The position numbers were made by a program, and so were the translations under genes. Of a stretch of 64,000 nt of DNA, positions 1 to 64,000 are shown piece after piece (the first letter of the stretch is position 1; each line of letters opens with the position of its first letter). The notes beneath the pieces are model-generated. The model was not told where the DNA came from, did no database searches, and worked only from the letters and a program-made list of their open reading frames with translations. The DNA comes from Xanthobacteraceae bacterium 501b (GTDB lineage: Bacteria; Pseudomonadota; Alphaproteobacteria; Rhizobiales; Xanthobacteraceae): the NCBI GenBank assembly GCA_000378025.1, contig KB899087.1:1860001-1924000 (forward strand), in the 5' to 3' direction.

Positions 1-170
1 CGTTATTTTTGAAATCGTCGGTCTTGTGTCTCGACCTTACTGTCGCCTGCTGCCCAGGGACTTCCAGCGAATCCGGTCAGGCCCGCTCTGACCCAAAGCA
101 GCCCTCCCGACACACTGATGCGAAAGTCCGCCGTGCGCCGCCATCTCGGGCATTCAGGCACGCAGAAGGG

Positions 171-305
171 TCAGGCCCTCGCCAGCCGCTCGATGATGAG
201 GTCCGAGAGGGCGCGCAGACGTGGCAGGCGCCGCAAGTTACGACGAAAGCCGATCGAGGTGTCCCAGGAGCGCAGCTCCTCGTAAGCTTTTCTGGGCGAC
301 GCTCG
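171..305 (-). pseudogene. Short coding remnant, possible C-terminal tail of a lost regulator
   Basis: Leftward frame between the stop of the DUF6634-like gene and a stop at 171-173, encoding about 44 residues with a basic ELR..RRNLRRLPRLRAL..LIIERLA ending. The ending resembles the last residues of LysR-type regulators, but there is no ATG/GTG start with a ribosome site and no other recognisable part. It is best read as a gene remnant or as nothing. The whole 1-305 stretch shows no convincing complete gene. Confidence 0.15.
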
Positions 306-647
306 TCAGTGGTAGTGCTTGGAAAGGGGCTCCTTGGGGGGCGGCAATGCGGACGTGCCGAGGCGATACCAGCGACTGAGAGTGCGCGCGATTGTCCGGT
401 CCTCGCTGATCCACAGAACAGGACTGGTCGTGATCCATTGATCGCCCAGATGCGGATGGCCCACCGACTCCCCGATCAGCACCGGCATCTCGCCGTCGAT
501 CGCAACCATCCAGTTTTTCAGACCGACGGCGCCGATGAGATCGGTCTCCGAAGGCCGCCATCCTTTTGCCAGACGACGCAGATCGGCCGTCGCGGAAGCG
601 ACTTTTTCAGCCAAGCTGGGCATCGCTCGTTCTCCTGTCATTTGCAT
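306..647 (-). CDS. DUF6634-like small protein
   Basis: A 113-residue soluble protein with no signal peptide or membrane segment. The middle carries motifs I associate with DUF6634, a family of unknown function frequent on rhizobial plasmids and integrative elements: a GWRPSETDL stretch near residue 30, LIGESVGHP near 57, and TTSPVLWI followed by ARTLSRWYRLG near 72-97. Start 647 (MQMTGERAMP) is the longest ATG; the internal ATG at residue 9 (623) is also possible. Family assignment is from memory of the motif pattern, not a search. Its presence supports a mobile or plasmid origin for the left edge of the window. Confidence 0.55.
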   Translation of the reverse strand: MQMTGERAMPSLAEKVASATADLRRLAKGWRPSETDLIGAVGLKNWMVAIDGEMPVLIGESVGHPHLGDQWITTSPVLWISEDRTIARTLSRWYRLGTSALPPPKEPLSKHYH

Positions 648-779
648 GGGAGTGATGCAATTCCGTTCAGACGGAAGGCACGCCAGCGCCGCGCCAGTCG
701 CGCAGCGCCGCCGAGAGGTTGGCCCACCTTCGCTCGCGTGAGGGCAGCGGTGCCGAGCGCCGACTGCCCGAGATGCTGG

Positions 780-1043
780 TCAGCGGGTCCGGGCGTCCGC
801 GCCGAACTCGGCTTTCGCTCGCTCAAAAGCGATCCGTCTCCGGATTATGTCCGCCAGCGCTCCGATGATTGTCTCGATCTCGGAATCCAGGATCTCCGCG
901 AGCTCACCCGCGGCGCCGAGCAGCCTCTCAACGTCCGGCCCGGCGTTTGTCTGTTTGTCCACTATGAACCTCCATTGACGGGCATCAGGCACCCTCGGCA
1001 CTGGCGTGGGCGGCGTGCGCCTCTTCGCGGCAGGCATGTGCAC
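780..1043 (-). CDS. Hypothetical protein
   Basis: An 87-residue leftward frame. The second half (AGELAEILDSEIETIIGALADIIRRR) is an amphipathic acidic helix followed by a basic helix, so it could be a small helical protein. The N-terminal 20 residues are proline- and arginine-rich and may be upstream of the true start. No family recognised. It lies just upstream of the DUF6634-like gene on the same strand, so they may belong together, but this could also be a chance frame in GC-rich DNA. Confidence 0.25.
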   Translation of the reverse strand: MHMPAAKRRTPPTPVPRVPDARQWRFIVDKQTNAGPDVERLLGAAGELAEILDSEIETIIGALADIIRRRIAFERAKAEFGADARTR

Positions 1044-1136
1044 GCGAAAATTACCCGCGGCCCCGGGCTATGCGCCTGCGTCGAGAGCAGAACTCGTCTT
1101 CAATGGCCTCGCCGAACGAGCAATCGAGGATGAAGC

Positions 1137-1373
1137 TCAGATTTGGTTTGCCACTCTCAGCAGCGTACTCGGCTCGCACCGTAGATCATCGAAATCGGCA
1201 TCGATGACGTCATAGATTTCGTCATCGATGAGAATTGCCAACCTGCTTTGATCCCTCACCTTGTAGCGTTGGAGTGTTGCCAGATTTCTTTTGCGCCTGC
1301 CGGGACCTCGGCGCTCACCGCTGTTGGCGGTCAGTAGAGCATTCGTAGATTGAAAACGTCGGTCCGTGATCAT
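1137..1373 (-). CDS. Hypothetical protein
   Basis: A 78-residue frame starting MITDRRF, with GTGGAGAG just upstream as a possible ribosome site; an upstream in-frame start at 1385 is also open. It has a basic segment (RRGPGRRKR) followed by an acidic C-terminal half (DDEIYDVIDADFDDL). No family recognised. Third leftward small frame in a row in a region that otherwise looks like plasmid or genomic-island backbone. Confidence 0.25.
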   Translation of the reverse strand: MITDRRFQSTNALLTANSGERRGPGRRKRNLATLQRYKVRDQSRLAILIDDEIYDVIDADFDDLRCEPSTLLRVANQI

Positions 1374-1549
1374 GCGGCTCTCCACGGTTCATTGATGCCC
1401 GCAGCCAATCATGGCTGCCAAAGCCCTTGAATGATGGGAACGAAACGCACTTCCGATGAACGGATGGATGGGTCGCTCGGCTAGATTGCTTGCAGCGAAC
1501 CTAACGGCATCGCCGAGGCAAATGAGACGCCTTCATCCTATGAAAATAA

Positions 1550-1566
1550 TTATAGCATTGATATAA
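1550..1566. promoter_or_regulatory. 17-bp palindrome, copy 1 (possible XRE operator)
   Basis: The sequence TTATAGCATTGATATAA is an interrupted palindrome of the form TTATA-n-CA-n-TG-n-TATAA. A second copy of the same form lies at 1959-1975. The two bracket the XRE-type regulator gene at 1609-1905, which suggests operator sites, but binding is inferred. The surrounding 1386-1608 interval is AT-rich compared with the rest of the window and holds no gene I can support. Confidence 0.4.
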
Positions 1567-1608
1567 ATTTTGTCCACACGTTATGTCATATATGTTTAAC
1601 GCCCAACT

Positions 1609-1905
1609 TCATCTGGTCCGCCTCTTGGCCGATCGCGAACTGAGACTCTCTTCCTCGCTCGACCGATATACGACCACTCCGAGGACATCTTCACCGAACA
1701 CGAACTGCGCGCCTCCGGCTTCGAGTGCACGTCGTATACGGCCGATTATCTCATCGCGGGGCTCGACAAACCCGTTTTCGAAATCATTGATGGTCTTCTT
1801 CGACACGGCGGCCTGATGCCAAAGCCACGCCTGCGACACGTTGAGCAGGGTCCGCGCGGCCTGGCAAAGAAATCCAGGAATTGGCACTCCCGGCCGCAGA
1901 GGCAT
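1609..1905 (-). CDS. XRE-family helix-turn-helix regulator
   Basis: A 98-residue protein matching the small single-domain XRE/Cro type. CQAARTLLNVSQAWLWHQAAVSKKTI is the four-helix DNA-binding core (about residues 13-40), followed by the usual family tail INDFENG..P...I..IRRALEAGGAQFVFGED. The ATG at 1905 is chosen because the family starts just before the first helix; the frame continues upstream with unlikely sequence and the ribosome site here is weak. In related elements such proteins are autorepressors. Two copies of a 17-bp palindrome lie 54 bp upstream (1959-1975) and just past the gene (1550-1566), fitting autoregulation by inference. Confidence 0.65.
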   Translation of the reverse strand: MPLRPGVPIPGFLCQAARTLLNVSQAWLWHQAAVSKKTINDFENGFVEPRDEIIGRIRRALEAGGAQFVFGEDVLGVVVYRSSEEESLSSRSAKRRTR

Positions 1906-1958
1906 GAAGCTTGTCGAGGCCAATGGAAGGGGAGAGGCATTCTTCAGGTGAAATATTT

Positions 1959-1975
1959 TTATAGCACTGGTATAA
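1959..1975. promoter_or_regulatory. 17-bp palindrome, copy 2 (possible operator of the XRE gene)
   Basis: TTATAGCACTGGTATAA repeats the TTATA-n-CA-n-TG-n-TATAA form of copy 1, differing only at two of the free positions (T to C and A to G). It lies 54-70 bp upstream of the XRE start, where its TATAA-like arm could also contribute to a promoter -10 on the minus strand. Operator function is inferred from position and symmetry only. Confidence 0.45.
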
Positions 1976-2091
1976 TGCCAGGATTGGATTTGGTCGAGCT
2001 GCCGTTCCGGCTGGTCCAAATGACGACCGCCTTTCGAATGGGATACGTTCGTCGAAATCGCTCGCCTCATCGGATTGCCGTCGCGCTTCCG

Positions 2092-2532
2092 TCACCACTC
2101 GCCGCGAATTCCAAGCAGATCAACGCTCGAAATCTCTACCGTCGGCCAACAGCGTATGACGAATCCGTGGGCCTTGACGTAATGATACACCAGCGAAGCC
2201 CTAATGCGGTTAGGCATAGGATATGGGCCTTTCCGACAGACAAGTTGCGGAGTGCCCTGGACGGCCGATCGCGCCGTGAATCCTTGCTCTTCAATCCTGA
2301 GGGACCAGGCAGCCCTCAGGAGATGACACATGCGCAGCCCGAACCGAGGACGGGGTGCCGTGAACACCAAGCCGAGTAATTTCCAGGTATTCGCCTTTCG
2401 GATCTTGCATTGCCTCTCGACGCCGGGTATCAGGGTGAACTCTTCAGAGGTAACCATGCACTCCAACGACATCATAGCGATACGCGATCGGCGGCACGTC
2501 CGCGGTCGGGTCAATGTCTTGGCAGTGCGCAC
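2092..2532 (-). CDS. Hypothetical protein, doubtful
   Basis: A 146-residue leftward frame with several internal ATG starts (residues 20, 21 and 26). It contains a plausible helix (MCHLLRAAWSLRIEEQ, residues 68-83) and no motif I recognise. It opposes another long frame (1816-2379), so at most one can be real. Listed only because no other gene explains this stretch. The following 2533-2776 interval holds nothing recognisable apart from the ribosome site of the small frame at 2777. Confidence 0.2.
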   Translation of the reverse strand: MRTAKTLTRPRTCRRSRIAMMSLECMVTSEEFTLIPGVERQCKIRKANTWKLLGLVFTAPRPRFGLRMCHLLRAAWSLRIEEQGFTARSAVQGTPQLVCRKGPYPMPNRIRASLVYHYVKAHGFVIRCWPTVEISSVDLLGIRGEW

Positions 2533-2776
2533 TGCCTGAGAGCTACCCTATCCGCTACGTCCCGCCGTCAAGGCCTCGGATTTGATCCGTGGCTCGTGCG
2601 GGAATGCAAAGCTGATCACTTCCCTCCCGGACTGACTTCGAACCCCGCGAGTGATCGCGGGCTCACCTAGAGGATGCCGCGCCCACCGGTGACGATCGAC
2701 AGATCGAATCCGGGCGGGTCTGACCATCCTCCGTCGTCTGCAACCAGCGCCAAGCGCTCACCAGGAGGAGTGGTCA

Positions 2777-2857
2777 ATGTTCGACGTCATCGATTTCCGC
2801 CGCGCCCTCCCCAGCACCCGTCTCCCGATAGCGCGCTCGATACGCAGCGCGGGCTGA
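2777..2857 (+). CDS. 26-residue leader-like ORF before the TnsA-like gene
   Basis: An ATG preceded at 8 bp by a perfect AGGAGG site (2763-2768), encoding MFDVIDFRRALPSTRL and ten more residues before TGA. It ends 68 bp before the GTG of the TnsA-like gene and is in a different frame. It may be a leader peptide or the remains of a gene start that once fed the transposon operon. The ribosome site is far better than those of the neighbouring small frames. Confidence 0.3.
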   Translation: MFDVIDFRRALPSTRLPIARSIRSAG

Positions 2858-2925
2858 GCCCCGTTCTGCTTCGACCGCCGAAATCAACCGCGCTGTTTCA
2901 GCCGCGGAATCAGGAGATATGCGCC

Positions 2926-3600
2926 GTGAATACTTCGTCTGACGCAGAAATTTATTTCCCTGAGCGGAGCCGCGCCTCGCGCCCCATGCCTCTGCGCTCC
3001 ACCGCTTCCTATCGTGGAACCATCGTCGACCGCGCGCGGAACAGAGCGTTCAACTATGAGAGCCACCTTGAGCGAGACTTCCTTTACGTAACGTTGGTCT
3101 CCCGCGACGTGGCCGATGTCCATGAGCAGCCGCCCGCGGTCTATTACAAGGATCGGTCCGGCCGCCAGAAGAAGCACACCTTTGACGCACTGTTGCTCCT
3201 GCGCGATGGCCGGCGGGTCGCGGTGGCGCTCAAGCCGAGCGGGCGTGTCGCTCGGTCCGGGATCCAGAGCACTCTGGAACTCATCCGGGCCCAGGTCGGC
3301 CCCAACTTCGCCGATCTCTACGTGCTCCGCACCGAGCAGCATGCTCATCCCGATGACGCCGCCGATGCTCGCCTCGTTCTTCGCGCACGGGGCTTTGTCG
3401 ACCCGATGGCGGATCGCATCGCGATGGAACTGGCGGCGAAGCTTGATGGCTGGTGCCGCCTTGGAGACCTCGCGCGCGCAATCGGCGCCGGTGGCTCCGG
3501 CTTCAATGCCGCGGTGCGCTTGATCGGTTCGGGCGTCCTGATCGTCAAGGACCAGACCCGCATCTCGGCCGACTGCCTCGTCCGCATCCGGCCGAACTGA
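2926..3600 (+). CDS. TnsA-like transposon endonuclease
   Basis: A 224-residue protein resembling the TnsA N-terminal endonuclease domain, which nicks the 5' ends of Tn7-like transposons. The PD-(D/E)xK-type pattern is visible: E49 (SHLERDF), D87 (HTFDALL) and K103 (VALKPS). Tn7 TnsA has Q-x-K at the last site; here the Q position is A101. The C-terminal part (about 150-220) looks like a small winged-helix segment. The GTG at 2926 is chosen because AGGAGA lies 9 bp upstream and the frame before it is compositionally unlike protein. It is directly upstream of the transposase gene, 26 bp apart. Confidence 0.75.
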   Translation: MNTSSDAEIYFPERSRASRPMPLRSTASYRGTIVDRARNRAFNYESHLERDFLYVTLVSRDVADVHEQPPAVYYKDRSGRQKKHTFDALLLLRDGRRVAVALKPSGRVARSGIQSTLELIRAQVGPNFADLYVLRTEQHAHPDDAADARLVLRARGFVDPMADRIAMELAAKLDGWCRLGDLARAIGAGGSGFNAAVRLIGSGVLIVKDQTRISADCLVRIRPN

Positions 3601-3626
3601 AACCAACCCGAACAACGGAGGTGCAC

Positions 3627-5957
3627 ATGATGACCAGCGCGCAGCCTGATTACAGGCCCCGCGGAAACTTTGGCTTTCCGGTCGGGCATGTCTTCGCCAT
3701 CACCGGTCCGGAAGAACGGCTCTATCAGTTCGTCAGCCGGATTCGCGATGTGGTGACCATCCGCCCGGTGGCACCGCCGCATTTGGACCAGCTCATCAGC
3801 GGACGGGAGTTCGACGACCTTGTCGCCACCGGCAAGATCGATCCGCGCTACGAGGACAACAAGCCGAGCATGCGCGCGGCCCGTATCCGCCATCACGGTG
3901 CCTGCCTCGATGTTCCGCAGGAAGAACGGAACGTGCTGGATTTTCATTGGAAGCTCTGTCGGCGCATCCACGACATGCATGCAGCCCGTGAGATCAGCAT
4001 GACCGACGAAGCCATGCGTCCTGCCATCGCCCAGGTGGCAGCTGCGCTGACCTTTGGCGAAGAGGCGGCCGCCGAGGAGATGTCGAACGGGAATATCGGT
4101 CGCAGGCGCGGCAGCAAGAAGGCGCTTCCCGCCGCAAGAGAACGCAGGCTCAAGGCCCGCAAGGCTCGGGTGGTGTTCGAGGCCCCCAGCCCGAGCACGG
4201 TCCGCGCCTACATCCGTCGGCTTGTCGACGGTGAATGGGACATCCGGGAACTCAGGGATCGGCGGAAGGGGCGCAGCGGGTTTCACGCCCCTCGGCTCGC
4301 GACCGCCCAGTCCTACCAGATCATGCAGCGCTGGGTGATGGCCTATCTCGACCGGAACCGCCCCACTGCCGCTCTGCTGCACAAGCTGATGATCGGGTCT
4401 GCTTGCATCGAGAATCTCCGTGCAACCGGAGAGCATGAAGACCTCGACACCTTTGCGAGCGTGAACGCGAAGCGGGCCAACGATAATCTGCCGCCTTTGC
4501 AGGTTCCCTCGCTGAGCACATTCGAACGCGCCATTCGAAGGATCGACAAGTTTCAGGTCGTGTGCGCGCGGCACGGGCCCAAGGCGGCCCGTGCGCAGTG
4601 CCACATCGTCGGTCGTCGCGTCGGCCCCCTGGCTGCGGGCGAACGCGTCGCCATCGACAATTGGCTCGGCCAGCTCATGGTGCTGAAGCTTCCCAAGGAA
4701 TTCTGGAGCGGCCTGGACGACGAGAGCGTCAACACCCTCCTCAAGCAGCGGCTTACCGTCTGCATCGCGATCTGCGAAGCGACCAAGGTCGTTCTCGGCA
4801 TCCGGCTGTCGCTCAACCCGAATGAGCAGACGTCGCTGGAAACGCTGGAGATGGTGTGTCGGGACAGGACCGACGTGGCATTGGCCGCCGGTTGCCGTGA
4901 AGCATGGAACCATGTGCTTACCCCCGAGGAGGTGGTCAGCGACTCGGGTAGCGAGTTCATCGCGTACCGTTTCCGCGCCGCCGTGACGGATCTGGCGTCC
5001 CACAATGAGATCGGCAAGGCGGGGCATCCGGACGCGAGAGCCTGCATCGAACGGTTCAACGGGACGCTGGATCGCCAGCTCATGCCCCTGTTCCAGGGGC
5101 GCACCTTCTCCGGGATCGCAGAGAAGGGGAAATACGATCCGGCCGCCGTTGCCAATGTCACGGCTGAGGTTCTCGGCAAGGCGCTGGTCCGCTGGGTCGT
5201 GGATGTCTACCACAACGAGCCTCATGCCGGTCTCGGCGGAGAAACCCCGAATGACGCCTGGGCGCGGCTTAGCGAGGAATACCAGGTGCGCCCTCCGCCG
5301 TCCCCGGCCGTGATGCGTGCCGTCTTCGGCTTCAATGACCTTCGTCAGATCCAGAACCGGGGCATCCGGTTCATGGGCCTCTTCTATCGCCGCAGCGCCG
5401 ACAACAGGCTCGCCAAGCTGCGCCAGCGGATCGGACAGAAGAAAGTCCGCATTCGTGCTGATCTGCGCAACCTCGGCGCGATCTCGGTCTGCGCGGATGA
5501 AGCAGGGGCCACCTGGTTCACCGTTCATTGCGACTTCGACTGGATGGAGGGGGTGAGCGCCCATGAATGGCTCGCCACCGTGAACCGCACTCGGCAGCGG
5601 CACGCTGACCTCGCGAAGCTGCGCGAACCTGTCGTTCTGGCCGCCCTTCAGGACATTCGGCAGATGGCCAGGGTGTCGGCCGTGGCGGCTGGGATCGGTC
5701 CCTCCACCATGACGGCGGAGATGCTGCTGCACCACGAACAGGAGGCGTGCAAGCACCTGGACATCAGGCCCGCTGAAGAGAGGGGCACCACTTTCGAGGG
5801 GATCATCGACGCGCCTTGGAATTCGTGTGTGGCGAGCGTTGACGAAGGCGGCGGTGAACCCGTGGCGATGAATGAAGATGCAGCGGACAAGCCCGAAGGC
5901 TCCGTTTCCCGCCGGCGCCGTGGTCTCGGGTCCAGCTTTCTGAAGGAGGGGGAATGA
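3627..5957 (+). CDS. TnsB/TniA-like DDE transposase
   Basis: A 776-residue transposase of the Mu/TnsB/TniA group, which cuts 3' ends and joins them to target DNA. The integrase-fold core holds a DDE triad: D344 (VAIDNW), D439 (VSDSGSEF) and E475 (CIERFNG), with 35 residues between the last two, as usual. The C-terminal Mu-type beta-barrel region follows (about 530-680), and the tail ends in a short basic RRRRG-like segment that could contact the ATPase. Start ATG 3627 has GGAGG 5 bp upstream; a second ATG follows at once. The stop overlaps the ATPase start (ATGA). Confidence 0.9.
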   Translation: MMTSAQPDYRPRGNFGFPVGHVFAITGPEERLYQFVSRIRDVVTIRPVAPPHLDQLISGREFDDLVATGKIDPRYEDNKPSMRAARIRHHGACLDVPQEERNVLDFHWKLCRRIHDMHAAREISMTDEAMRPAIAQVAAALTFGEEAAAEEMSNGNIGRRRGSKKALPAARERRLKARKARVVFEAPSPSTVRAYIRRLVDGEWDIRELRDRRKGRSGFHAPRLATAQSYQIMQRWVMAYLDRNRPTAALLHKLMIGSACIENLRATGEHEDLDTFASVNAKRANDNLPPLQVPSLSTFERAIRRIDKFQVVCARHGPKAARAQCHIVGRRVGPLAAGERVAIDNWLGQLMVLKLPKEFWSGLDDESVNTLLKQRLTVCIAICEATKVVLGIRLSLNPNEQTSLETLEMVCRDRTDVALAAGCREAWNHVLTPEEVVSDSGSEFIAYRFRAAVTDLASHNEIGKAGHPDARACIERFNGTLDRQLMPLFQGRTFSGIAEKGKYDPAAVANVTAEVLGKALVRWVVDVYHNEPHAGLGGETPNDAWARLSEEYQVRPPPSPAVMRAVFGFNDLRQIQNRGIRFMGLFYRRSADNRLAKLRQRIGQKKVRIRADLRNLGAISVCADEAGATWFTVHCDFDWMEGVSAHEWLATVNRTRQRHADLAKLREPVVLAALQDIRQMARVSAVAAGIGPSTMTAEMLLHHEQEACKHLDIRPAEERGTTFEGIIDAPWNSCVASVDEGGGEPVAMNEDAADKPEGSVSRRRRGLGSSFLKEGE

Positions 5958-7036
5958 CCACGACCATTTCGGAACCGACGAAGGACGACGCGTTCCTTCA
6001 GCGCGTCCTCGAAAATCAGTCCGAGAAGCGGCGCCGCGTGAATGAGGCGATGGCGCGCGTCACGTCCGTTTACCTGCCGACGGAGTTCGGTGACCAGGTG
6101 AGTCAGCAGATCGACTGGCTGCTGGATTCCATGCTGGTTGAACTCGGTCGGCAGCCCGGAGCGCCCGTGCCGAAAGGGACCATTCGGGGTGGTCGGGCAT
6201 TGGTGATCGTCGGTGAGGCGGGTGCCGGAAAGTCGCGAATCCTGCGGCACACCTTCCAGTCGCGCCCGGAATTCAGCGGGTTCGGAACGGAAGATCGGTC
6301 CTCGCCGCTCCTGTCCGTGGTCGCGCCCTCGCCCTTCACCCTCGGCGCCCTCGGCAACGAGATCGCCCGGCGCCTTGGCTACCATGGCAGGAGAGAGATC
6401 AAGCACTCCCAGGTGTGGGGCTTCGTTCGGACTCTCATGAAGGAGAATGGAATTCGCATCCTCCACATCGACGAGGGGCAGCACGGTGCCGAGATCATCT
6501 CCGGCAGCATGCTTCAGGAGATGGAGAACACCCTCAAGCGCATGATGGAGGAAAGCGAATGGCAGACCTGGCTCATCCTGTCGGGCTGCCCGACGCTGGC
6601 CCGTTTCTGCCAGTCCGATGAATCCATGATGCGGCGGGTGCGCGTGCTGAGGTTCCATCGGCTGCGCTTCCCGGACCACGCGGAAGCGGTCAAGGGCATC
6701 GTGCGGAGCATCGCGCGGCTGTGCCCTGGCATCGAGCATGAAGCGATCCTCACCGACGAGTTCGCTGCCCGGCTCCTGCATGCGGCCCTGTATCAGTTCG
6801 GCATCCTCGTCGAATACGTCCAGGATGCCATCGGCGAGTGCCTGTTGGCCTCCTCGGACAGCTTGTCGGTCGCCCATTTCGCCGACGTCTACGCGATCCG
6901 GACGGGTGAGCTGGCGGACGATCTCAATCCATTCATCGCCAGGGATTGGGAGACGGTCACCGTCGAGCGCGCGCTTCATGAAGAGCCCACCGATGCGACG
7001 CGGGCAGCTCCGTCGCGCCAGAAACGCAAAGGTTGA
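5954..7036 (+). CDS. tniB: TnsC/TniB-like AAA+ transposition ATPase
   Basis: A 360-residue AAA+ protein that in this family forms filaments on DNA and links target selection to the transposase. Walker A is GEAGAGKS (87-94), Walker B is ILHIDEGQ (169-176), and LSGCPTLARF further on fits the sensor region of TniB/TnsC. It overlaps the transposase stop by four bases, implying translational coupling. Length is usual for TniB. With a separate TniQ downstream, the set resembles Tn5053-type machinery with an added TnsA-like protein. Confidence 0.9.
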   Translation: MTTTISEPTKDDAFLQRVLENQSEKRRRVNEAMARVTSVYLPTEFGDQVSQQIDWLLDSMLVELGRQPGAPVPKGTIRGGRALVIVGEAGAGKSRILRHTFQSRPEFSGFGTEDRSSPLLSVVAPSPFTLGALGNEIARRLGYHGRREIKHSQVWGFVRTLMKENGIRILHIDEGQHGAEIISGSMLQEMENTLKRMMEESEWQTWLILSGCPTLARFCQSDESMMRRVRVLRFHRLRFPDHAEAVKGIVRSIARLCPGIEHEAILTDEFAARLLHAALYQFGILVEYVQDAIGECLLASSDSLSVAHFADVYAIRTGELADDLNPFIARDWETVTVERALHEEPTDATRAAPSRQKRKG

Positions 7037-7049
7037 AAGGAACCCGGAA

Positions 7050-7919
7050 GTGAATTTGCCTTGGACCCTCACGCCCGGCTTGCTCGAGATGCCGTCCGAC
7101 TTCGCCTCCCGCCTTGCAGCGCGGAACTGTCGGGATGACCTCCACGATTTTTGCCGGGATTTCGATCTCGATGTGCAAGGACTCGTGGACGGCAGCACGG
7201 AAGTGATCGTCCAACTTGCACGTCTCGCCGGGATCGATGCAGAGACGATCGGTCGGGAGGCCTTCGTCCGCATCGGTCGCGAGCGCCGCTACCTTCATAA
7301 GGGGCATGAATTCCTCATCTCCAACCTGTCCCGGGACCGGGTGCGGGTGTGCCCCGCCTGTCTCGAAGAGGATGTCTCCCGCCACGATTTCCGTGTCCTG
7401 GCCCGCCCCTATCGGCGTAGCACCTGGCTGATCGACTATGTGCGCACGTGCCCCCTCCACGACCTCTCGCTGGTTACGGTCGGCACCGGCTCGATGGTGG
7501 CGCGCCGGCACGACACGTCCCAGGTGCTGGCGATGGCGCTGCCGCAGCTGGGCACGCTTACCGGACAGGCGGTGAAGAGAGAGCCGTCTTCATTCGAAAC
7601 CTATGTCCGGGGATGCCTCGATGGAACGGCCGCGCCTTCGCCGTGGCCGGATGCACTTCCCCTCCATGCCGTCATGCGCCTGAGCGCGATGGTCGGAGGT
7701 TCGGAAGTCCGTGGCCCGCAAGTGGCTATAGACAGCCTGGCGGACCCGGAAAGATGGGAGGCGGAGGCCGTGGGCTTCGATATCCTGGCGGGCGGCGAGG
7801 TGGAGATCTTCGCCTTCCTGGATCGCCTGCAATCTTCCTTCCTAGACGGCCATGTGCGCCATGGCCCCCATCCGCTGTTCGGGCACCTGTATGAATGGTT
7901 GGCTGTTGAATTCCATTGA
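7050..7919 (+). pseudogene. tniQ: TniQ, C-terminally truncated by IS21 insertion
   Basis: TniQ proteins choose the target site for Tn5053/Tn7-like transposons. The frame has the family's N-terminal hallmark, a zinc-binding array VCPACLEED...CPLHD at about residues 98-137, after a conserved opening PWTLTPGLLEMPSDF. The GTG at 7050 has AAAGGAA upstream. Only about 284 native residues remain: from 7904 the codons belong to the left end of the IS21 element, which supplies the stop. Normal TniQ proteins are usually longer. The remainder is not present after the insertion, so the gene is probably inactive, although the zinc-binding half is intact. Confidence 0.8.
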
Positions 7920-7929
7920 GATCTGACCC
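7904..7929 (+). repeat. IS21 left terminal inverted repeat
   Basis: Outer terminal repeat beginning TG; pairs with 10375-10400 at 21 of 26 positions. It supplies the stop codon that ends the truncated tniQ frame. Confidence 0.85.
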
Positions 7930-7936
7930 GTCTGCC

Positions 7937-7963
7937 GGGGATTTTTCCATCGAGAAGTGACCC
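7937..7963 (+). repeat. IS21 left inner repeat
   Basis: Its complement reads GGGTCACTTCTCGATGGAAA, matching the inner right repeat GGGTCACTTCTCAGTGGAAA. It is likely a second transposase-binding site. Confidence 0.75.
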
Positions 7964-8007
7964 ATGTTTTCACCACGTCTCACGCGGGCTACGCGGGGGA
8001 CAGCGGA

Positions 8008-9546
8008 GTGATCGACATGGAGTTATTGAGCGTCATCAGACGCTGGCATCATCGGGATCGTCGCTCGATCCGAGAGATATCCCGCAGCACCGGCCTCTCG
8101 AGGAACACCGTGCGCAAGTATCTGCGGGCGGACAGCGTCGAGCCGCAGTTTCAGGCTCCTGACCGGCCGAGCAAACTCGATCCCTATGCCGACAAGCTTG
8201 CGGCGATGCTGCAGGTCGAGGCTGGCGAGTCGCGTAAGCACAAGCGCACGGTGAAGCAGCTGCACGCCGATCTTGTGACGCTGGGCTATGAGGGATCGTA
8301 CAATCGGGTGGCGGCCTTCGCCCGGGACTGGAAGGCAGCCCGGCTGCGCGAGCAGCAGACCAGCGGCCGCGGCACCTTCGTGCCGCTGGCTTTTGTGCCC
8401 GGAGAGGCCTTCCAGTTCGACTGGTCTGAGGACTGGGCGATCATCGCCGGCGAGCGCACCAAGCTGCAGGTCGCTCATGTGAAGCTGTCCTACAGCCGCG
8501 CCTTCATGCTGCGCGCCTACCCACTCCAGACCCATGAGATGCTGTTCGATGCCCATAACCACGCCTTCCGGGTTTTCGGCGGCGTGCCGCGGCGGGGCAT
8601 TTACGACAACATGAAAACGGCCGTCGACAAGGTCGGCCGTGGCAAGCAGCGCCAGGTCAACATCCGCTTCTCGGCCATGGTGAGCCACCTCCTGTTCGAG
8701 GCCGAGTTTTGCAATCCGGCCTCGGGCTGGGAGAAGGGGCAGATCGAGAAGAACGTACAGGATGCCCGCCATCGGCTCTGGCAGCCCCTGCCCAACGTCC
8801 CGTCCCTGGCAGCCTTGAATGACTGGCTGGAGAAGCGATGCCGGGAGTTGTGGTCACAGATCGAGCATGGCTCGCAACCCGGTACGATCGCCGATGTGTG
8901 GGCCGAAGAGGTCCGGCACCTTATGGCGATGCCCCGCCCCTTCGACGGCTTCGTCGAGCACACCAAACGGGTGACGCCAACCTGCTTGGTTCATCTGGAG
9001 CGCAATCGATACAGCGTGCCGGCGTCCTTCGCCAATCGACCCGTCAGCTTGCGCGTCTATCCCGACCGGATCGTCATCGTCGCCGAGGGGCACGCGATCT
9101 GCGAGCATCGCCGAGCCTTTGTCCGATCTCATGATCGCCAGAGCCAGACGATCTACGACTGGCGGCACTATCTGGCGGTCGTCCAGCGCAAACCCGGAGC
9201 CCTGCGGAACGGGGCTCCCTTCGCCGAGATGCCAACTGCCTTCCGTTCCCTCCAGCAACATCTGCTCAAAACACCGGGTGGCGACCGCGAGATGGTCGAG
9301 ATCCTGTCCCTGGTCTTGCAGCATGACGAACAGGTCGTGCTCACGGCCGTCGAGTTGGCATGCAAGGCCGGCGTGCCGACCAAGACCCACATCCTCAACC
9401 TTCTGCACCGACTGATCGATGGTACGCCGCTGACCACACCAACGATCGACGCCCCTCAGGCCCTCACGCTGACCACCGAACCGCAGGCCAACGTCGAACG
9501 CTATGACGCCCTGCGGCGGGCCAGGGAGGTGCGCCATGCGTCATAA
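8008..9546 (+). CDS. istA: IS21 transposase IstA
   Basis: A 512-residue transposase. An N-terminal helix-turn-helix ([20 protein letters not shown], about 15-36) is followed by the retroviral-integrase core with FQFDWSEDW, the second acidic residue in IYDNMKT and the glutamate in GWEKGQIEK. The GTG at 8008 ([12 protein letters not shown]) is preferred because GGGGGAC lies 9 bp upstream and relatives start with M/V-I-D; ATG 8017 and GTG 7957 are alternatives. Length and order (istA then istB, overlapping) are standard for IS21, and the gene looks intact. Confidence 0.92.
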
Positions 9547-10330
9547 TCCGGCCAGCGGGGCTATCGTCATCATGTTGCGCAGCCTCAAGATGCACGGCAT
9601 GGCCCAAGCCGTTAGCGAACTGACGGAACAAGGCTCTCCGGCCTTCGAGACCGCCATGCCGATCCTATCGCAGTTGCTGAAGGCCGAGACCGCCGAGCGG
9701 GAGGTCCGATCAACGGCCTATCAGCTCAAGACCGCACGCTTCCCGGCCTACCGCGACCTCAATGGCTTCGACTTCGCCAGCAGCGAGGTCAATGAAGCAC
9801 TCGTTCGCCAGCTCCACCGCTGTGAGTTCCTCGACGAGGCCCATAACGTCGTCCTCGTCGGCGGTCCCGGCACCGGCAAGACGCACATCGCAACGGCGCT
9901 GGGCGTTCAGGCCGTCGAGCACCATCACAAGCGGATCCGCTTCTTCTCCACCGTCGAACTCGTCAATGCCCTCGAACAGGAAAAGGCCCAGGGAAAAGCC
10001 GGACAGATCGCCACCAGGCTCGCGCACTCCGATCTCGTCATCCTCGATGAGCTCGGCTATCTGCCCTTCAGCGCATCAGGCGGCGCCTTGCTCTTCCACC
10101 TGCTGAGCAAGCTTTATGAGCGCACCAGCGTCGTCATCACCACCAATCTCAGCTTCTCGGAATGGGCCACCGTCTTCGGCGACGCCAAGATGACCACGGC
10201 CCTGCTCGACCGCCTTACCCATCACTGCCACATCCTGGAGACCGGGAACGACAGTTTCCGTTTCCGGAATAGCTCGGCAAAACCCGCCAAAACAACCAAG
10301 GAGAAATCCAGGAACTTGACCGCCACCTGA
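9536..10330 (+). CDS. istB: IS21 helper ATPase IstB
   Basis: A 264-residue AAA+ ATPase of the DnaC/IstB type that assembles with IstA for target capture. Walker A is GGPGTGKTH (about 108-116) and Walker B is [11 protein letters not shown] (about 166-176), followed by the family motif [13 protein letters not shown]. It starts 11 bases before the istA stop, so the two are translationally coupled. The C-terminal tail ends within 20 bases of the right inner repeat. Intact. Confidence 0.93.
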
Positions 10331-10350
10331 CCACAGACCACCATCCGGCC

Positions 10351-10400
10351 GGGTCACTTCTCAGTGGAAATCCAGGGTCAAATCTCCGCGGAAATCAACA
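10351..10400 (-). repeat. IS21 right inner and outer repeats
   Basis: Two adjacent repeats: the inner at 10351-10374 (GGGTCACTTCTCAGTGGAAA) and the outer at 10375-10400 (starts GGGTCAAATCTCC, ends CAACA). They are inverted copies of those at 7937-7963 and 7904-7929. Confidence 0.85.
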
Positions 10401-10524
10401 GTTGAACGTCACCCCCATTCCAACCGACCTTCCTGCATACATCAGCACATTCTGGCTTCGCGTCCGGTCCTGGTCTTCCACAGTATGACCAGCACGACGC
10501 GAGAGCAGGGCGGCAGCTCCCCCA

Positions 10525-11200
10525 ACTTGGCAGGTCGAATCGCTGGCGCAGCGCCGTGTCGAACAGCCGCGCCGGCATAAGGCGGCTCAGCAGGCTGACC
10601 TGTTTCGCCACCTTGCCAACGGGGTAGCGGAGCCTGTGGCGGGCCGCCGTCGTCGTCCGAAGCACCGCCTCCGTCACATCTTCGGGTGTGACCGCCGTCA
10701 GCAAGGCCTTCCGGATGAACTCATTCACCCAGGCGTGGCCGCCATCTTAAGCCGTCTTCTTTGTGTCGGGCTCGAGCGCGCTCTGGTCGAAATTGCTGGT
10801 CACCGTGCCGGGCTCGATCAAGCCAACGTGGACATTGAAGGCGCGTACCTCGTGATCGAGCGACTCGGAATAGCCCTCGACGGCGAGCTTGCTTCCGGCA
10901 TTATGATCCGAGTACTGCGCGGGATGAACCCGAGCGCGTTGCTGAGATTGATGATGCGGCTCTCCCCGCACGCTGGCATTGACGGCAACACCGGGTTGAT
11001 GACCCCGACAACGCCGAACAGATTGACGTCGTAGAAGCGCTGAACCTGGGCGGCCGCGGATCTCTCGGCGCCTCCAAACTTGCCGACGCCGCATTGTTGA
11101 CGAGAACGTCGACGCGGCCGGTGCGCGCGCGTACCTGCGATACGAGGACTATTGCCTCCACTGGTAGAGCGAGTACTTGCTGATCTCCAGCCGCGCAGCC
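10525..11200 (-). pseudogene. Short-chain dehydrogenase/reductase, frameshifted
   Basis: Pieces of one SDR protein occur in order on the minus strand but in different frames. RTGRVDVLVNNAA (around 11110) is the cofactor-domain NNAG strand. NAGSKLAVEGYSESL, with ..LIEPGTV, (10790-10890) is the active-site K region and the family's PG motif; the usual Y of YxxxK is replaced by N in the visible frame. VTPEDVTEAVLRTTT..LRYPVG..FDTALRQRFDL (10525-10690) is the normal C terminus. The N-terminal GxxxGxG segment is not visible. Several frameshifts make it non-functional. The gene lies immediately beyond the IS21 right end. Confidence 0.75.
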
Positions 11201-11269
11201 GCTCCGCAACCGGAGCGCTCCGCTCGGTGATCTGAAGGTGAACTCCTCGGTGAAGTTCGCTGTGCCCAT

Positions 11270-11877
11270 CGGGGCCTCCTTGCCTCAGAATTTAAGGGAA
11301 GAAGGCGTCCCGAAATCTAGGGGCGGTTCAATACATGCCTTTTTTTCAGCCAATATTGGGAAACGCGACGTTGCGCGCATCGCGCAAGTGCGAGATCAAC
11401 CCGCTCGGCAAATATGCAACAGTTTTGTGCTTAGCGCGCTTGGGGGACGTTATCGGGGCGCTATGCGCAGCATCAGACTATCGCGGTATCAGGGTCATCG
11501 CGCATAGTGCGGCGGGGGCTCGCGAAGTTGGCGAGGGCCGAGCTTCGGGCAGGGTGGCATGCAAGACGAGAACGCTGGGGTTGTTTGCGCGCGAGCGTCG
11601 GCGCGGCCGGCGTCTGGCCGACCCGCTTCGTCGGGACCGCTTGCGGCACCAGCCTGTTGATCGTGCAACAGCAAAGGCGTCAGCCAGGGGAGGCCACCGG
11701 CCGCCCCTCGGGCAAGCGATGCCTGTCAGCCAAAACAAATCGGGAAATCGTGCGGGGCGTGCGCCGTCCGGCTGAGCTTCAGATCCTGGATATGCGTCCG
11801 GCGGCATTTCCGCCAGACGCGCCTCCCGGCTCGGCTCGCTTTCGGCGCGCGGTTACGGACCATGTGGGAATGTGCAG
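11270..11877. other. No gene recognised
   Basis: About 600 bp between the SDR remnant and the autotransporter. Open frames exist on both strands but overlap one another, are arginine/alanine-rich in the way of GC-rich shadows, and show no family motif. Some of it must be the upstream region of the autotransporter gene; I cannot point to a convincing promoter. Confidence 0.4.
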
Positions 11878-14800
11878 ATGAAGCGTTTCGAGACCGTCGG
11901 TAGCCGTGCGGCATCCTGCGTCGTGTCCCTTGCCGGCAAAGGCCCCGGCGGGGCGCGGCGCGCGTTTCGGCGCGGGCTGCTGCTGTCATCGGCGTTGATC
12001 TCGGCGCTGAGCCTCGCCGCCCCCGCGAGCCATGCCGAGCCGCTCCCTGCCAACCCCTACTGGAACGGCGCGGTCGACCAGCCGGGCGGCGCTGAAGTCG
12101 TCGGCGGGGCGGGCACGTGGAACGCCGCCAACACCAACTGGACCGACGCCGCCGGGGCCACGGCCACGGCGTGGGACGGCACTCTGGCGATCTTCGCGGG
12201 CACGGGCGGCGCGGTGAGCGTGGCCGGCGCGCCGGGCGTGATTTCCGTCACCGGCATGCAGTTCGACGTCGACGGCTACGCGCTCTCCGGCGACAGCATC
12301 ACGCTGGCGGCGATTTCGGGCCAGACGGGTATTTCCGTCGCCGCCGACGCCAGCGCCACCATCGGCTCGGCACTTCTCGGCACCACCGGCCTTGAGAAGA
12401 CCGGCGACGGAACGCTGATCCTGTCAGGCAACAACACTTGGTCCGGCGGTACCACGGCCAGCGCCGGCACGCTGGAGTTCACCGGCAGCAACACAATTGG
12501 CGGATTCACGTTCGTTTCCGACGGGTCGCTTGTCTTCTCCGGTGGCAACTCCACGGCCGAAGCGGTCTTTGTCGCCCAGGGTGAGGGCACGTCGGGCGAG
12601 CTGACGGTGACTGGAGAGGACACGAGCCTGGCTCTCAGCTCCCAGGAGGGGCTGGTGGTCGGTAACCGCGGCACCGGCACGCTGACCATTTCGGATGGCG
12701 CGAGCGTGACGGCGATCCGGGCCTCGCTCGGAAGCAAAAGCGGATCGGACGGCACGGCCACGGTGACGGGGGCGGGATCGAACCTGACCCTCCAGGAAGG
12801 TCTCGTCGTGGGCGAAAATGGCACAGGCACACTGACGGTTTCCGACGGTGGCGCGGCGAGCGCCGTCTTCGTCTCGATCGCCTCTCGGGACGGCTCGTCG
12901 GGCTCGCTGACGGTGACGGGGGAGGACTCGACCGTCACCAGCTCGGGCGGCGTGACCGTCGGCGGATCCGGCGTGGGCGCGATGACGATTTCCGATGGCG
13001 GCTCGGTGACCGGCACGTACGGCGTGATCGGGCAGTATGCGACCGTTATGTCCACGGCGACAGTGACCGGCGCCGGCTCCAGCTGGACCAATAGCGGCTC
13101 TCTGACGATCGGCGCGAATACCGGTGCCAAGGGAACGCTCACTGTCGCCGCCGGCGGCAAGGTGTCGAGCACATCGGCCGCTCTCGGTAGCTACCGGGGA
13201 TCCCAGGGCATCGTGACGGTCACGGGTGCCGGGTCCACGCTGGACCTGGCGGGCGGCAGCTTCAGTGTCGGAGTCGCGGGCGAGGGCGTCGTCACGGTCG
13301 CCGCCGGGGGCACGGTGCTGAGCGGCTATGTCACAATGGCCCTTTCCTACTACGGCACGGGCGCCATCACGGTGACGGGCGCCGGCTCGCTGTGGGATGC
13401 TGGCACCAACTCGGTCTCCATGGGCTCTTACGGCACCGATGCGAGCATCACCGTCGAGGACGGCGGCACCATGGCGGCGAGCTATTTCTACCAGGACTAC
13501 TCGCCGGGGACCCGACTGATCACCCTCGACGGTGGCACGCTGCGGGCTACGGCCACCCTGTCGTACTTCCTCTCCGGCTTCGATGCGGGCGATGTCACGC
13601 TCGCGGCGGGCGGCGGCACGATTGATTCCAACGGGTTCGACATTGGCGTCGACAGCGTGCTCGGCGGCGAAGGGGCGCTGACCAAGGCCGGCCTTGGCAC
13701 GCTGACGCTGACCGGCACCAACACCTATACCGGCGGCACCGTCATTTCCGGCGGCACGCTGCAGATCGGCGATGGCGGCGCGTCGGGGTCGATCCTGGGC
13801 GATGTGACCAATAACAGCGTGCTGGCGTTCAACCGTAGCGACGCATTCACCATGGCGGGGGCGATCTCCGGCACCGGCGCGGTGGTACAGGCGGGCAGCG
13901 GCACGCTGTACCTGACCGGCGCCAACACCTATTCCGGCGGCACCACCATCACCACCGGCACGCTGCGCGTCGACACCGCAAACGCACTCGGCAGCGGCGG
14001 GCTGACGGTCGGCGAGGCCGGCACGTTCCGCGCCAGCGGCAGCTTCACTTTCGGTGGGGCGGTGGTGCTGGCCGGCAGCGTCGGCACGGCGGGCACGTTC
14101 GAGGTGGACCCGGCGCAGGCGCTGACCCTCTCGGGCGTGATCTCGGGCGCCAGCGGCCTGACCAAGACCGGCGACGGCCTGCTGATCCTGACCGCAGCCA
14201 ACACCTTCACCGGCGTCACCACCATCTCCACCGGCACGCTGCAGATCGGCAATGGCGGCACCACCGGCTCGCTCATAGGCGACGTGGTGAACAACGCCCA
14301 TCTGGTGTTCAACCGTTCCGGCACCTACGCCTTCACCGACGCGGTCACCGGCAACGGCACGGTGACGTTCACCGGCGGCGGCACCGTGCTGTTCTCGGGG
14401 GCCTATAGCGGCGCGGTGACTGCGGACGATACCGTCGTCCAACTGGCCTCCGGGTCGAGCAACGCTTCGGCCTTCACCCTCAATGAGGGCGGCGTGCTGA
14501 GTGGCACAGCGACCATCGGCGGGCTCACGGTGAACAGCGGCGGCACGGTGGCGCCGGGCACTTCGCCGGGCACGCTCACCGTGAACGGCCCGGTCGCCTT
14601 CAACGCCGGCTCGACCTATGTGGTGGATATCACGGCGGACGGCGAACACGACCTGATCACCGCCACCGGCGCGGTGACGCTGTCCTCGGATGCGGGCGTC
14701 GAGGTGGTGGCGACCCCGGGGAACTATTCCTCGATGGGCACGATCACCATCCTGTCCACATCAAGCACGCTGACCGGCACCTTCGGCCCGGCCACCTCGG

Positions 14801-16014
14801 ACTTCGCCTTCCTGACGCCCGAGCTGACCTATGACGCCCAGAACGTCTACCTGACGCTGATCAGCAATGGCATGGACTTCGTCGACTATGCGCGCACGCC
14901 GAACGAGGCGAAGGTGGCCGTCGCGGCGCAGGCGCTGGGCTCCGGGAACACCCTGTTCGAGGCGATCTTCTCCCTGCCGGAAGGGGCGGTGACGCCGGTG
15001 TTCAACCAGCTCTCGGGCGAGGCCTACGCCTCGGCCCAGACGGTGATCCAGCAGCAGTCGATCTATCTGCGTGACACGGTCGGCAGCCGGCTGCGCCAGT
15101 CGCTCACCGCCCCGTCCGCCGGCGCGCTGTCCTATGCCGCCAAGGCGGCAGGGCCGGCGACGGCCGCGCTCGGCCAGGGCTTCACCCCCACTTTGTGGGC
15201 GGAAGGCTTCGGCGGCTGGGGCGAGGTCTCGGGCAATGCCAATGCCGCCTCGGTCAACACCACGGTCGGCGGCGTGTTCGGCGGCGTCGATGTCGCCGTG
15301 CTCGACAATGTGCGGGTCGGCCTCGTCGGCGGCTACAGCCGGACCTCGTTCGACATCGACGCGCGCTCCTCGCAGGGGTCAATGGATAATTACGACATCG
15401 GCCTCTATGCCGGCGCCCAGTTCGACGCCGTCGCGCTGCGCGGCGGCGCCTCCTACACCTGGCACGACATGTCGGTGTCGCGCTCGGTGCTGTTCCCGGG
15501 CTTCTACGGCGCCAATGACGGCGACTACACGCTGGGCACCACCCAGCTGTTCGGCGAGATCGGCTACGACATGTCGGTCGGGGCCTATGCCTTCGAGCCC
15601 TTTGTTGGCCTCGCTTATGTGCACGTCTCCGGCGACGATTTCACCGAAAGCGGCACGCTCGCCTCGGCGCTGTCGGTTGATAGAGCCTCGCAGGGCACGT
15701 TCTACTCCACGCTGGGCGTTCGTGCCGCCACCACCTTCACCGTGGCAGGCCGCACCCTCACCACGAGCGCGACGCTGGGCTGGCAGCATGCCTTCGGCGA
15801 CACCAACTCGTCGGCCGACATGCTGTTCGCCAATGGCGGTGCCACCTCCTTCACCATCCAGGGCGTGCCGATTGCCGAGGATGTGGCGCTGGTCGGGCTC
15901 GGGCTGGGCTACCAATTGTCCGACGGTGCGGCGCTACAGTTCAACTATTCGGGCCAGCTGTCCGACCAGGCCAACCAGAACACCTTCAGCGCGCAGTTCT
16001 CTCTCAAGTTCTGA
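11878..16014 (+). CDS. Large autotransporter (type Va) with tandem passenger repeats
   Basis: A 1378-residue surface or secreted protein. An extended signal peptide (basic n-region, hydrophobic core 34-50) is probably cut after SHA53. The passenger (about 54-1090) is glycine/threonine/serine-rich and repetitive. A run of roughly 48-residue repeats of the form TVTGAGS..L..G.LVVG..GTGTLTVSDGG (about 230-480) matches the T5SS/PEP-CTERM-associated repeat, and four autotransporter-associated strand repeats (e.g. KTGDGTLILSGNNTWSGGT near 171, others near 600, 670 and 760) follow that family. The beta-barrel (about 1100-1378) ends FSLKF, the usual terminal aromatic. ATG 11878 is chosen over GTG 11872 because GTGGGA sits 8 bp upstream of it. 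Confidence 0.92.
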   Translation: MKRFETVGSRAASCVVSLAGKGPGGARRAFRRGLLLSSALISALSLAAPASHAEPLPANPYWNGAVDQPGGAEVVGGAGTWNAANTNWTDAAGATATAWDGTLAIFAGTGGAVSVAGAPGVISVTGMQFDVDGYALSGDSITLAAISGQTGISVAADASATIGSALLGTTGLEKTGDGTLILSGNNTWSGGTTASAGTLEFTGSNTIGGFTFVSDGSLVFSGGNSTAEAVFVAQGEGTSGELTVTGEDTSLALSSQEGLVVGNRGTGTLTISDGASVTAIRASLGSKSGSDGTATVTGAGSNLTLQEGLVVGENGTGTLTVSDGGAASAVFVSIASRDGSSGSLTVTGEDSTVTSSGGVTVGGSGVGAMTISDGGSVTGTYGVIGQYATVMSTATVTGAGSSWTNSGSLTIGANTGAKGTLTVAAGGKVSSTSAALGSYRGSQGIVTVTGAGSTLDLAGGSFSVGVAGEGVVTVAAGGTVLSGYVTMALSYYGTGAITVTGAGSLWDAGTNSVSMGSYGTDASITVEDGGTMAASYFYQDYSPGTRLITLDGGTLRATATLSYFLSGFDAGDVTLAAGGGTIDSNGFDIGVDSVLGGEGALTKAGLGTLTLTGTNTYTGGTVISGGTLQIGDGGASGSILGDVTNNSVLAFNRSDAFTMAGAISGTGAVVQAGSGTLYLTGANTYSGGTTITTGTLRVDTANALGSGGLTVGEAGTFRASGSFTFGGAVVLAGSVGTAGTFEVDPAQALTLSGVISGASGLTKTGDGLLILTAANTFTGVTTISTGTLQIGNGGTTGSLIGDVVNNAHLVFNRSGTYAFTDAVTGNGTVTFTGGGTVLFSGAYSGAVTADDTVVQLASGSSNASAFTLNEGGVLSGTATIGGLTVNSGGTVAPGTSPGTLTVNGPVAFNAGSTYVVDITADGEHDLITATGAVTLSSDAGVEVVATPGNYSSMGTITILSTSSTLTGTFGPATSDFAFLTPELTYDAQNVYLTLISNGMDFVDYARTPNEAKVAVAAQALGSGNTLFEAIFSLPEGAVTPVFNQLSGEAYASAQTVIQQQSIYLRDTVGSRLRQSLTAPSAGALSYAAKAAGPATAALGQGFTPTLWAEGFGGWGEVSGNANAASVNTTVGGVFGGVDVAVLDNVRVGLVGGYSRTSFDIDARSSQGSMDNYDIGLYAGAQFDAVALRGGASYTWHDMSVSRSVLFPGFYGANDGDYTLGTTQLFGEIGYDMSVGAYAFEPFVGLAYVHVSGDDFTESGTLASALSVDRASQGTFYSTLGVRAATTFTVAGRTLTTSATLGWQHAFGDTNSSADMLFANGGATSFTIQGVPIAEDVALVGLGLGYQLSDGAALQFNYSGQLSDQANQNTFSAQFSLKF

Positions 16015-16063
16015 GAAAACGGCGCCTGCCCTCCGATCCGCTTTCTCGTGACCGAGCTGCAAG

Positions 16064-16591
16064 ATGACGCATCGTTTCCTCATGCTGGCGGGCTTGCTGG
16101 CCGGCCTCAGCCTCGCCGGCACGGCGTCGGCGCAGCAGCCGGCAGCACCGGCGGCCGCGCGGCCCGGCCTCACCACTGCCACCTATGAGGACTGGGTGGT
16201 GCGGTGCGTGGCGAGCGATACGGGACGGACCTGCGAGGTGGTGCAGAATCTCCAGGCGCAGGGCAAGGGGTTGATCGCCAGCGTCGCGGTTGGCCGGGCC
16301 GATGCCAAAGCGCCGCTGCGGCTGGTGATACAGCTGCCCGCCGGCGTGTGGCTTCCCGCCGGGGTGAAGGTTCAGGTCAGTGAAAAGGCCAAGCCGCTGC
16401 AGCTCGCTTTCACGCGCTGCCCGCAGGGGTGCTTCGCCGAAGCCGAGCTGGATGCCGCCTCGGTGCAGGCGCTGAAGGCCGCCGCCGGTGCCGGCAGCTT
16501 CTCCTTCGAGGACGGCGCCCGCCGCCCGGTGACGCTGCCGCTCTCCTTCAAAGGCTTCGCCCCCGCCCTCGACGCCAGCCTCAAGCCGTAG
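16064..16591 (+). CDS. Invasion-associated locus B (IalB) family protein
   Basis: A 175-residue exported protein. The signal peptide has a hydrophobic core (MLAGLLAGLSLAGTASAQQ) with likely cleavage after ASA23. The mature part matches the IalB fold: YEDWVVRC near the start, a paired cysteine in GRTCEVVQ, and CPQGCFAEAELD with the second cysteine pair. IalB-like proteins are periplasmic or outer-membrane-associated and common in Hyphomicrobiales; Bartonella IalB assists erythrocyte entry, but environmental homologues have no known role. It lies 49 bp after the autotransporter on the same strand, possibly co-transcribed. Confidence 0.85.
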   Translation: MTHRFLMLAGLLAGLSLAGTASAQQPAAPAAARPGLTTATYEDWVVRCVASDTGRTCEVVQNLQAQGKGLIASVAVGRADAKAPLRLVIQLPAGVWLPAGVKVQVSEKAKPLQLAFTRCPQGCFAEAELDAASVQALKAAAGAGSFSFEDGARRPVTLPLSFKGFAPALDASLKP

Positions 16592-16926
16592 GTCGGCAGC
16601 GCCCGGGGTCATTAAATGGCGTGTTCCGTCGCATCATCGGGCAGATGCGCTCTCGGCCGAAACGTAGAAGTACTGCTCCCCCCCTGACGCGGTGACCGGC
16701 AGGGTCATCGAAGAGGCAATTCAGCCTCGACATTCATCGGCGACATGTCAGCTTCTCGTTTGAATTCCCCCAATAGCGGCCGGTCCGCTCCCGGCCCCAA
16801 ACCGGCCATCGTCGTCATCCTAGCGAACTTCTGTTCTGGCGGGTCGTTAGCTTCAGCAGCGGTGGCCAATAACCAATTTGGATTGTGTTTTCGTTTTGAG
16901 CGCGGTGCTTTCGCAAGAGCAAGGTG
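16592..16926. other. Intergenic, nothing recognised
   Basis: 335 bp between the IalB-like gene and the leftward AraC gene, which converge here. No strong hairpin, RNA gene or credible short frame was seen. Confidence 0.4.
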
Positions 16927-17943
16927 CTATCGCGTCTCGCGCTGCTCGACCGTTCTCGGAGCAAGCTGTATCGACCGCAGAGCTCCCGGCGCATGCCCCA
17001 TCGTCCGCTTGAAGGCACGGCTGAACGCCGCGTGCGAGCCATAGCCGAGCCGGTCGGCGGCCGTTTCGATGGAAATCTGGTCCCGCGTGATCCACTGTGC
17101 CGCAAGACGCATGCGCAGTTCGGTGAGATAGCGCAGCGGCGTCATCCCTGTGACGTCGAGAAAGCGTGCGGCGAACACGGAGCGGGAACTGCCCATGACC
17201 GAAGCAAGTTCGGCCACCGTCCATTCGCGGCCGGGATCGCGGTGCACGGCGGCGATGACGCGCGCAAGCCGGGAATCGCGCAGCGCGGCCACCCATCCGG
17301 CGGCGGTGCCACAGCCGCATTCGACCCATGCCCTGACGATGAAGACCGACACCACCTCGGCGAGGCGCGCGAGGATGCCGGCGAAACCTGCACGGTCGCC
17401 GCGGGTTTCCCGTTCCATCGCCTCCAGCATCGGCAGCAATTCGGGATAGCGATCCAGCAACGTGCCGACCGACATCACCGATGGCATCAAGGCGACCAAC
17501 GGGGTCATGCCACCGAGTTCGAGCTCCATGCAGCCACTGAAGATCACGACATCGGTACTGCGGCAGAGCTCGCTATCGCAGGCATTGATCGCGGCGACGG
17601 TGCCGCAGAGCGGAGCCTCCGCAAAGGCGGATACTGTGCGGCATGGCAGGTCCGGCGCGGAGAGCAGGTCGTGCGCCCCGCCATGCGGCAGCAACACCGC
17701 TGATCCGGCCTCCAGCTTTTCGACGTCGCCCTCGGGTCGCCGCAGATAGACCGTGCCGCGCGAAATGAAATGAAACTGCGCGCGTCCCGCCTCATTGCCG
17801 AAATGCACGCCGAAGGGCGGGGATATCTGAATACGGCGGTATTTCAGGCCGACAAACCGCATGCCGCCGAGCAGCTCGCTCACGACGTCGGCGTAGGTGG
17901 CGGGCCCGGCGGAGGTCGCATCTTCGGACGAATGATCAAGCAT
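16927..17943 (-). CDS. AraC-family regulator with N-terminal cupin domain
   Basis: A 338-residue regulator. Residues about 10-195 form a cupin sensor of the AraC-associated type (GVHFGNEAGRAQFHFISRG, then LLPHGGAHDLL), and the last 100 residues carry two helix-turn-helix units (WTVAELASVMGSSRSVFAARF and IETAADRLGYGSHAAFSRAFKR). The ATG at 17943 begins the conserved part; the open frame continues upstream without protein-like sequence. It diverges from the MFS exporter 83 bp away, an arrangement in which this subfamily usually controls the neighbouring transporter or oxidoreductase; that regulatory link is inference. Confidence 0.88.
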   Translation of the reverse strand: MLDHSSEDATSAGPATYADVVSELLGGMRFVGLKYRRIQISPPFGVHFGNEAGRAQFHFISRGTVYLRRPEGDVEKLEAGSAVLLPHGGAHDLLSAPDLPCRTVSAFAEAPLCGTVAAINACDSELCRSTDVVIFSGCMELELGGMTPLVALMPSVMSVGTLLDRYPELLPMLEAMERETRGDRAGFAGILARLAEVVSVFIVRAWVECGCGTAAGWVAALRDSRLARVIAAVHRDPGREWTVAELASVMGSSRSVFAARFLDVTGMTPLRYLTELRMRLAAQWITRDQISIETAADRLGYGSHAAFSRAFKRTMGHAPGALRSIQLAPRTVEQRETR

Positions 17944-18025
17944 GACGGATATTCTGGCATAGTTCGTCTTGCCAAACCAGCCTAGCTTGTTGCAACGCAA
18001 CATCCTTCTCTGGAAAGGCACACGA

Positions 18026-19240
18026 ATGAGTGACACGCTTGCGGTGGACGCGACACCAGCGCCCGCCATCTCCCCGGCATGGGCGGCCGTCGGCTCGATG
18101 ACGCTGGGGGTTTTCGGTCTGGTAACGGCAGAGTTTCTCCCCGCCAGCCTGCTGACCCCGATGGCAGCTGATCTTGGCATCACCGAAGGAACTGCGGGTC
18201 AGGCCGTGACGGCAACGGCTCTGGTGGCGATGGCTGCCAGTCTTCTGGTCTCGGCGGCGACCCAGCGCATCGATCGGCGCAACCTCATGGTCGCCTTCTC
18301 AATCATGCTGGTGATCTCGAACCTTATCGTGGCGTTCGCACCGAACCTGCCTCTGCTCATCCTCGGCCGCGTGCTGCTGGGGTTGGCGCTTGGCGGCTTC
18401 TGGGCAATGTCGGCGGCGCTCACCATGCGGCTCGTGCCTGAGGCGATGATACCGCGTGCGCTGTCGATCCTGTTTAGCGGGGTTTCGGCGGCGACGATCT
18501 TCGCCGCTCCGGTCGGAAGCTATCTCGGCCATCTCGTCGGTTGGCGTGCCGTGTTCCTGCTGGCGGCGGCCATGGGCGTCGTGACGATCATCGCCCAGAT
18601 CATGACCTTGCCCCGCATGGCACCGACCGGCGCTGCTGGGCTGCGCACGCTGGTCGATGTTCTGCGCCGGCCGGGCGTTGCGTTGGGCATGTCGGCGGCA
18701 ATGCTGGCTTTCGCTGGTCATTTCGCGGTCTTTACCTATATCCGGCCGTTCCTCGAGACGGTCACGGGCATCGGCATCAACGCGCTCTCCGGCATTCTGC
18801 TCGGCTTTGGACTGGCGAACTTTGTCGGCACGCTGGCGGCCGGCCCGCTGATCGAGCGTAGCCTGAAAGCGGCGCTGCTCGGCGTGCCGCTGCTGATGGC
18901 CGCACTCGGTGTCGCCCTCGTCACTCTTCCGGCGGATCCCATGGTGCATACCCTGCTGTTCGCCCTCTGGGGCTTTGCCTTCGGCGGCGTTCCGGTCGCA
19001 TGGTCGACCTGGCTCACCCGCGCCGTGCCGGATCAGACCGAGACCGCCGGCGGCCTGCTCGTCGCGTCCGTTCAGTTGGCGATCTCGGTAGGCGCGGCCG
19101 GTGGCGGCGCGATCCTCGCGGTCGATGGCGTGACCGGCACCTTTGCCGCCGCCTGCCTGCTTCTAGTGGTCGCCGCGCTGATCGTCCTGTTCGGCGTGCG
19201 GACTCTGCCGGGCAGCGGTCGCGCAACCGCGCTGCACTAG
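18026..19240 (+). CDS. MFS exporter of the DHA1 drug/nucleoside efflux type
   Basis: A 404-residue inner-membrane protein with 12 predicted hydrophobic segments. The family motif between helices 2 and 3 appears as TQRIDRRNLM, and LGGFWAMSAALTMRLVP in helix 4 closely resembles NepI (purine ribonucleoside efflux). Motif C-like GVSAATIFAAPVGSYLG follows in helix 5. ATG 18026 has GGAAAGG 7 bp upstream. It is transcribed divergently from the AraC gene, which probably regulates it. Substrate unknown. Confidence 0.85.
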   Translation: MSDTLAVDATPAPAISPAWAAVGSMTLGVFGLVTAEFLPASLLTPMAADLGITEGTAGQAVTATALVAMAASLLVSAATQRIDRRNLMVAFSIMLVISNLIVAFAPNLPLLILGRVLLGLALGGFWAMSAALTMRLVPEAMIPRALSILFSGVSAATIFAAPVGSYLGHLVGWRAVFLLAAAMGVVTIIAQIMTLPRMAPTGAAGLRTLVDVLRRPGVALGMSAAMLAFAGHFAVFTYIRPFLETVTGIGINALSGILLGFGLANFVGTLAAGPLIERSLKAALLGVPLLMAALGVALVTLPADPMVHTLLFALWGFAFGGVPVAWSTWLTRAVPDQTETAGGLLVASVQLAISVGAAGGGAILAVDGVTGTFAAACLLLVVAALIVLFGVRTLPGSGRATALH

Positions 19241-19246
19241 ACTCCT

Positions 19247-19288
19247 GATGCGGTGGCTGAATGGCGTGGGACGCTCAGCCATCGCATC
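19247..19288. terminator. Long imperfect hairpin after the MFS gene
   Basis: A 14-bp stem (GATGCGGTGGCTGA pairing with TCAGCCATCGCATC, one G-T pair) encloses a second small stem GCGT-GGG-ACGC. It begins 7 bp after the exporter stop. There is no T-tract, so it may be a Rho-assisted end or an mRNA-stabilising structure. Confidence 0.45.
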
Positions 19289-19471
19289 GCTCTACGTATT
19301 GGACTCGAAGCCTTATCCCAACTTGGAGATCAGGGCTGCCATCGTCGGTCGCCACTGATCAAACCGTCCTCCCGACGCGCGCCGTCGCCGATGACGACCT
19401 CCTTCGACGTTGCCGATTATTTCGATTGCGGCCGGAGCGACGGCTGCCCGCCTGCGTGCCGGGGAGCCCGA

Positions 19472-19830
19472 CTAGAAGAACCCCTTCGCGGGCAACTTGG
19501 TCCCTTTCGCCTCGAAGGCGCCGATGGCAGTGGCCTTGGTGACGCCGGGATTGTGGGTGGCGAGGGTGCGGGCGTTGCGCCAGCGGCGGTCGGGATTGCG
19601 GGCGCGGCTGGCGGCGCTGGCGCCGGCGAGATCGAAGATGCGCCCGCCAACCCGGATGGCGAGCTCGTCGACAATCAGCTTGGCCTTGCGGGGGCCAGTG
19701 CCGCCTCATGGGGGAGGCCATCGTCGTCGCGTCGCTGTCGCGAGCCGCGCCGACGTCATCGAGCGCCCGCTCGCCGCAAGGGCCGGGCCGGGGCCGGCGA
19801 GGCCGGCCGACGCGACGCAATTAATGGCGG
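19472..19830 (-). pseudogene. 3' remnant of a SfnB/DszC-type acyl-CoA-dehydrogenase-like gene
   Basis: The minus strand ending at 19472 encodes KAKLIVDELAIRVG, GRIFDLAGASAASRARN, PDRRWRNARTLATHNPG and a C-terminal KLPAKGFF before the stop. This is the C-terminal helical end of the flavin-dependent SfnB/DszC group; compare LFDALGASAT..LGLDRHWRN in the intact gene at 58338-59591. Upstream, matching residues (DDVGAARDSD, DDDGLPHEAALA) lie in other frames, so frameshifts are present, and there is no N-terminal two thirds. It is a dead copy at the left border of the sulfur block. Confidence 0.7.
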
Positions 19831-19901
19831 GACCGGTCGCCCCGCGACAATTACCAAGAAAGGAGTGCCATCTCGATAATTTCACAGCGTTAGGTCGTGT
19901 T

Positions 19902-21314
19902 TTGCTGGATATCCCTGCCCCCCGCGCCGCGCAGATTCACGAATTGACGGCCCGCGAACTGGCCGCTCTCTACCGCACTGGCGCGCTTTCGCCTGTCGAG
20001 GCGACGACGCAGATCCTCGCGCGCATCGCGGCGCTCGAACCCGCGGTGAACGCCTTCGCGCTGCTCGACCGCGAAGCCGCCCTCGACGCCGCGAGCGCCT
20101 CCGAAGCGCGCTGGCGCCGGGGCGAGCCGCTAAGCCCGGTCGATGGCGTACCGGCGGCGGTCAAGGATCTTCTCTGGACCAAGGGCTGGCCGACGCGGCG
20201 CGGTAGCCATGCGATCGACCCCGACCAGAGCTGGGATGAAGACTCTCCCGCCGTCGCCCGCCTGCGCGAGGCCGGTGCGGTCCTGCTGGGCAAGACGACA
20301 ACCTCGGAATTCGGCTGGAAAGGGCTTGCCGACAGCCCGCTTACCGGCGTCACGCGCAACCCATGGAACCTGAAGCACACGCCGGGCGGCAGCTCCGGCG
20401 GCTCGGCGGTGGCCGCCGCGCTCGGCTTCGGCCCGCTGCAGGTGGCCACCGATGGCGGCGGTTCGACCCGGCTGCCGGCCTCCTTCTCCGGTGTCTTCGG
20501 GTTCAAGCCGAGCTTCGGGCGGGTGCCGGGCTATCCCTCGGCCCACACCGGCACGCTCTTTCACATCGCGCCGCTGACGCGAACCGTGTCCGATGCGGCC
20601 TCGCTGCTGGAGATCATCGCGCGGCCCGATCCCCGCGACTGGCACGCTTTGCCGGCGGCGGAGATCGACTGGCACGGTGCACTGGAGGCCGGGGTCGCGG
20701 GTCTGCGCATCGGCTTCAGCCCGACGCTCGGCTACGCGCAGGTCGATCCCGAGATCGCGGCCGCCGTCGCCTCCGCCGTTCGCCGGCTGGAACAGGCGGG
20801 TGCCCACGTCGAGGAGATCGACCCCGGCATCGATGATCCCTTCCCGGTCTTCCGCACGCTTTGGTTCGCCGCCGCCGCCCGGCTCCTTGCCAACCTGCCG
20901 GAGGAACGGCGCGGTCTGGTCGAACCGGGACTGGCCGAGGTCGCCGCGCAGGGGCGCGCCATCGATGTCGTGGCCTATCTCGGCGCGCTGGAGGCGCGCG
21001 AGGCGCTGGGCCGGAAGCTGGCGCAGTTCCACCAGCGCTATAACCTGCTGATCACCCCGACCACGGCGCGCACCGCGCCGCTGGCCGAGGGCGACAGCGC
21101 GGGGCTGACGGCGCGGCCAATCCCCTCGCCCTTCACCTACCCGTTCAATCTCACCCAGCAGCCGGCCGCCTCGGTGCCGGTCGGGCTGAATTCAGCCGGC
21201 CTGCCCATCGGCCTGCAGCTGATCGCGGCCAAATATCAGGATGCGACCGTGCTCCGGGCCGCCCGGGTGCTCGAACAGGCCCTTCCTTTCGCGCGACCGG
21301 CGGATCCGGCATGA
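19902..21314 (+). CDS. Amidase of the amidase-signature family (first of two)
   Basis: A roughly 470-residue cytoplasmic amidase that would hydrolyse a carboxamide or related C-N bond. The Ser-cisSer-Lys triad is visible as K88 (AAVKDLL), S164 in GGSSGGS and nucleophile S188 in DGGGSTR, the last two 24 apart as in the family. The start is uncertain: TTG 19902 gives MLDIPAPRAAQIHELTARELA, matching where relatives begin, while a good AAGGAG site lies farther up near 19860. It overlaps the next amidase by 4 bp and leads the operon that feeds an SsuABC/TauABC-type importer, so its substrate is probably the imported compound or a breakdown product. Confidence 0.85.
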   Translation: MLDIPAPRAAQIHELTARELAALYRTGALSPVEATTQILARIAALEPAVNAFALLDREAALDAASASEARWRRGEPLSPVDGVPAAVKDLLWTKGWPTRRGSHAIDPDQSWDEDSPAVARLREAGAVLLGKTTTSEFGWKGLADSPLTGVTRNPWNLKHTPGGSSGGSAVAAALGFGPLQVATDGGGSTRLPASFSGVFGFKPSFGRVPGYPSAHTGTLFHIAPLTRTVSDAASLLEIIARPDPRDWHALPAAEIDWHGALEAGVAGLRIGFSPTLGYAQVDPEIAAAVASAVRRLEQAGAHVEEIDPGIDDPFPVFRTLWFAAAARLLANLPEERRGLVEPGLAEVAAQGRAIDVVAYLGALEAREALGRKLAQFHQRYNLLITPTTARTAPLAEGDSAGLTARPIPSPFTYPFNLTQQPAASVPVGLNSAGLPIGLQLIAAKYQDATVLRAARVLEQALPFARPADPA

Positions 21315-22723
21315 GCCTCGCCCCGCCTCCGCTCGATCTCACCCGGCTGCGGGCCGCCTATGCGCGGGGGCTGTCGCCCGTCACCCTCGTCGAGCGGCTT
21401 CTCGCCGGCATCGAGGCGCGCGGCGACGACGGGGTGTGGATCAGCCGCGTCCCCAAACCAAAGCTGCTCGCCCGCGCGCGTGAACTCGCGGCCCTTCCGC
21501 GCTTTGAGCGGGAACGTCTTCATCTGTTCGGCGTGCCGTTCAGCGTCAAGGACTGCATCGACGCTGCCGGGCTTCCCACCACCTCCGCCTGCCCGGCCTA
21601 TGCCTATCAGCCCGAACGGTCGAACCTCGCCGTCGAACGGCTGGTGCGCGCCGGGGCGATACTGGTCGGCAAGACCAATATGGACCAGTTCGCCACCGGG
21701 CTGAACGGCACGCGCACGCCCTATGGCATCGCCCGCAACCCGTTCGATGCGGCCTATATTCCCGGTGGCTCGTCGTCCGGGGCGGCGGTGTCGGTGGCGG
21801 CGGGGCTGGTGAGCTTTGCCCTGGGCACCGACACAGGCGGCTCCGGCCGGGTGCCGGCCGCCTTCAACAATGTGGTGGGGCTGAAGCCGACGCGCGGGCG
21901 CCTGAGCGGCATCGGCGTGGTGCCGGCCTGCCGGTCAATCGAGACGGTCTCGGTCTTCGCACTCACCGCACCGGACGCGCTGGCGGTGCTCGACATTGCC
22001 GAGGAGTTCGACGTCGACGACCCCTTCGCCCGCCTGCCCGGCCGGGGGAAACCCATTCTTGATCAGGGGTTCCGCGTCGGCGTACCTCATGATCCCGCGT
22101 TCTTCGGCGATGCGGGCGCCCGCGCCCTGTTCCTTGAGGGCATCGATACGCTGGCCGCGCTGGGCGGGCAGGTCCGCACGGTGGACTATGCGCCGTTCGC
22201 GGCCCTGAACGAGCTGCTGTTCAACGGGCCCTGGCTGGCCGAACGCTATGGCGCGCTGGCGGAATTCATCGACAACGCGCCCGACGGCGTACTGCCGCTC
22301 ACCCGCGACATCCTGCTCGGCGGCCGCCGTTTCTCCGGCGCCGATGTATTCGCGGGGCTACGACACCTGCTGCAGCAGCGGCGCGAGATCGAGACGCTTT
22401 GGCGCGAGATCGACGTGCTGGTGGTGCCGACCACGCCCACCATTTACCGCATCGACGAGATGCTGGCCGATCCGCTGGTGCTGAATGCCCGGCTCGGCAC
22501 CTATACCAGCTTCGTCAATTTCGCCGATCTCGCCGGCGTCGCGGTGCCGAACGGCTTCCTCCCCAACGGCCTGCCCCAGGGCGTCACCCTGCTCGCGCCG
22601 GCCTGGTCCGAACCGGCGCTGACACGCCTCGCCGACCGCTTCCACCGCGCCCGCGGCGTGCCCCTGGGCGCGACGGGTGCCGCCCACCCCGATATTCCCC
22701 TTGCTGAGAGAGAAAGCGCATGA
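21311..22723 (+). CDS. Allophanate-hydrolase-like amidase lacking the C-terminal domain
   Basis: A 470-residue amidase-signature enzyme with K80 (FSVKDCID), S154 in PGGSSSG and nucleophile S178 in TGGSGR. The sequence around these (SACPAYAYQPERS, TNMDQFATGLNGTRTPYG, VPAAFNNVVGLKPTRG, VVPACRSIETVS) is strikingly like the amidase domain of AtzF/allophanate hydrolase. Full-length AtzF has an extra C-terminal domain of over 100 residues; this protein stops at the end of the amidase domain. It may therefore act on allophanate-like ureido compounds or another amide. Translationally coupled to both neighbours (ATGA overlaps at each end). Confidence 0.85.
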   Translation: MSLAPPPLDLTRLRAAYARGLSPVTLVERLLAGIEARGDDGVWISRVPKPKLLARARELAALPRFERERLHLFGVPFSVKDCIDAAGLPTTSACPAYAYQPERSNLAVERLVRAGAILVGKTNMDQFATGLNGTRTPYGIARNPFDAAYIPGGSSSGAAVSVAAGLVSFALGTDTGGSGRVPAAFNNVVGLKPTRGRLSGIGVVPACRSIETVSVFALTAPDALAVLDIAEEFDVDDPFARLPGRGKPILDQGFRVGVPHDPAFFGDAGARALFLEGIDTLAALGGQVRTVDYAPFAALNELLFNGPWLAERYGALAEFIDNAPDGVLPLTRDILLGGRRFSGADVFAGLRHLLQQRREIETLWREIDVLVVPTTPTIYRIDEMLADPLVLNARLGTYTSFVNFADLAGVAVPNGFLPNGLPQGVTLLAPAWSEPALTRLADRFHRARGVPLGATGAAHPDIPLAERESA

Positions 22724-23712
22724 GCATCGCCAAAACGACCACGCGGCCGACCTGGCTGCGCTTTGCCCTTCTTGCCGCCCTCGGCCTTGGTCTTTGCAGC
22801 CACACGCCGGCCCGGGCCGACAGCGCGCCGCAGGACATCGTCATCGGCGAAGGGTTCGCCCTCGGCTGGGGGCAGTTCTTCGTCGCCGACAGCCAGAAGA
22901 CCTGGCAGGCGCAGGGACTGAAGCCGGAGGTCGTCACCTTCGCCAGCGGCCGCCTCGCGCTCGACGCGCTGGTCGGCGGCCGCATCGCCATCGCCACCGC
23001 CGCAGAGACGCCCGTCGTCTTCGCCAATCTCAACGGCCTGCCGGTGCGGATCATCGGCACGCTCAACCGGCACGAGCCTTTCGATCTGGTGGCGAGTACG
23101 AGCATCGCCACCGCCAAGGATATCAAGGGCAAGCGCATCGGCTACGCCCAGGGGACCAATGCGCATTACTATCTCGGCAAGCTGCTCGCCGCGAACGGGC
23201 TGACGCTGGCCGACATCACGGCGGTCAATCTCAGCCCGGGTGACTTTGTCACCAGCCTCGTCAACGGCTCGCTTGACGCCTTCATCTGGACCGAGCCGCA
23301 TTTGTCGCAGGCGCTGGCGCAGGGGGGCGACAAGGTACATGTCATCCGCAGCCCGGAACTGTACGAGACCTTCTCCAGCATCATCACGCTGCAATCGACC
23401 ATCGACGAGAAGCCCGAACTGCTGGTGAAGGCGCTGAAGGCGCTGATCGCCGCCGACAGCTACATCAAGGCCAATCCCGAGCAATCGATAGCCATCGTCG
23501 CCGAGCGCATCAAGCTCGACCCGAAGGTCGCGGCGGCGTTCTGGGACCGGACCCGCTTCAACCTGACGCTGGACAAGCCGGCGGTGGTGAAGCTGCTGCA
23601 GGAGGAGGCCGAGTGGGCGGTCGCCAACAAGCTGACCCGCCCCGACGCCAAGATCCCGGATTTCAACGCGGTTGTCGTGACCGACCTGTATGAGCGGGCC
23701 GTGGCGAAGTGA
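22720..23712 (+). CDS. Sulfonate/nitrate/taurine-type ABC substrate-binding protein
   Basis: A 330-residue periplasmic protein of the NitT/TauT (SsuA-like) family. Signal peptide core FALLAALGLGLCSHTPARA, cleavage near residue 32. Then VIGEGFALGWGQFF, the conserved DIKGKRIGYAQGTNAHYYLGKLL loop and LVNGSLDAFIWTEPH, all in the expected order for the two-lobed fold. Starts by ATGA overlap with the AtzF-like amidase and ends in a GTGA overlap with the ATPase, so amidases and transporter are one operon. The ligand is not readable from sequence. Confidence 0.87.
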   Translation: MSIAKTTTRPTWLRFALLAALGLGLCSHTPARADSAPQDIVIGEGFALGWGQFFVADSQKTWQAQGLKPEVVTFASGRLALDALVGGRIAIATAAETPVVFANLNGLPVRIIGTLNRHEPFDLVASTSIATAKDIKGKRIGYAQGTNAHYYLGKLLAANGLTLADITAVNLSPGDFVTSLVNGSLDAFIWTEPHLSQALAQGGDKVHVIRSPELYETFSSIITLQSTIDEKPELLVKALKALIAADSYIKANPEQSIAIVAERIKLDPKVAAAFWDRTRFNLTLDKPAVVKLLQEEAEWAVANKLTRPDAKIPDFNAVVVTDLYERAVAK

Positions 23713-24536
23713 ACATGCCGCTCGCCTCATGGCGTGCCGAGGAGCGACCGGTCGTCGCCTCCGGCACGCAGGCCGTGCCAGCCCTGATCGATATCAACGG
23801 CGTCAGCCATTCCTACCGCTCGGCCGGCGGACAGAACCATGCCGCGCTCGCCGAGGTTTCACTGACGATTGGCGCGGGCGAGTTCGTGTGCCTGCTGGGG
23901 CCGAGCGGCTGCGGAAAGACTACGCTGCTCAACATGATCGCCGGCTTCCTCACCCCAACCCACGGCGAGGTGCGGGTCGGGGGCGAGGTGGTGCGCGGTC
24001 CCGGTCCCGAGCGGGGCGTGGTGTTTCAGGATTACTCGCTGTTCGGCTGGCTGACGGCGCTTGGAAATGTCGCCTTCGGCCTGCGCATGGCCGGCGTTCC
24101 GCGGGCGCTGCGCCGGCGCAAGGCGGAGGAAGGGCTGCGCGCCATGGGCCTTGAGGGCGTGGCGGGGCGCTACCCGTTCGAACTTTCCGGCGGCATGAAG
24201 CAGCGCGTCGCCATTGCCCGTGCGCTGGCAACCGAGCCGCAGGTTCTGCTGGCGGACGAGCCCTTTGCGGCGCTGGACGCCATGACGCGGGCCAGCCTGC
24301 AGGCCCAGCTGCTCGACATCCAGCAGCGCTCCGGCACGACGGTGGTGTTCGTCACCCACAACATCGCCGAGGCGGTGTTCCTCGGCAGCCGCATCCTCGT
24401 GATGTCGGCGCATCCCGGCCGGGTGGTCGAGGACGTCAGGATCGACCTGCCGCGCCCCCGGCGGCGCACCAGCACCCCGTTCAACGCGCTCTATGAGCAT
24501 CTCAGCCGTGCCATAGGGCTGGAGGGGGACGAATAA
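23709..24536 (+). CDS. ABC transporter ATPase, SsuB/TauB type
   Basis: 275 residues. Walker [10 protein letters not shown] (about 65-73), Q-loop VVFQDYSLF, signature LSGGMKQR, Walker B VLLADEPFAALDA and the switch His in FVTHN are all present, so it should be active. The C terminus DVRIDLPRPR.R is usual for nitrate/sulfonate/taurine ATPases. The start is GTG 23709 (overlapping) or ATG 23715. Energises the importer formed with the flanking binding protein and permease. Confidence 0.9.
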   Translation: MNMPLASWRAEERPVVASGTQAVPALIDINGVSHSYRSAGGQNHAALAEVSLTIGAGEFVCLLGPSGCGKTTLLNMIAGFLTPTHGEVRVGGEVVRGPGPERGVVFQDYSLFGWLTALGNVAFGLRMAGVPRALRRRKAEEGLRAMGLEGVAGRYPFELSGGMKQRVAIARALATEPQVLLADEPFAALDAMTRASLQAQLLDIQQRSGTTVVFVTHNIAEAVFLGSRILVMSAHPGRVVEDVRIDLPRPRRRTSTPFNALYEHLSRAIGLEGDE

Positions 24537-24538
24537 GC

Positions 24539-25312
24539 ATGCGCCTTCCCGCCCGATCTGTTTTCCTCGGAAGCCTCGGAGCACTCGCCTTCTTTGGTGG
24601 CTGGGAGGCGCTGAGCCATAGCGGGCTGGTCAATCCGATCATGCTGCCGGCGCCCTCGCTGGTGGTGCGGTCCGGTGCCGAGCTGCTGGGGAGCGGGGAA
24701 CTCGCGCGACATCTCGCGGCCAGCCTCTGGCGTGCGGCGCTCGGCTTCGTCTCCGGTGCGCTCCTCGCTATCGGCCTTGGTATCGCCATGGCGAGAAGTG
24801 CCGGCTTGTACGACCTCATCAACCCGCTGGTGCAGATGTTCCGCGCCATTCCCTCGCTCGCCTTCGTGCCGATCGCCATCTTCTGGTTCGGCATCGGCGA
24901 GACCTCCAAGATATTCCTTGTGGCCTGGGGCGTCTTCTTCCCGGTCTGGGTCAACACCTATATCGGCGTGCGCGACACCTCGCCCCTGCTGCTGCGCGCC
25001 GGTGCCAGCCTCGGCGCGGGGAACTGGCGGCTGCTGGCCTTCGTCGTGCTGCCGGCCGCGCTGCCGCTCATTCTCGCCGGGCTGAGGGTGGGGCTTTCGA
25101 TTGCGCTGGTCGTGCTCGTGGCGGCGGAACTGGCCGGGGCCGCGTTCGGCGTCGGCTATCTGATCCAGATGTCGCAAACCGTGTTTCGCGTCGACCAGAT
25201 GTTTGTCGGCCTCGTGGTGCTCGGCATGATGGGCTATCTCGCCGACTTCCTGTTCGAGTGGGCGGTTCGGACGCTGTTGCCCTGGTACGGCGCCGAGCGG
25301 GGCCGGGGCTGA
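24539..25312 (+). CDS. ABC transporter permease, SsuC/TauC type
   Basis: 257 residues with about six transmembrane helices. The cytoplasmic EAA-like loop (LRAGASLGAGNWRLLAFVVLPAALPLI) that docks on the ATPase is clear. Opens with a short basic N terminus followed by a hydrophobic helix. Two bases separate it from the ATPase stop. Completes importer 1 of three NitT/TauT-type importers in the window. Confidence 0.9.
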   Translation: MRLPARSVFLGSLGALAFFGGWEALSHSGLVNPIMLPAPSLVVRSGAELLGSGELARHLAASLWRAALGFVSGALLAIGLGIAMARSAGLYDLINPLVQMFRAIPSLAFVPIAIFWFGIGETSKIFLVAWGVFFPVWVNTYIGVRDTSPLLLRAGASLGAGNWRLLAFVVLPAALPLILAGLRVGLSIALVVLVAAELAGAAFGVGYLIQMSQTVFRVDQMFVGLVVLGMMGYLADFLFEWAVRTLLPWYGAERGRG

Positions 25313-25360
25313 CGCAATTTATTGCGCGAGCTGCCCTCCCGCTTCTGCAATGGTGACGCC

Positions 25361-25663
25361 ATGACACCCGATGAAGCCGTCCCGCTCGAACTCAAGCTCA
25401 CGGATAACCGCAGCGTCCTCGCCATCACCTGGGAGAACGGGGCCGTATCCCGCCTTGACGCGCCACTGCTGCGCCGGCACAGCCGCTCCGCATCAGCGGT
25501 TCGGGCGGCGCTGGAAGGGGTAGCGGCACCGGCAGATGGCGTGACGCTCACCCGCGTCGAACCCATCGGAGCCTACGCCGTACGGCTATCCTTTTCCGAC
25601 GGACATGATCGCGGCATCTATCCCTGGCGCCATCTGCGCGCCATCGCCGACGGCACGGCGTGA
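25361..25663 (+). CDS. DUF971 (GBBH-like N-terminal domain) protein
   Basis: A 100-residue single-domain protein. LELKLTDNRSVLAITWENG, LLRRH, then RVEPIGAYAVRLSFSDGHDRGIYPW fit DUF971, the small domain at the N terminus of gamma-butyrobetaine hydroxylase, also found free beside iron-sulfur proteins. Cysteines seen near the LR segment of some relatives are absent here. Start ATG 25361 lacks a clear ribosome site; an in-frame upstream start at 25322 exists. It sits between the importer and the AprA-like gene, overlapping neither. Confidence 0.75.
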   Translation: MTPDEAVPLELKLTDNRSVLAITWENGAVSRLDAPLLRRHSRSASAVRAALEGVAAPADGVTLTRVEPIGAYAVRLSFSDGHDRGIYPWRHLRAIADGTA

Positions 25664-25674
25664 GGACGTCTTCC

Positions 25675-27411
25675 ATGGATGCGATAAAGGACGGCCTCTC
25701 GCAGGTCGATTGCGACGTGCTGGTGATCGGCGGCGGCACCGCCGGGCCGATGGCGGCGCTGAAGGTGAAGCAGAACAACCCGAAGGCGCGCGTCGTCCTG
25801 CTGGAAAAGGCCAATGTGAAGCGCTCCGGCGCCATCTCCATGGGCATGGACGGGCTGAACAACGCCGTGGTGCCGGGCTACGCCACCCCGGAGCAGTACA
25901 CCAAGGAAATCACCATCGCCAATGACGGTATCGTCGACCAGGCGCCGGTGCTGAAGTATGCCGAGCGCTGCTTCGAGATCATCCAGGAACTGGACCGCTT
26001 CGGCATCCGCTTCCAGAAGACCGGCAATGGCGACTACGACGTCAAGAAGGTGCACCATCTCGGCACCTATGTCCTGCCGATGCCCAATGGCGACACGGTG
26101 AAGAAGGCGCTCTATCGCCAGCTGCGCCGCGAGCAGGTGCTGATTTCCAACCGCTACATGGCGACCCGGCTGCTCACCGCGCCGGACGGGCGGATTGCCG
26201 GCGCCATCGCGGTGAACACACGCAGCGCCGAATTTCTGGTGCTGCGCGCCAAGGCGGTGATCCTGTGCCTCGGCGCGGCCGGTCGGCTGGGCCTGCCGCA
26301 GTCCGGCTATCTCTGGGGCACCTATGAGAACGCCACCAATTCCGGCGACGGCTACGCCATGGCGTTCCATGCCGGGGCGGCGCTGGCCAATCTCGAATGC
26401 TACCAGATCAACCCGCTGATCAAGGACTATAACGGCCCGGCCTGCGCCTATGTCGCCGGCCCCTTCGGCGCCTATACCGCCAATGCGGAGGGCAATCGCT
26501 TCATCGAGAGCGACTACTGGTCGGGCCAGATGATGCAGGAATTCTACAACGAGCTGCAGTCGGGCAAGGGGCCGGTGTTCCTCAAGCTCAACCATCTTCA
26601 TCCCGACACGGTGGGCGAGATCGAAACCATCCTGCACAAGGTGGAGCGCCCCTCGCGCGGCCGCTTCCACGCGACGCGCGGCACGGATTACCGCGAGAAG
26701 ATGATCGAGATGCACATTTCGGAAATCGGCTTCTGCTCGGGCCACAGCGCCTCGGGCGTCTTCGTGGATGAGTTCGCCCGCACCACGGTGCAGGGGCTCT
26801 ACGCCGCCGGCGACATGGCGAACGTGCCGCACAACTACATGCTGGGCGCCTTCACCAATGGCGCCGTCGCCGGCGAGCACGCCGCCTCCTATATCGGCGA
26901 GGTCGACCTTCCCGAGATCGACGCCGAGTTCATCGCCAAAGAGCGCGCCCGCGTGCTGGCGCCGACCAAGCGCGAGGACGGCATTCCGCCGAACCAGCTC
27001 GAATACAAGACGCGGCGCTTCGTGAACGACTATCTCCAGCCGCCCAAGGTGACGGCGCGGATGAAGATCGGCCAGCAGCGTTTCGCCGAGATCCGCGAGG
27101 ACCTCGACACCGCGATGGTTGCCCGCGATTCGCACGAGCTGATGCGGGCGCTGGAGATCGCCTCGATTCTCGACTGCGCCGACATGGCCGCGCACGCCTC
27201 GCTGTTCCGCACCGAAAGCCGTTGGGGGCTCTACCACAACCGTGTCGAGTACCCTGAGAAGGACGACGAGAACTGGTTCTGCCACACGCTGCTGCGCAAG
27301 AAGGACGGCCGCATGGTCTCCGAAAAGCAGCCGATCGCGCCCTATAGCGTTCCCATCGAGGACGAGGAACGCGGCGCCTACGACCAGTTGCGCGTCCGCA
27401 AGCAGGCCTGA
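25675..27411 (+). CDS. AprA-like FAD-dependent oxidoreductase (fumarate reductase/adenylylsulfate reductase superfamily)
   Basis: 578 residues. The N-terminal dinucleotide fold GGGTAG (19-24) binds FAD, and LLEKANVKRSGAISMGMDGLNN closely recalls the flavin-contacting segment of AprA (adenylylsulfate reductase alpha). TVQGLYAAGDMANVPHN is the second FAD contact. It is shorter than AprA (about 640), so it is a homologue of unknown reaction, not an assured APS reductase. ATG 25675 has TGAGGA 8 bp upstream. The next gene is a small two-cluster ferredoxin, matching the AprA-AprB pairing. Its position behind amidases and a sulfonate-type importer suggests a redox step on the imported compound (inference). 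Confidence 0.82.
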   Translation: MDAIKDGLSQVDCDVLVIGGGTAGPMAALKVKQNNPKARVVLLEKANVKRSGAISMGMDGLNNAVVPGYATPEQYTKEITIANDGIVDQAPVLKYAERCFEIIQELDRFGIRFQKTGNGDYDVKKVHHLGTYVLPMPNGDTVKKALYRQLRREQVLISNRYMATRLLTAPDGRIAGAIAVNTRSAEFLVLRAKAVILCLGAAGRLGLPQSGYLWGTYENATNSGDGYAMAFHAGAALANLECYQINPLIKDYNGPACAYVAGPFGAYTANAEGNRFIESDYWSGQMMQEFYNELQSGKGPVFLKLNHLHPDTVGEIETILHKVERPSRGRFHATRGTDYREKMIEMHISEIGFCSGHSASGVFVDEFARTTVQGLYAAGDMANVPHNYMLGAFTNGAVAGEHAASYIGEVDLPEIDAEFIAKERARVLAPTKREDGIPPNQLEYKTRRFVNDYLQPPKVTARMKIGQQRFAEIREDLDTAMVARDSHELMRALEIASILDCADMAAHASLFRTESRWGLYHNRVEYPEKDDENWFCHTLLRKKDGRMVSEKQPIAPYSVPIEDEERGAYDQLRVRKQA

Positions 27412-27420
27412 GGAACCACC

Positions 27421-27654
27421 ATGCCCCTCGCATTCTCTCCCACGACTGTTCCCGTCGTCGTCGACGACGCCAAGTGCATCGCCGAGAAGGGCTGCACGGT
27501 CTGCGTCGATGTCTGCCCTCTCGACGTGCTGCGGATCAGCGAAGAAACCGGCAAGGCCTACATGAAATATGACGAATGCTGGTACTGCATGCCGTGCGAG
27601 GCCGACTGTCCGACCGGGGCGGTGACGGTCAACATTCCCTATCTGCTGCGCTGA
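27421..27654 (+). CDS. Small 2[4Fe-4S] ferredoxin, AprB-like core
   Basis: 77 residues. Two cluster motifs are visible: C..KGCTVCVDVCP (first four cysteines within residues 19-32) and CWYCMPCEADCP (second set), followed by TGAVTV. It corresponds to the ferredoxin core of AprB without AprB's long C-terminal tail. Ten bases separate it from the AprA-like gene, so the two probably form an electron-transfer pair in the cytoplasm. Confidence 0.9.
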   Translation: MPLAFSPTTVPVVVDDAKCIAEKGCTVCVDVCPLDVLRISEETGKAYMKYDECWYCMPCEADCPTGAVTVNIPYLLR

Positions 27655-27663
27655 GGTCCGATC

Positions 27664-28620
27664 GTGCTGTTCGAGCCCTTCGAGGATTTCGGCGATGTCG
27701 GGGAGATCGCGGCACGCTTGCGCGAGTCCGATCCTGCGGTGCGGCGCCTCGCCGTCATCGAACTTGCCGGCACGGCAAGCCCGGATGCCATCGGGCCGAT
27801 CGGCTCATTGACCGAGGACCCGGACGCCGGTGTCCGTCTCCAGGTCGCCCTCGCGCTGGGCGAGTTCGACGGCGCGGCGGCGGCCGAGGGGCTGGCCCGG
27901 CTGGTCGTCGATGCCGACCCAAATGTCGCGGCGGCGGCGGCGGCCAGCCTCACCGAGCTGAAGCAACCCGAGGCCGGCGCCCCGCTGCTGCCGCTCGCCG
28001 CCCATGCCTCGCCCTTCGTGCGGGCGGCGGTGCTGGGCGGGCTGCGCGGGCTTCGGCTGGACGCGGCGCTGGGCCCTGCTCTCATCGCCCTTACCGATCC
28101 GGAACCCGGGGTGCGTGTGCAGGCGGCCGGCGTCATCGCCTATCTCAAGCGGGAAGACGCCCTGCCCTCGCTGATCGCGGCCGCCCGTGACCCCGAGCCG
28201 GATGTGCGCACAGTCGCGGTCGACGCGCTCGCCTTCAGCCGCCACGATGGCGCCGCTGACGCCGTCGTCCAGGCTCTGGAGGATGCGCATTGGCAGGTGC
28301 GCGCTTCGGCCGCCGAGACGCTGGGGCGCATCGGCCTCGTCTCAGCCATACCGGGGCTCACCCGCACGCTCGGCGACACGTTCTGGCAGGTGCGGCAGAA
28401 GGCGCTGCGTAGCCTCGGATCGCTGAAGGCCCGCACGGCCATTCCGCTCATCCTGCCGCTGCTCGGCCATGAGGTGGCGATCCTGCGCAAGGAGGCCGCG
28501 GCGGCGCTCGGCGAGATGGCCGATCCCGTGGCACGGGTGGAACTGGAGCAGCGGGCCGACGACCCCGATCCCGAGGTGCGCAAGACGGTGCGGTGGGCGC
28601 TGGGACGCCTCACGGCCTGA
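27664..28620 (+). CDS. HEAT-repeat protein
   Basis: A 318-residue all-helical protein built of about nine or ten PBS/HEAT-type repeats with the pattern DP..GVR..AA..LG, e.g. DPEPGVRVQAAGVIAYL, DPEPDVRTVAVDALAF, DAHWQVRASAAETLGRIG and a final DPDPEVRKTVRWALGRL. Such proteins scaffold or help lyase-like cofactor attachment; here it may hold the flavoprotein and ferredoxin or help cofactor loading (inference). GTG start at 27664, 9 bp after the ferredoxin stop. Last gene of the rightward operon. Confidence 0.88.
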   Translation: MLFEPFEDFGDVGEIAARLRESDPAVRRLAVIELAGTASPDAIGPIGSLTEDPDAGVRLQVALALGEFDGAAAAEGLARLVVDADPNVAAAAAASLTELKQPEAGAPLLPLAAHASPFVRAAVLGGLRGLRLDAALGPALIALTDPEPGVRVQAAGVIAYLKREDALPSLIAAARDPEPDVRTVAVDALAFSRHDGAADAVVQALEDAHWQVRASAAETLGRIGLVSAIPGLTRTLGDTFWQVRQKALRSLGSLKARTAIPLILPLLGHEVAILRKEAAAALGEMADPVARVELEQRADDPDPEVRKTVRWALGRLTA

Positions 28621-28651
28621 ACCGCGCACCGGCGCACCGGTGTGCGGGTTC
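28619..28651. terminator. Hairpin shared by the convergent HEAT and Crp/Fnr genes
   Basis: GAACCGCGCACCGG pairs with CCGGTGTGCGGGTTC (one bulge, one mismatch) around the loop CGCA. It spans the whole 29-bp gap and touches both stop codons, so it probably ends transcription from both sides. Confidence 0.55.
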
Positions 28652-29459
28652 AATTCTCCTTCGAGACGAGATGGAGCAGCAGGTCCGGCCGGTCGATGCG
28701 GATCGCCTTTGGCGTTACCGACACGACGCCGTCCTTCTGGAACCGCTTGAGCATCATCGTCACCCATTGGCGGGTGGAGCCGACCATGGCGGCGATCTGA
28801 TCATGAGTGATGCGCCGGTGGATGACGATGGCGCGCCCTTCGCGCTCGCCATAGAGCGCGCCGAGATTGATCAGGAACTGCGCCAGTCGTTCGATCACCG
28901 AGCGGGTGCCCAGCATCTGGGCCATGGCGGAATAGCTCTTGCCCTTGGCGACGAGCCCCTCGATGAGGCACAGAGCGAAATTGGGGAGCTGGGTGACGAG
29001 GCCATGCAGCGCGCTGCTCGGCACCAGCAGCACGCGGCACTCCTCCAGCGCCTCGCCGGACCAGATATGCGTGCCGCCGCCGCTAATCTCGGGGCCGCCG
29101 CAGAAATGGCCGGGCGTCCAATAGGCGAGCGTGATCTCGCGGCCGGACGGCGCGGTGTAGAAGACGCGCACCCGGCCTTCCTCGATGATGAAGATGCCGG
29201 CATGGGGCTCGCCCTGCGCAAACACGCTCTCGCCGGGATGGAAGGTGACCTGCCGGCCGACATCGCGCAGCCGCTGGCGTTCGGTGGCGCTGAGCCGATC
29301 AAGAAAATGGGCGCCCTCGTTCAGTCCCTCCACACTTTCACTGAGGAACAGCGCATGGTCGCCGGGCAGGATACCCGGCGTGGCGTCCCGCGCCTGGGCC
29401 AGGCTGGCAGGTCTCGATTTGGCGGCGACCTCGCCAGCCTTGCGGGCATCAAGCTGCAT
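28650..29459 (-). CDS. Crp/Fnr-family transcriptional regulator
   Basis: 269 residues. A 40-residue N-terminal extension is followed by a cyclic-nucleotide-binding fold (FHPGESVFAQGEPHAGIFIIEEG..RVFY, about 73-100) and a C-terminal winged helix (ITHDQIAAMVGSTRQWVTMMLKRF, about 218-241). The recognition helix STRQWVTMMLKR has the Crp-type R at the second position. No Fnr-type N-terminal cysteine set is visible, so it is not an obvious oxygen sensor. It diverges from the large binding-protein gene at 29689 and converges on the AprA-like operon, making it a candidate regulator of either (inference). Confidence 0.88.
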   Translation of the reverse strand: MQLDARKAGEVAAKSRPASLAQARDATPGILPGDHALFLSESVEGLNEGAHFLDRLSATERQRLRDVGRQVTFHPGESVFAQGEPHAGIFIIEEGRVRVFYTAPSGREITLAYWTPGHFCGGPEISGGGTHIWSGEALEECRVLLVPSSALHGLVTQLPNFALCLIEGLVAKGKSYSAMAQMLGTRSVIERLAQFLINLGALYGEREGRAIVIHRRITHDQIAAMVGSTRQWVTMMLKRFQKDGVVSVTPKAIRIDRPDLLLHLVSKEN

Positions 29460-29477
29460 CCGGGCGCTCCCTGATTA

Positions 29478-29484
29478 TAGTCTA
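29478..29484. promoter_or_regulatory. TAGWCTA element, divergent promoter of crp-like gene and importer 2
   Basis: TAGTCTA inside an AT-rich stretch (29472-29502) in otherwise GC-rich DNA. The same core recurs upstream of several other operons in the sulfur block (34173, 40555, 40640, and variants at 51128 and 52757). It lies 18 bp from the Crp/Fnr start and about 205 bp from the binding-protein start. Function inferred from recurrence. Confidence 0.4.
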
Positions 29485-29688
29485 GTTAAACAGTAGAATT
29501 TTGGGACGCGCAAGGCGCCGGCGCGTTTTCTTTAGCGGTGCGGGCGGCCGGAGACGGGCAAATTAATTGCTTCAAGCACACTAGCTCGCATGTAACCACA
29601 GACAGCAGAAGGGATCCTCCGTAATTGCGGACGGGTTCTGTTGAATGGCGCCACGAGGCGCCGATCCGCTCCTGTCATGAGGTTCACC

Positions 29689-31104
29689 ATGCAGATACGC
29701 ACGACGATCGCCGCCGCGCTGCTCGCCGCCACAAGCGTCTTCTCGGTTGCTGCGGGAGCTGAGACCGTCCGCGTCGCCATCGGCACACAGGACACCACCA
29801 TCAACACCGCCACCGGCGGCCTGCTGGTGCGGGAATTGAAGCTTCTCGACAAGTACCTGCCTCGCGACGGCAAGTACAAGGACGTGACCTACGACATCGT
29901 CTGGAAGAATTTCACCTCCGGCGCGCCCATCACCAACGAGCAGATCGCGGGAAAACTGGATTTCGGCATCATGGCCGATTTCCCCGGCTCGCTGAACGGC
30001 GTCGCGCACGAGAAGGCCGGCCGGAAGAGCCTGTTCGTCGGCGTGCTGTCCGGCAGCGTGAAGGGCTCGGGCAACGGCATCGTGGTGCCAGCGGTCTCGC
30101 AGGCGCAGTCGCTGGCCGACCTCAAGGGCAAGACCATTTCGGTGCCCTTCGCCTCCACGGCGCACGGCCTGCTGCTGCGGGCCGTCAAGGCGCAGGGCTG
30201 GGACCCGGAAAAGGACGTGAAGATCATCACCCAGGCGCCGGAAGTGGCGGGCTCGGCGCTGCAATCGAACCAGATTGATGCCCATGCCGACTTCGTACCC
30301 TTCGCCGAGCTGTTTCCCTGGCGCGGCTTCGCCCGCAAGATCTATGACGGCTCGCAGGCCAATGGCGCCACCTTCCACGGCGTGCTGGTCGATGCCGACT
30401 ACGCCAAGAAGTACCCCGAAGTCGTGACCGCCTATTTCCAGGCGGTGATCGAGGCCGACCGGCTGTTCGCCCAGGAGCCGGAAAAATACTCCGAGCTGAT
30501 CGCCAAGACGGCCGGGATCGAGGCGGAGGTGAACTACCTGTTCCACGGCCCGCTCGGCCTGCAGACGCGCGACCTCACCTGGAAGCCGGAATACAAGCAG
30601 GCGGTGTCGACCTCGATCGACACGCTGAAGCTGCTCAAGCGCGCCGATCAGGGCATCGATGTCGGCAGCTTCGTCGACGACACCTATATCCGCGCCGCGT
30701 TCACGGCCTCCGGCCTCGATTATGAAAAGGCGCTAAAGAACTACGCCCCCTCGCCGCTCGATGCCAAGGACGCGCTGACCGGCGAGGCGATCACCGATCC
30801 CAAGCGCGTGGCGCAGATCTGGGTCAAGGGCGAGCCGCTGGTGCGCCCTTACGCCTCGGCCGAGAACGCCTTCAAGGCGCTCAAGCAGCTCGAAACAGAA
30901 GAGAAGATCGCCCGCGTGGTCTACGCCCAGGACCGCGAGAGCGGCATCAAGCTGCTGGCCGCGCAAGCCTGGTTCGTCAGGGGCGACACTGGCGAGGTGA
31001 GCGCCTTCCTGCTCAAGACCAGCGCGGATGACTGGGCGAAGAAGAACGGCGGAAAGGTGCTGGACTTCCCGGGCGTGAAGTCCGCCACCCTCGCCAGCAA
31101 CTGA
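29689..31104 (+). CDS. TauA/SsuA-like binding protein with C-terminal extension
   Basis: 471 residues, well over the 320-340 usual for this family. Signal peptide MQIRTTIAAALLAATSVFSV, cut near AGA24. Residues 25-345 form a NitT/TauT-type binding fold (VRVAIGTQDT, ADLKGKTISVPFASTAHGLLLRAV, LQSNQIDAHADFVPFAELFP). The last 100 residues (PLVRPYASAENAFKALKQL.. LLAAQAWFVRGDTGEVSAFL.. WAKKNGGKVLDF) look like an added small domain reminiscent of NosL/MbnP-type proteins; that match is tentative. ATG 29689 is chosen for the TGAGGT site upstream and a clean signal peptide. First gene of importer 2. Confidence 0.83.
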   Translation: MQIRTTIAAALLAATSVFSVAAGAETVRVAIGTQDTTINTATGGLLVRELKLLDKYLPRDGKYKDVTYDIVWKNFTSGAPITNEQIAGKLDFGIMADFPGSLNGVAHEKAGRKSLFVGVLSGSVKGSGNGIVVPAVSQAQSLADLKGKTISVPFASTAHGLLLRAVKAQGWDPEKDVKIITQAPEVAGSALQSNQIDAHADFVPFAELFPWRGFARKIYDGSQANGATFHGVLVDADYAKKYPEVVTAYFQAVIEADRLFAQEPEKYSELIAKTAGIEAEVNYLFHGPLGLQTRDLTWKPEYKQAVSTSIDTLKLLKRADQGIDVGSFVDDTYIRAAFTASGLDYEKALKNYAPSPLDAKDALTGEAITDPKRVAQIWVKGEPLVRPYASAENAFKALKQLETEEKIARVVYAQDRESGIKLLAAQAWFVRGDTGEVSAFLLKTSADDWAKKNGGKVLDFPGVKSATLASN

Positions 31105-31121
31105 CGGCCGGGTCGCACGCA

Positions 31122-31958
31122 ATGGCACGTCCGCGCCCTCTTCCCTCCGGCCGATCCGTCCCGGACACGGCCCGTTTCGCCGGAGTTGGGCGCTGGCTGC
31201 TGCGCGCGGCCTCGCTCGGGGTCTGCCTCCTCGCCTGGCAGGCGGCGGCGCAGCTGCGCCTCGACCTCGGCATCGTCACCTTTCGCAATGTGCCGCCGCC
31301 GGTGGAGGTGGCACAGGCGGGCATCGAGCTGCTGCAATCCTCGAAGCTGTTCGATCATGTGACGAGCAGCCTGTCGCGCGTGTTTGCGGGCTACGGACTC
31401 GCCGCCCTTGCCGGCGTCATGCTCGGCCTCGCGGTGGGGCGCTCGCGCCTTGCCGGCGACGTGCTGATGCCGCCGCTGGAAATCCTGCGCCCGATCCCGG
31501 CGGTCGCGTGGATCCCGCTGGCAGTCCTCATGTTCCCGTCCTCCGAGCTGTCGATGATCTTCATCACCTTCACCGGCGCGCTGTTCCCGATCCTGCTCAG
31601 CACGATCCACGGCGTGGAGAATGTCGACCCGCGCCTCGTCGCCTCCGCCCGCAGCCTCGGCGCCGGCTGGGGCGCGATCCTGCGCGAAGTGGTGCTGCCG
31701 GCGGCGGCGCCGAGCATCGTCACCGGCCTCGCCATCGGCATGGGCACGTCGTGGTTCTGCCTGGTGACGGCGGAAATGATCTCCGGCCAGTACGGCATCG
31801 GCTACTACACATGGGAATCCTACACGCTCCAGAATTACCCCGACATCGTGGTCGGCATGGTGCTGATCGGGCTGATGGGCATGGGTTCCAGCGCCCTGCT
31901 GCGCCGCGCCGGGGCCCGGCTCACGCCGTGGCACTCGACCGACGAGGCCCGCCGGTGA
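31122..31958 (+). CDS. ABC transporter permease, SsuC/TauC type
   Basis: 278 residues with a basic N terminus and about six transmembrane helices. The ATPase-docking loop is VASARSLGAGWGAILREVVLPAAAPSIV. Starts 17 bp after the binding protein and overlaps the ATPase start (GTGA). The inserted segment EILRPIPAVAWIPLAVLMFPSSE is characteristic of nitrate/taurine permeases. Confidence 0.9.
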   Translation: MARPRPLPSGRSVPDTARFAGVGRWLLRAASLGVCLLAWQAAAQLRLDLGIVTFRNVPPPVEVAQAGIELLQSSKLFDHVTSSLSRVFAGYGLAALAGVMLGLAVGRSRLAGDVLMPPLEILRPIPAVAWIPLAVLMFPSSELSMIFITFTGALFPILLSTIHGVENVDPRLVASARSLGAGWGAILREVVLPAAAPSIVTGLAIGMGTSWFCLVTAEMISGQYGIGYYTWESYTLQNYPDIVVGMVLIGLMGMGSSALLRRAGARLTPWHSTDEARR

Positions 31959-32806
31959 GCGGGCACGAGCGGCGCGCGCATGGCCACGCCGAACAGGGCC
32001 GGATCGACGCGGAGGGCGTCTTCATCCGGCTGGGCCAGGGGGCGGAGGCGTTTGAAGCCGTGCAGGACGTGTCCTTCACGGTGCCGGCGGGCGAATTTGT
32101 CTGCGTTCTCGGGCCCTCGGGCTGCGGAAAGTCGACGCTGCTCGGCGCCCTCGCCGGCCATATCGCCCCCGCCCACGGCGCGCTCACCCTTGATGGCGCG
32201 GCCATTTCCGGCCCGCATCCCGACCGGGGCATCGTGTTCCAGCACCACACGCTGTTTCCGTGGAAGAACGTGCGCGACAACATCGCCTTCGGCCCCAAGA
32301 TGCGCGGCATCCCGAAAGCGGAGCGGCATCGACAGGCCGACGAGATTCTCGAACTGATCGGCCTGGGCGGGTTCGCCGGGCGCTATCCCAAGCAGCTCTC
32401 CGGCGGCATGCAGCAGCGCGTGGAGATTGCCCGCGTGCTGGTCAACCATCCGCGCCTGCTGCTGATGGACGAACCCTTCGGGGCGCTCGACGCGCTGACG
32501 CGGATGATGATGCAGGAGCTGCTGCTCGACATCTGGACCCGCCTGCGCACGACGATCGTCTTCATCACGCATGACATCGACGAAGCGCTGTTCCTGGCCG
32601 ACCGGGTGCTGGTGATGAGCCCGCGTCCGGGCCGCATCGTCGAGGATATCACCGTGCCCTTCGAGCGACCGCGGCGCGCCGAGATTGTCGCCGAACCGCC
32701 GTTCGGCCGCCTCAAGCGGCATTGCCTCGATCTGCTGCGCCCCCGGCCGGGAACCGACACGCTTCCCCGCCTCAGCCCCCTCGGCGCGCCCCCGCACGCA
32801 CGCTGA
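31955..32806 (+). CDS. ABC transporter ATPase, nitrate/sulfonate/taurine type
   Basis: 283 residues, starting by GTGA overlap with the permease. Walker A GPSGCGKST, Q-loop IVFQHHTLFPW, signature LSGGMQQR, Walker B LLLMDEPFGALDA and FITHDIDEA are intact. The C-terminal tail (residues 250-283) is proline-rich and longer than usual. Completes importer 2; the M20 deacylase gene follows 23 bp later on the same strand. Confidence 0.9.
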   Translation: MSGHERRAHGHAEQGRIDAEGVFIRLGQGAEAFEAVQDVSFTVPAGEFVCVLGPSGCGKSTLLGALAGHIAPAHGALTLDGAAISGPHPDRGIVFQHHTLFPWKNVRDNIAFGPKMRGIPKAERHRQADEILELIGLGGFAGRYPKQLSGGMQQRVEIARVLVNHPRLLLMDEPFGALDALTRMMMQELLLDIWTRLRTTIVFITHDIDEALFLADRVLVMSPRPGRIVEDITVPFERPRRAEIVAEPPFGRLKRHCLDLLRPRPGTDTLPRLSPLGAPPHAR

Positions 32807-32829
32807 GCCCCTGTCTCAGGACCGACATC

Positions 32830-34149
32830 ATGAACGCTGCCGTCGCCGCCCCCCTGTCCGAACGCGAAGAGCGCATACTCGCCCGCATCACCGAGGAGGC
32901 GTGGCTCGCCCTTGCGGTCGAGCTGGTCGGCATCGGCCAGCCGGCCGCCGAAAACCCGCTCGACCCCGATCTCCCCGGCGCGCAGGAGGAGGCGATCGCG
33001 CTGCATGTCGCCGGCCAGCTGCAGCTGCTTGGCTTCGCGGTGACGCGGCCGACCAAGACCCCCGGGCGGCCGAATGTGATCGGTGTCTGGCCGGGCGAGG
33101 ACGGCGGCAAGGTGCTGATCGTCAACGACCATCTCGACACCTACCCCGCCGGCGATCCGGCGGCATGGACCCGCACCGGCGGGCAGCCTTTCCAGGCGAC
33201 GCGGGACGGCGACCGGCTCTACGGTCGCGGCACGTCCGACACGCGCGGCAATGTCGCCGCCATCCTGCTCGCCCTGAAGGCGATCCGCGCCGAGGGCCTG
33301 CACTTTCCGGCGACGCTGAAGGCGGTGTTTACCAGCGACGAGGAGCGCCACGGCACGGACGGCGCGATCTACCTGCTTGATGAGCTCGGCCTGACGGCGG
33401 ATTACGAGATCACGGTCGAGCCCACCGCCTGGACCGGACCGGAAGGCGACTGGGGGGTGGATATCGGCGTCGCCAATGCCGGCAATTGCCTTGTCGAAGT
33501 GACGACCACGGGCGTGAAGACCCATCTCTGGCGTCCCGACACCGGCATCAATGCGCTGGTCAAGCTGGCGGACCTCATCAAGCGGCTGGAGACGCTGGAA
33601 TTCACGCACATACCGCCGCGCCTTTATGGCGGGACGCCGCCCCGCGTCGCGGTGGTGCGCGCGCGCGGCGGCATCGAGGGCGAGCTGCAGTTCACGCCGG
33701 ACAAAGCGAGCGCGATCCTCGCCATTGTCGGCCTTGTGCCCGGGCAGACGGCGGACAGCGTGCTTGGCGACATTCGCGCCGCGATCAGCGAGCTGAAGCG
33801 CGCCGACAATGCCTTCGAGGCGGAAGCGCGCCTGCTGCCGGGCTCGCTCTTCGTGGCGGCTACGGAAGAACTGCCGGCGGATGCCGAGCCGGCCCGCTCA
33901 GTCGCGGACGCCTACCGCCGCGTGACCGGCAAGGCGCCGCGCTTCTATCGCAAGAATGCCTACAACGACACGATCCGCTTTGCGCATAAAGGCATCAATG
34001 CCGTGACCTTCGGCCCCGGCGAGGATGGCTGGCCACCGGTCAACGAATTCATCCATATCAGCAAATCCGTCGCCGCCACGAAGGTCCTCGCGCTGGCGAT
34101 CCTGGATATCCTTCAGAAGGAAGACAACGGATCCGCAAGAGGCAATTAG
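32830..34149 (+). CDS. M20-family metallopeptidase/deacylase
   Basis: 439 residues of the ArgE/DapE/carboxypeptidase G2 type, which hydrolyse an amide bond using two zinc ions. Metal ligands are visible: H101 and D103 in NDHLDTY, D137 in GRGTSDTRGN, and the E171-E172 pair in TSDEERHG. A lid/dimerisation domain follows (about 205-325). ATG 32830 has AGGA 9 bp upstream. Sitting at the end of an importer operon, it probably removes an acyl or amino-acyl group from the imported compound. M20 deacylases accompany NtaA/SnaA-type monooxygenases in Bacillus S-alkylcysteine pathways, and such monooxygenases occur farther along this block. Confidence 0.85.
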   Translation: MNAAVAAPLSEREERILARITEEAWLALAVELVGIGQPAAENPLDPDLPGAQEEAIALHVAGQLQLLGFAVTRPTKTPGRPNVIGVWPGEDGGKVLIVNDHLDTYPAGDPAAWTRTGGQPFQATRDGDRLYGRGTSDTRGNVAAILLALKAIRAEGLHFPATLKAVFTSDEERHGTDGAIYLLDELGLTADYEITVEPTAWTGPEGDWGVDIGVANAGNCLVEVTTTGVKTHLWRPDTGINALVKLADLIKRLETLEFTHIPPRLYGGTPPRVAVVRARGGIEGELQFTPDKASAILAIVGLVPGQTADSVLGDIRAAISELKRADNAFEAEARLLPGSLFVAATEELPADAEPARSVADAYRRVTGKAPRFYRKNAYNDTIRFAHKGINAVTFGPGEDGWPPVNEFIHISKSVAATKVLALAILDILQKEDNGSARGN

Positions 34150-34172
34150 TTTGCCGTCAGCGTCGCTTTAAA

Positions 34173-34179
34173 TAGTCTA
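34173..34179. promoter_or_regulatory. TAGWCTA element upstream of importer 3
   Basis: TAGTCTA in the AT-rich gap between the M20 gene and the TauA-like gene, 41 bp before the start codon. The AT-rich run 34169-34200 also contains TATAAATAC, a possible -10. Shared core with the sites at 29478, 40555 and 40640. Confidence 0.45.
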
Positions 34180-34220
34180 TTATTTTTGTATAAATACATT
34201 GAATTACTGGAGTTTGAACT

Positions 34221-35240
34221 ATGAGCAAGCCGAAGTTCTTCGTTTCACTTGCACGCCTGGCGACTGTTGCCATCATGGCAAGCGCACTCGGCAGCGCGGC
34301 CGAGGCGAAGCTGCGCATTGCGTGGCAGACGGGCGACGTGCAGACCATCCTGCAATATGCCGATGGCGCCGGCCTGTTCCGTGAGGCTGGCCTCGACTAT
34401 TCGCTGCATGCCTTCCCGGCCGGGCCGGCGATCCTTCCGGCGCTGGCAGCTAGGGAAGTGGACATTGGCTGGTTCGGCGAATTCCCGACGATCACCGGCT
34501 ACGCCAATGGCATCCCGCTGGCGGTGTTTCTCATCGACCAGTCCTTTTCCGAGCATGTGCGTCTGGTCGCCAGCCCGGAATCCGGGATCAAGACGCTCGC
34601 CGACCTGAAGGGCAAGAAGATCGGCGTGACCTTCGGCTCCACCAGCCATCACCACATCCTGGTCGCACTCGCGCAGGGCGGGCTGAAGGCGGAAGAGGTG
34701 ACGCTGGTGAACCTCGCGCCGGCGCAGATTCCCGCCGCCTATACGGCCAAGCAGATTGACGCCGCCTTCACCTGGGAGCCGAACATCGCCAAGCTTGAAG
34801 AGCAGGGCGGCGTCCGCATCGCCACAACGGCGAGCCTCAACAATTCCACCTATGGCGTCTGGGCCGGCCGCACCGAGTACCTCGCCGCCAACAAGGACGA
34901 GGTGCAGAAATTCCTCGCCGTGTGGGACAAGGCGGTTGATCGCCTCGGAGCGGCGCCGGATGAGGTGCTGCAGTATGAGGCGAAGCGGCTGGAAAAGAGC
35001 CCGGCAGAAATCCGCGCGCTGGTCGCCCGCCAGAAGATCGTGCGCCCGAGCTACAAGGAGCAGCTGACCGACGCCTATCTCGGCACGCCCGGCAAGCCGC
35101 AGGACGGCGCGTTCGTCAAGCATGCCGCCGAGATCGGTGCGTTCCTGCTGTCGCTGGAACGCATCAAGGCGCTGCCCGCGAGCTGGGCGGGGCTCGTCGA
35201 CCAGCAGCCGCTGATCGACTACCTCAAGGCCCACCCCTGA
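34221..35240 (+). CDS. TauA-like ABC substrate-binding protein
   Basis: 339 residues. Signal peptide with core LATVAIMASALGSAAEA, then a taurine/sulfonate-type binding fold: LRIAWQTGDVQTILQYADG, REVDIGWFGEFPTITGY, TLADLKGKKIGVTFGSTSHHH and YTAKQIDAAFTWEPNIAKL. GGAG 8 bp before ATG 34221. It has its own AT-rich promoter region with a TAGTCTA core and heads importer 3 plus a RidA-like gene. Confidence 0.9.
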   Translation: MSKPKFFVSLARLATVAIMASALGSAAEAKLRIAWQTGDVQTILQYADGAGLFREAGLDYSLHAFPAGPAILPALAAREVDIGWFGEFPTITGYANGIPLAVFLIDQSFSEHVRLVASPESGIKTLADLKGKKIGVTFGSTSHHHILVALAQGGLKAEEVTLVNLAPAQIPAAYTAKQIDAAFTWEPNIAKLEEQGGVRIATTASLNNSTYGVWAGRTEYLAANKDEVQKFLAVWDKAVDRLGAAPDEVLQYEAKRLEKSPAEIRALVARQKIVRPSYKEQLTDAYLGTPGKPQDGAFVKHAAEIGAFLLSLERIKALPASWAGLVDQQPLIDYLKAHP

Positions 35241-35251
35241 GCCGCCCGGCT

Positions 35252-36049
35252 ATGGCCCCAGCGCCCCTTCTTGAGGCCGTGGATGTCTCCTTCACCTATG
35301 GAGCCTCCACGGTTCTCGATCGCGTCTCCTTCACGCTCGGCAGCTCCGAGGTGGTCTCGCTGCTCGGCCCCTCAGGCTGCGGCAAGACCACGTTGCTGAA
35401 CCTCATCGCCGGGTTCCGGCAGCCAAGCTCCGGGCGCCTTCTGTTCGACGGCGCGCCCATCACGGCACCGGGGCCGGAGCGGGCGGTCGTGTTTCAGAGC
35501 GGGGCGCTGTTCGACTGGCTCACCGCCCGGCAGAATATCGAGTTCAGCCTCAGCTGCCGTGGCGTCGCCAAGGCCGAGCGCCGCGACGTCAGCGAGCATG
35601 TGCTCGAACTGGTCGGGTTGAAGGGCGCCGGCGGCCTCTATCCCTATGAGATGTCCGGCGGGATGCGCCAGCGCGTCGGCGTCGGGCGCGTCATCGCCGC
35701 CCGCCCGCGCATCATGCTGATGGACGAGCCCTTCGCGGCGGTCGACGTGCAGACCCGCGAGGCGCTGCAGGAGGAACTGCTGCGCATCCACGCGGCGACG
35801 AGATGCACCATCGTGTTCGTCACCCACAGTATCGAGGAAGCGGTGTTCCTGTCGAACCGCGTCTTCGTCCTCGCCAAGCGCGGCGGCACGTTCGACGCCG
35901 CGTTCGATGTGGCGCTGCCGGCGCCGCGCTGGGATGGGCTCAACCGGCTGGACCCGGAATTCCTGCGGCTGCGCGAGCGCATTTACCTCACCATGAAGGC
36001 CGGCTCGCCGGCGGCCACGACGGGAGCGCGTGCCCATGCCCTCACCTAG
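35252..36049 (+). CDS. ABC transporter ATPase, TauB/SsuB type
   Basis: 265 residues with Walker [11 protein letters not shown]-loop [11 protein letters not shown], signature MSGGMRQR, Walker [13 protein letters not shown] and FVTHSIEEA. The signature starts M rather than L, a common variant. Only 11 bp after the binding protein; its last 20 bases overlap the permease gene. Confidence 0.9.
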
Positions 36050-36809
36050 GTCCCATCTCGCCCTGGTGCTGGCGTCCCCGCTGATGCTTCTCCTCGCCTG
36101 GGACGGTGCGACGCGCTTCAGTCTGGTCGAGCAGATCTTGCTGCCCGCACCGGCGACCATCGGTGCCGCGCTGTGGGACGTTCTCACACGCGGCTATGCC
36201 GGGGTGAGCGTGTTCGTGCATATCGGCACGAGCCTCTGGCGCGTGCTGACGGCCTTCCTGCTGGCGGCCTTCGTGGGGGTCAGCCTCGGCCTGCTGCGCG
36301 GGCTCTATCCCCGGATAGATGCCGTCTGCCTGGTGCCGTTCGAACTGATCCGGCCCATCCCTCCCCTCGCCTTCATCCCGTTGTTCATCCTGTGGTTCGG
36401 CATTGGCGAGGTCTCGAAGGTGCTCATCATCTTCTACTACGCCATGCTGGTGGTGATGCTGAACACGCAGGCGGGCGTGGCGAGCTGCCCGGAGGACAAG
36501 ATCCGCGCCGCCCGCTCGCTCGGGGCCTCGCCCTGGCAGGTGTTCTGGCGCGTCGTGTTCCCCGCCTCGCTCCCGCATGTGGTGGTGGGGCTACGTGTGG
36601 CACTGGCCGCCGCGCTCTCCATCCTCGTCGCCTCCGAACTGCTGGGTGGCGATCGCGGGCTCGGCTTCGTCATCTCGGACGCCTCGACCTTCTTCAAGAC
36701 CGCCGATGTCTTCGTCGGCATCGTCCTCATCGGCCTGATCGGCCTGATCGCCGACCGCGCCCTCACCTTCACCGCACGCCGCATCGTCCATTGGGAGGGC
36801 AAGACATGA
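36030..36809 (+). CDS. ABC transporter permease, TauC/SsuC type
   Basis: 259 residues, about six transmembrane helices, with docking loop IRAARSLGASPWQVFWRVVFPASLPHVV and the family segment FELIRPIPPLAFIPLFILWFGIGE. Start GTG 36030 or ATG 36036, inside the end of the ATPase gene. Overlaps the RidA-like start by ATGA. Confidence 0.9.
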   Translation: MPMPSPRSHLALVLASPLMLLLAWDGATRFSLVEQILLPAPATIGAALWDVLTRGYAGVSVFVHIGTSLWRVLTAFLLAAFVGVSLGLLRGLYPRIDAVCLVPFELIRPIPPLAFIPLFILWFGIGEVSKVLIIFYYAMLVVMLNTQAGVASCPEDKIRAARSLGASPWQVFWRVVFPASLPHVVVGLRVALAAALSILVASELLGGDRGLGFVISDASTFFKTADVFVGIVLIGLIGLIADRALTFTARRIVHWEGKT

Positions 36810-37198
36810 GTGAGAGCCGCATCATCAACCCTGTGCCGGCGCTGGGGCCGGCCTTCGAGGGATGGGTTTCTCCCGGCGTGCGGGTGGGCAACCTGGTCTT
36901 CGTCGCCGGCCTCATCGGTACCGACCCCGCGACCGGAAAGGTGGTCGAGGGCACCGAGGCGCAGATCCGGCGCATCTTCGCCAATATCGATCTCGTGCTC
37001 CGCGCCCATGGCAGCGAGCTCCAGCATGTGGCGCGCCTGACCATGTATTTCACCGACCGACCGCGGCAATGGCCGATCCTTGACCGGGTAAGGCGCGAGC
37101 TTTTCCCGACGCACCCGCCGGCGACGACGGGCGTCGGCATCACCCTTCTGGAACAGGGAGCGGAGGTCGAGCTGGAGGCGACGGCAGTCGTGCCCTGA
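36806..37198 (+). CDS. RidA/YjgF/YER057c-family protein
   Basis: 130 residues of the RidA fold (VFVAGLIGTDPATG..EAQIRRIFANIDLVLRAHGSELQHVARLTMYFTD). Archetypal RidA deaminates reactive imines using an arginine in a PAR motif near residue 105; here the same place reads PATTGV, so the arginine is a threonine (T107). It therefore probably belongs to one of the Rid2-7 subgroups with other or unknown activity. Coupled by ATGA overlap to the importer 3 permease, pointing to handling of a product of that substrate. Confidence 0.85.
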   Translation: MSESRIINPVPALGPAFEGWVSPGVRVGNLVFVAGLIGTDPATGKVVEGTEAQIRRIFANIDLVLRAHGSELQHVARLTMYFTDRPRQWPILDRVRRELFPTHPPATTGVGITLLEQGAEVELEATAVVP

Positions 37199-37238
37199 GC
37201 GGCATCACCGCATGACGAAAGGCACGACGCGCGGATCA

Positions 37239-37261
37239 GCTGCGGCGAGAACCGCCGCAGC
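37239..37261. terminator. Perfect 9-bp hairpin between convergent genes
   Basis: GCTGCGGCG pairs exactly with CGCCGCAGC around the loop AGAAC, in the 85-bp gap between the RidA-like gene and leftward metQ. There is no long T-tract on either side. Probably a two-way transcription end. Confidence 0.5.
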
Positions 37262-37283
37262 GTTATAGAACAGCGTGCCCGGC

Positions 37284-38066
37284 TCACCAGGACGGCAGGA
37301 CCGCGCCCTTGAACGTATCGAGGATGAAAGCCTTCACCTCCGGCGAGCGATAGGATTCGACCAGCGTCGCCACCCAGGGCTTGCCGGCGTCCCCTGCCCG
37401 TACCGCGATCAGGTTCACATAGGGGCCCTTGGCATCTTCCTTGAGGATCGGGTCCTTCACCGGGTCGAGGCCGGCCGAGACCGCGTAGTTGGTGTTGATG
37501 GCGGCGACATCGACATCGTCGAGCGCGCGCGGTGTCTGCGCGGCTTCCAGCTCGATGAACTTCAGCTTCTTCGGGTTGGCGACGATGTCGAGCGGGGTTG
37601 GCTTGAAGCCGACGCCGTCCTTGAGCGTGATCACGCCCTTGTCCTGCAGGAGCAGAAGTGAGCGCCCCCCATTGGTCGGGTCGTTCTGGATCGCGATGGT
37701 CGCTCCATCAGGCACCTGATCCCACGCCTTCCACTTCCTGGAATAGACGCCGAGGGGGAAGTTCACGGTGAGCGCGACCGGTTCGATCCTGTAGCCGCGG
37801 TCCTTCTTCTGATTGTCGAGATAGGGTTGGTTCTGGAATGAGTTGGCCTCGATCTCGCCGGCGTCGAGTGCCTGGTTCGGAACCACATAGTCCGAAAACT
37901 CGATGATCTTGATGTCGAGGCCCTTCGCCGCGGCGATCGGCTTGACCGCCTCCAGGATCTGCGCGTGCGGACCGGGTGTTACCGCGATGCGGATGGTCTC
38001 GGCCGATGAGGTCCCGGCGGCGAACAGGGTGAGGGCAATGGCGAGGAGAGAGGAACGCAACACCAT
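37284..38066 (-). CDS. metQ: MetQ/NlpA-family substrate-binding protein (set 1)
   Basis: 260 residues. Signal peptide SLLAIALTLFAAGTSSAE cut near residue 22, with no lipobox cysteine, so it is likely a soluble periplasmic protein. Family motifs: VTPGPHAQILEAVKPIA, FSDYVVPNQALDAGEIEANSFQN, NDPTNGGRSLLLLQ, INTNYAVSAGL. Members bind methionine or related sulfur compounds. Last gene of a leftward metN-metI-metQ operon; ligand may be a thioether or sulfoxide given the context (inference). Confidence 0.9.
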   Translation of the reverse strand: MVLRSSLLAIALTLFAAGTSSAETIRIAVTPGPHAQILEAVKPIAAAKGLDIKIIEFSDYVVPNQALDAGEIEANSFQNQPYLDNQKKDRGYRIEPVALTVNFPLGVYSRKWKAWDQVPDGATIAIQNDPTNGGRSLLLLQDKGVITLKDGVGFKPTPLDIVANPKKLKFIELEAAQTPRALDDVDVAAINTNYAVSAGLDPVKDPILKEDAKGPYVNLIAVRAGDAGKPWVATLVESYRSPEVKAFILDTFKGAVLPSW

Positions 38067-38089
38067 GGAGAATCTCCGGAAAAGGACCG

Positions 38090-38767
38090 TCAGAGCCGCC
38101 GCACGCGGCGGTTCACCCGGCGGGCGAGGGATTCGCCCAGGGATTGGACGGCTTGAACGAGAATGATGAGGACGATGACGACGAGCAGCATCACTTCGGG
38201 CATGAAACGCTGATAGCCGTAGCGGATGCCGAGATCGCCCAGCCCGCCGCCGCCGACCGCGCCGACCATGGCGGAGTTCGAGAGCAGGCTGACAATGGCC
38301 AGCGTGACGCCGAGGATGAGGCCCGGAAGGGCTTCGGGAATCAACACTTTCCGCACAATCTGCAGGGGCGTCGCGCCCATGGCCAGCGAAGCTTCCACCA
38401 GCCCCTGATCGACCTCGCGAATGGCCGCCTCGACGATACGCGCGATGAAGGGCGTGGCGGCGATGGACAGTGGCACGATGGCCGCCGTGGTGCCGATCGA
38501 GGTGCCGGCGATGAGGCGTGTCAGGGGAATGATGGCGACGACGAGGATGATGAAGGGCGTCGAGCGCGTGGCGTTCACGACCAGCCCGAGCACGCGGTTC
38601 ACCGCCACGGCCTCGAACAGCTCGCCCTTGCCGCTCGTGGCGAGAAAGATGCCGAGCGGCAGGCCGGCAAGCGTGCCGATCAGTGCCGCCAGGGCGACCA
38701 TATACAGCGTCTCAAGCGTCGAGCCGAGGATCAGGTCGAGGATGGCGGGCGAGATCCAGTCAAACAT
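38090..38767 (-). CDS. metI: MetI-family ABC permease (set 1)
   Basis: 225 residues with about five or six transmembrane helices. MetI hallmarks: NATRSTPFIILVVAIIP, then VEASLAMGATPLQIVRKVLIPEALPGL as the EAA loop, and AVGGGGLGDLGIRYGYQRF. ATG 38767 lies 8 bp inside the end of metN; the longer frame upstream is a shadow. Confidence 0.92.
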   Translation of the reverse strand: MFDWISPAILDLILGSTLETLYMVALAALIGTLAGLPLGIFLATSGKGELFEAVAVNRVLGLVVNATRSTPFIILVVAIIPLTRLIAGTSIGTTAAIVPLSIAATPFIARIVEAAIREVDQGLVEASLAMGATPLQIVRKVLIPEALPGLILGVTLAIVSLLSNSAMVGAVGGGGLGDLGIRYGYQRFMPEVMLLVVIVLIILVQAVQSLGESLARRVNRRVRRL

Positions 38768-39950
38768 GGCCGACCACCTCCGTTGTGGCACCCGCGGCTT
38801 CCAGCCGGGCGCGCAAGGGGCCCTCGGCCCAGGCGCCGACCGGCACGCCGACATAGAGAAGAGCGAAAGGCAGCGCGCCGATGCTGTCGATCTGGCCCCC
38901 CAGCAGGGCGATGTCGATGCCGAGCTCGCGGGCAAGCTGCGTCACCAACGGCTGGCTGGCGGGATCGCCGGTGAGCGTGAGGCGAAGCACCGTCTGGCTG
39001 GCGCCGGTCGCTTCCGCCCGCAGCCGGCCGGCCAGCGTCGCGGGGATCTCCCGGCCGGGCAGGCTGCCGATGAAGGAGCGCGCCGTCGCTGTGCTCGGAT
39101 GGGCGAACACGTCGGAGACGCGGCCTTCCTCGATGATGCGGCCGGCCTCGATGACGCCCACGCGGTGGCAGATTTCCTTGATCACCGTCATTTCGTGGGT
39201 GATCAGCACGATGGTGACGCCGAGCCGCGCGTTCACCTGCGCCAGCAGGCGCAGGATGGAGCGGGTGGTCTCCGGGTCGAGCGCGCTGGTCGCCTCGTCC
39301 GAGAGCAGCACGCGCGGGTCGGTGGCCAGCGCCCGGGCGATGCCGACCCGCTGCTTCTGCCCGCCGGAGAGTTCGATGGGATAGCGGTCCTTCTTGTCGG
39401 AGAGACCGACGAGCTCCAGCAGGTCCAGCACCTTTTCGCGGGTGGCCGCGCGCGACACGCCCGCCAACTCCAGCGGCAGCGCGACATTGTCGAAGGCGCT
39501 GCGCGAGGAGAGCAGGTTGAAATGCTGGAAGATCATGCCGATCCGCCGGCGCTGGTCGCGCAGCCCGGCCTCGGTCAGGCGGTTGATGGCGACGCCGTCG
39601 ACGACCACCTCGCCGCTGGTCGGCCGCTCCAGACCGTTGATGGCGCGGATGAGAGTCGACTTGCCAGCGCCCGAGCGGCCGATCACGCCATAGATCTCGC
39701 CCTGCGGGATGGCGATGGAAACGTTCTTCAGCGCCTCGACCGGGGCATCGCTCCCCCGCGCGGGAAACACCTTCGAGACGTCATCCAGGACGATGGCGGC
39801 ACCGCCGGCCACGGGACCCGCAGAAGCGCGGCCGTCCGGTGCCTCTGCCCTCCCCGTCCCGGCCGGCGGGCCGGCAAAAGACCCCGCCGCCGCGTGGTCG
39901 CGGAACAGCGGGGTGTCGAAGGCGGCTGTAGCGGTGTCGTTCAGCATCAT
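38760..39950 (-). CDS. metN: MetN-family ABC ATPase with NIL domain (set 1)
   Basis: 396 residues. A 50-residue alanine/glycine/proline-rich N-terminal stretch (possibly a too-early start) precedes the ATPase: Walker A GRSGAGKST, Q-loop MIFQHFNLL, signature LSGGQKQR, Walker B VLLSDEATSALDPETT. The C-terminal NIL domain (about 310-396, with LGIDIALLGGQIDSIGALPFALLYVGV) is the regulatory methionine-binding module of MetN. If the N terminus is trimmed the length is normal (about 345). Confidence 0.92.
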   Translation of the reverse strand: MMLNDTATAAFDTPLFRDHAAAGSFAGPPAGTGRAEAPDGRASAGPVAGGAAIVLDDVSKVFPARGSDAPVEALKNVSIAIPQGEIYGVIGRSGAGKSTLIRAINGLERPTSGEVVVDGVAINRLTEAGLRDQRRRIGMIFQHFNLLSSRSAFDNVALPLELAGVSRAATREKVLDLLELVGLSDKKDRYPIELSGGQKQRVGIARALATDPRVLLSDEATSALDPETTRSILRLLAQVNARLGVTIVLITHEMTVIKEICHRVGVIEAGRIIEEGRVSDVFAHPSTATARSFIGSLPGREIPATLAGRLRAEATGASQTVLRLTLTGDPASQPLVTQLARELGIDIALLGGQIDSIGALPFALLYVGVPVGAWAEGPLRARLEAAGATTEVVGHV

Positions 39951-40040
39951 CTCGAAAGTTGGTTGGTTCGCATGGTCAGGATGCGCTTGCCGGATGGAGC
40001 CGGGTTCGCGTGACGTGGAAGCTCCAATGCCGCCCGCGCC

Positions 40041-40295
40041 TCAGGCGGCGCGGCGCAGGACCGGCGCCCAGCCCCGCTCCGCGAGGCGCCGGCGCTCGCG
40101 GTCGAGCCTGGTGCGCACGGCACTAACCGTCAGTCCGTCGCGGCGCAGAATGAGCGCAACGAGGGGATCGGCGAGTATGTCGTCAAGGGTAGGCTCTGCT
40201 GTATAGGAGGCGGCAACAGCAGCGGCGGTCGACAGGCGCGCATCGGCACCCGCAGCAAAAACGGAACTCATCTCATTCATCCCGGAATCGGGCAC
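40041..40295 (-). CDS. Small hypothetical protein near the MetNIQ genes
   Basis: 84 residues; ATGs at 40295 and 40280 are both possible starts. The central part TLDDILADPLVALILRRDGLTVSAVRTRLDRERRRLAERG reads as real protein: an acidic helix, DPL motif and basic helix. I know similar short DPLV..L...DG.. proteins next to sulfur-source genes in rhizobial relatives, without known function. It lies upstream of metN on the same strand and downstream of an AT-rich region with two TAGACTA cores. Confidence 0.5.
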   Translation of the reverse strand: MPDSGMNEMSSVFAAGADARLSTAAAVAASYTAEPTLDDILADPLVALILRRDGLTVSAVRTRLDRERRRLAERGWAPVLRRAA

Positions 40296-40554
40296 AGGCG
40301 AACCGCCAGGTGCCGGATGGAAACATCAAACGCGAAGGGGGATTAGCGGCTCAGGGCCGTACGAGATGTCGACAACACATGGTCATGGCTCAGCTCCTCA
40401 AGCTCATTGCCCGACCACGAAGTCGCTCCGTGGCGCTTTAGCGTTGGTGACGCGGTGCAAGCTGCCGGGTGTCAAATTCCGCGACGGGCGACCCGCAAAA
40501 GCCAGCCCGCAGAGGTGTTGTAGCGTCAACATCGCTAATTGTCAATTAAGTTGA

Positions 40555-40561
40555 TAGACTA
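40555..40561 (+). promoter_or_regulatory. TAGACTA element, distal site before metQ (40712)
   Basis: Core TAGACTA within ..AAGTTGATAGACTACTC. Aligns with the site at 40640 over about 15 bases (AGTTnGTAGACTAC with one or two changes). Confidence 0.4.
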
Positions 40562-40639
40562 CTCAATGCGCGCTCACATTGCACATTTCATGCGCAGTAC
40601 GCCTGCAAAATGCGCATAATGAGTATTCCATTTAGTTAG

Positions 40640-40646
40640 TAGACTA
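40640..40646 (+). promoter_or_regulatory. TAGACTA element, proximal site before metQ (40712)
   Basis: Core TAGACTA within TTTAGTTAGTAGACTACC. It is 65 bp before the metQ start codon. Confidence 0.4.
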
Positions 40647-40711
40647 CCGCCGCCGACAGGCCTCTCCTGAGGCCCGGCGCGCTGACGCCACGTCCCTTCG
40701 AGGAGTGAACC

Positions 40712-41512
40712 ATGAACCTTTCAAAGCACTGGCTGGGCGCCGCCCTTGGTGCCGCGCTCGCCGCGGTTAGCCTTCTCCCGGCGCACGCCGCTGACAAGAT
40801 CAAGCTCGGCGTGATTGGTGGCGACGAGGAAGAAATTGCCGAAGTCGTCAAGAAGGTCGCCGCGAAGGACGGCCTCGACATCCAGATCATCGCCTTCTCC
40901 GACTACACCCTGCCGAACGAGGCGCTCTCGCGCGGCGATCTCGATGCCAACGCCTTCCAGCACAAGCCCTATCTCGAGTCGCAGATCGCCGCCCGGGGCT
41001 ACAAGATCGTGCCGGCCGGCTTCACCATCGTCGAGCCGATCGGCTTCTATTCGGTGAAGGTGAAGAACTTCAAGGATCTGCCGGAAGGCGCCCAGATCGG
41101 CATTCCCAACGACCCCTCCAATGGCGGACGCGCCCTCAACCTGCTGGCGGCGAACGGGCTGATCACACTGGCAACCGGCAAGGGCCTGCTGCCCACCGTG
41201 CTTGATGTCACCGACAATCCGAAGAAGGTGAAGTTTCGCGAGCTCGACGCCGCGCTGCTGCCGAAGCAGCTTCCCGACCTCGACGGCGCGGTGATCAACA
41301 CCAATTACGCGCTCGGCGCCAAGCTCGACCCGCGCAAGGACGCGCTGGTGCAGGAAAACCGCACCAACAATCCCTATGGCAATTTCGTCGCGGTGCGCGC
41401 CGGCGACGAAACCAAGCCGGTCATCGTCACGCTGGTGAAGGCCTATCAGTCGCCGGAGGTGAAGGACTTCCTCGACACCCGCTTCAAGGGCGCGGTGCTT
41501 CCCGCCTGGTGA
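40712..41512 (+). CDS. metQ: Stand-alone MetQ/NlpA-family binding protein
   Basis: 266 residues. Signal peptide GAALGAALAAVSLLPAHAAD cut near residue 26, no lipobox. Motifs VIGGDEEEIAEVVKKVAA, FSDYTLPNEALSRGDLDANAFQHKP, NDPSNGGRALNLLA and INTNYALGAKLDP match the family. GAGGAG lies about 6 bp before ATG 40712. It has no own metN/metI; it may share the MetNI of set 1, which is transcribed the other way from the same region, giving that importer a second ligand. Confidence 0.92.
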   Translation: MNLSKHWLGAALGAALAAVSLLPAHAADKIKLGVIGGDEEEIAEVVKKVAAKDGLDIQIIAFSDYTLPNEALSRGDLDANAFQHKPYLESQIAARGYKIVPAGFTIVEPIGFYSVKVKNFKDLPEGAQIGIPNDPSNGGRALNLLAANGLITLATGKGLLPTVLDVTDNPKKVKFRELDAALLPKQLPDLDGAVINTNYALGAKLDPRKDALVQENRTNNPYGNFVAVRAGDETKPVIVTLVKAYQSPEVKDFLDTRFKGAVLPAW

Positions 41513-41560
41513 GATCGGGACCGCGCCCGTGTGGCGCCGGCACCATCAATGCCGAAGCAG

Positions 41561-41587
41561 GGCCGAGCGGGCATGACCCGCCCGGCC
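41561..41587 (+). terminator. Strong hairpin between metQ and the HAD gene
   Basis: GGCCGAGCGGG pairs with CCCGCCCGGCC (one A-C mismatch) around CATGA and is followed by TTTCGG. It starts 49 bp after the metQ stop and ends 42 bp before the HAD start; it could attenuate rather than end transcription. Confidence 0.5.
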
Positions 41588-41628
41588 TTTCGGCCATGTG
41601 AACACCACAAACAACAGGCGAAACCGGA

Positions 41629-42414
41629 ATGCAGCCACTGGGCCGTGCCGCCACTGATGAATTCGGTCGGGTACGCTTCGTCCTCACCGACATGGACGAG
41701 ACCTTGACCTTCAACGGACGCCTCGGCGCGGCGACCTATGACGCGCTGGAGCGCCTCGAGCGCGCCGGCGTGACGGTGATTCCGGTCACAGCCGCGCCGG
41801 CCGGCTGGTGCGACCAGATGGCCCGCATGTGGCCGGTGGATGGGGTCATCGGCGAGAACGGCGGGTTGCATTTTTACCGCAACACGAATGGCCATGGCCT
41901 GACGCGCCGTTTCTGGCATGACGAGAGCGCGCGCGCGGGAGTTGCCGGTGAACTCGCCCGCATCGGCGAAGAGGTGCGGGCGCAGTTGCCCTTCGCCCGG
42001 TTTGCCGACGACCAGCCGTTTCGCCTCACCAGCCTCGCCTTCGTCCAGCCGGACGGGGCGGATGAACGCGCGGCGCTGGTCGCGTGCCTGCGCGAGGCCG
42101 GCGCCTCGACCACGGTCAACAATCTGTGGGTGCTCGGCTGGATCGGCGCCTATGACAAGCTCGTCATGGCGCGCCGGGTGCTCGCGCAGAGCTATGGGCT
42201 CGACATCGACGCGGACAATGAAGCGGTGCTCTATGTCGGCGATTCCACCAATGACGCGCCGATGTTCGCCTTCTTCCGCCAGAGCGTCGGCGTGAGCACG
42301 GTCGTTGAATACCTCCACGAAATTCCATCGCTACCCGCCTGGATCACCGAGGGACCTGGCGGCAGCGGCTTTGTCGAGGCGGCCGATGCCGTGCTTCGCG
42401 CGCGCGGCGGCTGA
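41629..42414 (+). CDS. HAD-superfamily phosphatase, type IIB
   Basis: 261 residues. The nucleophile motif DMDETLT (D21, D23, T25) is near the N terminus after FVL; a type IIB cap lies in the middle; Lys in YDKLVMAR and the motif IV GDSTNDAPMF complete the active site. Related proteins dephosphorylate sugar or polyol phosphates. ATG 41629 is preceded by a weak site. It follows the stand-alone metQ with a hairpin between, so its link to sulfur uptake is uncertain. Confidence 0.85.
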   Translation: MQPLGRAATDEFGRVRFVLTDMDETLTFNGRLGAATYDALERLERAGVTVIPVTAAPAGWCDQMARMWPVDGVIGENGGLHFYRNTNGHGLTRRFWHDESARAGVAGELARIGEEVRAQLPFARFADDQPFRLTSLAFVQPDGADERAALVACLREAGASTTVNNLWVLGWIGAYDKLVMARRVLAQSYGLDIDADNEAVLYVGDSTNDAPMFAFFRQSVGVSTVVEYLHEIPSLPAWITEGPGGSGFVEAADAVLRARGG

Positions 42415-42500
42415 TCCCCTCCTTCGGCCCTGGCAGGACGGCAAGCGACGGGTGATCCGCAGCGGCGGCGAGGAGTTCCCCGCCGCAAGTCTCTTAGCCC

Positions 42501-43289
42501 TCAGACACTGGCCAGCCCGAGATAGATCTCGTGCAGGTCGTCGCGTTCCCGCAGATCGGCGGCGGTTGCGGTGAGCACGACCTTTCCTCCATCCAGCACA
42601 TAGCCGCGATGGGCGTGGCGCAGCGAGACCGCTATGTTCTGTTCGGCCACGAGGAAGGTCGTGCCCTTGGTGCGATTCAGCCCGGCAATGATCTCGAAGA
42701 TCTCCTCGACGATGATCGGCGCCAGCCCCATGGAAGGCTCGTCGAGCAGCACCAGTTCCGGGCGCGTCAGCAAGGCGCGTCCGATAGCGAGCATCTGCTG
42801 CTCGCCGCCGGAGGTCAGGCCGGCGGGGGTTTTTCGCTTGGTCCTGAGGCGCGGGAAATAGCCATAGATTTCGTCCAGGTCCCGCTCCGTCTCCCGGCGC
42901 CCGAGGCGGCGCAGGAAGGTGCCGGTGCGCAGATTCTCCTCGACCGTGAGATGGCCGAAGACATGACGGCCCTCCAGCACATGCACGATCCCGCGCGTGG
43001 CGAGCAGGTTGGGTGCCACGCCGGTGATGTCCTCGCCGCGAAAGAGCACCGAGCCGCGGCTTACAAGCGCGCGGTCGGCGACCAACAGGCCGGAGGTGGC
43101 CTTCAGCGTCGTGCTCTTGCCGGCACCGTTGGCGCCGAGCAGGGCGACGATCTCACCGGGCGCGACGGTGAGTGAAATGTCGGCGACGCCGAGAATGGCG
43201 GCGTCGTAGACCACTTCGATGCCACGCAACTCGACCAGCGGCGCGAGGCCGGCGCCGGTTGCGACAGGCGGAGGGGTTTGGGTCGACAT
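42501..43289 (-). CDS. livF: LivF-type ABC ATPase
   Basis: 262 residues of the branched-chain amino-acid-type ATPase F. Walker A GANGAGKST, signature SGGEQQMLAIGRAL, Walker B LVLLDEPSMGLAP and AEQN switch region. The segment LVADRALVSRGSVLFRGEDI is characteristic of LivF. ATG 43289 chosen because everything upstream in frame is unlike protein. Last gene of the leftward sfnG operon, separated from its partner livG by four genes. Confidence 0.9.
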   Translation of the reverse strand: MSTQTPPPVATGAGLAPLVELRGIEVVYDAAILGVADISLTVAPGEIVALLGANGAGKSTTLKATSGLLVADRALVSRGSVLFRGEDITGVAPNLLATRGIVHVLEGRHVFGHLTVEENLRTGTFLRRLGRRETERDLDEIYGYFPRLRTKRKTPAGLTSGGEQQMLAIGRALLTRPELVLLDEPSMGLAPIIVEEIFEIIAGLNRTKGTTFLVAEQNIAVSLRHAHRGYVLDGGKVVLTATAADLRERDDLHEIYLGLASV

Positions 43290-43341
43290 GCGGCGTGCTC
43301 CCGGAATGGGCCGGACGCGCATGACGCGCCCGGCGGCTGCG

Positions 43342-44721
43342 TCACTGCTGCTTCGACAGGTCTTGCGACAGATCGCGCGGGGTGATGCCCTTCTCCTTGG
43401 CATAGGCGGCCGACTTGGCGTCAATGAGCGGACGCAGCAGCGCGCGATCGGCCTGTACCCAGTCGCTGACCGGGGTCCATTTGGTGCCGTCCCATTGCTG
43501 GACGCGCGCGGCGCCGCCGCCCTCGTGATCGGCCGGAGTGAGCTGGAGCTCCTGCACGAGGCCATAGAAGCCGTTTTCCTTCAGCCGGGCATTGTCCAGC
43601 TTGAGGTGCTCCAGCGCCCACTGGCCTTCCGTGCCGGTGATCGGCCGGTTGCCGAACTTCTTCTGCGCGATGCGGACCGCCTCGACGAAGATGAGCGCGT
43701 CGGTCAGGCCGGAATTGTAGTAGACGCTGCCGAACGTGGAGGTATCGCGCAGATCGCTTTTGCCGGTGTCGATGATCGCCTTCTTCAGCCGTTGATGGAT
43801 GTCGAAGCTGGCCCCGGCCGGATAGGGCGTCAGCGCCAGATAGCCCTTGGCGGCCTCGCCAGCCGGCAGTACGTCCTCCTCGGAACTCGCCCAAACGTCG
43901 CCAATGATGCGGTCAGCGGGGAAGCCGAAGCGGACCGCCGTCTTGATGGCGACCGGGGTAGAGACGCCCCAGGTGCGCAGGAACACCCAGTCGGGCTTGG
44001 CCTCGCGCACCTGCCGCCACTGGGACGACTGTTCGTTGCCGGGGTCCGCGACGGGGATCTGGATGTTCTCGAAGCCGTAGGTCTTGGCGAGCAGCTCCAG
44101 CGGCTCCAGCGTCTCGCGGCCATAGGCGCTGTCGTGGTAGACGGTGGCGATCTTCTTGCCCTTCAGCTTGTCGAGGCCACCCTCGCGCTCGGCGATGTAG
44201 TTCACCAGCGCGGAAGCCTCGCTGTAGAAGGTGAGGATGACCGGAAAGATATAGGGGAAGACGCGCCCGTCGGTCGCCTCGGTGCGGCCATAGGCAAGGG
44301 TGATGAGCGGGATCTTGTCCTGCGCCGCGCGGTCGGTCAGCGCATAGGCGGCGGGTGCCCCGTTCGGCAGGTAGATGGCGACGGGCGCGCCGTTGAGCCC
44401 GTGCTTCTGCCGCTCGTAGCACTCGATGCCCTTGTCGGCGGTCCATTCCGTCTCGCATTCCTGCCAGACGATCTTGACGCCGTTAATGCCGCCCTCGACC
44501 TCGTTGACGTAGCGCAGATAGTCGATCATCGCCGCCCAGATCTGCACTCCCGCCGAGGCATAGGGCCCGACGCGGTAGCTGGCGATCGGGAAGAACTGTT
44601 TGTCGGAATCCGGACCGGGGTGGGTGTCGACAGCAAAGGCGGACGTTGCGAGGCAGGTGACGAGGCCGACCGGCAGGGCGACACGCCGCAAGGCGCGCAG
44701 GGCTGCGGAAGCGGGGTTCAT
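43342..44721 (-). CDS. Liv-type periplasmic binding protein, copy 1
   Basis: 459 residues. Signal peptide RVALPVGLVTCLATSAFA cut near residue 30, then a two-lobed peripla_BP_6-type fold: RVGPYASAGVQIWAAMIDYLRYVNEVEGGINGVKI, YLPNGAPAAYALTDRAAQDKIPL, ATVYHDSAYGRETLEPLELLAKTYGFENI. Unlike amino-acid-binding LivJ it is about 90 residues longer, as in the urea/amide or aromatic-binding subgroups. Very similar throughout to the next gene upstream (44825-46159), a tandem duplication with divergence. Confidence 0.88.
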   Translation of the reverse strand: MNPASAALRALRRVALPVGLVTCLATSAFAVDTHPGPDSDKQFFPIASYRVGPYASAGVQIWAAMIDYLRYVNEVEGGINGVKIVWQECETEWTADKGIECYERQKHGLNGAPVAIYLPNGAPAAYALTDRAAQDKIPLITLAYGRTEATDGRVFPYIFPVILTFYSEASALVNYIAEREGGLDKLKGKKIATVYHDSAYGRETLEPLELLAKTYGFENIQIPVADPGNEQSSQWRQVREAKPDWVFLRTWGVSTPVAIKTAVRFGFPADRIIGDVWASSEEDVLPAGEAAKGYLALTPYPAGASFDIHQRLKKAIIDTGKSDLRDTSTFGSVYYNSGLTDALIFVEAVRIAQKKFGNRPITGTEGQWALEHLKLDNARLKENGFYGLVQELQLTPADHEGGGAARVQQWDGTKWTPVSDWVQADRALLRPLIDAKSAAYAKEKGITPRDLSQDLSKQQ

Positions 44722-44824
44722 AGGAGGACTCCGATCAAGCGGGAGAGAAGGTCGCGGCGGACCTTGGCCACGGTTCGGCTGGAATGGCCGGGGAGAGCGG
44801 GACCCCCCGCCCTCCCCGCACGCA

Positions 44825-46159
44825 TCAGTTCTCAGCCGTAGGGCTGCGCGGCGTGATGTTGTGCTCCTTGGCGTAGGCGGCGGCCTTCGCCTCGACCAGC
44901 GGGCGCAGCGTGTCGCGGTCGGCCTGGATCCAGTCGGTCACCAGCACCCATTTGTCGCCATCCCACTGCTGGATGCGGGCCGCGCCGCCGCCTTCATGAT
45001 CGGCGGGGGTGAGCTTGATCGGCTGCAGCAGGCCGTAGAAGCCGATTTCCTTCAGCCGGGCGTCGTCGATCGTCAGGTGCTCGAAGCCCCAGCGACCTTC
45101 CTCGCCATTGAGCGGCTTGTTGCCGAATTTGGCCTGCCCCGCGCGCAGCGCCTCGACGGCGAGCACGGCGTTGATGAGGCCGATATTGTAATAGACCGCG
45201 CCGAAGAACTTCGTGTCGCGCAGGTCGCTCTTGCCGGTATCGAGAATGGTCTTGCGCAGGCGATCATGGATCTCGAAGCCGGCGCCGCCGGGATAGGGGG
45301 CAAGCGCCTGATAGCCCTTGGCGGCGGTGCCTGCAGGGATCACGTCGGCCTCCGAGCCGGCCCAGACATCGCCGATGATGCGATCGGCAGGGATGCCGAA
45401 GCGCTGCGCGGTCTTGATGGCGACGGGGGTGGAGACGCCCCAGGTGCGCAGGAACACCCAGTCCGGCTTGATCTCGCGCACCTGGCGCCACTGCGGCGAC
45501 TGCTCATTACCCGGGTCGGCGACCGGGATCTGGAAATTCTCGAAGCCGTACTTCTTGGCGAGCAGCTCCACCGCCGCCTGAGTCTCGCGGCCATAGGCGC
45601 TGTCATGATAGACGGTGACGATCTTCTTGCCCTTCAGCTTGTCGAAGCCGCCTTCCTTCTGGGCGATGTAGTTGATGCCGACCGAGGCCTGGCTAAAATA
45701 GTTGAACAGCAGCGGGAAGGCGTAGGGGAAGACGGTGCCGTCGGTGGATTCCGTGCGCCCGCCGGCGGGGTCGATCAGCGGGATCTTGTCCGCCGCGCCC
45801 TTCTCGATCAGCGCGTAGGACGCCGGCGTGCCATGAGTGAAGAAGAAGGCGACGGGCGCGCCGTCCTTGCCGTTCTTCACGCGCTCATAGACCTCGACCG
45901 TGCGGTCCGGGCTCCACTCGGTCTCGAACTCCTCGACCTTGAGCTTCACCCCGTTCACGCCACCCTCAACCTCGTTGATGTAGCGGAAATAGTCGAGAGT
46001 GCCGGCCCACCACAGCGTGCCGGAGGATGCGTAGGGGCCGACGCGGTAGGTCGGCAGCGGCACATATTGTTCCTTGCTGTCGGCGAAGGCCGCCGGGGGA
46101 ACCAGCGCGGTGGTCGCGACACTCGCGGCCAGAAGCGCGGTCAGGACGAGGCGTTTCAT
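44825..46159 (-). CDS. Liv-type periplasmic binding protein, copy 2
   Basis: 444 residues. Signal peptide MKRLVLTALLAASVATTALVPPAAFA, then YVPLPTYRVGPYASSGTLWWAGTLDYFRYINEVEGGVNGVKL and the same landmarks as copy 1 (VYHDSAYGRETQAAVELLAKKYGFENFQIPVADPGNEQ). ATG 46159 preferred: GGAG is 6 bp upstream, whereas the longer frame begins with TTG at 46171. Two binding proteins for one LivHMGF set suggest two related ligands. Confidence 0.88.
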   Translation of the reverse strand: MKRLVLTALLAASVATTALVPPAAFADSKEQYVPLPTYRVGPYASSGTLWWAGTLDYFRYINEVEGGVNGVKLKVEEFETEWSPDRTVEVYERVKNGKDGAPVAFFFTHGTPASYALIEKGAADKIPLIDPAGGRTESTDGTVFPYAFPLLFNYFSQASVGINYIAQKEGGFDKLKGKKIVTVYHDSAYGRETQAAVELLAKKYGFENFQIPVADPGNEQSPQWRQVREIKPDWVFLRTWGVSTPVAIKTAQRFGIPADRIIGDVWAGSEADVIPAGTAAKGYQALAPYPGGAGFEIHDRLRKTILDTGKSDLRDTKFFGAVYYNIGLINAVLAVEALRAGQAKFGNKPLNGEEGRWGFEHLTIDDARLKEIGFYGLLQPIKLTPADHEGGGAARIQQWDGDKWVLVTDWIQADRDTLRPLVEAKAAAYAKEHNITPRSPTAEN

Positions 46160-46229
46160 CGTGGTCTCCAAGAGGGTTTTGCGGGGGGCGGATCGTGTTC
46201 TCGTCCCGAAACGGTCACGTCCTGTTTGC

Positions 46230-47282
46230 CTAGAAGCGGAGCGGCCAGCTCGACAGCCGTTCGCCGAGGGTGCGGAAAAGGCGCGCCAGCCCGTCCGGCT
46301 CCTTGATCAGGAAGCCGATGATGAGCACGCCGAAGAGCGCCTTCTGGATGTTCTGGAGCAGGCCGGCATCGACATGCCCGGCAAAGAACGCCTGAGCGAG
46401 ATGGTCGATCGCCAGAGGCAGGAGGCTGATGAAGGCCGCGCCAATGAAATTGCCAGCGATCGATCCCATGCCGCCGATGATGATGATGAACAGGATCTGG
46501 AAGGAGCGGGAGATGCCGAAGCTCTGCACGCTGGCCGACCCCAGATAGAGGAAGGCCCAGAGCGCGCCGGCCACGCCGAGATAGAAGGACGAGACGGCGA
46601 AGGCGAGCACCTTGGAGCGATAGACACGAATGCCGATGACGGCGGCCGCCGTGTCCATGTCGCGCACGGCCATCCAGCTCCGCCCGGTCTGGCTGCGGAC
46701 GAGATTGACCGCGATCCAGGTGAGCAGCACCACGACGGTGAGCGTCACATAATAGCGCCCGACCGCGGTGCCGATGTCGTAACCGAAGGCTTCCAGACGC
46801 GGCAGGGTGATGGTGCCGGACGATCCGTAATTGTAGAACCACGGAAATTTCTGGAAGAGCCACTCGAAAAAGAACTGCGCCGCTAGACTGCTCACCATCA
46901 GGTAGAAGCCCTTGATGCGGTCGCTCGGCAGGCCGAACAGAAGGCCGGCACCGGCCGTGACCAGCCCGGCGAAGAGCACCGCGAGCGGCAGCGGCACGCC
47001 GCCATGGACGACGAAACCGAAGGTGGCGAAGGCGCCCACCGCCATGAAGCCGCCCGAGCCAAGCGAGGTCTGTCCGGCATAGCCGGTGAGGAGATTGAGC
47101 CCGAGGCCCGCGAGTGAGAGGACGAGGAACGGCACCAGGATCGCGCCCAGCCAGTAGTCGCTGCCCAGAAGAGGAACGGCGACGAAGGCCAGCAGAAGCA
47201 GCAGCGGCAGGCGCAGACCGAAGCGACGCTCGGGAAGTACGGTGGGAGCGAGGCGAGCTGTCTGAGAAAGGACGTGGCTCAT
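46230..47282 (-). CDS. livM: LivM-type ABC permease
   Basis: 350 residues, about ten hydrophobic segments. LivM signatures: LNLLTGYAGQTSLGSGGFMAVGAF near residue 60-83, WMAVRDMDTAAAVIGIRVYRSKVLAFAVSSFYLGVAGAL (EAA-like loop) and GGMGSIAGNFIGAAFI. ATG 47282 chosen; upstream in-frame sequence is a shadow of livH. Four bases separate it from livH. Confidence 0.92.
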   Translation of the reverse strand: MSHVLSQTARLAPTVLPERRFGLRLPLLLLLAFVAVPLLGSDYWLGAILVPFLVLSLAGLGLNLLTGYAGQTSLGSGGFMAVGAFATFGFVVHGGVPLPLAVLFAGLVTAGAGLLFGLPSDRIKGFYLMVSSLAAQFFFEWLFQKFPWFYNYGSSGTITLPRLEAFGYDIGTAVGRYYVTLTVVVLLTWIAVNLVRSQTGRSWMAVRDMDTAAAVIGIRVYRSKVLAFAVSSFYLGVAGALWAFLYLGSASVQSFGISRSFQILFIIIIGGMGSIAGNFIGAAFISLLPLAIDHLAQAFFAGHVDAGLLQNIQKALFGVLIIGFLIKEPDGLARLFRTLGERLSSWPLRF

Positions 47283-47286
47283 GGCG

Positions 47287-48168
47287 TCACACCCGCTCCA
47301 GCGCCCGCTCGCCGAACAGGCCAGCGGGGCGGATGTAGAGGAAGGCGATGGCGAGGAAATAGGGGAACCAGGGGGTGATGCCGCCGCCGATATACGGACC
47401 GACATAGGTCTCGGCGAGGTTCTCCGCCGCACCGACGATCAGCCCACCGGCAATGGCACCGCCGATCGAGGTGAAGCCGCCGATGATGAGCACCGGTAGG
47501 GCCTTCAGAACGACCAGCGAGAGCGAGAACTGGATGCCCTGCCGCGCGCCCCACAGCATGCCGGCGACGAGACCGACAATGCCGGCGACGGCCCAGACAA
47601 TCTGCCAGATCCGGTTGAGATTGATGCCGATGGACAGCGCCGCCCGCGTGTCGTCCGCCACGGCCCGCAACGAGATGCCGATGCGCGTATTGTTGAACAG
47701 CAGCGCCAGAACCAGCGCCAGCGTCACCGCCGTCGCCGCCGCCACGAGGTCGAACTGGCTGATCAGTACGTCGCCGATGAAGATCGGCACATCCTCGATG
47801 CCAAGGTCGAGCGCGTGGACCTGCGCACCCATCAGCCCCTGCGCGGCGCCCTCGATCACATAGGACAGGCCCAGCGTCGCCATGAACAGCGTCATCGGGC
47901 TGCGATTGGCGAGCGGGCGCAGCACCGTGCGCTCGATGAGGATCGCCCCGAGGATGAGGATGGCGATGGTCACGGCAAGCGCGGCGGCAAAAGGCAGGCC
48001 CTTTTCCAGCAGCGTGACGAAGGTCAGGGCGGCGAAGAGCAGCATGGAGCCCTGCGCGAAGTTGAACACGCCGCTGGCCTTGTAGATCAGCACGAAACCG
48101 ATCGCGACAAGGGAGTACATCGTGCCCGCAAGCAGGCCGCCGATGAGGGTTTCAAGGAACAGATTCAT
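47287..48168 (-). CDS. livH: LivH-type ABC permease
   Basis: 293 residues, about eight hydrophobic segments. LivH signatures: GLLAGTMYSLVAIGFVLIYKASGVFNFAQGSMLL at the N terminus and LRAVADDTRAALSIGINLNRI as the ATPase-docking loop, followed by GGFTSIGGAIAGGLIVG. ATG 48168 starts the conserved part. Seven bases after the livG stop. Confidence 0.93.
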   Translation of the reverse strand: MNLFLETLIGGLLAGTMYSLVAIGFVLIYKASGVFNFAQGSMLLFAALTFVTLLEKGLPFAAALAVTIAILILGAILIERTVLRPLANRSPMTLFMATLGLSYVIEGAAQGLMGAQVHALDLGIEDVPIFIGDVLISQFDLVAAATAVTLALVLALLFNNTRIGISLRAVADDTRAALSIGINLNRIWQIVWAVAGIVGLVAGMLWGARQGIQFSLSLVVLKALPVLIIGGFTSIGGAIAGGLIVGAAENLAETYVGPYIGGGITPWFPYFLAIAFLYIRPAGLFGERALERV

Positions 48169-48175
48169 CACACCC

Positions 48176-48970
48176 TCAATGGACAGTGCCGAGATAGGCG
48201 GAGATGACATCGGCATTGCTGCGGATTTCTTCCGGCGTGCCGTCGCCGATCTTGCGGCCATAATCGAGGACGACGATGTGATCGGAGAGGTTCATGACGA
48301 TGCCGACATCATGCTCGATGAGAACGACGGTGATGCCGAGGTCGCGATTGATATCGCGGACGAACTCGCTCATTTCCGCCTTTTCCTGCGCGTTCATGCC
48401 GGCCAGCGGCTCGTCGAGCAGCAGCAGCGTCGGCGAGGAGACCAGGGCGCGGGCGAGCTCAATGCGCTTCTGAATGCCATAGGCGAGCCCGCCAACGATC
48501 AGGTCGCGGTAGGGCTGGAGATCCAGGAATTCGAGGATCGTCTCGGCCCGTGCGCGCAACTCCCTCTCTTCGCGCCGGGCGCCCGGAAGGCGCAGCGCCT
48601 GGGTGAGAAAGCCGGAGCGCGTATGGCGCGCCAGCCCTGCCAGGACATTGTCGAGGGTCGACATCTTCCGGAACAGCGCATTGTTCTGGAAGGTCCGGGC
48701 GACGCCGCGCCGGGCGGCCTCCGACGGCTCGATCTGCCGGAAATGCTCACCCCGGAACACGACCTCGCCGGAATCGGGGACATAGACCCCGTTGAGGACG
48801 TTCAGCAGCGAACTCTTGCCGGCGCCATTGGGCCCGATCAGCGCGCAGATCTCGCCACGGGCGACAGCGAAAGACAGGTCCGAGAGAGCCTTCACGCCCC
48901 GGAAGGACAGCGAGACGCCGCGCACGTCGAGCAGTGGCGCCGTGGTTTCCGATCGCCTTGGGGAGCCCAT
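48176..48970 (-). CDS. livG: LivG-type ABC ATPase
   Basis: 264 residues. Walker A GPNGAGKSS, ARTFQNNALF (Q-loop), Walker B LLLLDEPLAGMNAQEK and IEHDVGIV switch are LivG-like. The usual signature LSGG..R reads VGGLAYGIQKRIELARAL here, the Liv-family variant. Ten bases separate it from the AMP-binding-like gene upstream on the same strand. Confidence 0.9.
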   Translation of the reverse strand: MGSPRRSETTAPLLDVRGVSLSFRGVKALSDLSFAVARGEICALIGPNGAGKSSLLNVLNGVYVPDSGEVVFRGEHFRQIEPSEAARRGVARTFQNNALFRKMSTLDNVLAGLARHTRSGFLTQALRLPGARREERELRARAETILEFLDLQPYRDLIVGGLAYGIQKRIELARALVSSPTLLLLDEPLAGMNAQEKAEMSEFVRDINRDLGITVVLIEHDVGIVMNLSDHIVVLDYGRKIGDGTPEEIRSNADVISAYLGTVH

Positions 48971-48980
48971 CGTCGTGACC

Positions 48981-49949
48981 TCAGACCGTCGCGTCTACCC
49001 GCCGCGCCGTGAGGGCGGCGGCGCGCGTGGGCGCGGCGACAGGAAGATGGGGATGTTCGAGCCCGGCCAGACCAAGCACGGCGAGGCGGCGCCGGTTGAC
49101 CAGATGGGCGACGAAGCCCGACGAATGCTCGGCCCAATCGGTCAGCCGGCGCACGAGGCTGCCCTGCGCGCCGCGGCGGGCCCGGTCCTCCTCGATGAGG
49201 CGACCGCGGCGGGCAGCCGAGAGAAGGAGAGCGGCGGGTTGCCGTTCGCGGCGGTCGCGCAATGCCGAGGCTCCGGTCTCCGGGAAGGCGACGGTGAGGC
49301 CCTCGTCCAGCACCGCATCGATGATACTGGCGAGCCCGCCCTGCCAATGCGTTGTCTCATCCACCCAGACGACCCCGCCGGCGGCCGGCTCGGGACGGCT
49401 GAGGGCGGCCGGCGCCAGCGCATCGGCCGGATCGCGCAAGGGCACGACGGTCCAGGCCTCGTTGCCGTGGATGAAGGGACGCGTGACGAAGAGCGGCACA
49501 GCCGCCGCCGGGCGCGTCTCGAGCCAGGCGCCGATGGCGCGGCGCCCTTGCACGAAGGCGTGTGTCGGGGCGATCGTGGCAAGCGCGCGGCCAAGTTCCT
49601 CGCCGGCCTGCTCCGGATCGAGGGCATAGACCTTCCCGCCCAACGTCAACGCCGCCAAGGCGAGGAGGACCAGATCGGGATCATAGGGCCCGCTCACCGC
49701 CAGCCGGATCTCGCGGCCTCGCTGCGGCGCGTCCTGCGCCCGCAGCACCGCTTCGAGGCGGGCGGTTTCCTGGCGGACATAAGCCCAGGTGAAGCTGAAC
49801 CAACGCCCGTGACGCTTGTGCAGGAAGGCGGGCCTTCCCGGGTGGCGGGCGGCCTGCTGGCGGATTGCCTCCCCCACCTCGGCACCGCGCAGCGATGCCG
49901 AAGGTTCGGCGGCGGCAAGGAACGACCGGCGCTCGACATAGCTGTTCAT
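48981..49949 (-). CDS. AMP-binding/acyl-CoA-synthetase-like protein, short
   Basis: 322 residues resembling the N-terminal part of the ANL superfamily: AIRQQAARHPGRPAFLHKRHGRWFSFTWAYVRQETARLEAVL, then LALAALTLGGKVYALDPEQAGEEL. The ATP-binding (S/T)SG(T/S)TG loop and the C-terminal domain are not seen; the corresponding place reads GVVWVDETTHW. It ends with a basic region at a normal stop. Either a degenerate synthetase or a non-catalytic relative. ATG 49949 has GGAGA 5 bp upstream. Co-directional and closely packed between sfnG and livG. Confidence 0.6.
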   Translation of the reverse strand: MNSYVERRSFLAAAEPSASLRGAEVGEAIRQQAARHPGRPAFLHKRHGRWFSFTWAYVRQETARLEAVLRAQDAPQRGREIRLAVSGPYDPDLVLLALAALTLGGKVYALDPEQAGEELGRALATIAPTHAFVQGRRAIGAWLETRPAAAVPLFVTRPFIHGNEAWTVVPLRDPADALAPAALSRPEPAAGGVVWVDETTHWQGGLASIIDAVLDEGLTVAFPETGASALRDRRERQPAALLLSAARRGRLIEEDRARRGAQGSLVRRLTDWAEHSSGFVAHLVNRRRLAVLGLAGLEHPHLPVAAPTRAAALTARRVDATV

Positions 49950-49993
49950 CGGTGTCTCCGGAGCACGTGCGGATGCGGGACGGTTGAATGCGG

Positions 49994-51112
49994 TCATGCC
50001 GTTACAGCGCGGCGGCGTGCCGTCTCGGCTTCAAACTCGCGGACCAGCGGCACAACGCGGGCGCCGAAATACTCGACCTCTTCCTGAAAATGCAGGAAGC
50101 CGGCGAGCACCAGATCAATGCCGTTGTGCTTCAATTCGACGATGCGGCGCGCGACCTGCTCGGGCGTGCCGATCAGATTGGTCTTGAACCCGTCATTGGG
50201 CTGGACGAGATCAGCGGCGGTGGATTTCGCCCAATTGCCGATGCCGTCACCCGTTGCCTGACCGGCCTGCTTCACCGCCTCGGCAAAGCCGGCCACGGCG
50301 GCGGGATCCGCCTTGGCAAGGATTTCCGCGTGAACCCCGCGGGCCTCGGCCTCGGTTTCGCGGGCGATGATGAAGGCGTTGGCGCCGACGCGCAGCTGCC
50401 GGCCGAAGCCCGCAGCGCCGGTCTTCACCTGCTGCGCCTGCGTGCGCAGTTCGTCAACGGAACCGCCATTGGTGAAGTACCAGTCGGAATTCTCCGCCGC
50501 CATGCGGCGGGCGGCGGTGGAGGAACCGCCCTGGAAGATCAGGGGATGCGGCTTGAAGCTCGGCTTGGGATTCAGATGCCAGTTGTCGATGTTGTAGTAG
50601 TCGCCGTGGAAGCTGAAATCGTCCTGCGTCCACGCGCCCTTCAGCACCTTGATGAATTCGGTCGAGCGACGGTATCGCTCGTCATGTTCCAGCCAGGGGG
50701 CGCCTAGCACGTCGAATTCGTGCTTGAACCAGCCGCTGACGATATTGAGATGCCAGCGTCCCTTGGAAATGTGGTCGGCGGTCGCGCCGAGCTTGGCCAC
50801 CACGGCGGGGTGCCAGAAGCCCGTCATGATCGCGACGATGACGTTGAGCCGCTCCGTCGCGTTCAGCAGCGACATGGCGAAGGTGCTCGCCTCGTGCTGC
50901 CCGTCTGCGCGATAGCCGCCGACGAAGCGCGTGGCGGACAGGGCGAAGTCGAAGCCCGCCTTCTCTGCCGCCCGCGCCAGCTGGACATTGTAATCGAAGT
51001 CCCAGTTCGTGCGCTGCTCGACCTTGCTCACGACCTGTCCGCCGGACAGGTTCGAAATCCAGTACGCGAAGCGAACGGGCTCATGCAGATAGGGCGCGAG
51101 GGGGTCAGTCAT
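49994..51112 (-). CDS. sfnG: Dimethyl sulfone monooxygenase SfnG (FMNH2-dependent)
   Basis: 372 residues of the bacterial-luciferase-like family. FAYWISNLSGGQVVSKVEQRT at 15-35 and GFDFALSATRFVGGY match SfnG, which oxidises dimethyl sulfone to methanesulfinate and formaldehyde with FMNH2 and O2. The LLM core continues with ATADHISKGRWHLNIVSGWFKHEFDVLG and LEHDERYRRSTEFIKVL. C-terminal NLIGTPEQVARRIVEL is standard. First gene of the leftward operon leading through the AMP-binding-like gene to livGHM-livF. An AT-rich promoter with a CAGTCTA core lies 16-22 bp upstream. A related alkanesulfone or SsuD-type substrate is possible. Confidence 0.85.
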   Translation of the reverse strand: MTDPLAPYLHEPVRFAYWISNLSGGQVVSKVEQRTNWDFDYNVQLARAAEKAGFDFALSATRFVGGYRADGQHEASTFAMSLLNATERLNVIVAIMTGFWHPAVVAKLGATADHISKGRWHLNIVSGWFKHEFDVLGAPWLEHDERYRRSTEFIKVLKGAWTQDDFSFHGDYYNIDNWHLNPKPSFKPHPLIFQGGSSTAARRMAAENSDWYFTNGGSVDELRTQAQQVKTGAAGFGRQLRVGANAFIIARETEAEARGVHAEILAKADPAAVAGFAEAVKQAGQATGDGIGNWAKSTAADLVQPNDGFKTNLIGTPEQVARRIVELKHNGIDLVLAGFLHFQEEVEYFGARVVPLVREFEAETARRRAVTA

Positions 51113-51127
51113 GGAGGTTATCCGAAA

Positions 51128-51134
51128 CAGTCTA
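51128..51134. promoter_or_regulatory. TAGWCTA-like element before sfnG
   Basis: CAGTCTA (one change from TAGTCTA) starts an AT-rich run (51126-51170) that also contains TTGACTAGAATAATTAGA. This is the only gap in the operon's upstream region and should hold the sfnG promoter. Confidence 0.35.
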
Positions 51135-51258
51135 ATTACTCTATAGATTGACTAGAATAATTAGATTGGCAAGCGGTATCCATAGGCGCGATCCACGTTT
51201 TTGGCCTCCGCGTCGTCCGCCTCGGCGCCTGACGCAGCGGCCGCAAGGCGTTTCACGT

Positions 51259-52631
51259 TCAGGCGCGCACGGACCGGAAGGTGGCCGCCGGGTGCGGGAG
51301 GGCGAGGCGGGCCTGCCCCGCGCCGAACAGTTTTTCGCGCAGCGTGCCTTCCTGATAGGCCGTCTTATAGCGCCCGCGCCGGGCGAGCTCGGGCACGAGC
51401 AGATCGACCACGGTCTCGAAGCTCTCGGGCATGACGACGTAGCAGAGGTTCAATCCGTCGACGCCGGTCGCGTCCACCCAGGCCTCCACCGCGTCCGCAA
51501 CGCGCTGCGGCCCGCCGGTGATGACCGGTCCTATCCCGCCAATACCGACATGCTCGGCGACTTCTCGGACCGTCCAGACCCTGTCGGTATCCGCGCGGGT
51601 GATGTTGTCCATCGCGGTACGGCCCGCCTCGCTCTCGACATGCCGAACCTGCGCGTCGAGCGGCAGCCGCGAGAAATCGACGCCGGTCCAGCCGGACATC
51701 AGGGCCAGCGCTCCCTCATGGCTGACATAGGCGCGGTACTCGTCGAGCTTGGCGGCCGCCGCCGCGTCGGTCTCATCAAGGATGAGCGTCATCATGCTGA
51801 AGACCTTGATGGCGTCGGGCGAACGCCCCTCGGCGCGCGCCGCCTCCCGGATCGCCGCCACGCGGGGCGCGATCACTGCCGCCGAGGGACCGGAGACGAA
51901 CACGCATTCCGCATGCCGGCCGGCAAAGCGCCGCCCGCGCGGCGAACTGCCCGCCTGGTAGAGCACGGGCGTGCGCTGGGGCGAGGGCTCAGCGAGGTGG
52001 ATGGCGTCGAGGCGATAATGCGCGCCAGCGTGACGAATCGGCCGGACCTTCGCCGGATCGGTGAAGATTCCGGCGTCACGATCCCGGCGCACGGCGTCAT
52101 CGTCCCAGCTCTCCTCCCATAGCCGGTAGACGAGCTCCATGTACTCGTCGGCGATGTCATAGCGGTCGTCATGGGCGACCTGCCGCTCCCGACCCGCGGC
52201 ACGGGCCGCGCTGTCGAGATAGCCGGTCACGATATTCCAGCCGATGCGCCCCTTGGTCAGGTGATCGAGCGTGGACAGGCGCCGGGCGAAGGGAAAGGGC
52301 GGCTCATAGGTCAGGGTCGAGGTGATGCCGAAGCCCAGATGCTCCGTCACCGACGCCATCGCCGGAACCAGCAGCATGGGATCGTTCGCCGGCACCTGTA
52401 TGGCGGTGCGCAATGCCGTATCCGGCGCGCCGCCATAAACGTCGTACACGCCCAGCACATCCGCCAGGAAGATGCCGTCAAACCTGCCGCGCTCCAAGGT
52501 CCGGGCGAGATCGAGCCAATAGGACAGTTCCGTGTAGTGCGCGGAGCGATCGCGGGGATGCCGCCATAGCCCCGGTGACTGATGGCCGACGCAGTTCATG
52601 GCAAAGGCGTTCAGCAGAATCTCTCGGTTCA
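51259..52631 (-). CDS. NtaA/SnaA/DmoA-family FMNH2-dependent monooxygenase, copy 1
   Basis: 457 residues. Family landmarks: LNAFAMNCVGHQSPGLWRHPRDRS, YWLDLARTLERGRFDGIFLADVLGVYDVYGG, GRIGWNIVTGYLDSAARAAG, HDDRYDIADEYMELVYRLWEESW and SPQRTPVLYQAGSSPRG. Members include nitrilotriacetate, dimethyl-sulfide (DmoA), dibenzothiophene-sulfone (DszA) and S-alkylcysteine monooxygenases. The GTG start (complement of 52630-52632) is supported by alignment with the homologous N terminus at 56893. It runs toward sfnG, 146 bp away, but with its own promoter region upstream. Confidence 0.85.
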
Positions 52632-52632
52632 C

Positions 52633-52954
52633 GTCTCAGTTCCCGCATTGAAAGCCTCCTGGAGAGGCACGACGGATGGCGAAGGGCAGTGCCGGCGCGG
52701 TCCGTGGGCGCCACGCATCATGCCCTATTGACACCGCTAATAGTTTATAGATTTAGTAGACCAATGGATACGAGATTAACGGCCATGGTTTCTGCCGCTG
52801 CGCCTGCCGACCGCACCGGGCCGGCCCGCGCGATCCGGTCGCACGGCCGGGCCCGGTGCCGCCTGACGGGCCTATGCCGCTGTGACGCCGGCCACCACTT
52901 CCCCCGTCGCTGGTCCGCGATCCGCGCCACGTCCCTCGCTGTGACACCCGTGCC
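52633..52954. promoter_or_regulatory. Divergent promoter region, monooxygenase versus metN set 2
   Basis: 322 bp without a gene. An AT-rich stretch at 52738-52775 includes TATTGACA-like and TAGTTTATAG sequences and the variant core TAGACCA. The rest is GC-rich and shows nothing recognisable. Confidence 0.4.
52757..52763. promoter_or_regulatory. TAGWCTA-like element between monooxygenase 1 and metN
   Basis: TAGACCA (one change from TAGACTA) preceded by ATAGATTTAG, matching the A/T-rich left flank seen at 40640. Confidence 0.3.
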
Positions 52955-54025
52955 ATGACGATCATTTCGCTGACCAACGTCACCAAGACCTATGGCGGCA
53001 GCGGGCGCTCAGTGCCCGCCTTGCGCGGTGTCGATCTCGCCGTCCAGAGCGGGGAGGTGTTTGGCATCATCGGCGCGTCCGGCGCCGGCAAATCGACCTT
53101 GGTGCGGCTCATCAACCTGCTGGAGCGGCCGGAAACGGGGACCCTCACGGTCAATGGCCGCGCAACGGCCGGCGTCGGCGGGCGGGAACTTCTGAAGCTG
53201 CGCCGCGAGATCGGCATGGTGTTCCAGCACTTCAACCTGCTCAGCGCCAAGACGGTGGCGGAAAACGTCGCCTTTCCCCTCCAGCTCGCCGGTGTGCGAA
53301 GTCGTGCGGCCATTGCCGCCCGGGTCGACGCATTGCTGACCCGCGTGGGCCTGTCCGCCCATGCCGACAAATATCCGCGCCAGCTCTCCGGCGGCCAGAA
53401 ACAGCGTGTCGGCATCGCCCGCGCCTTGGCCTGCCGCCCCGCCATCCTGCTGTGCGACGAGGCGACAAGCGCGCTGGACCCTGAAACGACGCGCTCGGTG
53501 CTGCGGCTGCTGTCCGAGATCAATCAGGAACTCGGCCTGACCATCGTGCTGATCACCCACACGATGGATGTCGTGCGGCAGATCTGCCACCGGGTTGCGG
53601 TGCTTGACGCCGGCCGGATCGTCGAGACCGGGCCGGTGGAGGCGGTGTTTCTGCACCCGCGCCATCCCGCGACCCTGGCGCTGGTGCGTGAGGCGGTACG
53701 CGAGGAGAAGGCTGCGGGCAACGCGCTGCGGACCGCCGGCGACGTGTTCCGGCTGACCTTCCGGGGTGCCGCCACCTACAGCCCGATCCTTGGCCATATA
53801 GCGCGCGAGCACGGCGTCGATTTCGCCATTCTCGGCGGGCAGATCGGCACGATCCGCGACGAGCCCTTCGCGCAGCTCACCATCGCCTTCAGCGGCGGCG
53901 ATGTGCGCAGCGCCCTCGCCCGTCTCGACGCCGCCGGCGTCGACGTGGAGGAGCTGACGCCGGCTGATGCGACGCTGGGCGCCCAGGCTGACGTTGTCTC
54001 CCGGGAGCTCGCCGATGTCGCTTGA
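52955..54025 (+). CDS. metN: MetN-family ABC ATPase with NIL domain (set 2)
   Basis: 356 residues. Walker A GASGAGKST, Q-loop MVFQHFNLL, signature LSGGQKQR, Walker B ILLCDEATSALDPETT. C-terminal NIL domain (about 270-356) with HGVDFAILGGQIGTIRDEPFAQLTIAF. Starts ATG 52955 with no long extension, unlike set 1. Overlaps metI by 11 bases. Confidence 0.93.
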   Translation: MTIISLTNVTKTYGGSGRSVPALRGVDLAVQSGEVFGIIGASGAGKSTLVRLINLLERPETGTLTVNGRATAGVGGRELLKLRREIGMVFQHFNLLSAKTVAENVAFPLQLAGVRSRAAIAARVDALLTRVGLSAHADKYPRQLSGGQKQRVGIARALACRPAILLCDEATSALDPETTRSVLRLLSEINQELGLTIVLITHTMDVVRQICHRVAVLDAGRIVETGPVEAVFLHPRHPATLALVREAVREEKAAGNALRTAGDVFRLTFRGAATYSPILGHIAREHGVDFAILGGQIGTIRDEPFAQLTIAFSGGDVRSALARLDAAGVDVEELTPADATLGAQADVVSRELADVA

Positions 54026-54674
54026 TCGCATCGACTGGCCGCAGATCGGGTTTGCCGCACTCGATACTCTCGCCATGCTGGGCGGCGCGCTGTTCTTCAC
54101 CGTGCTGTTCGGCCTGCCGCTCGGCGTGCTGCTGTTCCTCACCGGCCGGGGCCAGCTTCTCCAGCAGGGCGCGGTCTATGCCGTCCTGTCCTTCGTGCTG
54201 AACATCCTGCGGTCGGTGCCGTTCATCATCCTGCTGATCGTGCTGATGCCGGTGACGACCCTCATCACCGGCACCTCGCTCGGGGTGCGCGGCGTCATTC
54301 CCCCGCTGGTGGTCGGCACCACGGCCTTCTTTGCCCGGCTGGTCGAAACGGCGCTGCGCGAGGTCGACCACGGTGTCATCGATGCCTCGCAGGCCATGGG
54401 CGGGACCATCGGCCAGATCGTGTTCCGCGCCCTGTTACCCGAGGCGCTGCCCGGCATCCTCGCCGGGATCACCGTTACCGCCATCGTGCTCGTCGACTAC
54501 ACGGCGATGTCGGGCGCCATCGGCGGCGGTGGCATAGGCGACCTCGCCATTCGCTACGGATATCAGCGCTTCCAGACCGAGGTGATGATCGTGACGGTCG
54601 TCCTGCTGATCATCCTCGTCCAGCTCCTTCAGGCGGCCGGCAACCGGCTCGTCCTCCACTTTTCCCGGAAATGA
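54015..54674 (+). CDS. metI: MetI-family ABC permease (set 2)
   Basis: 219 residues, five or six transmembrane helices. NILRSVPFIILLIVLMP, IDASQAMGGTIGQIVFRALLPEALPGI (docking loop) and AIGGGGIGDLAIRYGYQRF are MetI signatures. ATG 54015 lies within the metN end; the metQ start overlaps its stop (ATGA). Confidence 0.92.
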   Translation: MSLDRIDWPQIGFAALDTLAMLGGALFFTVLFGLPLGVLLFLTGRGQLLQQGAVYAVLSFVLNILRSVPFIILLIVLMPVTTLITGTSLGVRGVIPPLVVGTTAFFARLVETALREVDHGVIDASQAMGGTIGQIVFRALLPEALPGILAGITVTAIVLVDYTAMSGAIGGGGIGDLAIRYGYQRFQTEVMIVTVVLLIILVQLLQAAGNRLVLHFSRK

Positions 54675-55507
54675 TCCAGCCACGGATGCGTGCCATGACC
54701 CTTTTGAAGACTTTTTCCTCCGCCGTGCTTTCACTCGCCCTTCTTGGAGGCTCCGCCTTTGCCGGCGAAAAGCTGGTGGTCGGCGCGACTGCGGTTCCGC
54801 ACGCGGAAATTCTTGAATTCGTGAAGCCCATCGTCGCCAAGGAAGGGCTTGAGCTCGATATCCGGGTGTTCTCCGACTACATCCAGCCCAATGCCCAGCT
54901 CGTCTCCAAGCAGCTTGATGCGAACTACTATCAGTATCGTCCCTTCCTCAATGACTACAACCGCGAGCGCGGCACCGACCTCGTGGCGATCGTGCCGGTC
55001 CATATCGAACCGTTTGTCGCCTACTCACAGAAAATCACCTCGGTCGACCAGTTGCAGGACGGCGCCACCGTCGCCATTCCCAACGACCCGGTGAATGGCG
55101 GACGTGGCCTTCTGCTGCTGCAGAAGCTTGGCCTCATCAAGCTGAAGGGCAAGGCCGAACTCGATTCGCCGGAAGACCCGCTGCCGAGCCAGAAGGACAT
55201 TCTGGAGAACCCGAAGAACCTGAAAATCGTCGAGCTCGAATCGGCAATCCTGCCGCGGGCTCTCAGCCAGGTCGATCTCGCGGCACTGAACGGCAACTAC
55301 GTGCTTGAAGCCAAGCTCGACCTCGCCAAGTCGCTCTACATCGAGCGCGGCCAGGACGGAAAGAACGTCTGGGGCGAATACCTCGTGACCCGTCCCGAGA
55401 ACAAGGACGATGCCGCGATCAAGATCCTCGCCAAGGCGCTCAACAGCGAGGCCACGCGCCAGTTCATCCAGGATCGCTATCAGGGGCAGGTCTACGCGGC
55501 CTTCTGA
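54671..55507 (+). CDS. metQ: MetQ/NlpA-family binding protein (set 2)
   Basis: 278 residues from the overlapping ATG 54671, or 273 from ATG 54686. Signal peptide LLKTFSSAVLSLALLGGSAFAGE, no lipobox. FSDYIQPNAQLVSKQLDANYYQYRP, NDPVNGGRGLLLLQKLG and LNGNYVLEAKLD show the family. It carries the longer insertion LKGKAELDSPEDPLPSQKDI not present in set 1 or the lone MetQ, so ligand preference may differ. Confidence 0.92.
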   Translation: MIQPRMRAMTLLKTFSSAVLSLALLGGSAFAGEKLVVGATAVPHAEILEFVKPIVAKEGLELDIRVFSDYIQPNAQLVSKQLDANYYQYRPFLNDYNRERGTDLVAIVPVHIEPFVAYSQKITSVDQLQDGATVAIPNDPVNGGRGLLLLQKLGLIKLKGKAELDSPEDPLPSQKDILENPKNLKIVELESAILPRALSQVDLAALNGNYVLEAKLDLAKSLYIERGQDGKNVWGEYLVTRPENKDDAAIKILAKALNSEATRQFIQDRYQGQVYAAF

Positions 55508-55567
55508 TGCGACGGGCGGCGCCCGGCCGGTGCCCGCCCTCTTCTCTTGTCACCGGATACCGACATC

Positions 55568-56848
55568 ATGAGCACCGACGCCGTTGCCCTCGCCGTCCGA
55601 TCCCCGTCGCCTGCCCCTGCCGAGCCGGCGCGCGGCGCGCCGGAATGGGCACCGGCCCGCCCCGCGCGCCCCGCCCATGTCATCGCCGACGACGCCGAGG
55701 CGATCGCGGTGGCACGCAGCCTCGCCCCGCTTTTCGCCCGCGACGCGCTGGAGCGCGACCGTGACCGGACATTGCCGTTTGACGAGGTGGACGCCTTCTC
55801 GCAGAGCGGGCTGTGGGGGATCACCATCCCCAGGGCTTATGGCGGTGCGGGGGTCTCGCAGCGCACGCTTGCCCGGGTTTTTGCCGAGCTGGCGGCAGGC
55901 GATGCCTCGCTGACCCAGATCGCTCAGAACAGCTTCGAGATCATCGACGTGATCCGCCTCTCCGCCAGCGAGGCGCAGAAGCGCGAACTGTTCGCTCTGG
56001 TGCTGGCCGGCTTCCGGCTCGGCAACGCCTTCTCCGAGTTCAAGGGCAGGAATGTCGAGGACTTCGCCACGAAGCTGGTGAAGCGGGGCGACGATTACGT
56101 CGTGTCGGGCGAGAAGTTCTATTCCACCGGCGCGCTCTTCGCGCATCTCGTGCCCATCGTCGCGCTGGGCGAGGACGGCCATGTCTATGTCGCTGTGGCC
56201 GACCGCGACACGCCGGGCCTGACCGTGATCGACGACTGGTCTGCCTTTGGGCAGCGCACCACCGCGAGCGGCACGGTTCTCCTGAACGATGTGGTGATCC
56301 CCGCCGCGCGCGTGCTGCCGGCGCATGTCGTTTATGAGAACCCGAGCGCCGTCGGCCCGCAGAGTCAGCTCCTGCACGCCGCCATCGACGCCGGCATCGC
56401 GCGCGGCGCCTTCAATGCGACGCTCGACTTCATCCGCAGCCAGGCGCGCCCCTGGATCGACAGCGGCAAGGACAGCGCGAGCGAGGACCCCTACACGATC
56501 AGCGCCATTGGCGACCTCGCCATCCGGCTCAATGCGGCCGAGGCGCTGCTCGACCGGGCGGGCGCCCAACTCGACGCCACCCTCGCCGAGACGACGCTGG
56601 AGAGCATCGCGCTGGCCAAGGTGGCGACCGCCGAGGCGAAGGTGCTGACCACGGACGCCGCGCTGCTCGCGACCTCCAAGCTGTTCGAGCTCGGCGGCAC
56701 CCGCTCGACGCTGGGCTGCCACGGGCTCGACCGGCTCTGGCGCGACGCGCGCACCCACACGCTGCACGACCCGGTGCGCTGGAAGTACCACGCGGTCGGT
56801 CAGTTCTACCTGAACGGCGTCCACCCCCCGCTTCATTCCTGGATCTGA
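55568..56848 (+). CDS. sfnB: SfnB-family sulfur-acquisition oxidoreductase
   Basis: 426 residues in the acyl-CoA dehydrogenase fold: N-terminal helices about 45-160, central beta domain with GEKFYSTGALFAHLVPI, C-terminal helices. The C terminus FELGGTRST..LGCHGLDRLWRDARTHTLHDPVRWKYHAVGQFYLNG is the SfnB hallmark. SfnB-type proteins act with FMN-dependent sulfone or thioether monooxygenases during sulfur starvation; the exact reaction is not settled. ATG 55568 preferred over an upstream TTG. Sixty bases after metQ and 44 before the next monooxygenase, all co-directional. Confidence 0.87.
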   Translation: MSTDAVALAVRSPSPAPAEPARGAPEWAPARPARPAHVIADDAEAIAVARSLAPLFARDALERDRDRTLPFDEVDAFSQSGLWGITIPRAYGGAGVSQRTLARVFAELAAGDASLTQIAQNSFEIIDVIRLSASEAQKRELFALVLAGFRLGNAFSEFKGRNVEDFATKLVKRGDDYVVSGEKFYSTGALFAHLVPIVALGEDGHVYVAVADRDTPGLTVIDDWSAFGQRTTASGTVLLNDVVIPAARVLPAHVVYENPSAVGPQSQLLHAAIDAGIARGAFNATLDFIRSQARPWIDSGKDSASEDPYTISAIGDLAIRLNAAEALLDRAGAQLDATLAETTLESIALAKVATAEAKVLTTDAALLATSKLFELGGTRSTLGCHGLDRLWRDARTHTLHDPVRWKYHAVGQFYLNGVHPPLHSWI

Positions 56849-56892
56849 GCCAGCCGCGCCCTCGCGCCCGCCGTGCTGCCGGAGAAACCGAC

Positions 56893-58311
56893 ATGTCCCG
56901 CCATATCCGCTTCAACGCCTTCGACATGAACTGCGTCGCCCACCAGTCGCCCGGCTTGTGGGCGCACCCGCGCGACCGATCCTGGAAATACAAGGATCTC
57001 GACTATTGGCAGGATTTGGCGCGCACCCTTGAGCGCGGCATCTTTGACGGCATCTTCATCGCCGATGTCGTCGGCTATTACGACGTCTACAAGGGCTCGA
57101 ACTGGCACGCGATCCGCGAGGCCGCGCAGATCCCCGTCAACGATCCGCTCCAGCTCGCCGCGCCGATCGCGCTCGCCACCGAGCATCTGGGCATCGGCAT
57201 CACCGCCTCCACCTCCTTCGAGCACCCCTACACCTTCGCCCGCCGCATCGCGACCGCCGACCACCACAGCAAGGGCCGCGTCGGCTGGAACATCGTCACC
57301 TCCTATCTCGAGAGCGGGGCGAAAAACATCGGCCAGGGCGGCCTGCGCCGGCACGACAATCGCTACGAGGTGGCGAATGAATATGTCGAGGTGCTCTACA
57401 AGCTGCTGGAAGGCTCCTGGGAAGAGGGCGCCGTTGTGCGCGATCGCGAAAACCGTCTCTTCACCGATCCCGCCAAGGTGCATGAAATCGGCCATAAGGG
57501 CCGCTTCTTCGACGTGCCCGGCTACGGGCTGACCGAACCCTCGCCGCAGCGCACGCCGGTGCTCTACCAGGCCGGCGCCTCCGGGGCCGGCAAGGCCTTC
57601 GCCGCCCAGCACGCCGAATGCGTGTTCGTCGGCGCGCCGACCAAGCCGCTGCTCAAGGCCTATGTCGCCGATATCCGCCGGCAGGCGGCCGAGGCCGGGC
57701 GCGACCCGCGCAAGCTCTACATCTACAACCTCGTCACGCTCATCGTGGATGAGACCGACGCCAAGGCGCAGCAGCGCTTCGAGGAGTATGCACGCTACGT
57801 CTCCTATGACGGCTCGCTGGTGTTCATGTCCGGCTGGAGCGGGCTCGATTTCGGCCAGTACGCCCCCACCGACCTTTTGAAGAAGGTCGAGACCAACGCC
57901 ATCGTTTCCATGGTCGAGAATTTCGGCGGCAAGGACCAGAAATGGACCGTCGAGGAATTGGCGAAATGGGGCGGCATTGGCGGCGTCGGCCCGGTCTTCG
58001 TCGGCTCGCCCGCGACCATCGCCGATATCATGCAGGAATGGGTCGAGGAGACCGATGTCGACGGTTTCAACCTCGCCTACGCGGTGACGCCGGAGACCTT
58101 CGAATCCATCGTCGATCTCGTCGTGCCGGAACTGCAGAAGCGCGGGGTCTACCCCACGACCTATCGGCCGGGCACGCTGCGCGAGAAGCTGTTCGGCGAG
58201 GGCCCCTACCTGCCCGCCACCCACCCGGCCCATGGCTATCGCGACATCGAGGCGGTGAAGCGCCGCGAGGCCGAGGCGCGCGCGCATGCGGGCGTCGCGG
58301 CGGCCGAATGA
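56893..58311 (+). CDS. NtaA/SnaA/DmoA-family FMNH2-dependent monooxygenase, copy 2
   Basis: 472 residues with the same landmarks as copy 1: FNAFDMNCVAHQSPGLWAHPRDRS, YWQDLARTLERGIFDGIFIADVVGYYDVYKG, GRVGWNIVTSYLESGAKNIGQ, HDNRYEVANEYVEVLYKLLEGSW and SPQRTPVLYQAGASGAG. Copies 1 and 2 are clear paralogues flanking MetNIQ set 2 and the SfnB genes. Likely cleaves a C-S or C-N bond of the imported substrate. ATG 56893 has GGAGA about 8 bp upstream. Confidence 0.88.
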   Translation: MSRHIRFNAFDMNCVAHQSPGLWAHPRDRSWKYKDLDYWQDLARTLERGIFDGIFIADVVGYYDVYKGSNWHAIREAAQIPVNDPLQLAAPIALATEHLGIGITASTSFEHPYTFARRIATADHHSKGRVGWNIVTSYLESGAKNIGQGGLRRHDNRYEVANEYVEVLYKLLEGSWEEGAVVRDRENRLFTDPAKVHEIGHKGRFFDVPGYGLTEPSPQRTPVLYQAGASGAGKAFAAQHAECVFVGAPTKPLLKAYVADIRRQAAEAGRDPRKLYIYNLVTLIVDETDAKAQQRFEEYARYVSYDGSLVFMSGWSGLDFGQYAPTDLLKKVETNAIVSMVENFGGKDQKWTVEELAKWGGIGGVGPVFVGSPATIADIMQEWVEETDVDGFNLAYAVTPETFESIVDLVVPELQKRGVYPTTYRPGTLREKLFGEGPYLPATHPAHGYRDIEAVKRREAEARAHAGVAAAE

Positions 58312-58337
58312 CCCGAGCCACTTCAGAAGGTGACACC

Positions 58338-59591
58338 ATGAGCCAGATCGATTCCGCCTGGGGCGCCGGCCCGAGCGACCGCTACGAGGCGCTGGCCGAG
58401 CGCTTCCGCCCCGTCTTTGCCCGCATTGCCGCGACGGCGATCGAGCGTGAGCTCAAGCGCGAGCTTGCCTTTGAGCCGATCCGCTGGCTGAAGGAGGCCG
58501 GATTCACGGCCGTGCGTCTGCCCGTCGAGGCCGGCGGCCAGGGCGCGAGCCTGCCGGAGCTCGCCAATCTCCTCATCGAACTATCCGAGGCGGATTCAAA
58601 CGTCACCCAGGCGCTGCGCGTGCATTTCGGCGTGCTCGAGGACGTGCTGAACACGAGGGACGAGGCGCGGCGCGCCCGCTGGTTCGCACGGATCGCCGCC
58701 GGAGAGACCACCGGCAGTGCCTGGACCGAGGCGGCCGGCGGCACGCTTGAAACCTTCGGAACACGGCTTTCAGAGAAGAACGGGCAGCTCGTTCTCAACG
58801 GAGCCAAGTACTACACGACAGGCTCGCTCTACGCCGATTGGATCGATGTTGGCGTGACCGGCCCCGAGGGTGAGGAACTCTCTGTTTTCGTGCGCGCCGA
58901 CGCCCCGGGCGTGACCATCGTCGATGATTGGGACGGCTTCGGACAGGTGCTTTCGGTCAGCGGCAGCACGACCTTCACCGATGTGCCCGTGGCCCGCGAG
59001 GAGGTGGTTCCCGACGCCGAGCGCTGGCGCTACAGCGCGGCCTTCTACCAGCTCTATCATCTCGCGACGATCGCCGGCATCGGCCGCGCCATTACCCGCG
59101 ATGTCGCGCGGGCGGTGGCGGCGCGCAACCGCACCTATACCCACGCCAACGGCCCGCGCTCGGCGCAGGATCCGCAGGTTCTCGCCGTGGTCGGGCGCGC
59201 GCGCGGCGCCGCCTATTCCGCCGCCGCCATCGCGCTGCAGGCGGCCGCCTCGCTTGAGCGCGCCTTTGCGGCGCATTTCGCCGGCGACGAAGCAGCGGAG
59301 GAGCGCGCCAATGCCATCGCGGAGCTGGAGACCGCGCAGGCGCAGACCGTGGTGACGAACCTCATCCTCGATGCCTCCACCACGCTGTTCGATGCGCTCG
59401 GCGCCTCGGCGACGCGCAAGCCGCTCGGGCTCGACCGGCACTGGCGCAATGTGCGCACCCTCTCCTCCCACAATCCGCGCGTCTACAAGGACCGCATCAT
59501 CGGCGACTTCGCGGTGAACGGGACGCTGCCGCCCTATCAGTGGCGGATCGGAACGCCCGTCGCCGAACCCGAGCGGCAGGCGGCGGAGTAG
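58338..59591 (+). CDS. DszC/SfnB-like flavin-dependent oxidoreductase
   Basis: 417 residues in the acyl-CoA dehydrogenase fold. N-terminal helices, then AGETTGSAWTEAAGGTLETFGTRL and LNGAKYYTTGSLYADWIDVG in the flavin-binding domain; C-terminal TTLFDALGASATRKPLGLDRHWRNVRTLSSHNPRVYKDRIIGDFAVNG, typical of the DszC-like oxygenases. ATG 58338 with AGAAGG upstream. Last gene of the metNIQ-sfnB-monooxygenase operon. A dead relative sits at 19472-19830. Confidence 0.85.
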   Translation: MSQIDSAWGAGPSDRYEALAERFRPVFARIAATAIERELKRELAFEPIRWLKEAGFTAVRLPVEAGGQGASLPELANLLIELSEADSNVTQALRVHFGVLEDVLNTRDEARRARWFARIAAGETTGSAWTEAAGGTLETFGTRLSEKNGQLVLNGAKYYTTGSLYADWIDVGVTGPEGEELSVFVRADAPGVTIVDDWDGFGQVLSVSGSTTFTDVPVAREEVVPDAERWRYSAAFYQLYHLATIAGIGRAITRDVARAVAARNRTYTHANGPRSAQDPQVLAVVGRARGAAYSAAAIALQAAASLERAFAAHFAGDEAAEERANAIAELETAQAQTVVTNLILDASTTLFDALGASATRKPLGLDRHWRNVRTLSSHNPRVYKDRIIGDFAVNGTLPPYQWRIGTPVAEPERQAAE

Positions 59592-59603
59592 GCCGCGAGG
59601 CCT
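59590..59603. terminator. Short GC hairpin between convergent genes
   Basis: AGGCC-GCGA-GGCCT directly over the stop of the DszC-like gene, followed by TTGG. Weak; the bioD operon runs in from the other side. Confidence 0.25.
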
Positions 59604-59666
59604 TTGGTCAGCCCAATTCCTCAAGAAGCGAAACGGGAGATCGAGAGGCCACCGCTGCGGGATGCG

Positions 59667-60305
59667 TCAGCACGCACGCATCGCCTGCGCGATGCGTGCG
59701 GAGATTGGCTTCATTTCCGCCCGGAGGCGGCCCGGTGTCAGCGGCTCCAGCCATGGCAGACGGCCCAGTACGCAGACCGCGCCCAACGCCGCGATGATCG
59801 CCTCGCTTTCCGGAGCGGCGTCGCCGACGAACACCACGCCGAGAACCGGCACGTCGCACCGACGCAACGCCTCCAGCGACAGCAGCGTGTGGTTGATGGT
59901 GCCGAGCCGCGTGCGGGCGCAGAGCACGACAGGCACTTGCCAGCGTGCGAACAGGTCGAGGAACGTCCGAGTGCCGGTTAGAGGCACCATCAGCCCTCCC
60001 GCGCCTTCGATCACGAGGGTATCGGTGCATTGTGGGATGGCGAGACGGTCCAGGTCGATCGTCATGCCATCAAGTGCAGCCGCGTGATGGGGCGAGGCCG
60101 GCGTGCGCAGCCGGTAGGCTTCCGCCAGCACGCGCGACGCATCGAGCCCACCCAGGCGGCGCGCCGTCTCGCTGTCGGTCTCGCCATCGAGCCCCGCCTG
60201 AACCGGCTTCCAATAGGCGGCGCCGAGGAGCCCGGCGAGCCCGGCCGCGACCACGGTCTTGCCGACGCCGGTATCGGTGCCCGTGACCACCAGAGCCTGC
60301 GTCAC
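59667..60305 (-). CDS. bioD: Dethiobiotin synthetase
   Basis: 212 residues. Nucleotide-binding loop GTDTGVGKT (9-17), KPVQAGLDG, then [11 protein letters not shown] and [13 protein letters not shown] are the BioD landmarks. It makes dethiobiotin from diaminopelargonate, CO2 and ATP. GTG start at 60305 overlaps the bioB stop (GTGA). Third gene of bioY-bioB-bioD. Confidence 0.95.
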
Positions 60306-61375
60306 GACGCGACCTCGGACGAGATGGCGCCCCAGCTACAGCCGGCCGCCGCAGAAAGAGAGCCTGCGCCATCGCGGACCGCTTCGGTGGCGATGCTTTC
60401 ACCGGCGAAGGCCATGCCAAGTCGCGCCAGCAGATCCATGTCACGGTCGCGGGCGGGATTGCCGGCGGTGAGCAGCACATCGCCGGTAAAGACGGAATTG
60501 GCGCCGGCGAGGAAACACAGCGCCTGCGCTTCGTCGCTCAGGGCCTGCCGGCCCGCCGCGAGGCGGACCACGCTGCGCGGCAGGAGGAGCCGGGCCAGGG
60601 CGACCAGCCGGACGAAGTCGAGGGCGCCGGCCGGGCGCGCCTTCGCCATCACCGGCACCCCATCAATGGGGTGCCACATATTGAGCGGCACGCTTTCGGG
60701 ATGCGGGTCGAGGGTCGCCAGCATCACCAGCATGGAAATCCGGTCGTGGACGCTCTCTCCCATGCCGACAATGCCGCCGCAGCAGAGCTTGATGCCTCCG
60801 GCGCGCACCTGCTCCAGGGTCTCCAGCCGGTCGTCCAGCGTCCTTGTGGTGACGATCTGCGGGTAGAAGGCGCGGGAAGTGTCGATGTTATGGTTGTAAT
60901 AATCGAGGCCGGCCGCTGCGAGCCGGTCGACCTGCGGGCGCGTCAGCATGCCAAGCGTCACGCAGGTTTCGAGGCCGAGCGCCCGGACACCCTCGATCAT
61001 CGCGCAGACCGCCTCCATGTCGCGGTCCTTCGGCGCCCGCCAGGCCGCCCCCATGCAGAAGCGCGTGGCGCCGCCGGCCTTAGCCTGACGCGCCGCCTCC
61101 AGCACGCGCTCGACCTCCATCAGCCGGCTTGCGCGCACCCCCGTTTTCCAATGGGCGCTTTGCGCGCAGTAGCCGCAATCCTCCGGGCACCCGCCGGTCT
61201 TGATCGACAGCAGCGTCGCGCTGTTGATGCGCGTCGGGTCGAAATGGCGGCGATGGGTCTCTTGTGCGCGGAACAGCAGATCGGGAAGCGGCAGGTCGTA
61301 GAGGGCGCGGGCCTCGGCCTCTGTCCAGTCCGTGCGCAGCTCCGCGCCGTCCTCCGAAGCGACCGCGCCACTCAT
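60302..61375 (-). CDS. bioB: Biotin synthase
   Basis: 357 residues. Radical SAM cluster C63, C67, C70 in [27 protein letters not shown] and [10 protein letters not shown] are diagnostic, and [14 protein letters not shown] near the end completes the active site. Converts dethiobiotin to biotin by sulfur insertion. Starts by ATGA overlap with bioY. Confidence 0.97.
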
Positions 61376-61938
61376 CGGCCGAGCGCTCCGAGCCAGCGGG
61401 CGGGCACCAGCACACTGCCCAACGCGACCATGGCGATATTGATGAGGTCGCCCAGGATGAAGGGCGTGAAGCCCAAAGGGATGATCTTGTCGGCGGGGAT
61501 ATAGAGGCCGAGCCAGGGCAGGCCGATGGCATAGGTGACGGAAAGGCCGGCAAGCATGGCAAGGCTGCGCCCCACCACTCCGCGCCCGGCCGCCAGCGCG
61601 CCGGTCAGCCCGCTCGCGGCGAGATAGCCGAGAAGATAGCCGCCCGTCGGCCCCACCATATAGGCGAGACCGATGCCGCGCTCGGGCGTGCCCGAGAAGA
61701 CCGGCAGGCCGGCGGCGCCCAAGGCGAGATAGCTGAGGAAGGTGAGCGTGGCGAGGCGCGGGCCGGCGGCCACGGCGATCGTCATCACCGCCAGCGTGTG
61801 CAGGGTCATTGGCACAGGCCAGGAGGGAACGCGCAGCTTGGCACAGAGGGTGATGAAGGCGACGCCGATCAGGACAAGGGCGGCATGGCGGAGAGTGGTG
61901 CGCAGGCTTGGACGGCCCGTGGCGAAGGCAGCGATCAT
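61372..61938 (-). CDS. bioY: Biotin transporter BioY
   Basis: 188 residues, about six transmembrane helices, S component of an energy-coupling-factor importer. [29 protein letters not shown] and [22 protein letters not shown] match BioY. No ECF ATPase/T component lies adjacent here. Its promoter region carries BioR-type sites at 61951-61960 and 62013-62022. Confidence 0.95.
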
Positions 61939-61950
61939 CTCGGCTCCATA

Positions 61951-61960
61951 TTATAGATAA
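61951..61960. promoter_or_regulatory. BioR operator upstream of bioY
   Basis: Exact TTATAGATAA, the alphaproteobacterial BioR consensus palindrome-like decamer, 13 bp before the bioY start. AACTATCTACTAT just beyond may be a degenerate second half-site. Confidence 0.85.
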
Positions 61961-62012
61961 TTTTTCTAACTATCTACTATGAATCCATAGGCGCTTGAGA
62001 TTCGCAACCACT

Positions 62013-62022
62013 TCATAGATAA
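62013..62022. promoter_or_regulatory. Second BioR-like site between bioR and bioY
   Basis: TCATAGATAA, one mismatch to the consensus, directly beyond the bioR stop codon and 74 bp upstream of the bioY start. Confidence 0.55.
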
Positions 62023-62024
62023 TT

Positions 62025-62693
62025 TCAGCCGACAATCGCGAAAGCATCGCGCCTGCGGCCATTGGCGGCGGCGACCGGGCGATGGCCGATCCACTGGACA
62101 TGCCGGGCCAGCGTCGAGCCCGCGAGCTCGACATCGCCTCGACGCAGCGCCGCGAGGATGGCGCGGTGATCGTGATCGGTCCGCGCCTCCCAGTCCGAGC
62201 GCCAGGCCGAGAACAGGAACCGGGCGCTTGCCGCATGCAGATCGTCGATCGCCGCGAGCAGGCGCGGCATGCCGCAGGGGGCGACGATGAGCCGGTGGAA
62301 GCGCCGGTTAGCCTCCTCCCAGCTCCGCACGTCGCGGGAATTGTCGCCTGCGCGGGTCGCCTCCTCCGCCGCGTTCAGGATGGCCGGCGTGAGATGCGGC
62401 GCGGCATGGCGCAGGGCGAGCACCTCGAGGGCGGCCCGCATCTCCGCCACCTCCTTCACCTCGGCGAGGTCGAAGGCGGCGACCCGCACGCCGCGCCGCG
62501 GCTCGCTCACGGCGAGCCCCTGCGCTTCCAGCCGCCGGAACGCCTCGCGCACCGGCACATGGCTCGCCCCGAATTCCTCGGCGATATGGTCCTGGCGCAG
62601 CCGCGAACCCGGCTCTATGTCACCGGCGATGATACGGTCCGCCAGGGCACGGCTGATGCGGGCGGCCAGGGTCTCTTCGGATTTCACGCTCAT
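62025..62693 (-). CDS. bioR: BioR, GntR-family biotin repressor
   Basis: 222 residues. N-terminal winged helix with DRIIAGDIEPGSRLRQDHIAEEFGASHVPVREAFRRLEAQG (about 15-60) and an all-helical FCD-type C-terminal domain (about 75-215, with metal-site histidines in RFHRLIVAPCG and ..DHDHRAILAALRRGD). Identity as BioR rests on the TTATAGATAA sites in front of both itself and bioY. BioR represses biotin synthesis and uptake in alphaproteobacteria and commonly autoregulates. Confidence 0.9.
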   Translation of the reverse strand: MSVKSEETLAARISRALADRIIAGDIEPGSRLRQDHIAEEFGASHVPVREAFRRLEAQGLAVSEPRRGVRVAAFDLAEVKEVAEMRAALEVLALRHAAPHLTPAILNAAEEATRAGDNSRDVRSWEEANRRFHRLIVAPCGMPRLLAAIDDLHAASARFLFSAWRSDWEARTDHDHRAILAALRRGDVELAGSTLARHVQWIGHRPVAAANGRRRDAFAIVG

Positions 62694-62696
62694 CTT

Positions 62697-62706
62697 TTAT
62701 AGATAA
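62697..62706. promoter_or_regulatory. BioR operator upstream of bioR
   Basis: Exact TTATAGATAA beginning 3 bp upstream of the bioR start codon, implying autorepression. Confidence 0.85.
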
Positions 62707-62811
62707 TTTGATGCGAGCGGCGTGTCGACCATCTACGTCCCTGCGAGCGACCGACATGGCTTCGGGCGTGGACCCGCGTGCGAGGCGCGTCCGCTTCAGT
62801 GTCCTCCGGCT

Positions 62812-63591
62812 TCACGCCTCCGCCTTAGCCGTTGGCCAACCCGCCGGAACATCGTTGCCAAGGCTTGAGATGAAGCGTTGTGTCCGTTCCTTGCGCGGGT
62901 GCGTGAACAGCTCGGCCGACGGGCCCGCCTCCACAACCTCCCCGGCTTCCAGCATGAACGCCTCATGGGCGACGCTCGCCGCCAGGCGCAGATCATGCGT
63001 GGCGATCATCATCGTGGTGCCCTCGCGGGCCAGCTGCGCGAGCACCTCCACCACTTCAAGCGCGAGCTCGGGGTCCAGAGCGGATGTTGGTTCGTCGCAG
63101 AGCAGCACGCGCGGCGATGAGGCGAGCGCGCGAGCGATGGCGACACGCTGTTGCTGTCCACCCGAAAGCTGCGCCGGCCACGCCTGCGCCTTCTCGGCCA
63201 GGCCGACCTTGTCGAGCAGTTCGAGAGCGCGTTGGCGCGCCTTTGCCTCCGGCCATTTCAGCACGACGAGGAGGCTTTCCATGACATTGCCGAGGGCGGT
63301 TCGGTGCGGAAAGAGCTGAAAGTTCTGGAACACCATCCCGGTCTGCCGCCGCACGCGGCGAATGGCGGCAGGGCTCGGCTTCTGGCCGGTGAAATGCAGC
63401 GTCTCCTTGTCCAGCACGAGCGTACCCGCTTCGGGAACCTCCAGCAGGTTCACGCAGCGCAGAAGGGTGCTCTTGCCAGAGCCGGACGGGCCGATCAGCG
63501 CCGTCACCGACCCCTCGGCAACGCTGATGCTGACCCGCTTCAGCACGGGAACGCCGCCGAAGCTCTTCTCGATCGCGCTCAGATGAATCAT
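62812..63591 (-). CDS. Polar amino acid (cystine-type) ABC ATPase
   Basis: 259 residues. Walker [11 protein letters not shown]-loop [11 protein letters not shown], signature LSGGQQQR, Walker [20 protein letters not shown] and ATHDL. The segment [19 protein letters not shown] is like that of cystine/diaminopimelate importers (TcyC/TcyN). Fits the sulfur theme, but specificity cannot be read. Overlaps the permease gene by four bases (ATGA). Confidence 0.88.
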
Positions 63592-64000
63592 GTGGAGGGC
63601 TCCAGCGCGCCGGCGGAGCGGGCGAAGCGCAGCTCAAGCCGGTCCTGCAGGATGGAAAGGACCGAGCTCAGCGCGAGGTAGATCAGCGCGGCTTCAATGT
63701 AGATGATGAGCGGCTCATAGGTCACGGCGACGATGCGCTGCGCCTGCTGGAACAACTCAGGCACGGTGATGGCCGCCGCGAGCGAAGTGTCCTTCACCAG
63801 CGAAATGAAGGTGTTCGACAGAGGCGGCACGGCGACCCGCGTCGCCTGTGGCAGCACGGTACGGCGCAGCGCCTGCGACCAGTTCATGCCGATGGAGTAG
63901 CTCGCTTCCCACTGCCCCTTGGGAATCGAGGCAATGACCGCGCGGATGATCTCCGAGCTGTAGGCCCCGACATTGATGGTGAAGCCGATCAGCGCCGCCG
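63588..64000 (-). CDS. Polar amino acid ABC permease, partial (runs off the window)
   Basis: The frame is open from the window end to the stop at 63588 and encodes about 137 residues: [51 protein letters not shown], the EAA loop of HisM/TcyB-type permeases, then two or three membrane helices. The N-terminal part is beyond 64000. Partner of the adjacent ATPase in a cystine-type importer. Confidence 0.88.

Follow-up and report, generated by a model that had tools for sequence, protein, structure and literature searches.

A widespread and apparently undescribed flavoprotein-ferredoxin-HEAT gene set with a partner importer and a possible role in sulfur acquisition

A gene set with a core of flavoprotein, two-cluster ferredoxin and HEAT-repeat protein is widespread in bacteria and apparently undescribed. 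The core was detected in the window (the whole stretch of 64,000 nucleotides that was analysed) and in all 91 neighbourhoods used for counts, accompanied by a DUF971 protein gene in 81 of them and, in 83, by an importer (importer 2) that in the window lies downstream of a Crp-type regulator gene (29641-32806). No description of the module was recognised in the open-licence PMC literature searched. The set may form a sulfur-acquisition regulon that combines import of an organosulfonate-type compound with reductive, flavin-based release of sulfite, a plausible reading that is held tentatively.

Nine genes, all on the + strand, extend from ami1 to the HEAT gene (Table 1). The first-pass annotation had counted eight at this place; the kinds of protein that it named are all present, on that strand. 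The junctions in gene order are -4, -4, -4, +2, +48, -4, +9 and +9 bp. The 4-bp overlaps described for the amidase and importer part occur at three of its four junctions, the exception being ATP1/per1 (+2 bp), with a further 4-bp overlap at DUF971/flavoprotein; the gaps of about 10 bp described at the end both measure 9 bp. The product of ami2 (470 aa) scored 533 bits with the allophanate hydrolase model TIGR02713, above the cut-off of 511.05; the match spans positions 2-426 of a model 563 long and leaves its C-terminal part uncovered, in line with the description of the protein as an AtzF-like amidase lacking that domain. The Crp-type gene and the second importer, both part of the unit, were absent from that annotation. 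An M20 deacylase gene adjoins the locus. As the 48-bp gap 5' of DUF971 contains a palindrome that recurs in relatives, the nine genes probably make up two transcription units.

Table 1. Genes and palindromes of the locus, in window coordinates
Feature	Position	Strand	Basis or remark
ami1, amidase (NF004815 PRK06169)	19902..21314	+	profile match; TTG start is that of the first-pass annotation, open frame extends back to 19497
ami2, AtzF-like amidase without C-terminal domain	21311..22723	+	TIGR02713 match
SBP1, NitT/TauT-type binding protein	22720..23712	+	profile match; SsuA 2x26 is nearest solved structure
ATP1, importer ATPase	23709..24536	+	profile match
per1, importer permease	24539..25312	+	profile match
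DUF971 (GBBH-like_N, PF06155) protein	25361..25663	+	profile match; ATG start
Flavoprotein, NCBIfam NF006131 (PRK08275)	25660..27411	+	profile match, tree, residues, fold
2[4Fe-4S] ferredoxin, AprB-like with Trp54	27421..27654	+	profile match, alignment
HEAT-repeat protein	27664..28620	+	matches positions 598-895 of 898-long fusion model NF010374
Crp/Fnr-family regulator, probable reader of palindrome	28650..29459	-	profile match
SBP2, binding protein of conserved partner importer	29641..31104	+	profile match, conservation
per2, importer 2 permease	31122..31958	+	conservation
ATP2, importer 2 ATPase	31991..32806	+	conservation
SBP3-ATP3-per3, third NitT/TauT-type importer, possible regulon member	34221..36809	+	profile match
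GCAATTAATGGC, one mismatch from regulon palindrome	19817..19828	+	about 85 bp 5' of ami1
GCAATTTATTGC, regulon palindrome 5' of DUF971	25314..25325	+	recurs in relatives
GCAAATTAATTGC, regulon palindrome 5' of SBP2	29558..29570	+	
GCAATTAGTTTGC, possible further box 5' of third importer	34142..34154	+	outside counted pattern

The 80 loci taken from genome contigs are the best among no fewer than 592 relatives, which leaves the distant ones under-sampled. The neighbourhoods numbered 107 in all, of which the 91 of at least 19 kb were used for counts and the 16 shorter ones were excluded. The 107 are rich in Bradyrhizobium (30, plus six of group g2), and at least three genomes are present twice (L069/L104, L068/L105 and L072/L117). 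A single locus of the 107 (L096) lacked a ferredoxin match. Rhizobia, methylobacteria, burkholderias and marine Rhodobacterales all provide examples of the module, which was also observed on an Acinetobacter record designated a plasmid; of 398 Pseudomonadota genomes sampled, 21 encode the flavoprotein, its own genome included. The regulator gene is Crp-type in most alphaproteobacterial copies and GntR-type in most beta- and gammaproteobacterial copies. Where beta/gamma loci were mapped gene by gene, the ferredoxin and HEAT genes flank importer 2, L163 being one of the exceptions. Besides the core, importer 2, Crp, a ferredoxin-NADP reductase (FNR) and a further permease family, no gene family exceeded 25 occurrences among the 107 neighbourhoods, a count in which reading frames were chosen mechanically and the rarer families mostly carry no annotation.

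Conserved co-occurrence, which the first-pass annotation suggested checking for all genes from the amidase to HEAT, was found for flavoprotein, ferredoxin and HEAT and did not extend to the whole set. Among the 91 neighbourhoods, the amidase/SsuABC block is entire in one other (L066), and importer 1 with an amidase remnant in L089 gives a second, partial case. Nor is the SsuABC importer of this block the partner of the core, as had been supposed; it is importer 2, 3' of the Crp gene, that is conserved with the core. An AtzF-like amidase was found near the core repeatedly, in several genera. A palindrome (GCAAnTAATTGC-like) precedes DUF971 and importer 2, and a version with one mismatch precedes ami1. 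Together with that proximity, it marks the amidase block as an accessory of the core that seems to share its regulon. Mere coincidence of position was rejected on the same two grounds. In L066 (genome G289), GCAATTAATTGC lies up to about 100 bp 5' of ami1.

The palindrome came to notice in the window and in L155, and the other loci were then scored with the pattern GCAA-N-W-W-(W)-N-TTGC. Of the 71 loci with a Crp gene, 57 carry it 5' of DUF971 or of importer 2, as do 4 of the 36 that have no such gene; 36 of the 57 are Bradyrhizobium or g2, and outside these groups the proportion is 21 of 35. At up to one mismatch, the window holds five matches against a mean of 0.66 in shuffles, three of the five being away from module genes. 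Exact matches to the known Crp/Fnr boxes TTGATN4ATCAA, TTGAN6TCAA and TGTGAN6TCACA were not detected in the window. Genome-wide, the exact box GCAANTWNTTGC occurs at seven distinct places (nine strand-counted) against seven strand-counted control matches; this lack of excess gives no indication of distant regulon members. The Crp-type protein probably reads the palindrome, judging from their joint distribution. Rhodobacterales-type loci lack the box and contain SCO1, PCuAC and cytochrome c genes, which the sulfur-acquisition model leaves without explanation.

The flavoprotein passed model NF006131 (PRK08275; 1077 bits, cut-off 587), whose family name is annotation only, and failed the AprA model TIGR02061 (152 bits, cut-off 642). 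In a tree rooted on succinate dehydrogenase (SDH), fumarate reductase (FRD) and L-aspartate oxidase (NadB), it belongs to a separate clade (99/96), outside the AprA, SDH/FRD/NadB and CH34-Asf clades and sister to AprA and PAPS reductase (100/99), which agrees with its first description as AprA-like. AprA residues Arg265 and Trp234 (A. fulgidus numbering) belong to the APS site; in all 12 rows of the clade they are replaced by Leu253 and Tyr222. Gln145, an APS-site residue according to PMC10322725, is replaced by His in the same rows. Since Leu253 stands for Arg265 throughout the clade, the chemistry may differ from that of Apr. The best fold matches of the predicted model, whose mean pLDDT is only 72, were PAPS reductase 8a8o (TM 0.80) and APS reductase (TM 0.77). 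Database names call the protein a fumarate reductase/succinate dehydrogenase, and its residues speak against this naming: the QxHP His is Asn251, the NRL Arg and the GxGG-loop Arg (SDH) are missing, and the HY His corresponds to H352 in one alignment and is unmatched in another.

The two clusters ascribed to the ferredoxin were confirmed by eight cluster cysteines, which are retained together with the AprB electron-path Trp (Trp54) in the window and in 106 of 106 aligned relatives; CWEC of AprB 3gyx_B aligns with CWYC. At 77 residues against a model length of 132, it scored 35.8 bits with the AprB model TIGR02060 and failed its cut-off (135.65). The HEAT protein matches the end of fusion model NF010374.

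SBP2 failed the SsuA family model TIGR01728 (115 bits, cut-off 163.5), and its best solved matches include SsuA, TauA and a 'nitrate transport protein' (3e4r) that we take to be Xanthomonas SsuA. Of the 54 loci whose importer is of the distant type, 51 have an FNR gene, against none of 29 with the close type; the window's type has none nearby. A PF03601-type (putative sulfate/sulfite-exporter) gene was present in 33 of 91 neighbourhoods. Among 20 whole genomes, 18 carry one or two copies, and six, five of them from one genus, have one within 12 kb of the module; the enrichment figures presuppose that 6.2 Mb hold 1.2 or 1.4 copies. Of the six exporter-type proteins scanned, five fell under the TIGR00698 cut-off, and that of L157 gave no score. 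TauZ presumably belongs to this family. PMC5320631 and PMC3511301 describe it as an exporter of sulfate or, possibly, of sulfite; for the PF03601-type proteins the label is putative. In Aquabacterium olei, a TauE/SafE gene adjoins the module. The window lies in an organosulfur island, with SfnG, SfnB and NtaA-type proteins over their cut-offs plus an Asf-type pair, and the genome's three SfnB copies over cut-off all lie within 55 kb of the flavoprotein. NtaA-type genes were present in 6 of 91 neighbourhoods and SfnG-type genes likewise in 6, so a clear sulfur context is a feature of the window genome and some relatives rather than a general one; in most Bradyrhizobium loci, the exporter-type gene is the sole sulfur-context gene.

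Under the sulfur-acquisition model, importer 2 would bring in an organosulfonate-type anion, and flavoprotein and ferredoxin would pair as an AprAB-like heterodimer, with the HEAT protein holding its parts together or docking it. Electrons would pass from NADPH through FNR and ferredoxin to FAD; one subtype encodes this supply beside the core, and the other would rely on the general pool. The FAD may attack or reduce the sulfur centre, yielding sulfite for assimilation or export, under control of the Crp-type regulator (most alpha copies) or the GntR-type (most beta/gamma copies). In the window genome, two amidases and their own importer would join the regulon, probably freeing sulfonate from amide-bearing precursors. 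The flavin/iron-sulfur redox step suggested in the first-pass annotation is supported for an imported anion; of the sulfur or nitrogen compound that it had left open, sulfur is favoured and nitrogen less so, in view of FNR, the exporter-type neighbours and the organosulfur island.

A more specific reading, which we consider doubtful, is an O2-independent, ferredoxin-driven reductive desulfonase whose FAD takes sulfite directly from imported organosulfonate (or sulfamate). It would comprise a rebuilt nucleotide site on an APS-reductase chassis, NADPH supply and a HEAT scaffold, used by soil, plant-associated and marine bacteria, with its own Crp regulon in many alphaproteobacteria. To our knowledge, the sulfonate-sulfur assimilation routes known in aerobes are all oxygenolytic. 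FMNH2 monooxygenases and TauD-type dioxygenases are known organosulfur-release chemistries; if the reading is true, another stands alongside them, and it becomes testable what flavoprotein-ferredoxin pairs of the Apr-like and Asf kinds do when encoded in sulfur operons.

The flavoprotein and ferredoxin might instead supply electrons to a sulfonate-cleaving oxygenase and leave the substrate untouched, as in the model of AsfAB acting with SsuE/SsuD put forward in PMC4267179 and PMC2864759. This arrangement fits the monooxygenase genes of NtaA/SfnG type that accompany some copies and occur in the window's island, but no gene family beyond those named above exceeds 25 of the 107 neighbourhoods in the mechanical count, the APS/PAPS reductase fold has its own substrate pocket and the dedicated importer within the operon points to a substrate of the flavoprotein system's own; such a role is judged unlikely. 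Rather improbable is that the module is the asf system for aryl sulfonates (asfRABC, Pseudomonas putida S-313) under another name, even with an organosulfur setting and a flavoprotein-ferredoxin-binding protein order in beta/gamma loci that matches A-B-C. Using locus tags from PMC2864759, the Cupriavidus metallidurans CH34 pair was located by gene-number interpolation (about 923.5 kb) at 927.9-929.9 kb. Identity with CH34-type Asf was rejected, as CH34 AsfA, so assigned, falls in a separate clade (100/100); the replicon of that pair has no close relative of the window protein, and the window genome has an Asf-type pair as well, 6 kb beyond the window. AsfA was not among the source names, which are abbreviated, of the 120 matches listed per protein search. 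The LysR class of asfR offers a weaker point: at equal thresholds, 3 of the 12 Asf-type loci and one of the 107 window-type loci have a LysR gene within 5.1 kb, and no locus of either type has one within 2.6 kb (0 of 12, 0 of 107). Scavenging of nitrogen or carbon, in which an amide- or ureido-compound is imported and the flavoprotein dehydrogenates a non-sulfur substrate with electrons passing to ferredoxin, is improbable: the amidase is AtzF-like by score and repeatedly close to the core, an M20 deacylase gene adjoins and NitT/TauT-type importers also carry nitrate and other anions, but the amidases are accessory rather than core, fumarate-reductase-type catalytic residues are not preserved, and FNR, exporter-type neighbours and the organosulfur island favour reduction and sulfur.

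Compared with known systems, the flavoprotein shares the superfamily fold of SDH, FRD and NadB, whereas their QxHP His, NRL Arg and GxGG-loop Arg are missing. In NF010374 (PRK13800), flavoprotein and HEAT domain form one chain; the window has two genes. AsfAB of CH34 type likewise joins a flavoprotein and two-cluster ferredoxin to a NitT/TauT-type importer in an organosulfur setting, and the window genome's island carries both kinds of pair. However, its flavoprotein is about 23-31 % identical and of another clade, AsfB of the window genome and of CH34 has CQTC without the Trp of the window ferredoxin, and no match to the window-type HEAT or DUF971 protein was found in the Asf loci mapped. The module resembles AprAB (TIGR02061/TIGR02060) in the fold of the FAD subunit and in a two-cluster ferredoxin whose second cluster is accompanied by a Trp; Asn74 is shared as well, as are two His positions that align with H362 and H391. 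It differs in forming a separate sister clade with Arg265, Trp234 and Glu141/Gln145 replaced, in having importer, HEAT and DUF971 partners of its own and in occurring in genomes without AprA, including that of the window. PAPS reductase of Methanothermococcus thermolithotrophicus (8a8o) is the closest fold and the best-scoring solved sequence (26 % identity); it clusters with AprA and represents an assimilatory use of an Apr-type enzyme, and its residues equivalent to Arg265 and Trp234 are likewise Arg and Trp.

The first-pass annotation had proposed an eight-gene operon of amidases, an importer, a DUF971 protein, an AprA-like flavoprotein, a ferredoxin and a HEAT protein. All of the listed proteins were found, but in nine genes, and ending the unit at the HEAT gene had omitted a Crp/Fnr-type gene and a second importer (importer 2, comprising SBP2, per2 and ATP2) directly behind it. 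The ferredoxin has 77 residues. A deacylase/importer set like the one adjoining importer 2 lies, with an allophanate-hydrolase gene, near the module of Methylobacterium radiotolerans (L027).

Features of the locus and other observations in the window
Feature	Position	Strand	Remark
Two amidases, SsuABC/TauABC-like importer (importer 1), DUF971, flavoprotein, ferredoxin, HEAT	19902-28620	+	nine genes
Crp/Fnr-type gene	28650-29459	-	behind the nine-gene set
Importer 2	29641-32806		behind the nine-gene set
M20-family deacylase	32830-34149		adjoins importer 2
Third importer, NitT/TauT-type	34221-36809		adjoins importer 2
Box	25314		
Box	29558		one extra spacer base
Box	19817		one mismatch, 85 bp 5' of first amidase gene (ami1)
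Box-like site	34142		looser; would bring in third importer
SfnG, dimethylsulfone monooxygenase	49994-51112		over NCBIfam cut-off
NtaA/DmoA-type monooxygenase	51259-52632		over NCBIfam cut-off
SfnB	55547-56848		over NCBIfam cut-off
MetQ/NlpA-like frames	37284-38066, 40712-41512, 54671-55507		three within 18 kb; last under MetQ cut-off
Branched-chain-amino-acid-type importer genes, incl. LivF-like ATPase	42501-48970	-	two similar-looking frames adjoin
One of these adjoining frames	43342-44721		no NCBIfam match at 1e-20
Two frames resembling IstA/IstB pair of IS21-type element	7957-10330		by eye

The window proteins were compared with 107 flavoprotein neighbourhoods: 20 genomes drawn from an evenly sampled set of 398 Pseudomonadota (in that set 21, counting the window's own genome, had a flavoprotein match), 80 named genome contigs (the best 80 of at least 592 relatives) and seven regions of a plasmid collection. 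Conservation counts were restricted to the 91 neighbourhoods of at least 19 kb. The expected co-occurrence held for the flavoprotein, ferredoxin and HEAT genes (both partners in 91/91) and largely for DUF971 (81/91), but not for the amidase/importer-1 block, which was complete and in order only in L066 (genome G289); ami1 at 45 % identity or more was present in three neighbourhoods, the second amidase gene (ami2) in five and SBP1 of importer 1 in two. Importer 2 was found in 83 and the Crp gene in 63. In most of the beta- and gammaproteobacterial loci compared for gene order, this runs flavoprotein, ferredoxin, importer 2, HEAT, DUF971, and importer 2 therefore lies inside the operon. The unit is real, conserved and apparently undescribed. 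In Bradyrhizobium hereditatis (L089), importer 1 stands directly 5' of DUF971 and ami2 is reduced to a 40-residue remnant (6838-9577 of this locus); the permease match is split into two overlapping pieces, perhaps by a frame break. In Acinetobacter baumannii (L028), the record that bears the module, CM018764.1, is 44 kb long and labelled a plasmid; a GntR/UTRA-type gene takes the place of Crp there.

The flavoprotein belongs to NCBIfam NF006131, and its likeness to AprA was borne out by phylogeny. In a tree of 31 rows, rooted on SDH/FRD/NadB and with long branches flagged, the flavoprotein clade (12 rows, support 99/96) grouped at 100/99 with its sister, formed by AprA and the methanogen PAPS reductase, and the Asf-type clade (100/100), which includes the probable AsfA of Cupriavidus metallidurans CH34, fell outside this group. 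The flavoprotein shares Asn74 with AprA and has His where AprA has H362 and H391, but carries Leu at the Arg265 position, Tyr at the Trp234 position and a KKVHH/RKVHH loop at the Glu141/Gln145 site. For the Methanothermococcus thermolithotrophicus PAPS reductase, PMC10322725 locates the substrate switch in the loop of this Glu141/Gln145 region, reports the catalytic residues as kept and proposes FAD-N5 attack on sulfur. Unlike fumarate reductase, the flavoprotein has no QxHP His, NRL Arg or GxGG-loop Arg; for the HY His, two alignments gave differing answers. An AlphaFold2 model (mean pLDDT 72, pTM 0.81) had the Methanothermococcus enzyme (8a8o, TM 0.80) as its best fold match, followed by APS reductase. 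Eight Cys and Trp54 of the ferredoxin, the latter at the AprB Trp position, are present in the window and in 106/106 aligned relatives; L096 gave no ferredoxin match. In the fusion model NF010374, the N-terminal part aligns to the flavoprotein and positions 598-895 to the HEAT protein, which points to a physical association of the two.

A near-palindromic box matching the pattern GCAA-N-W-W-(W)-N-TTGC, with GCAACTAATTGC and GCAATTTATTGC as its most frequent forms, precedes DUF971 or SBP2 by under 160 bp in 57 of the 71 loci that carry the Crp gene and in 4 of the 36 that lack it, against about 0.002 per locus expected from the density of other sites. It occurred in 30/30 Bradyrhizobium and 4/5 Methylobacterium loci and, among others, in Rhodopseudomonas, Hansschlegelia, Methylopila, Aquabacter, Afipia, Mycoplana and three of the seven plasmid regions; the counted pattern was found in no Rhodobacterales locus of the comparison set. 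The unit has its own regulon in many alphaproteobacteria, and the co-occurrence of box and Crp gene leads us to infer binding of the one by the product of the other. The window contains five matches to GCAANTANTTGC at one mismatch or fewer versus 0.66 expected; three of the five stand away from the genes of the module. The exact pattern shows no excess across the whole genome. Because a near-box precedes ami1 in the window and an exact box lies within about 100 bp upstream of ami1 in G289, we regard the amidase block as an accessory of the box regulon in the window's lineage; its original grouping with the core stands to that extent.

Two subtypes were distinguished by importer 2: a close form (SBP2 at least 55 % to the window; 29 loci) and a distant form (at least 32 %; 54 loci), with none seen in the remaining eight of 91. 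A ferredoxin-NADP reductase gene was present in 0/29 close-form versus 51/54 distant-form loci and an FdxA-like ferredoxin in 0/29 versus 21/54. Close-form regulators were GntR-type (19) or Crp (8), and distant-form regulators mostly Crp (49). In the distant-form subtype, the presence of genes that pass electrons from NADPH to ferredoxin argues for a reductive reaction; by analogy, the reaction of the window's subtype may also be reductive. In marine alphaproteobacteria, genes for SCO1/SenC, a PCuAC copper chaperone and cytochrome c also stand near importer 2 (L122, 13804-20537; seven more loci gave SCO1-type matches).

With SfnG, the NtaA/DmoA-type gene and SfnB, the window passes into an organosulfur island. 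Relative to the flavoprotein at 1885.7 kb, the genome's three SfnB copies over cut-off are at 1915.7, 1936.6 and 1937.8 kb, and of its 11 NtaA-type copies four lie between 1911 and 1977 kb. At 49994-56848 of the window, MetN- and MetQ-type importer proteins scored under NCBIfam cut-offs. An Asf-type flavoprotein (64 % identity to that of CH34), a 112-aa ferredoxin and importer genes lie 6 kb beyond the window end (L063 6090-8038; G000:C1:1930090-1932038), so that two flavoprotein-ferredoxin systems share one sulfur island. A PF03601-type gene was found in 33/91 neighbourhoods, which come from at least eight genera and without exception have the distant form of importer 2, and within 12 kb of the module in 6/20 whole genomes, five of the six being one genus; the L122 copy scored 207 bits (cut-off 24.5). 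Against TIGR00698, a related family named putative sulfate exporter by NCBIfam, five of six such proteins scored under cut-off and one had no match. The best matches of SBP2 among solved structures were mainly sulfonate-binding proteins, although SBP2 itself scores under the SsuA family cut-off. Together, the organosulfur island, the Asf-type set, the PF03601-type neighbours and the SBP2 matches favour an organosulfonate-type anion, as a class only, as the imported substrate. Import of such a compound followed by reductive, flavin-based release of sulfite is a tentative mechanism, falling a little short of an even chance.

In 2/19 other whole genomes, and in L098, L100, L111, L125, L137 and L146 of the 80 contigs, an AtzF-like amidase lay no more than 10-12 kb from the module; several genera are represented, and this proximity is above chance under simple assumptions. 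Together with the M20 deacylase, it tentatively suggests amide-bearing precursors.

According to PMC4267179, P. putida S-313 requires asfRABC for aromatic sulfonates; these genes encode a reductase/ferredoxin pair, a binding protein and a transporter, together with a LysR regulator. CH34 AsfA/AsfB are given as Rmet_4334/5 in PMC2864759. The six TauD tags of that paper fit the record's six TauD places if the numbering is wrapped round the start, and they place Rmet_4334 at about 923.5 kb. Apart from an SDH-like set at 895 kb, a ferredoxin pattern search of CH34 580-980 kb gave a sole such pair, at 927.9-929.9 kb, and no LysR gene was recognised by eye beside this pair. LysR proximity does not tell the two systems apart: none of 12 Asf-type and none of 107 window-type loci have a LysR gene within 2.6 kb, and 3 and 1 of them, respectively, have one within 5.1 kb. 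As the pair belongs to a different clade from the window flavoprotein, the window module is a system parallel to asf, provided that S-313 AsfA is like that of CH34. The unit can be classed with the APS-reductase/Asf flavoprotein-ferredoxin systems, as a variant that has an importer and a scaffold of its own.
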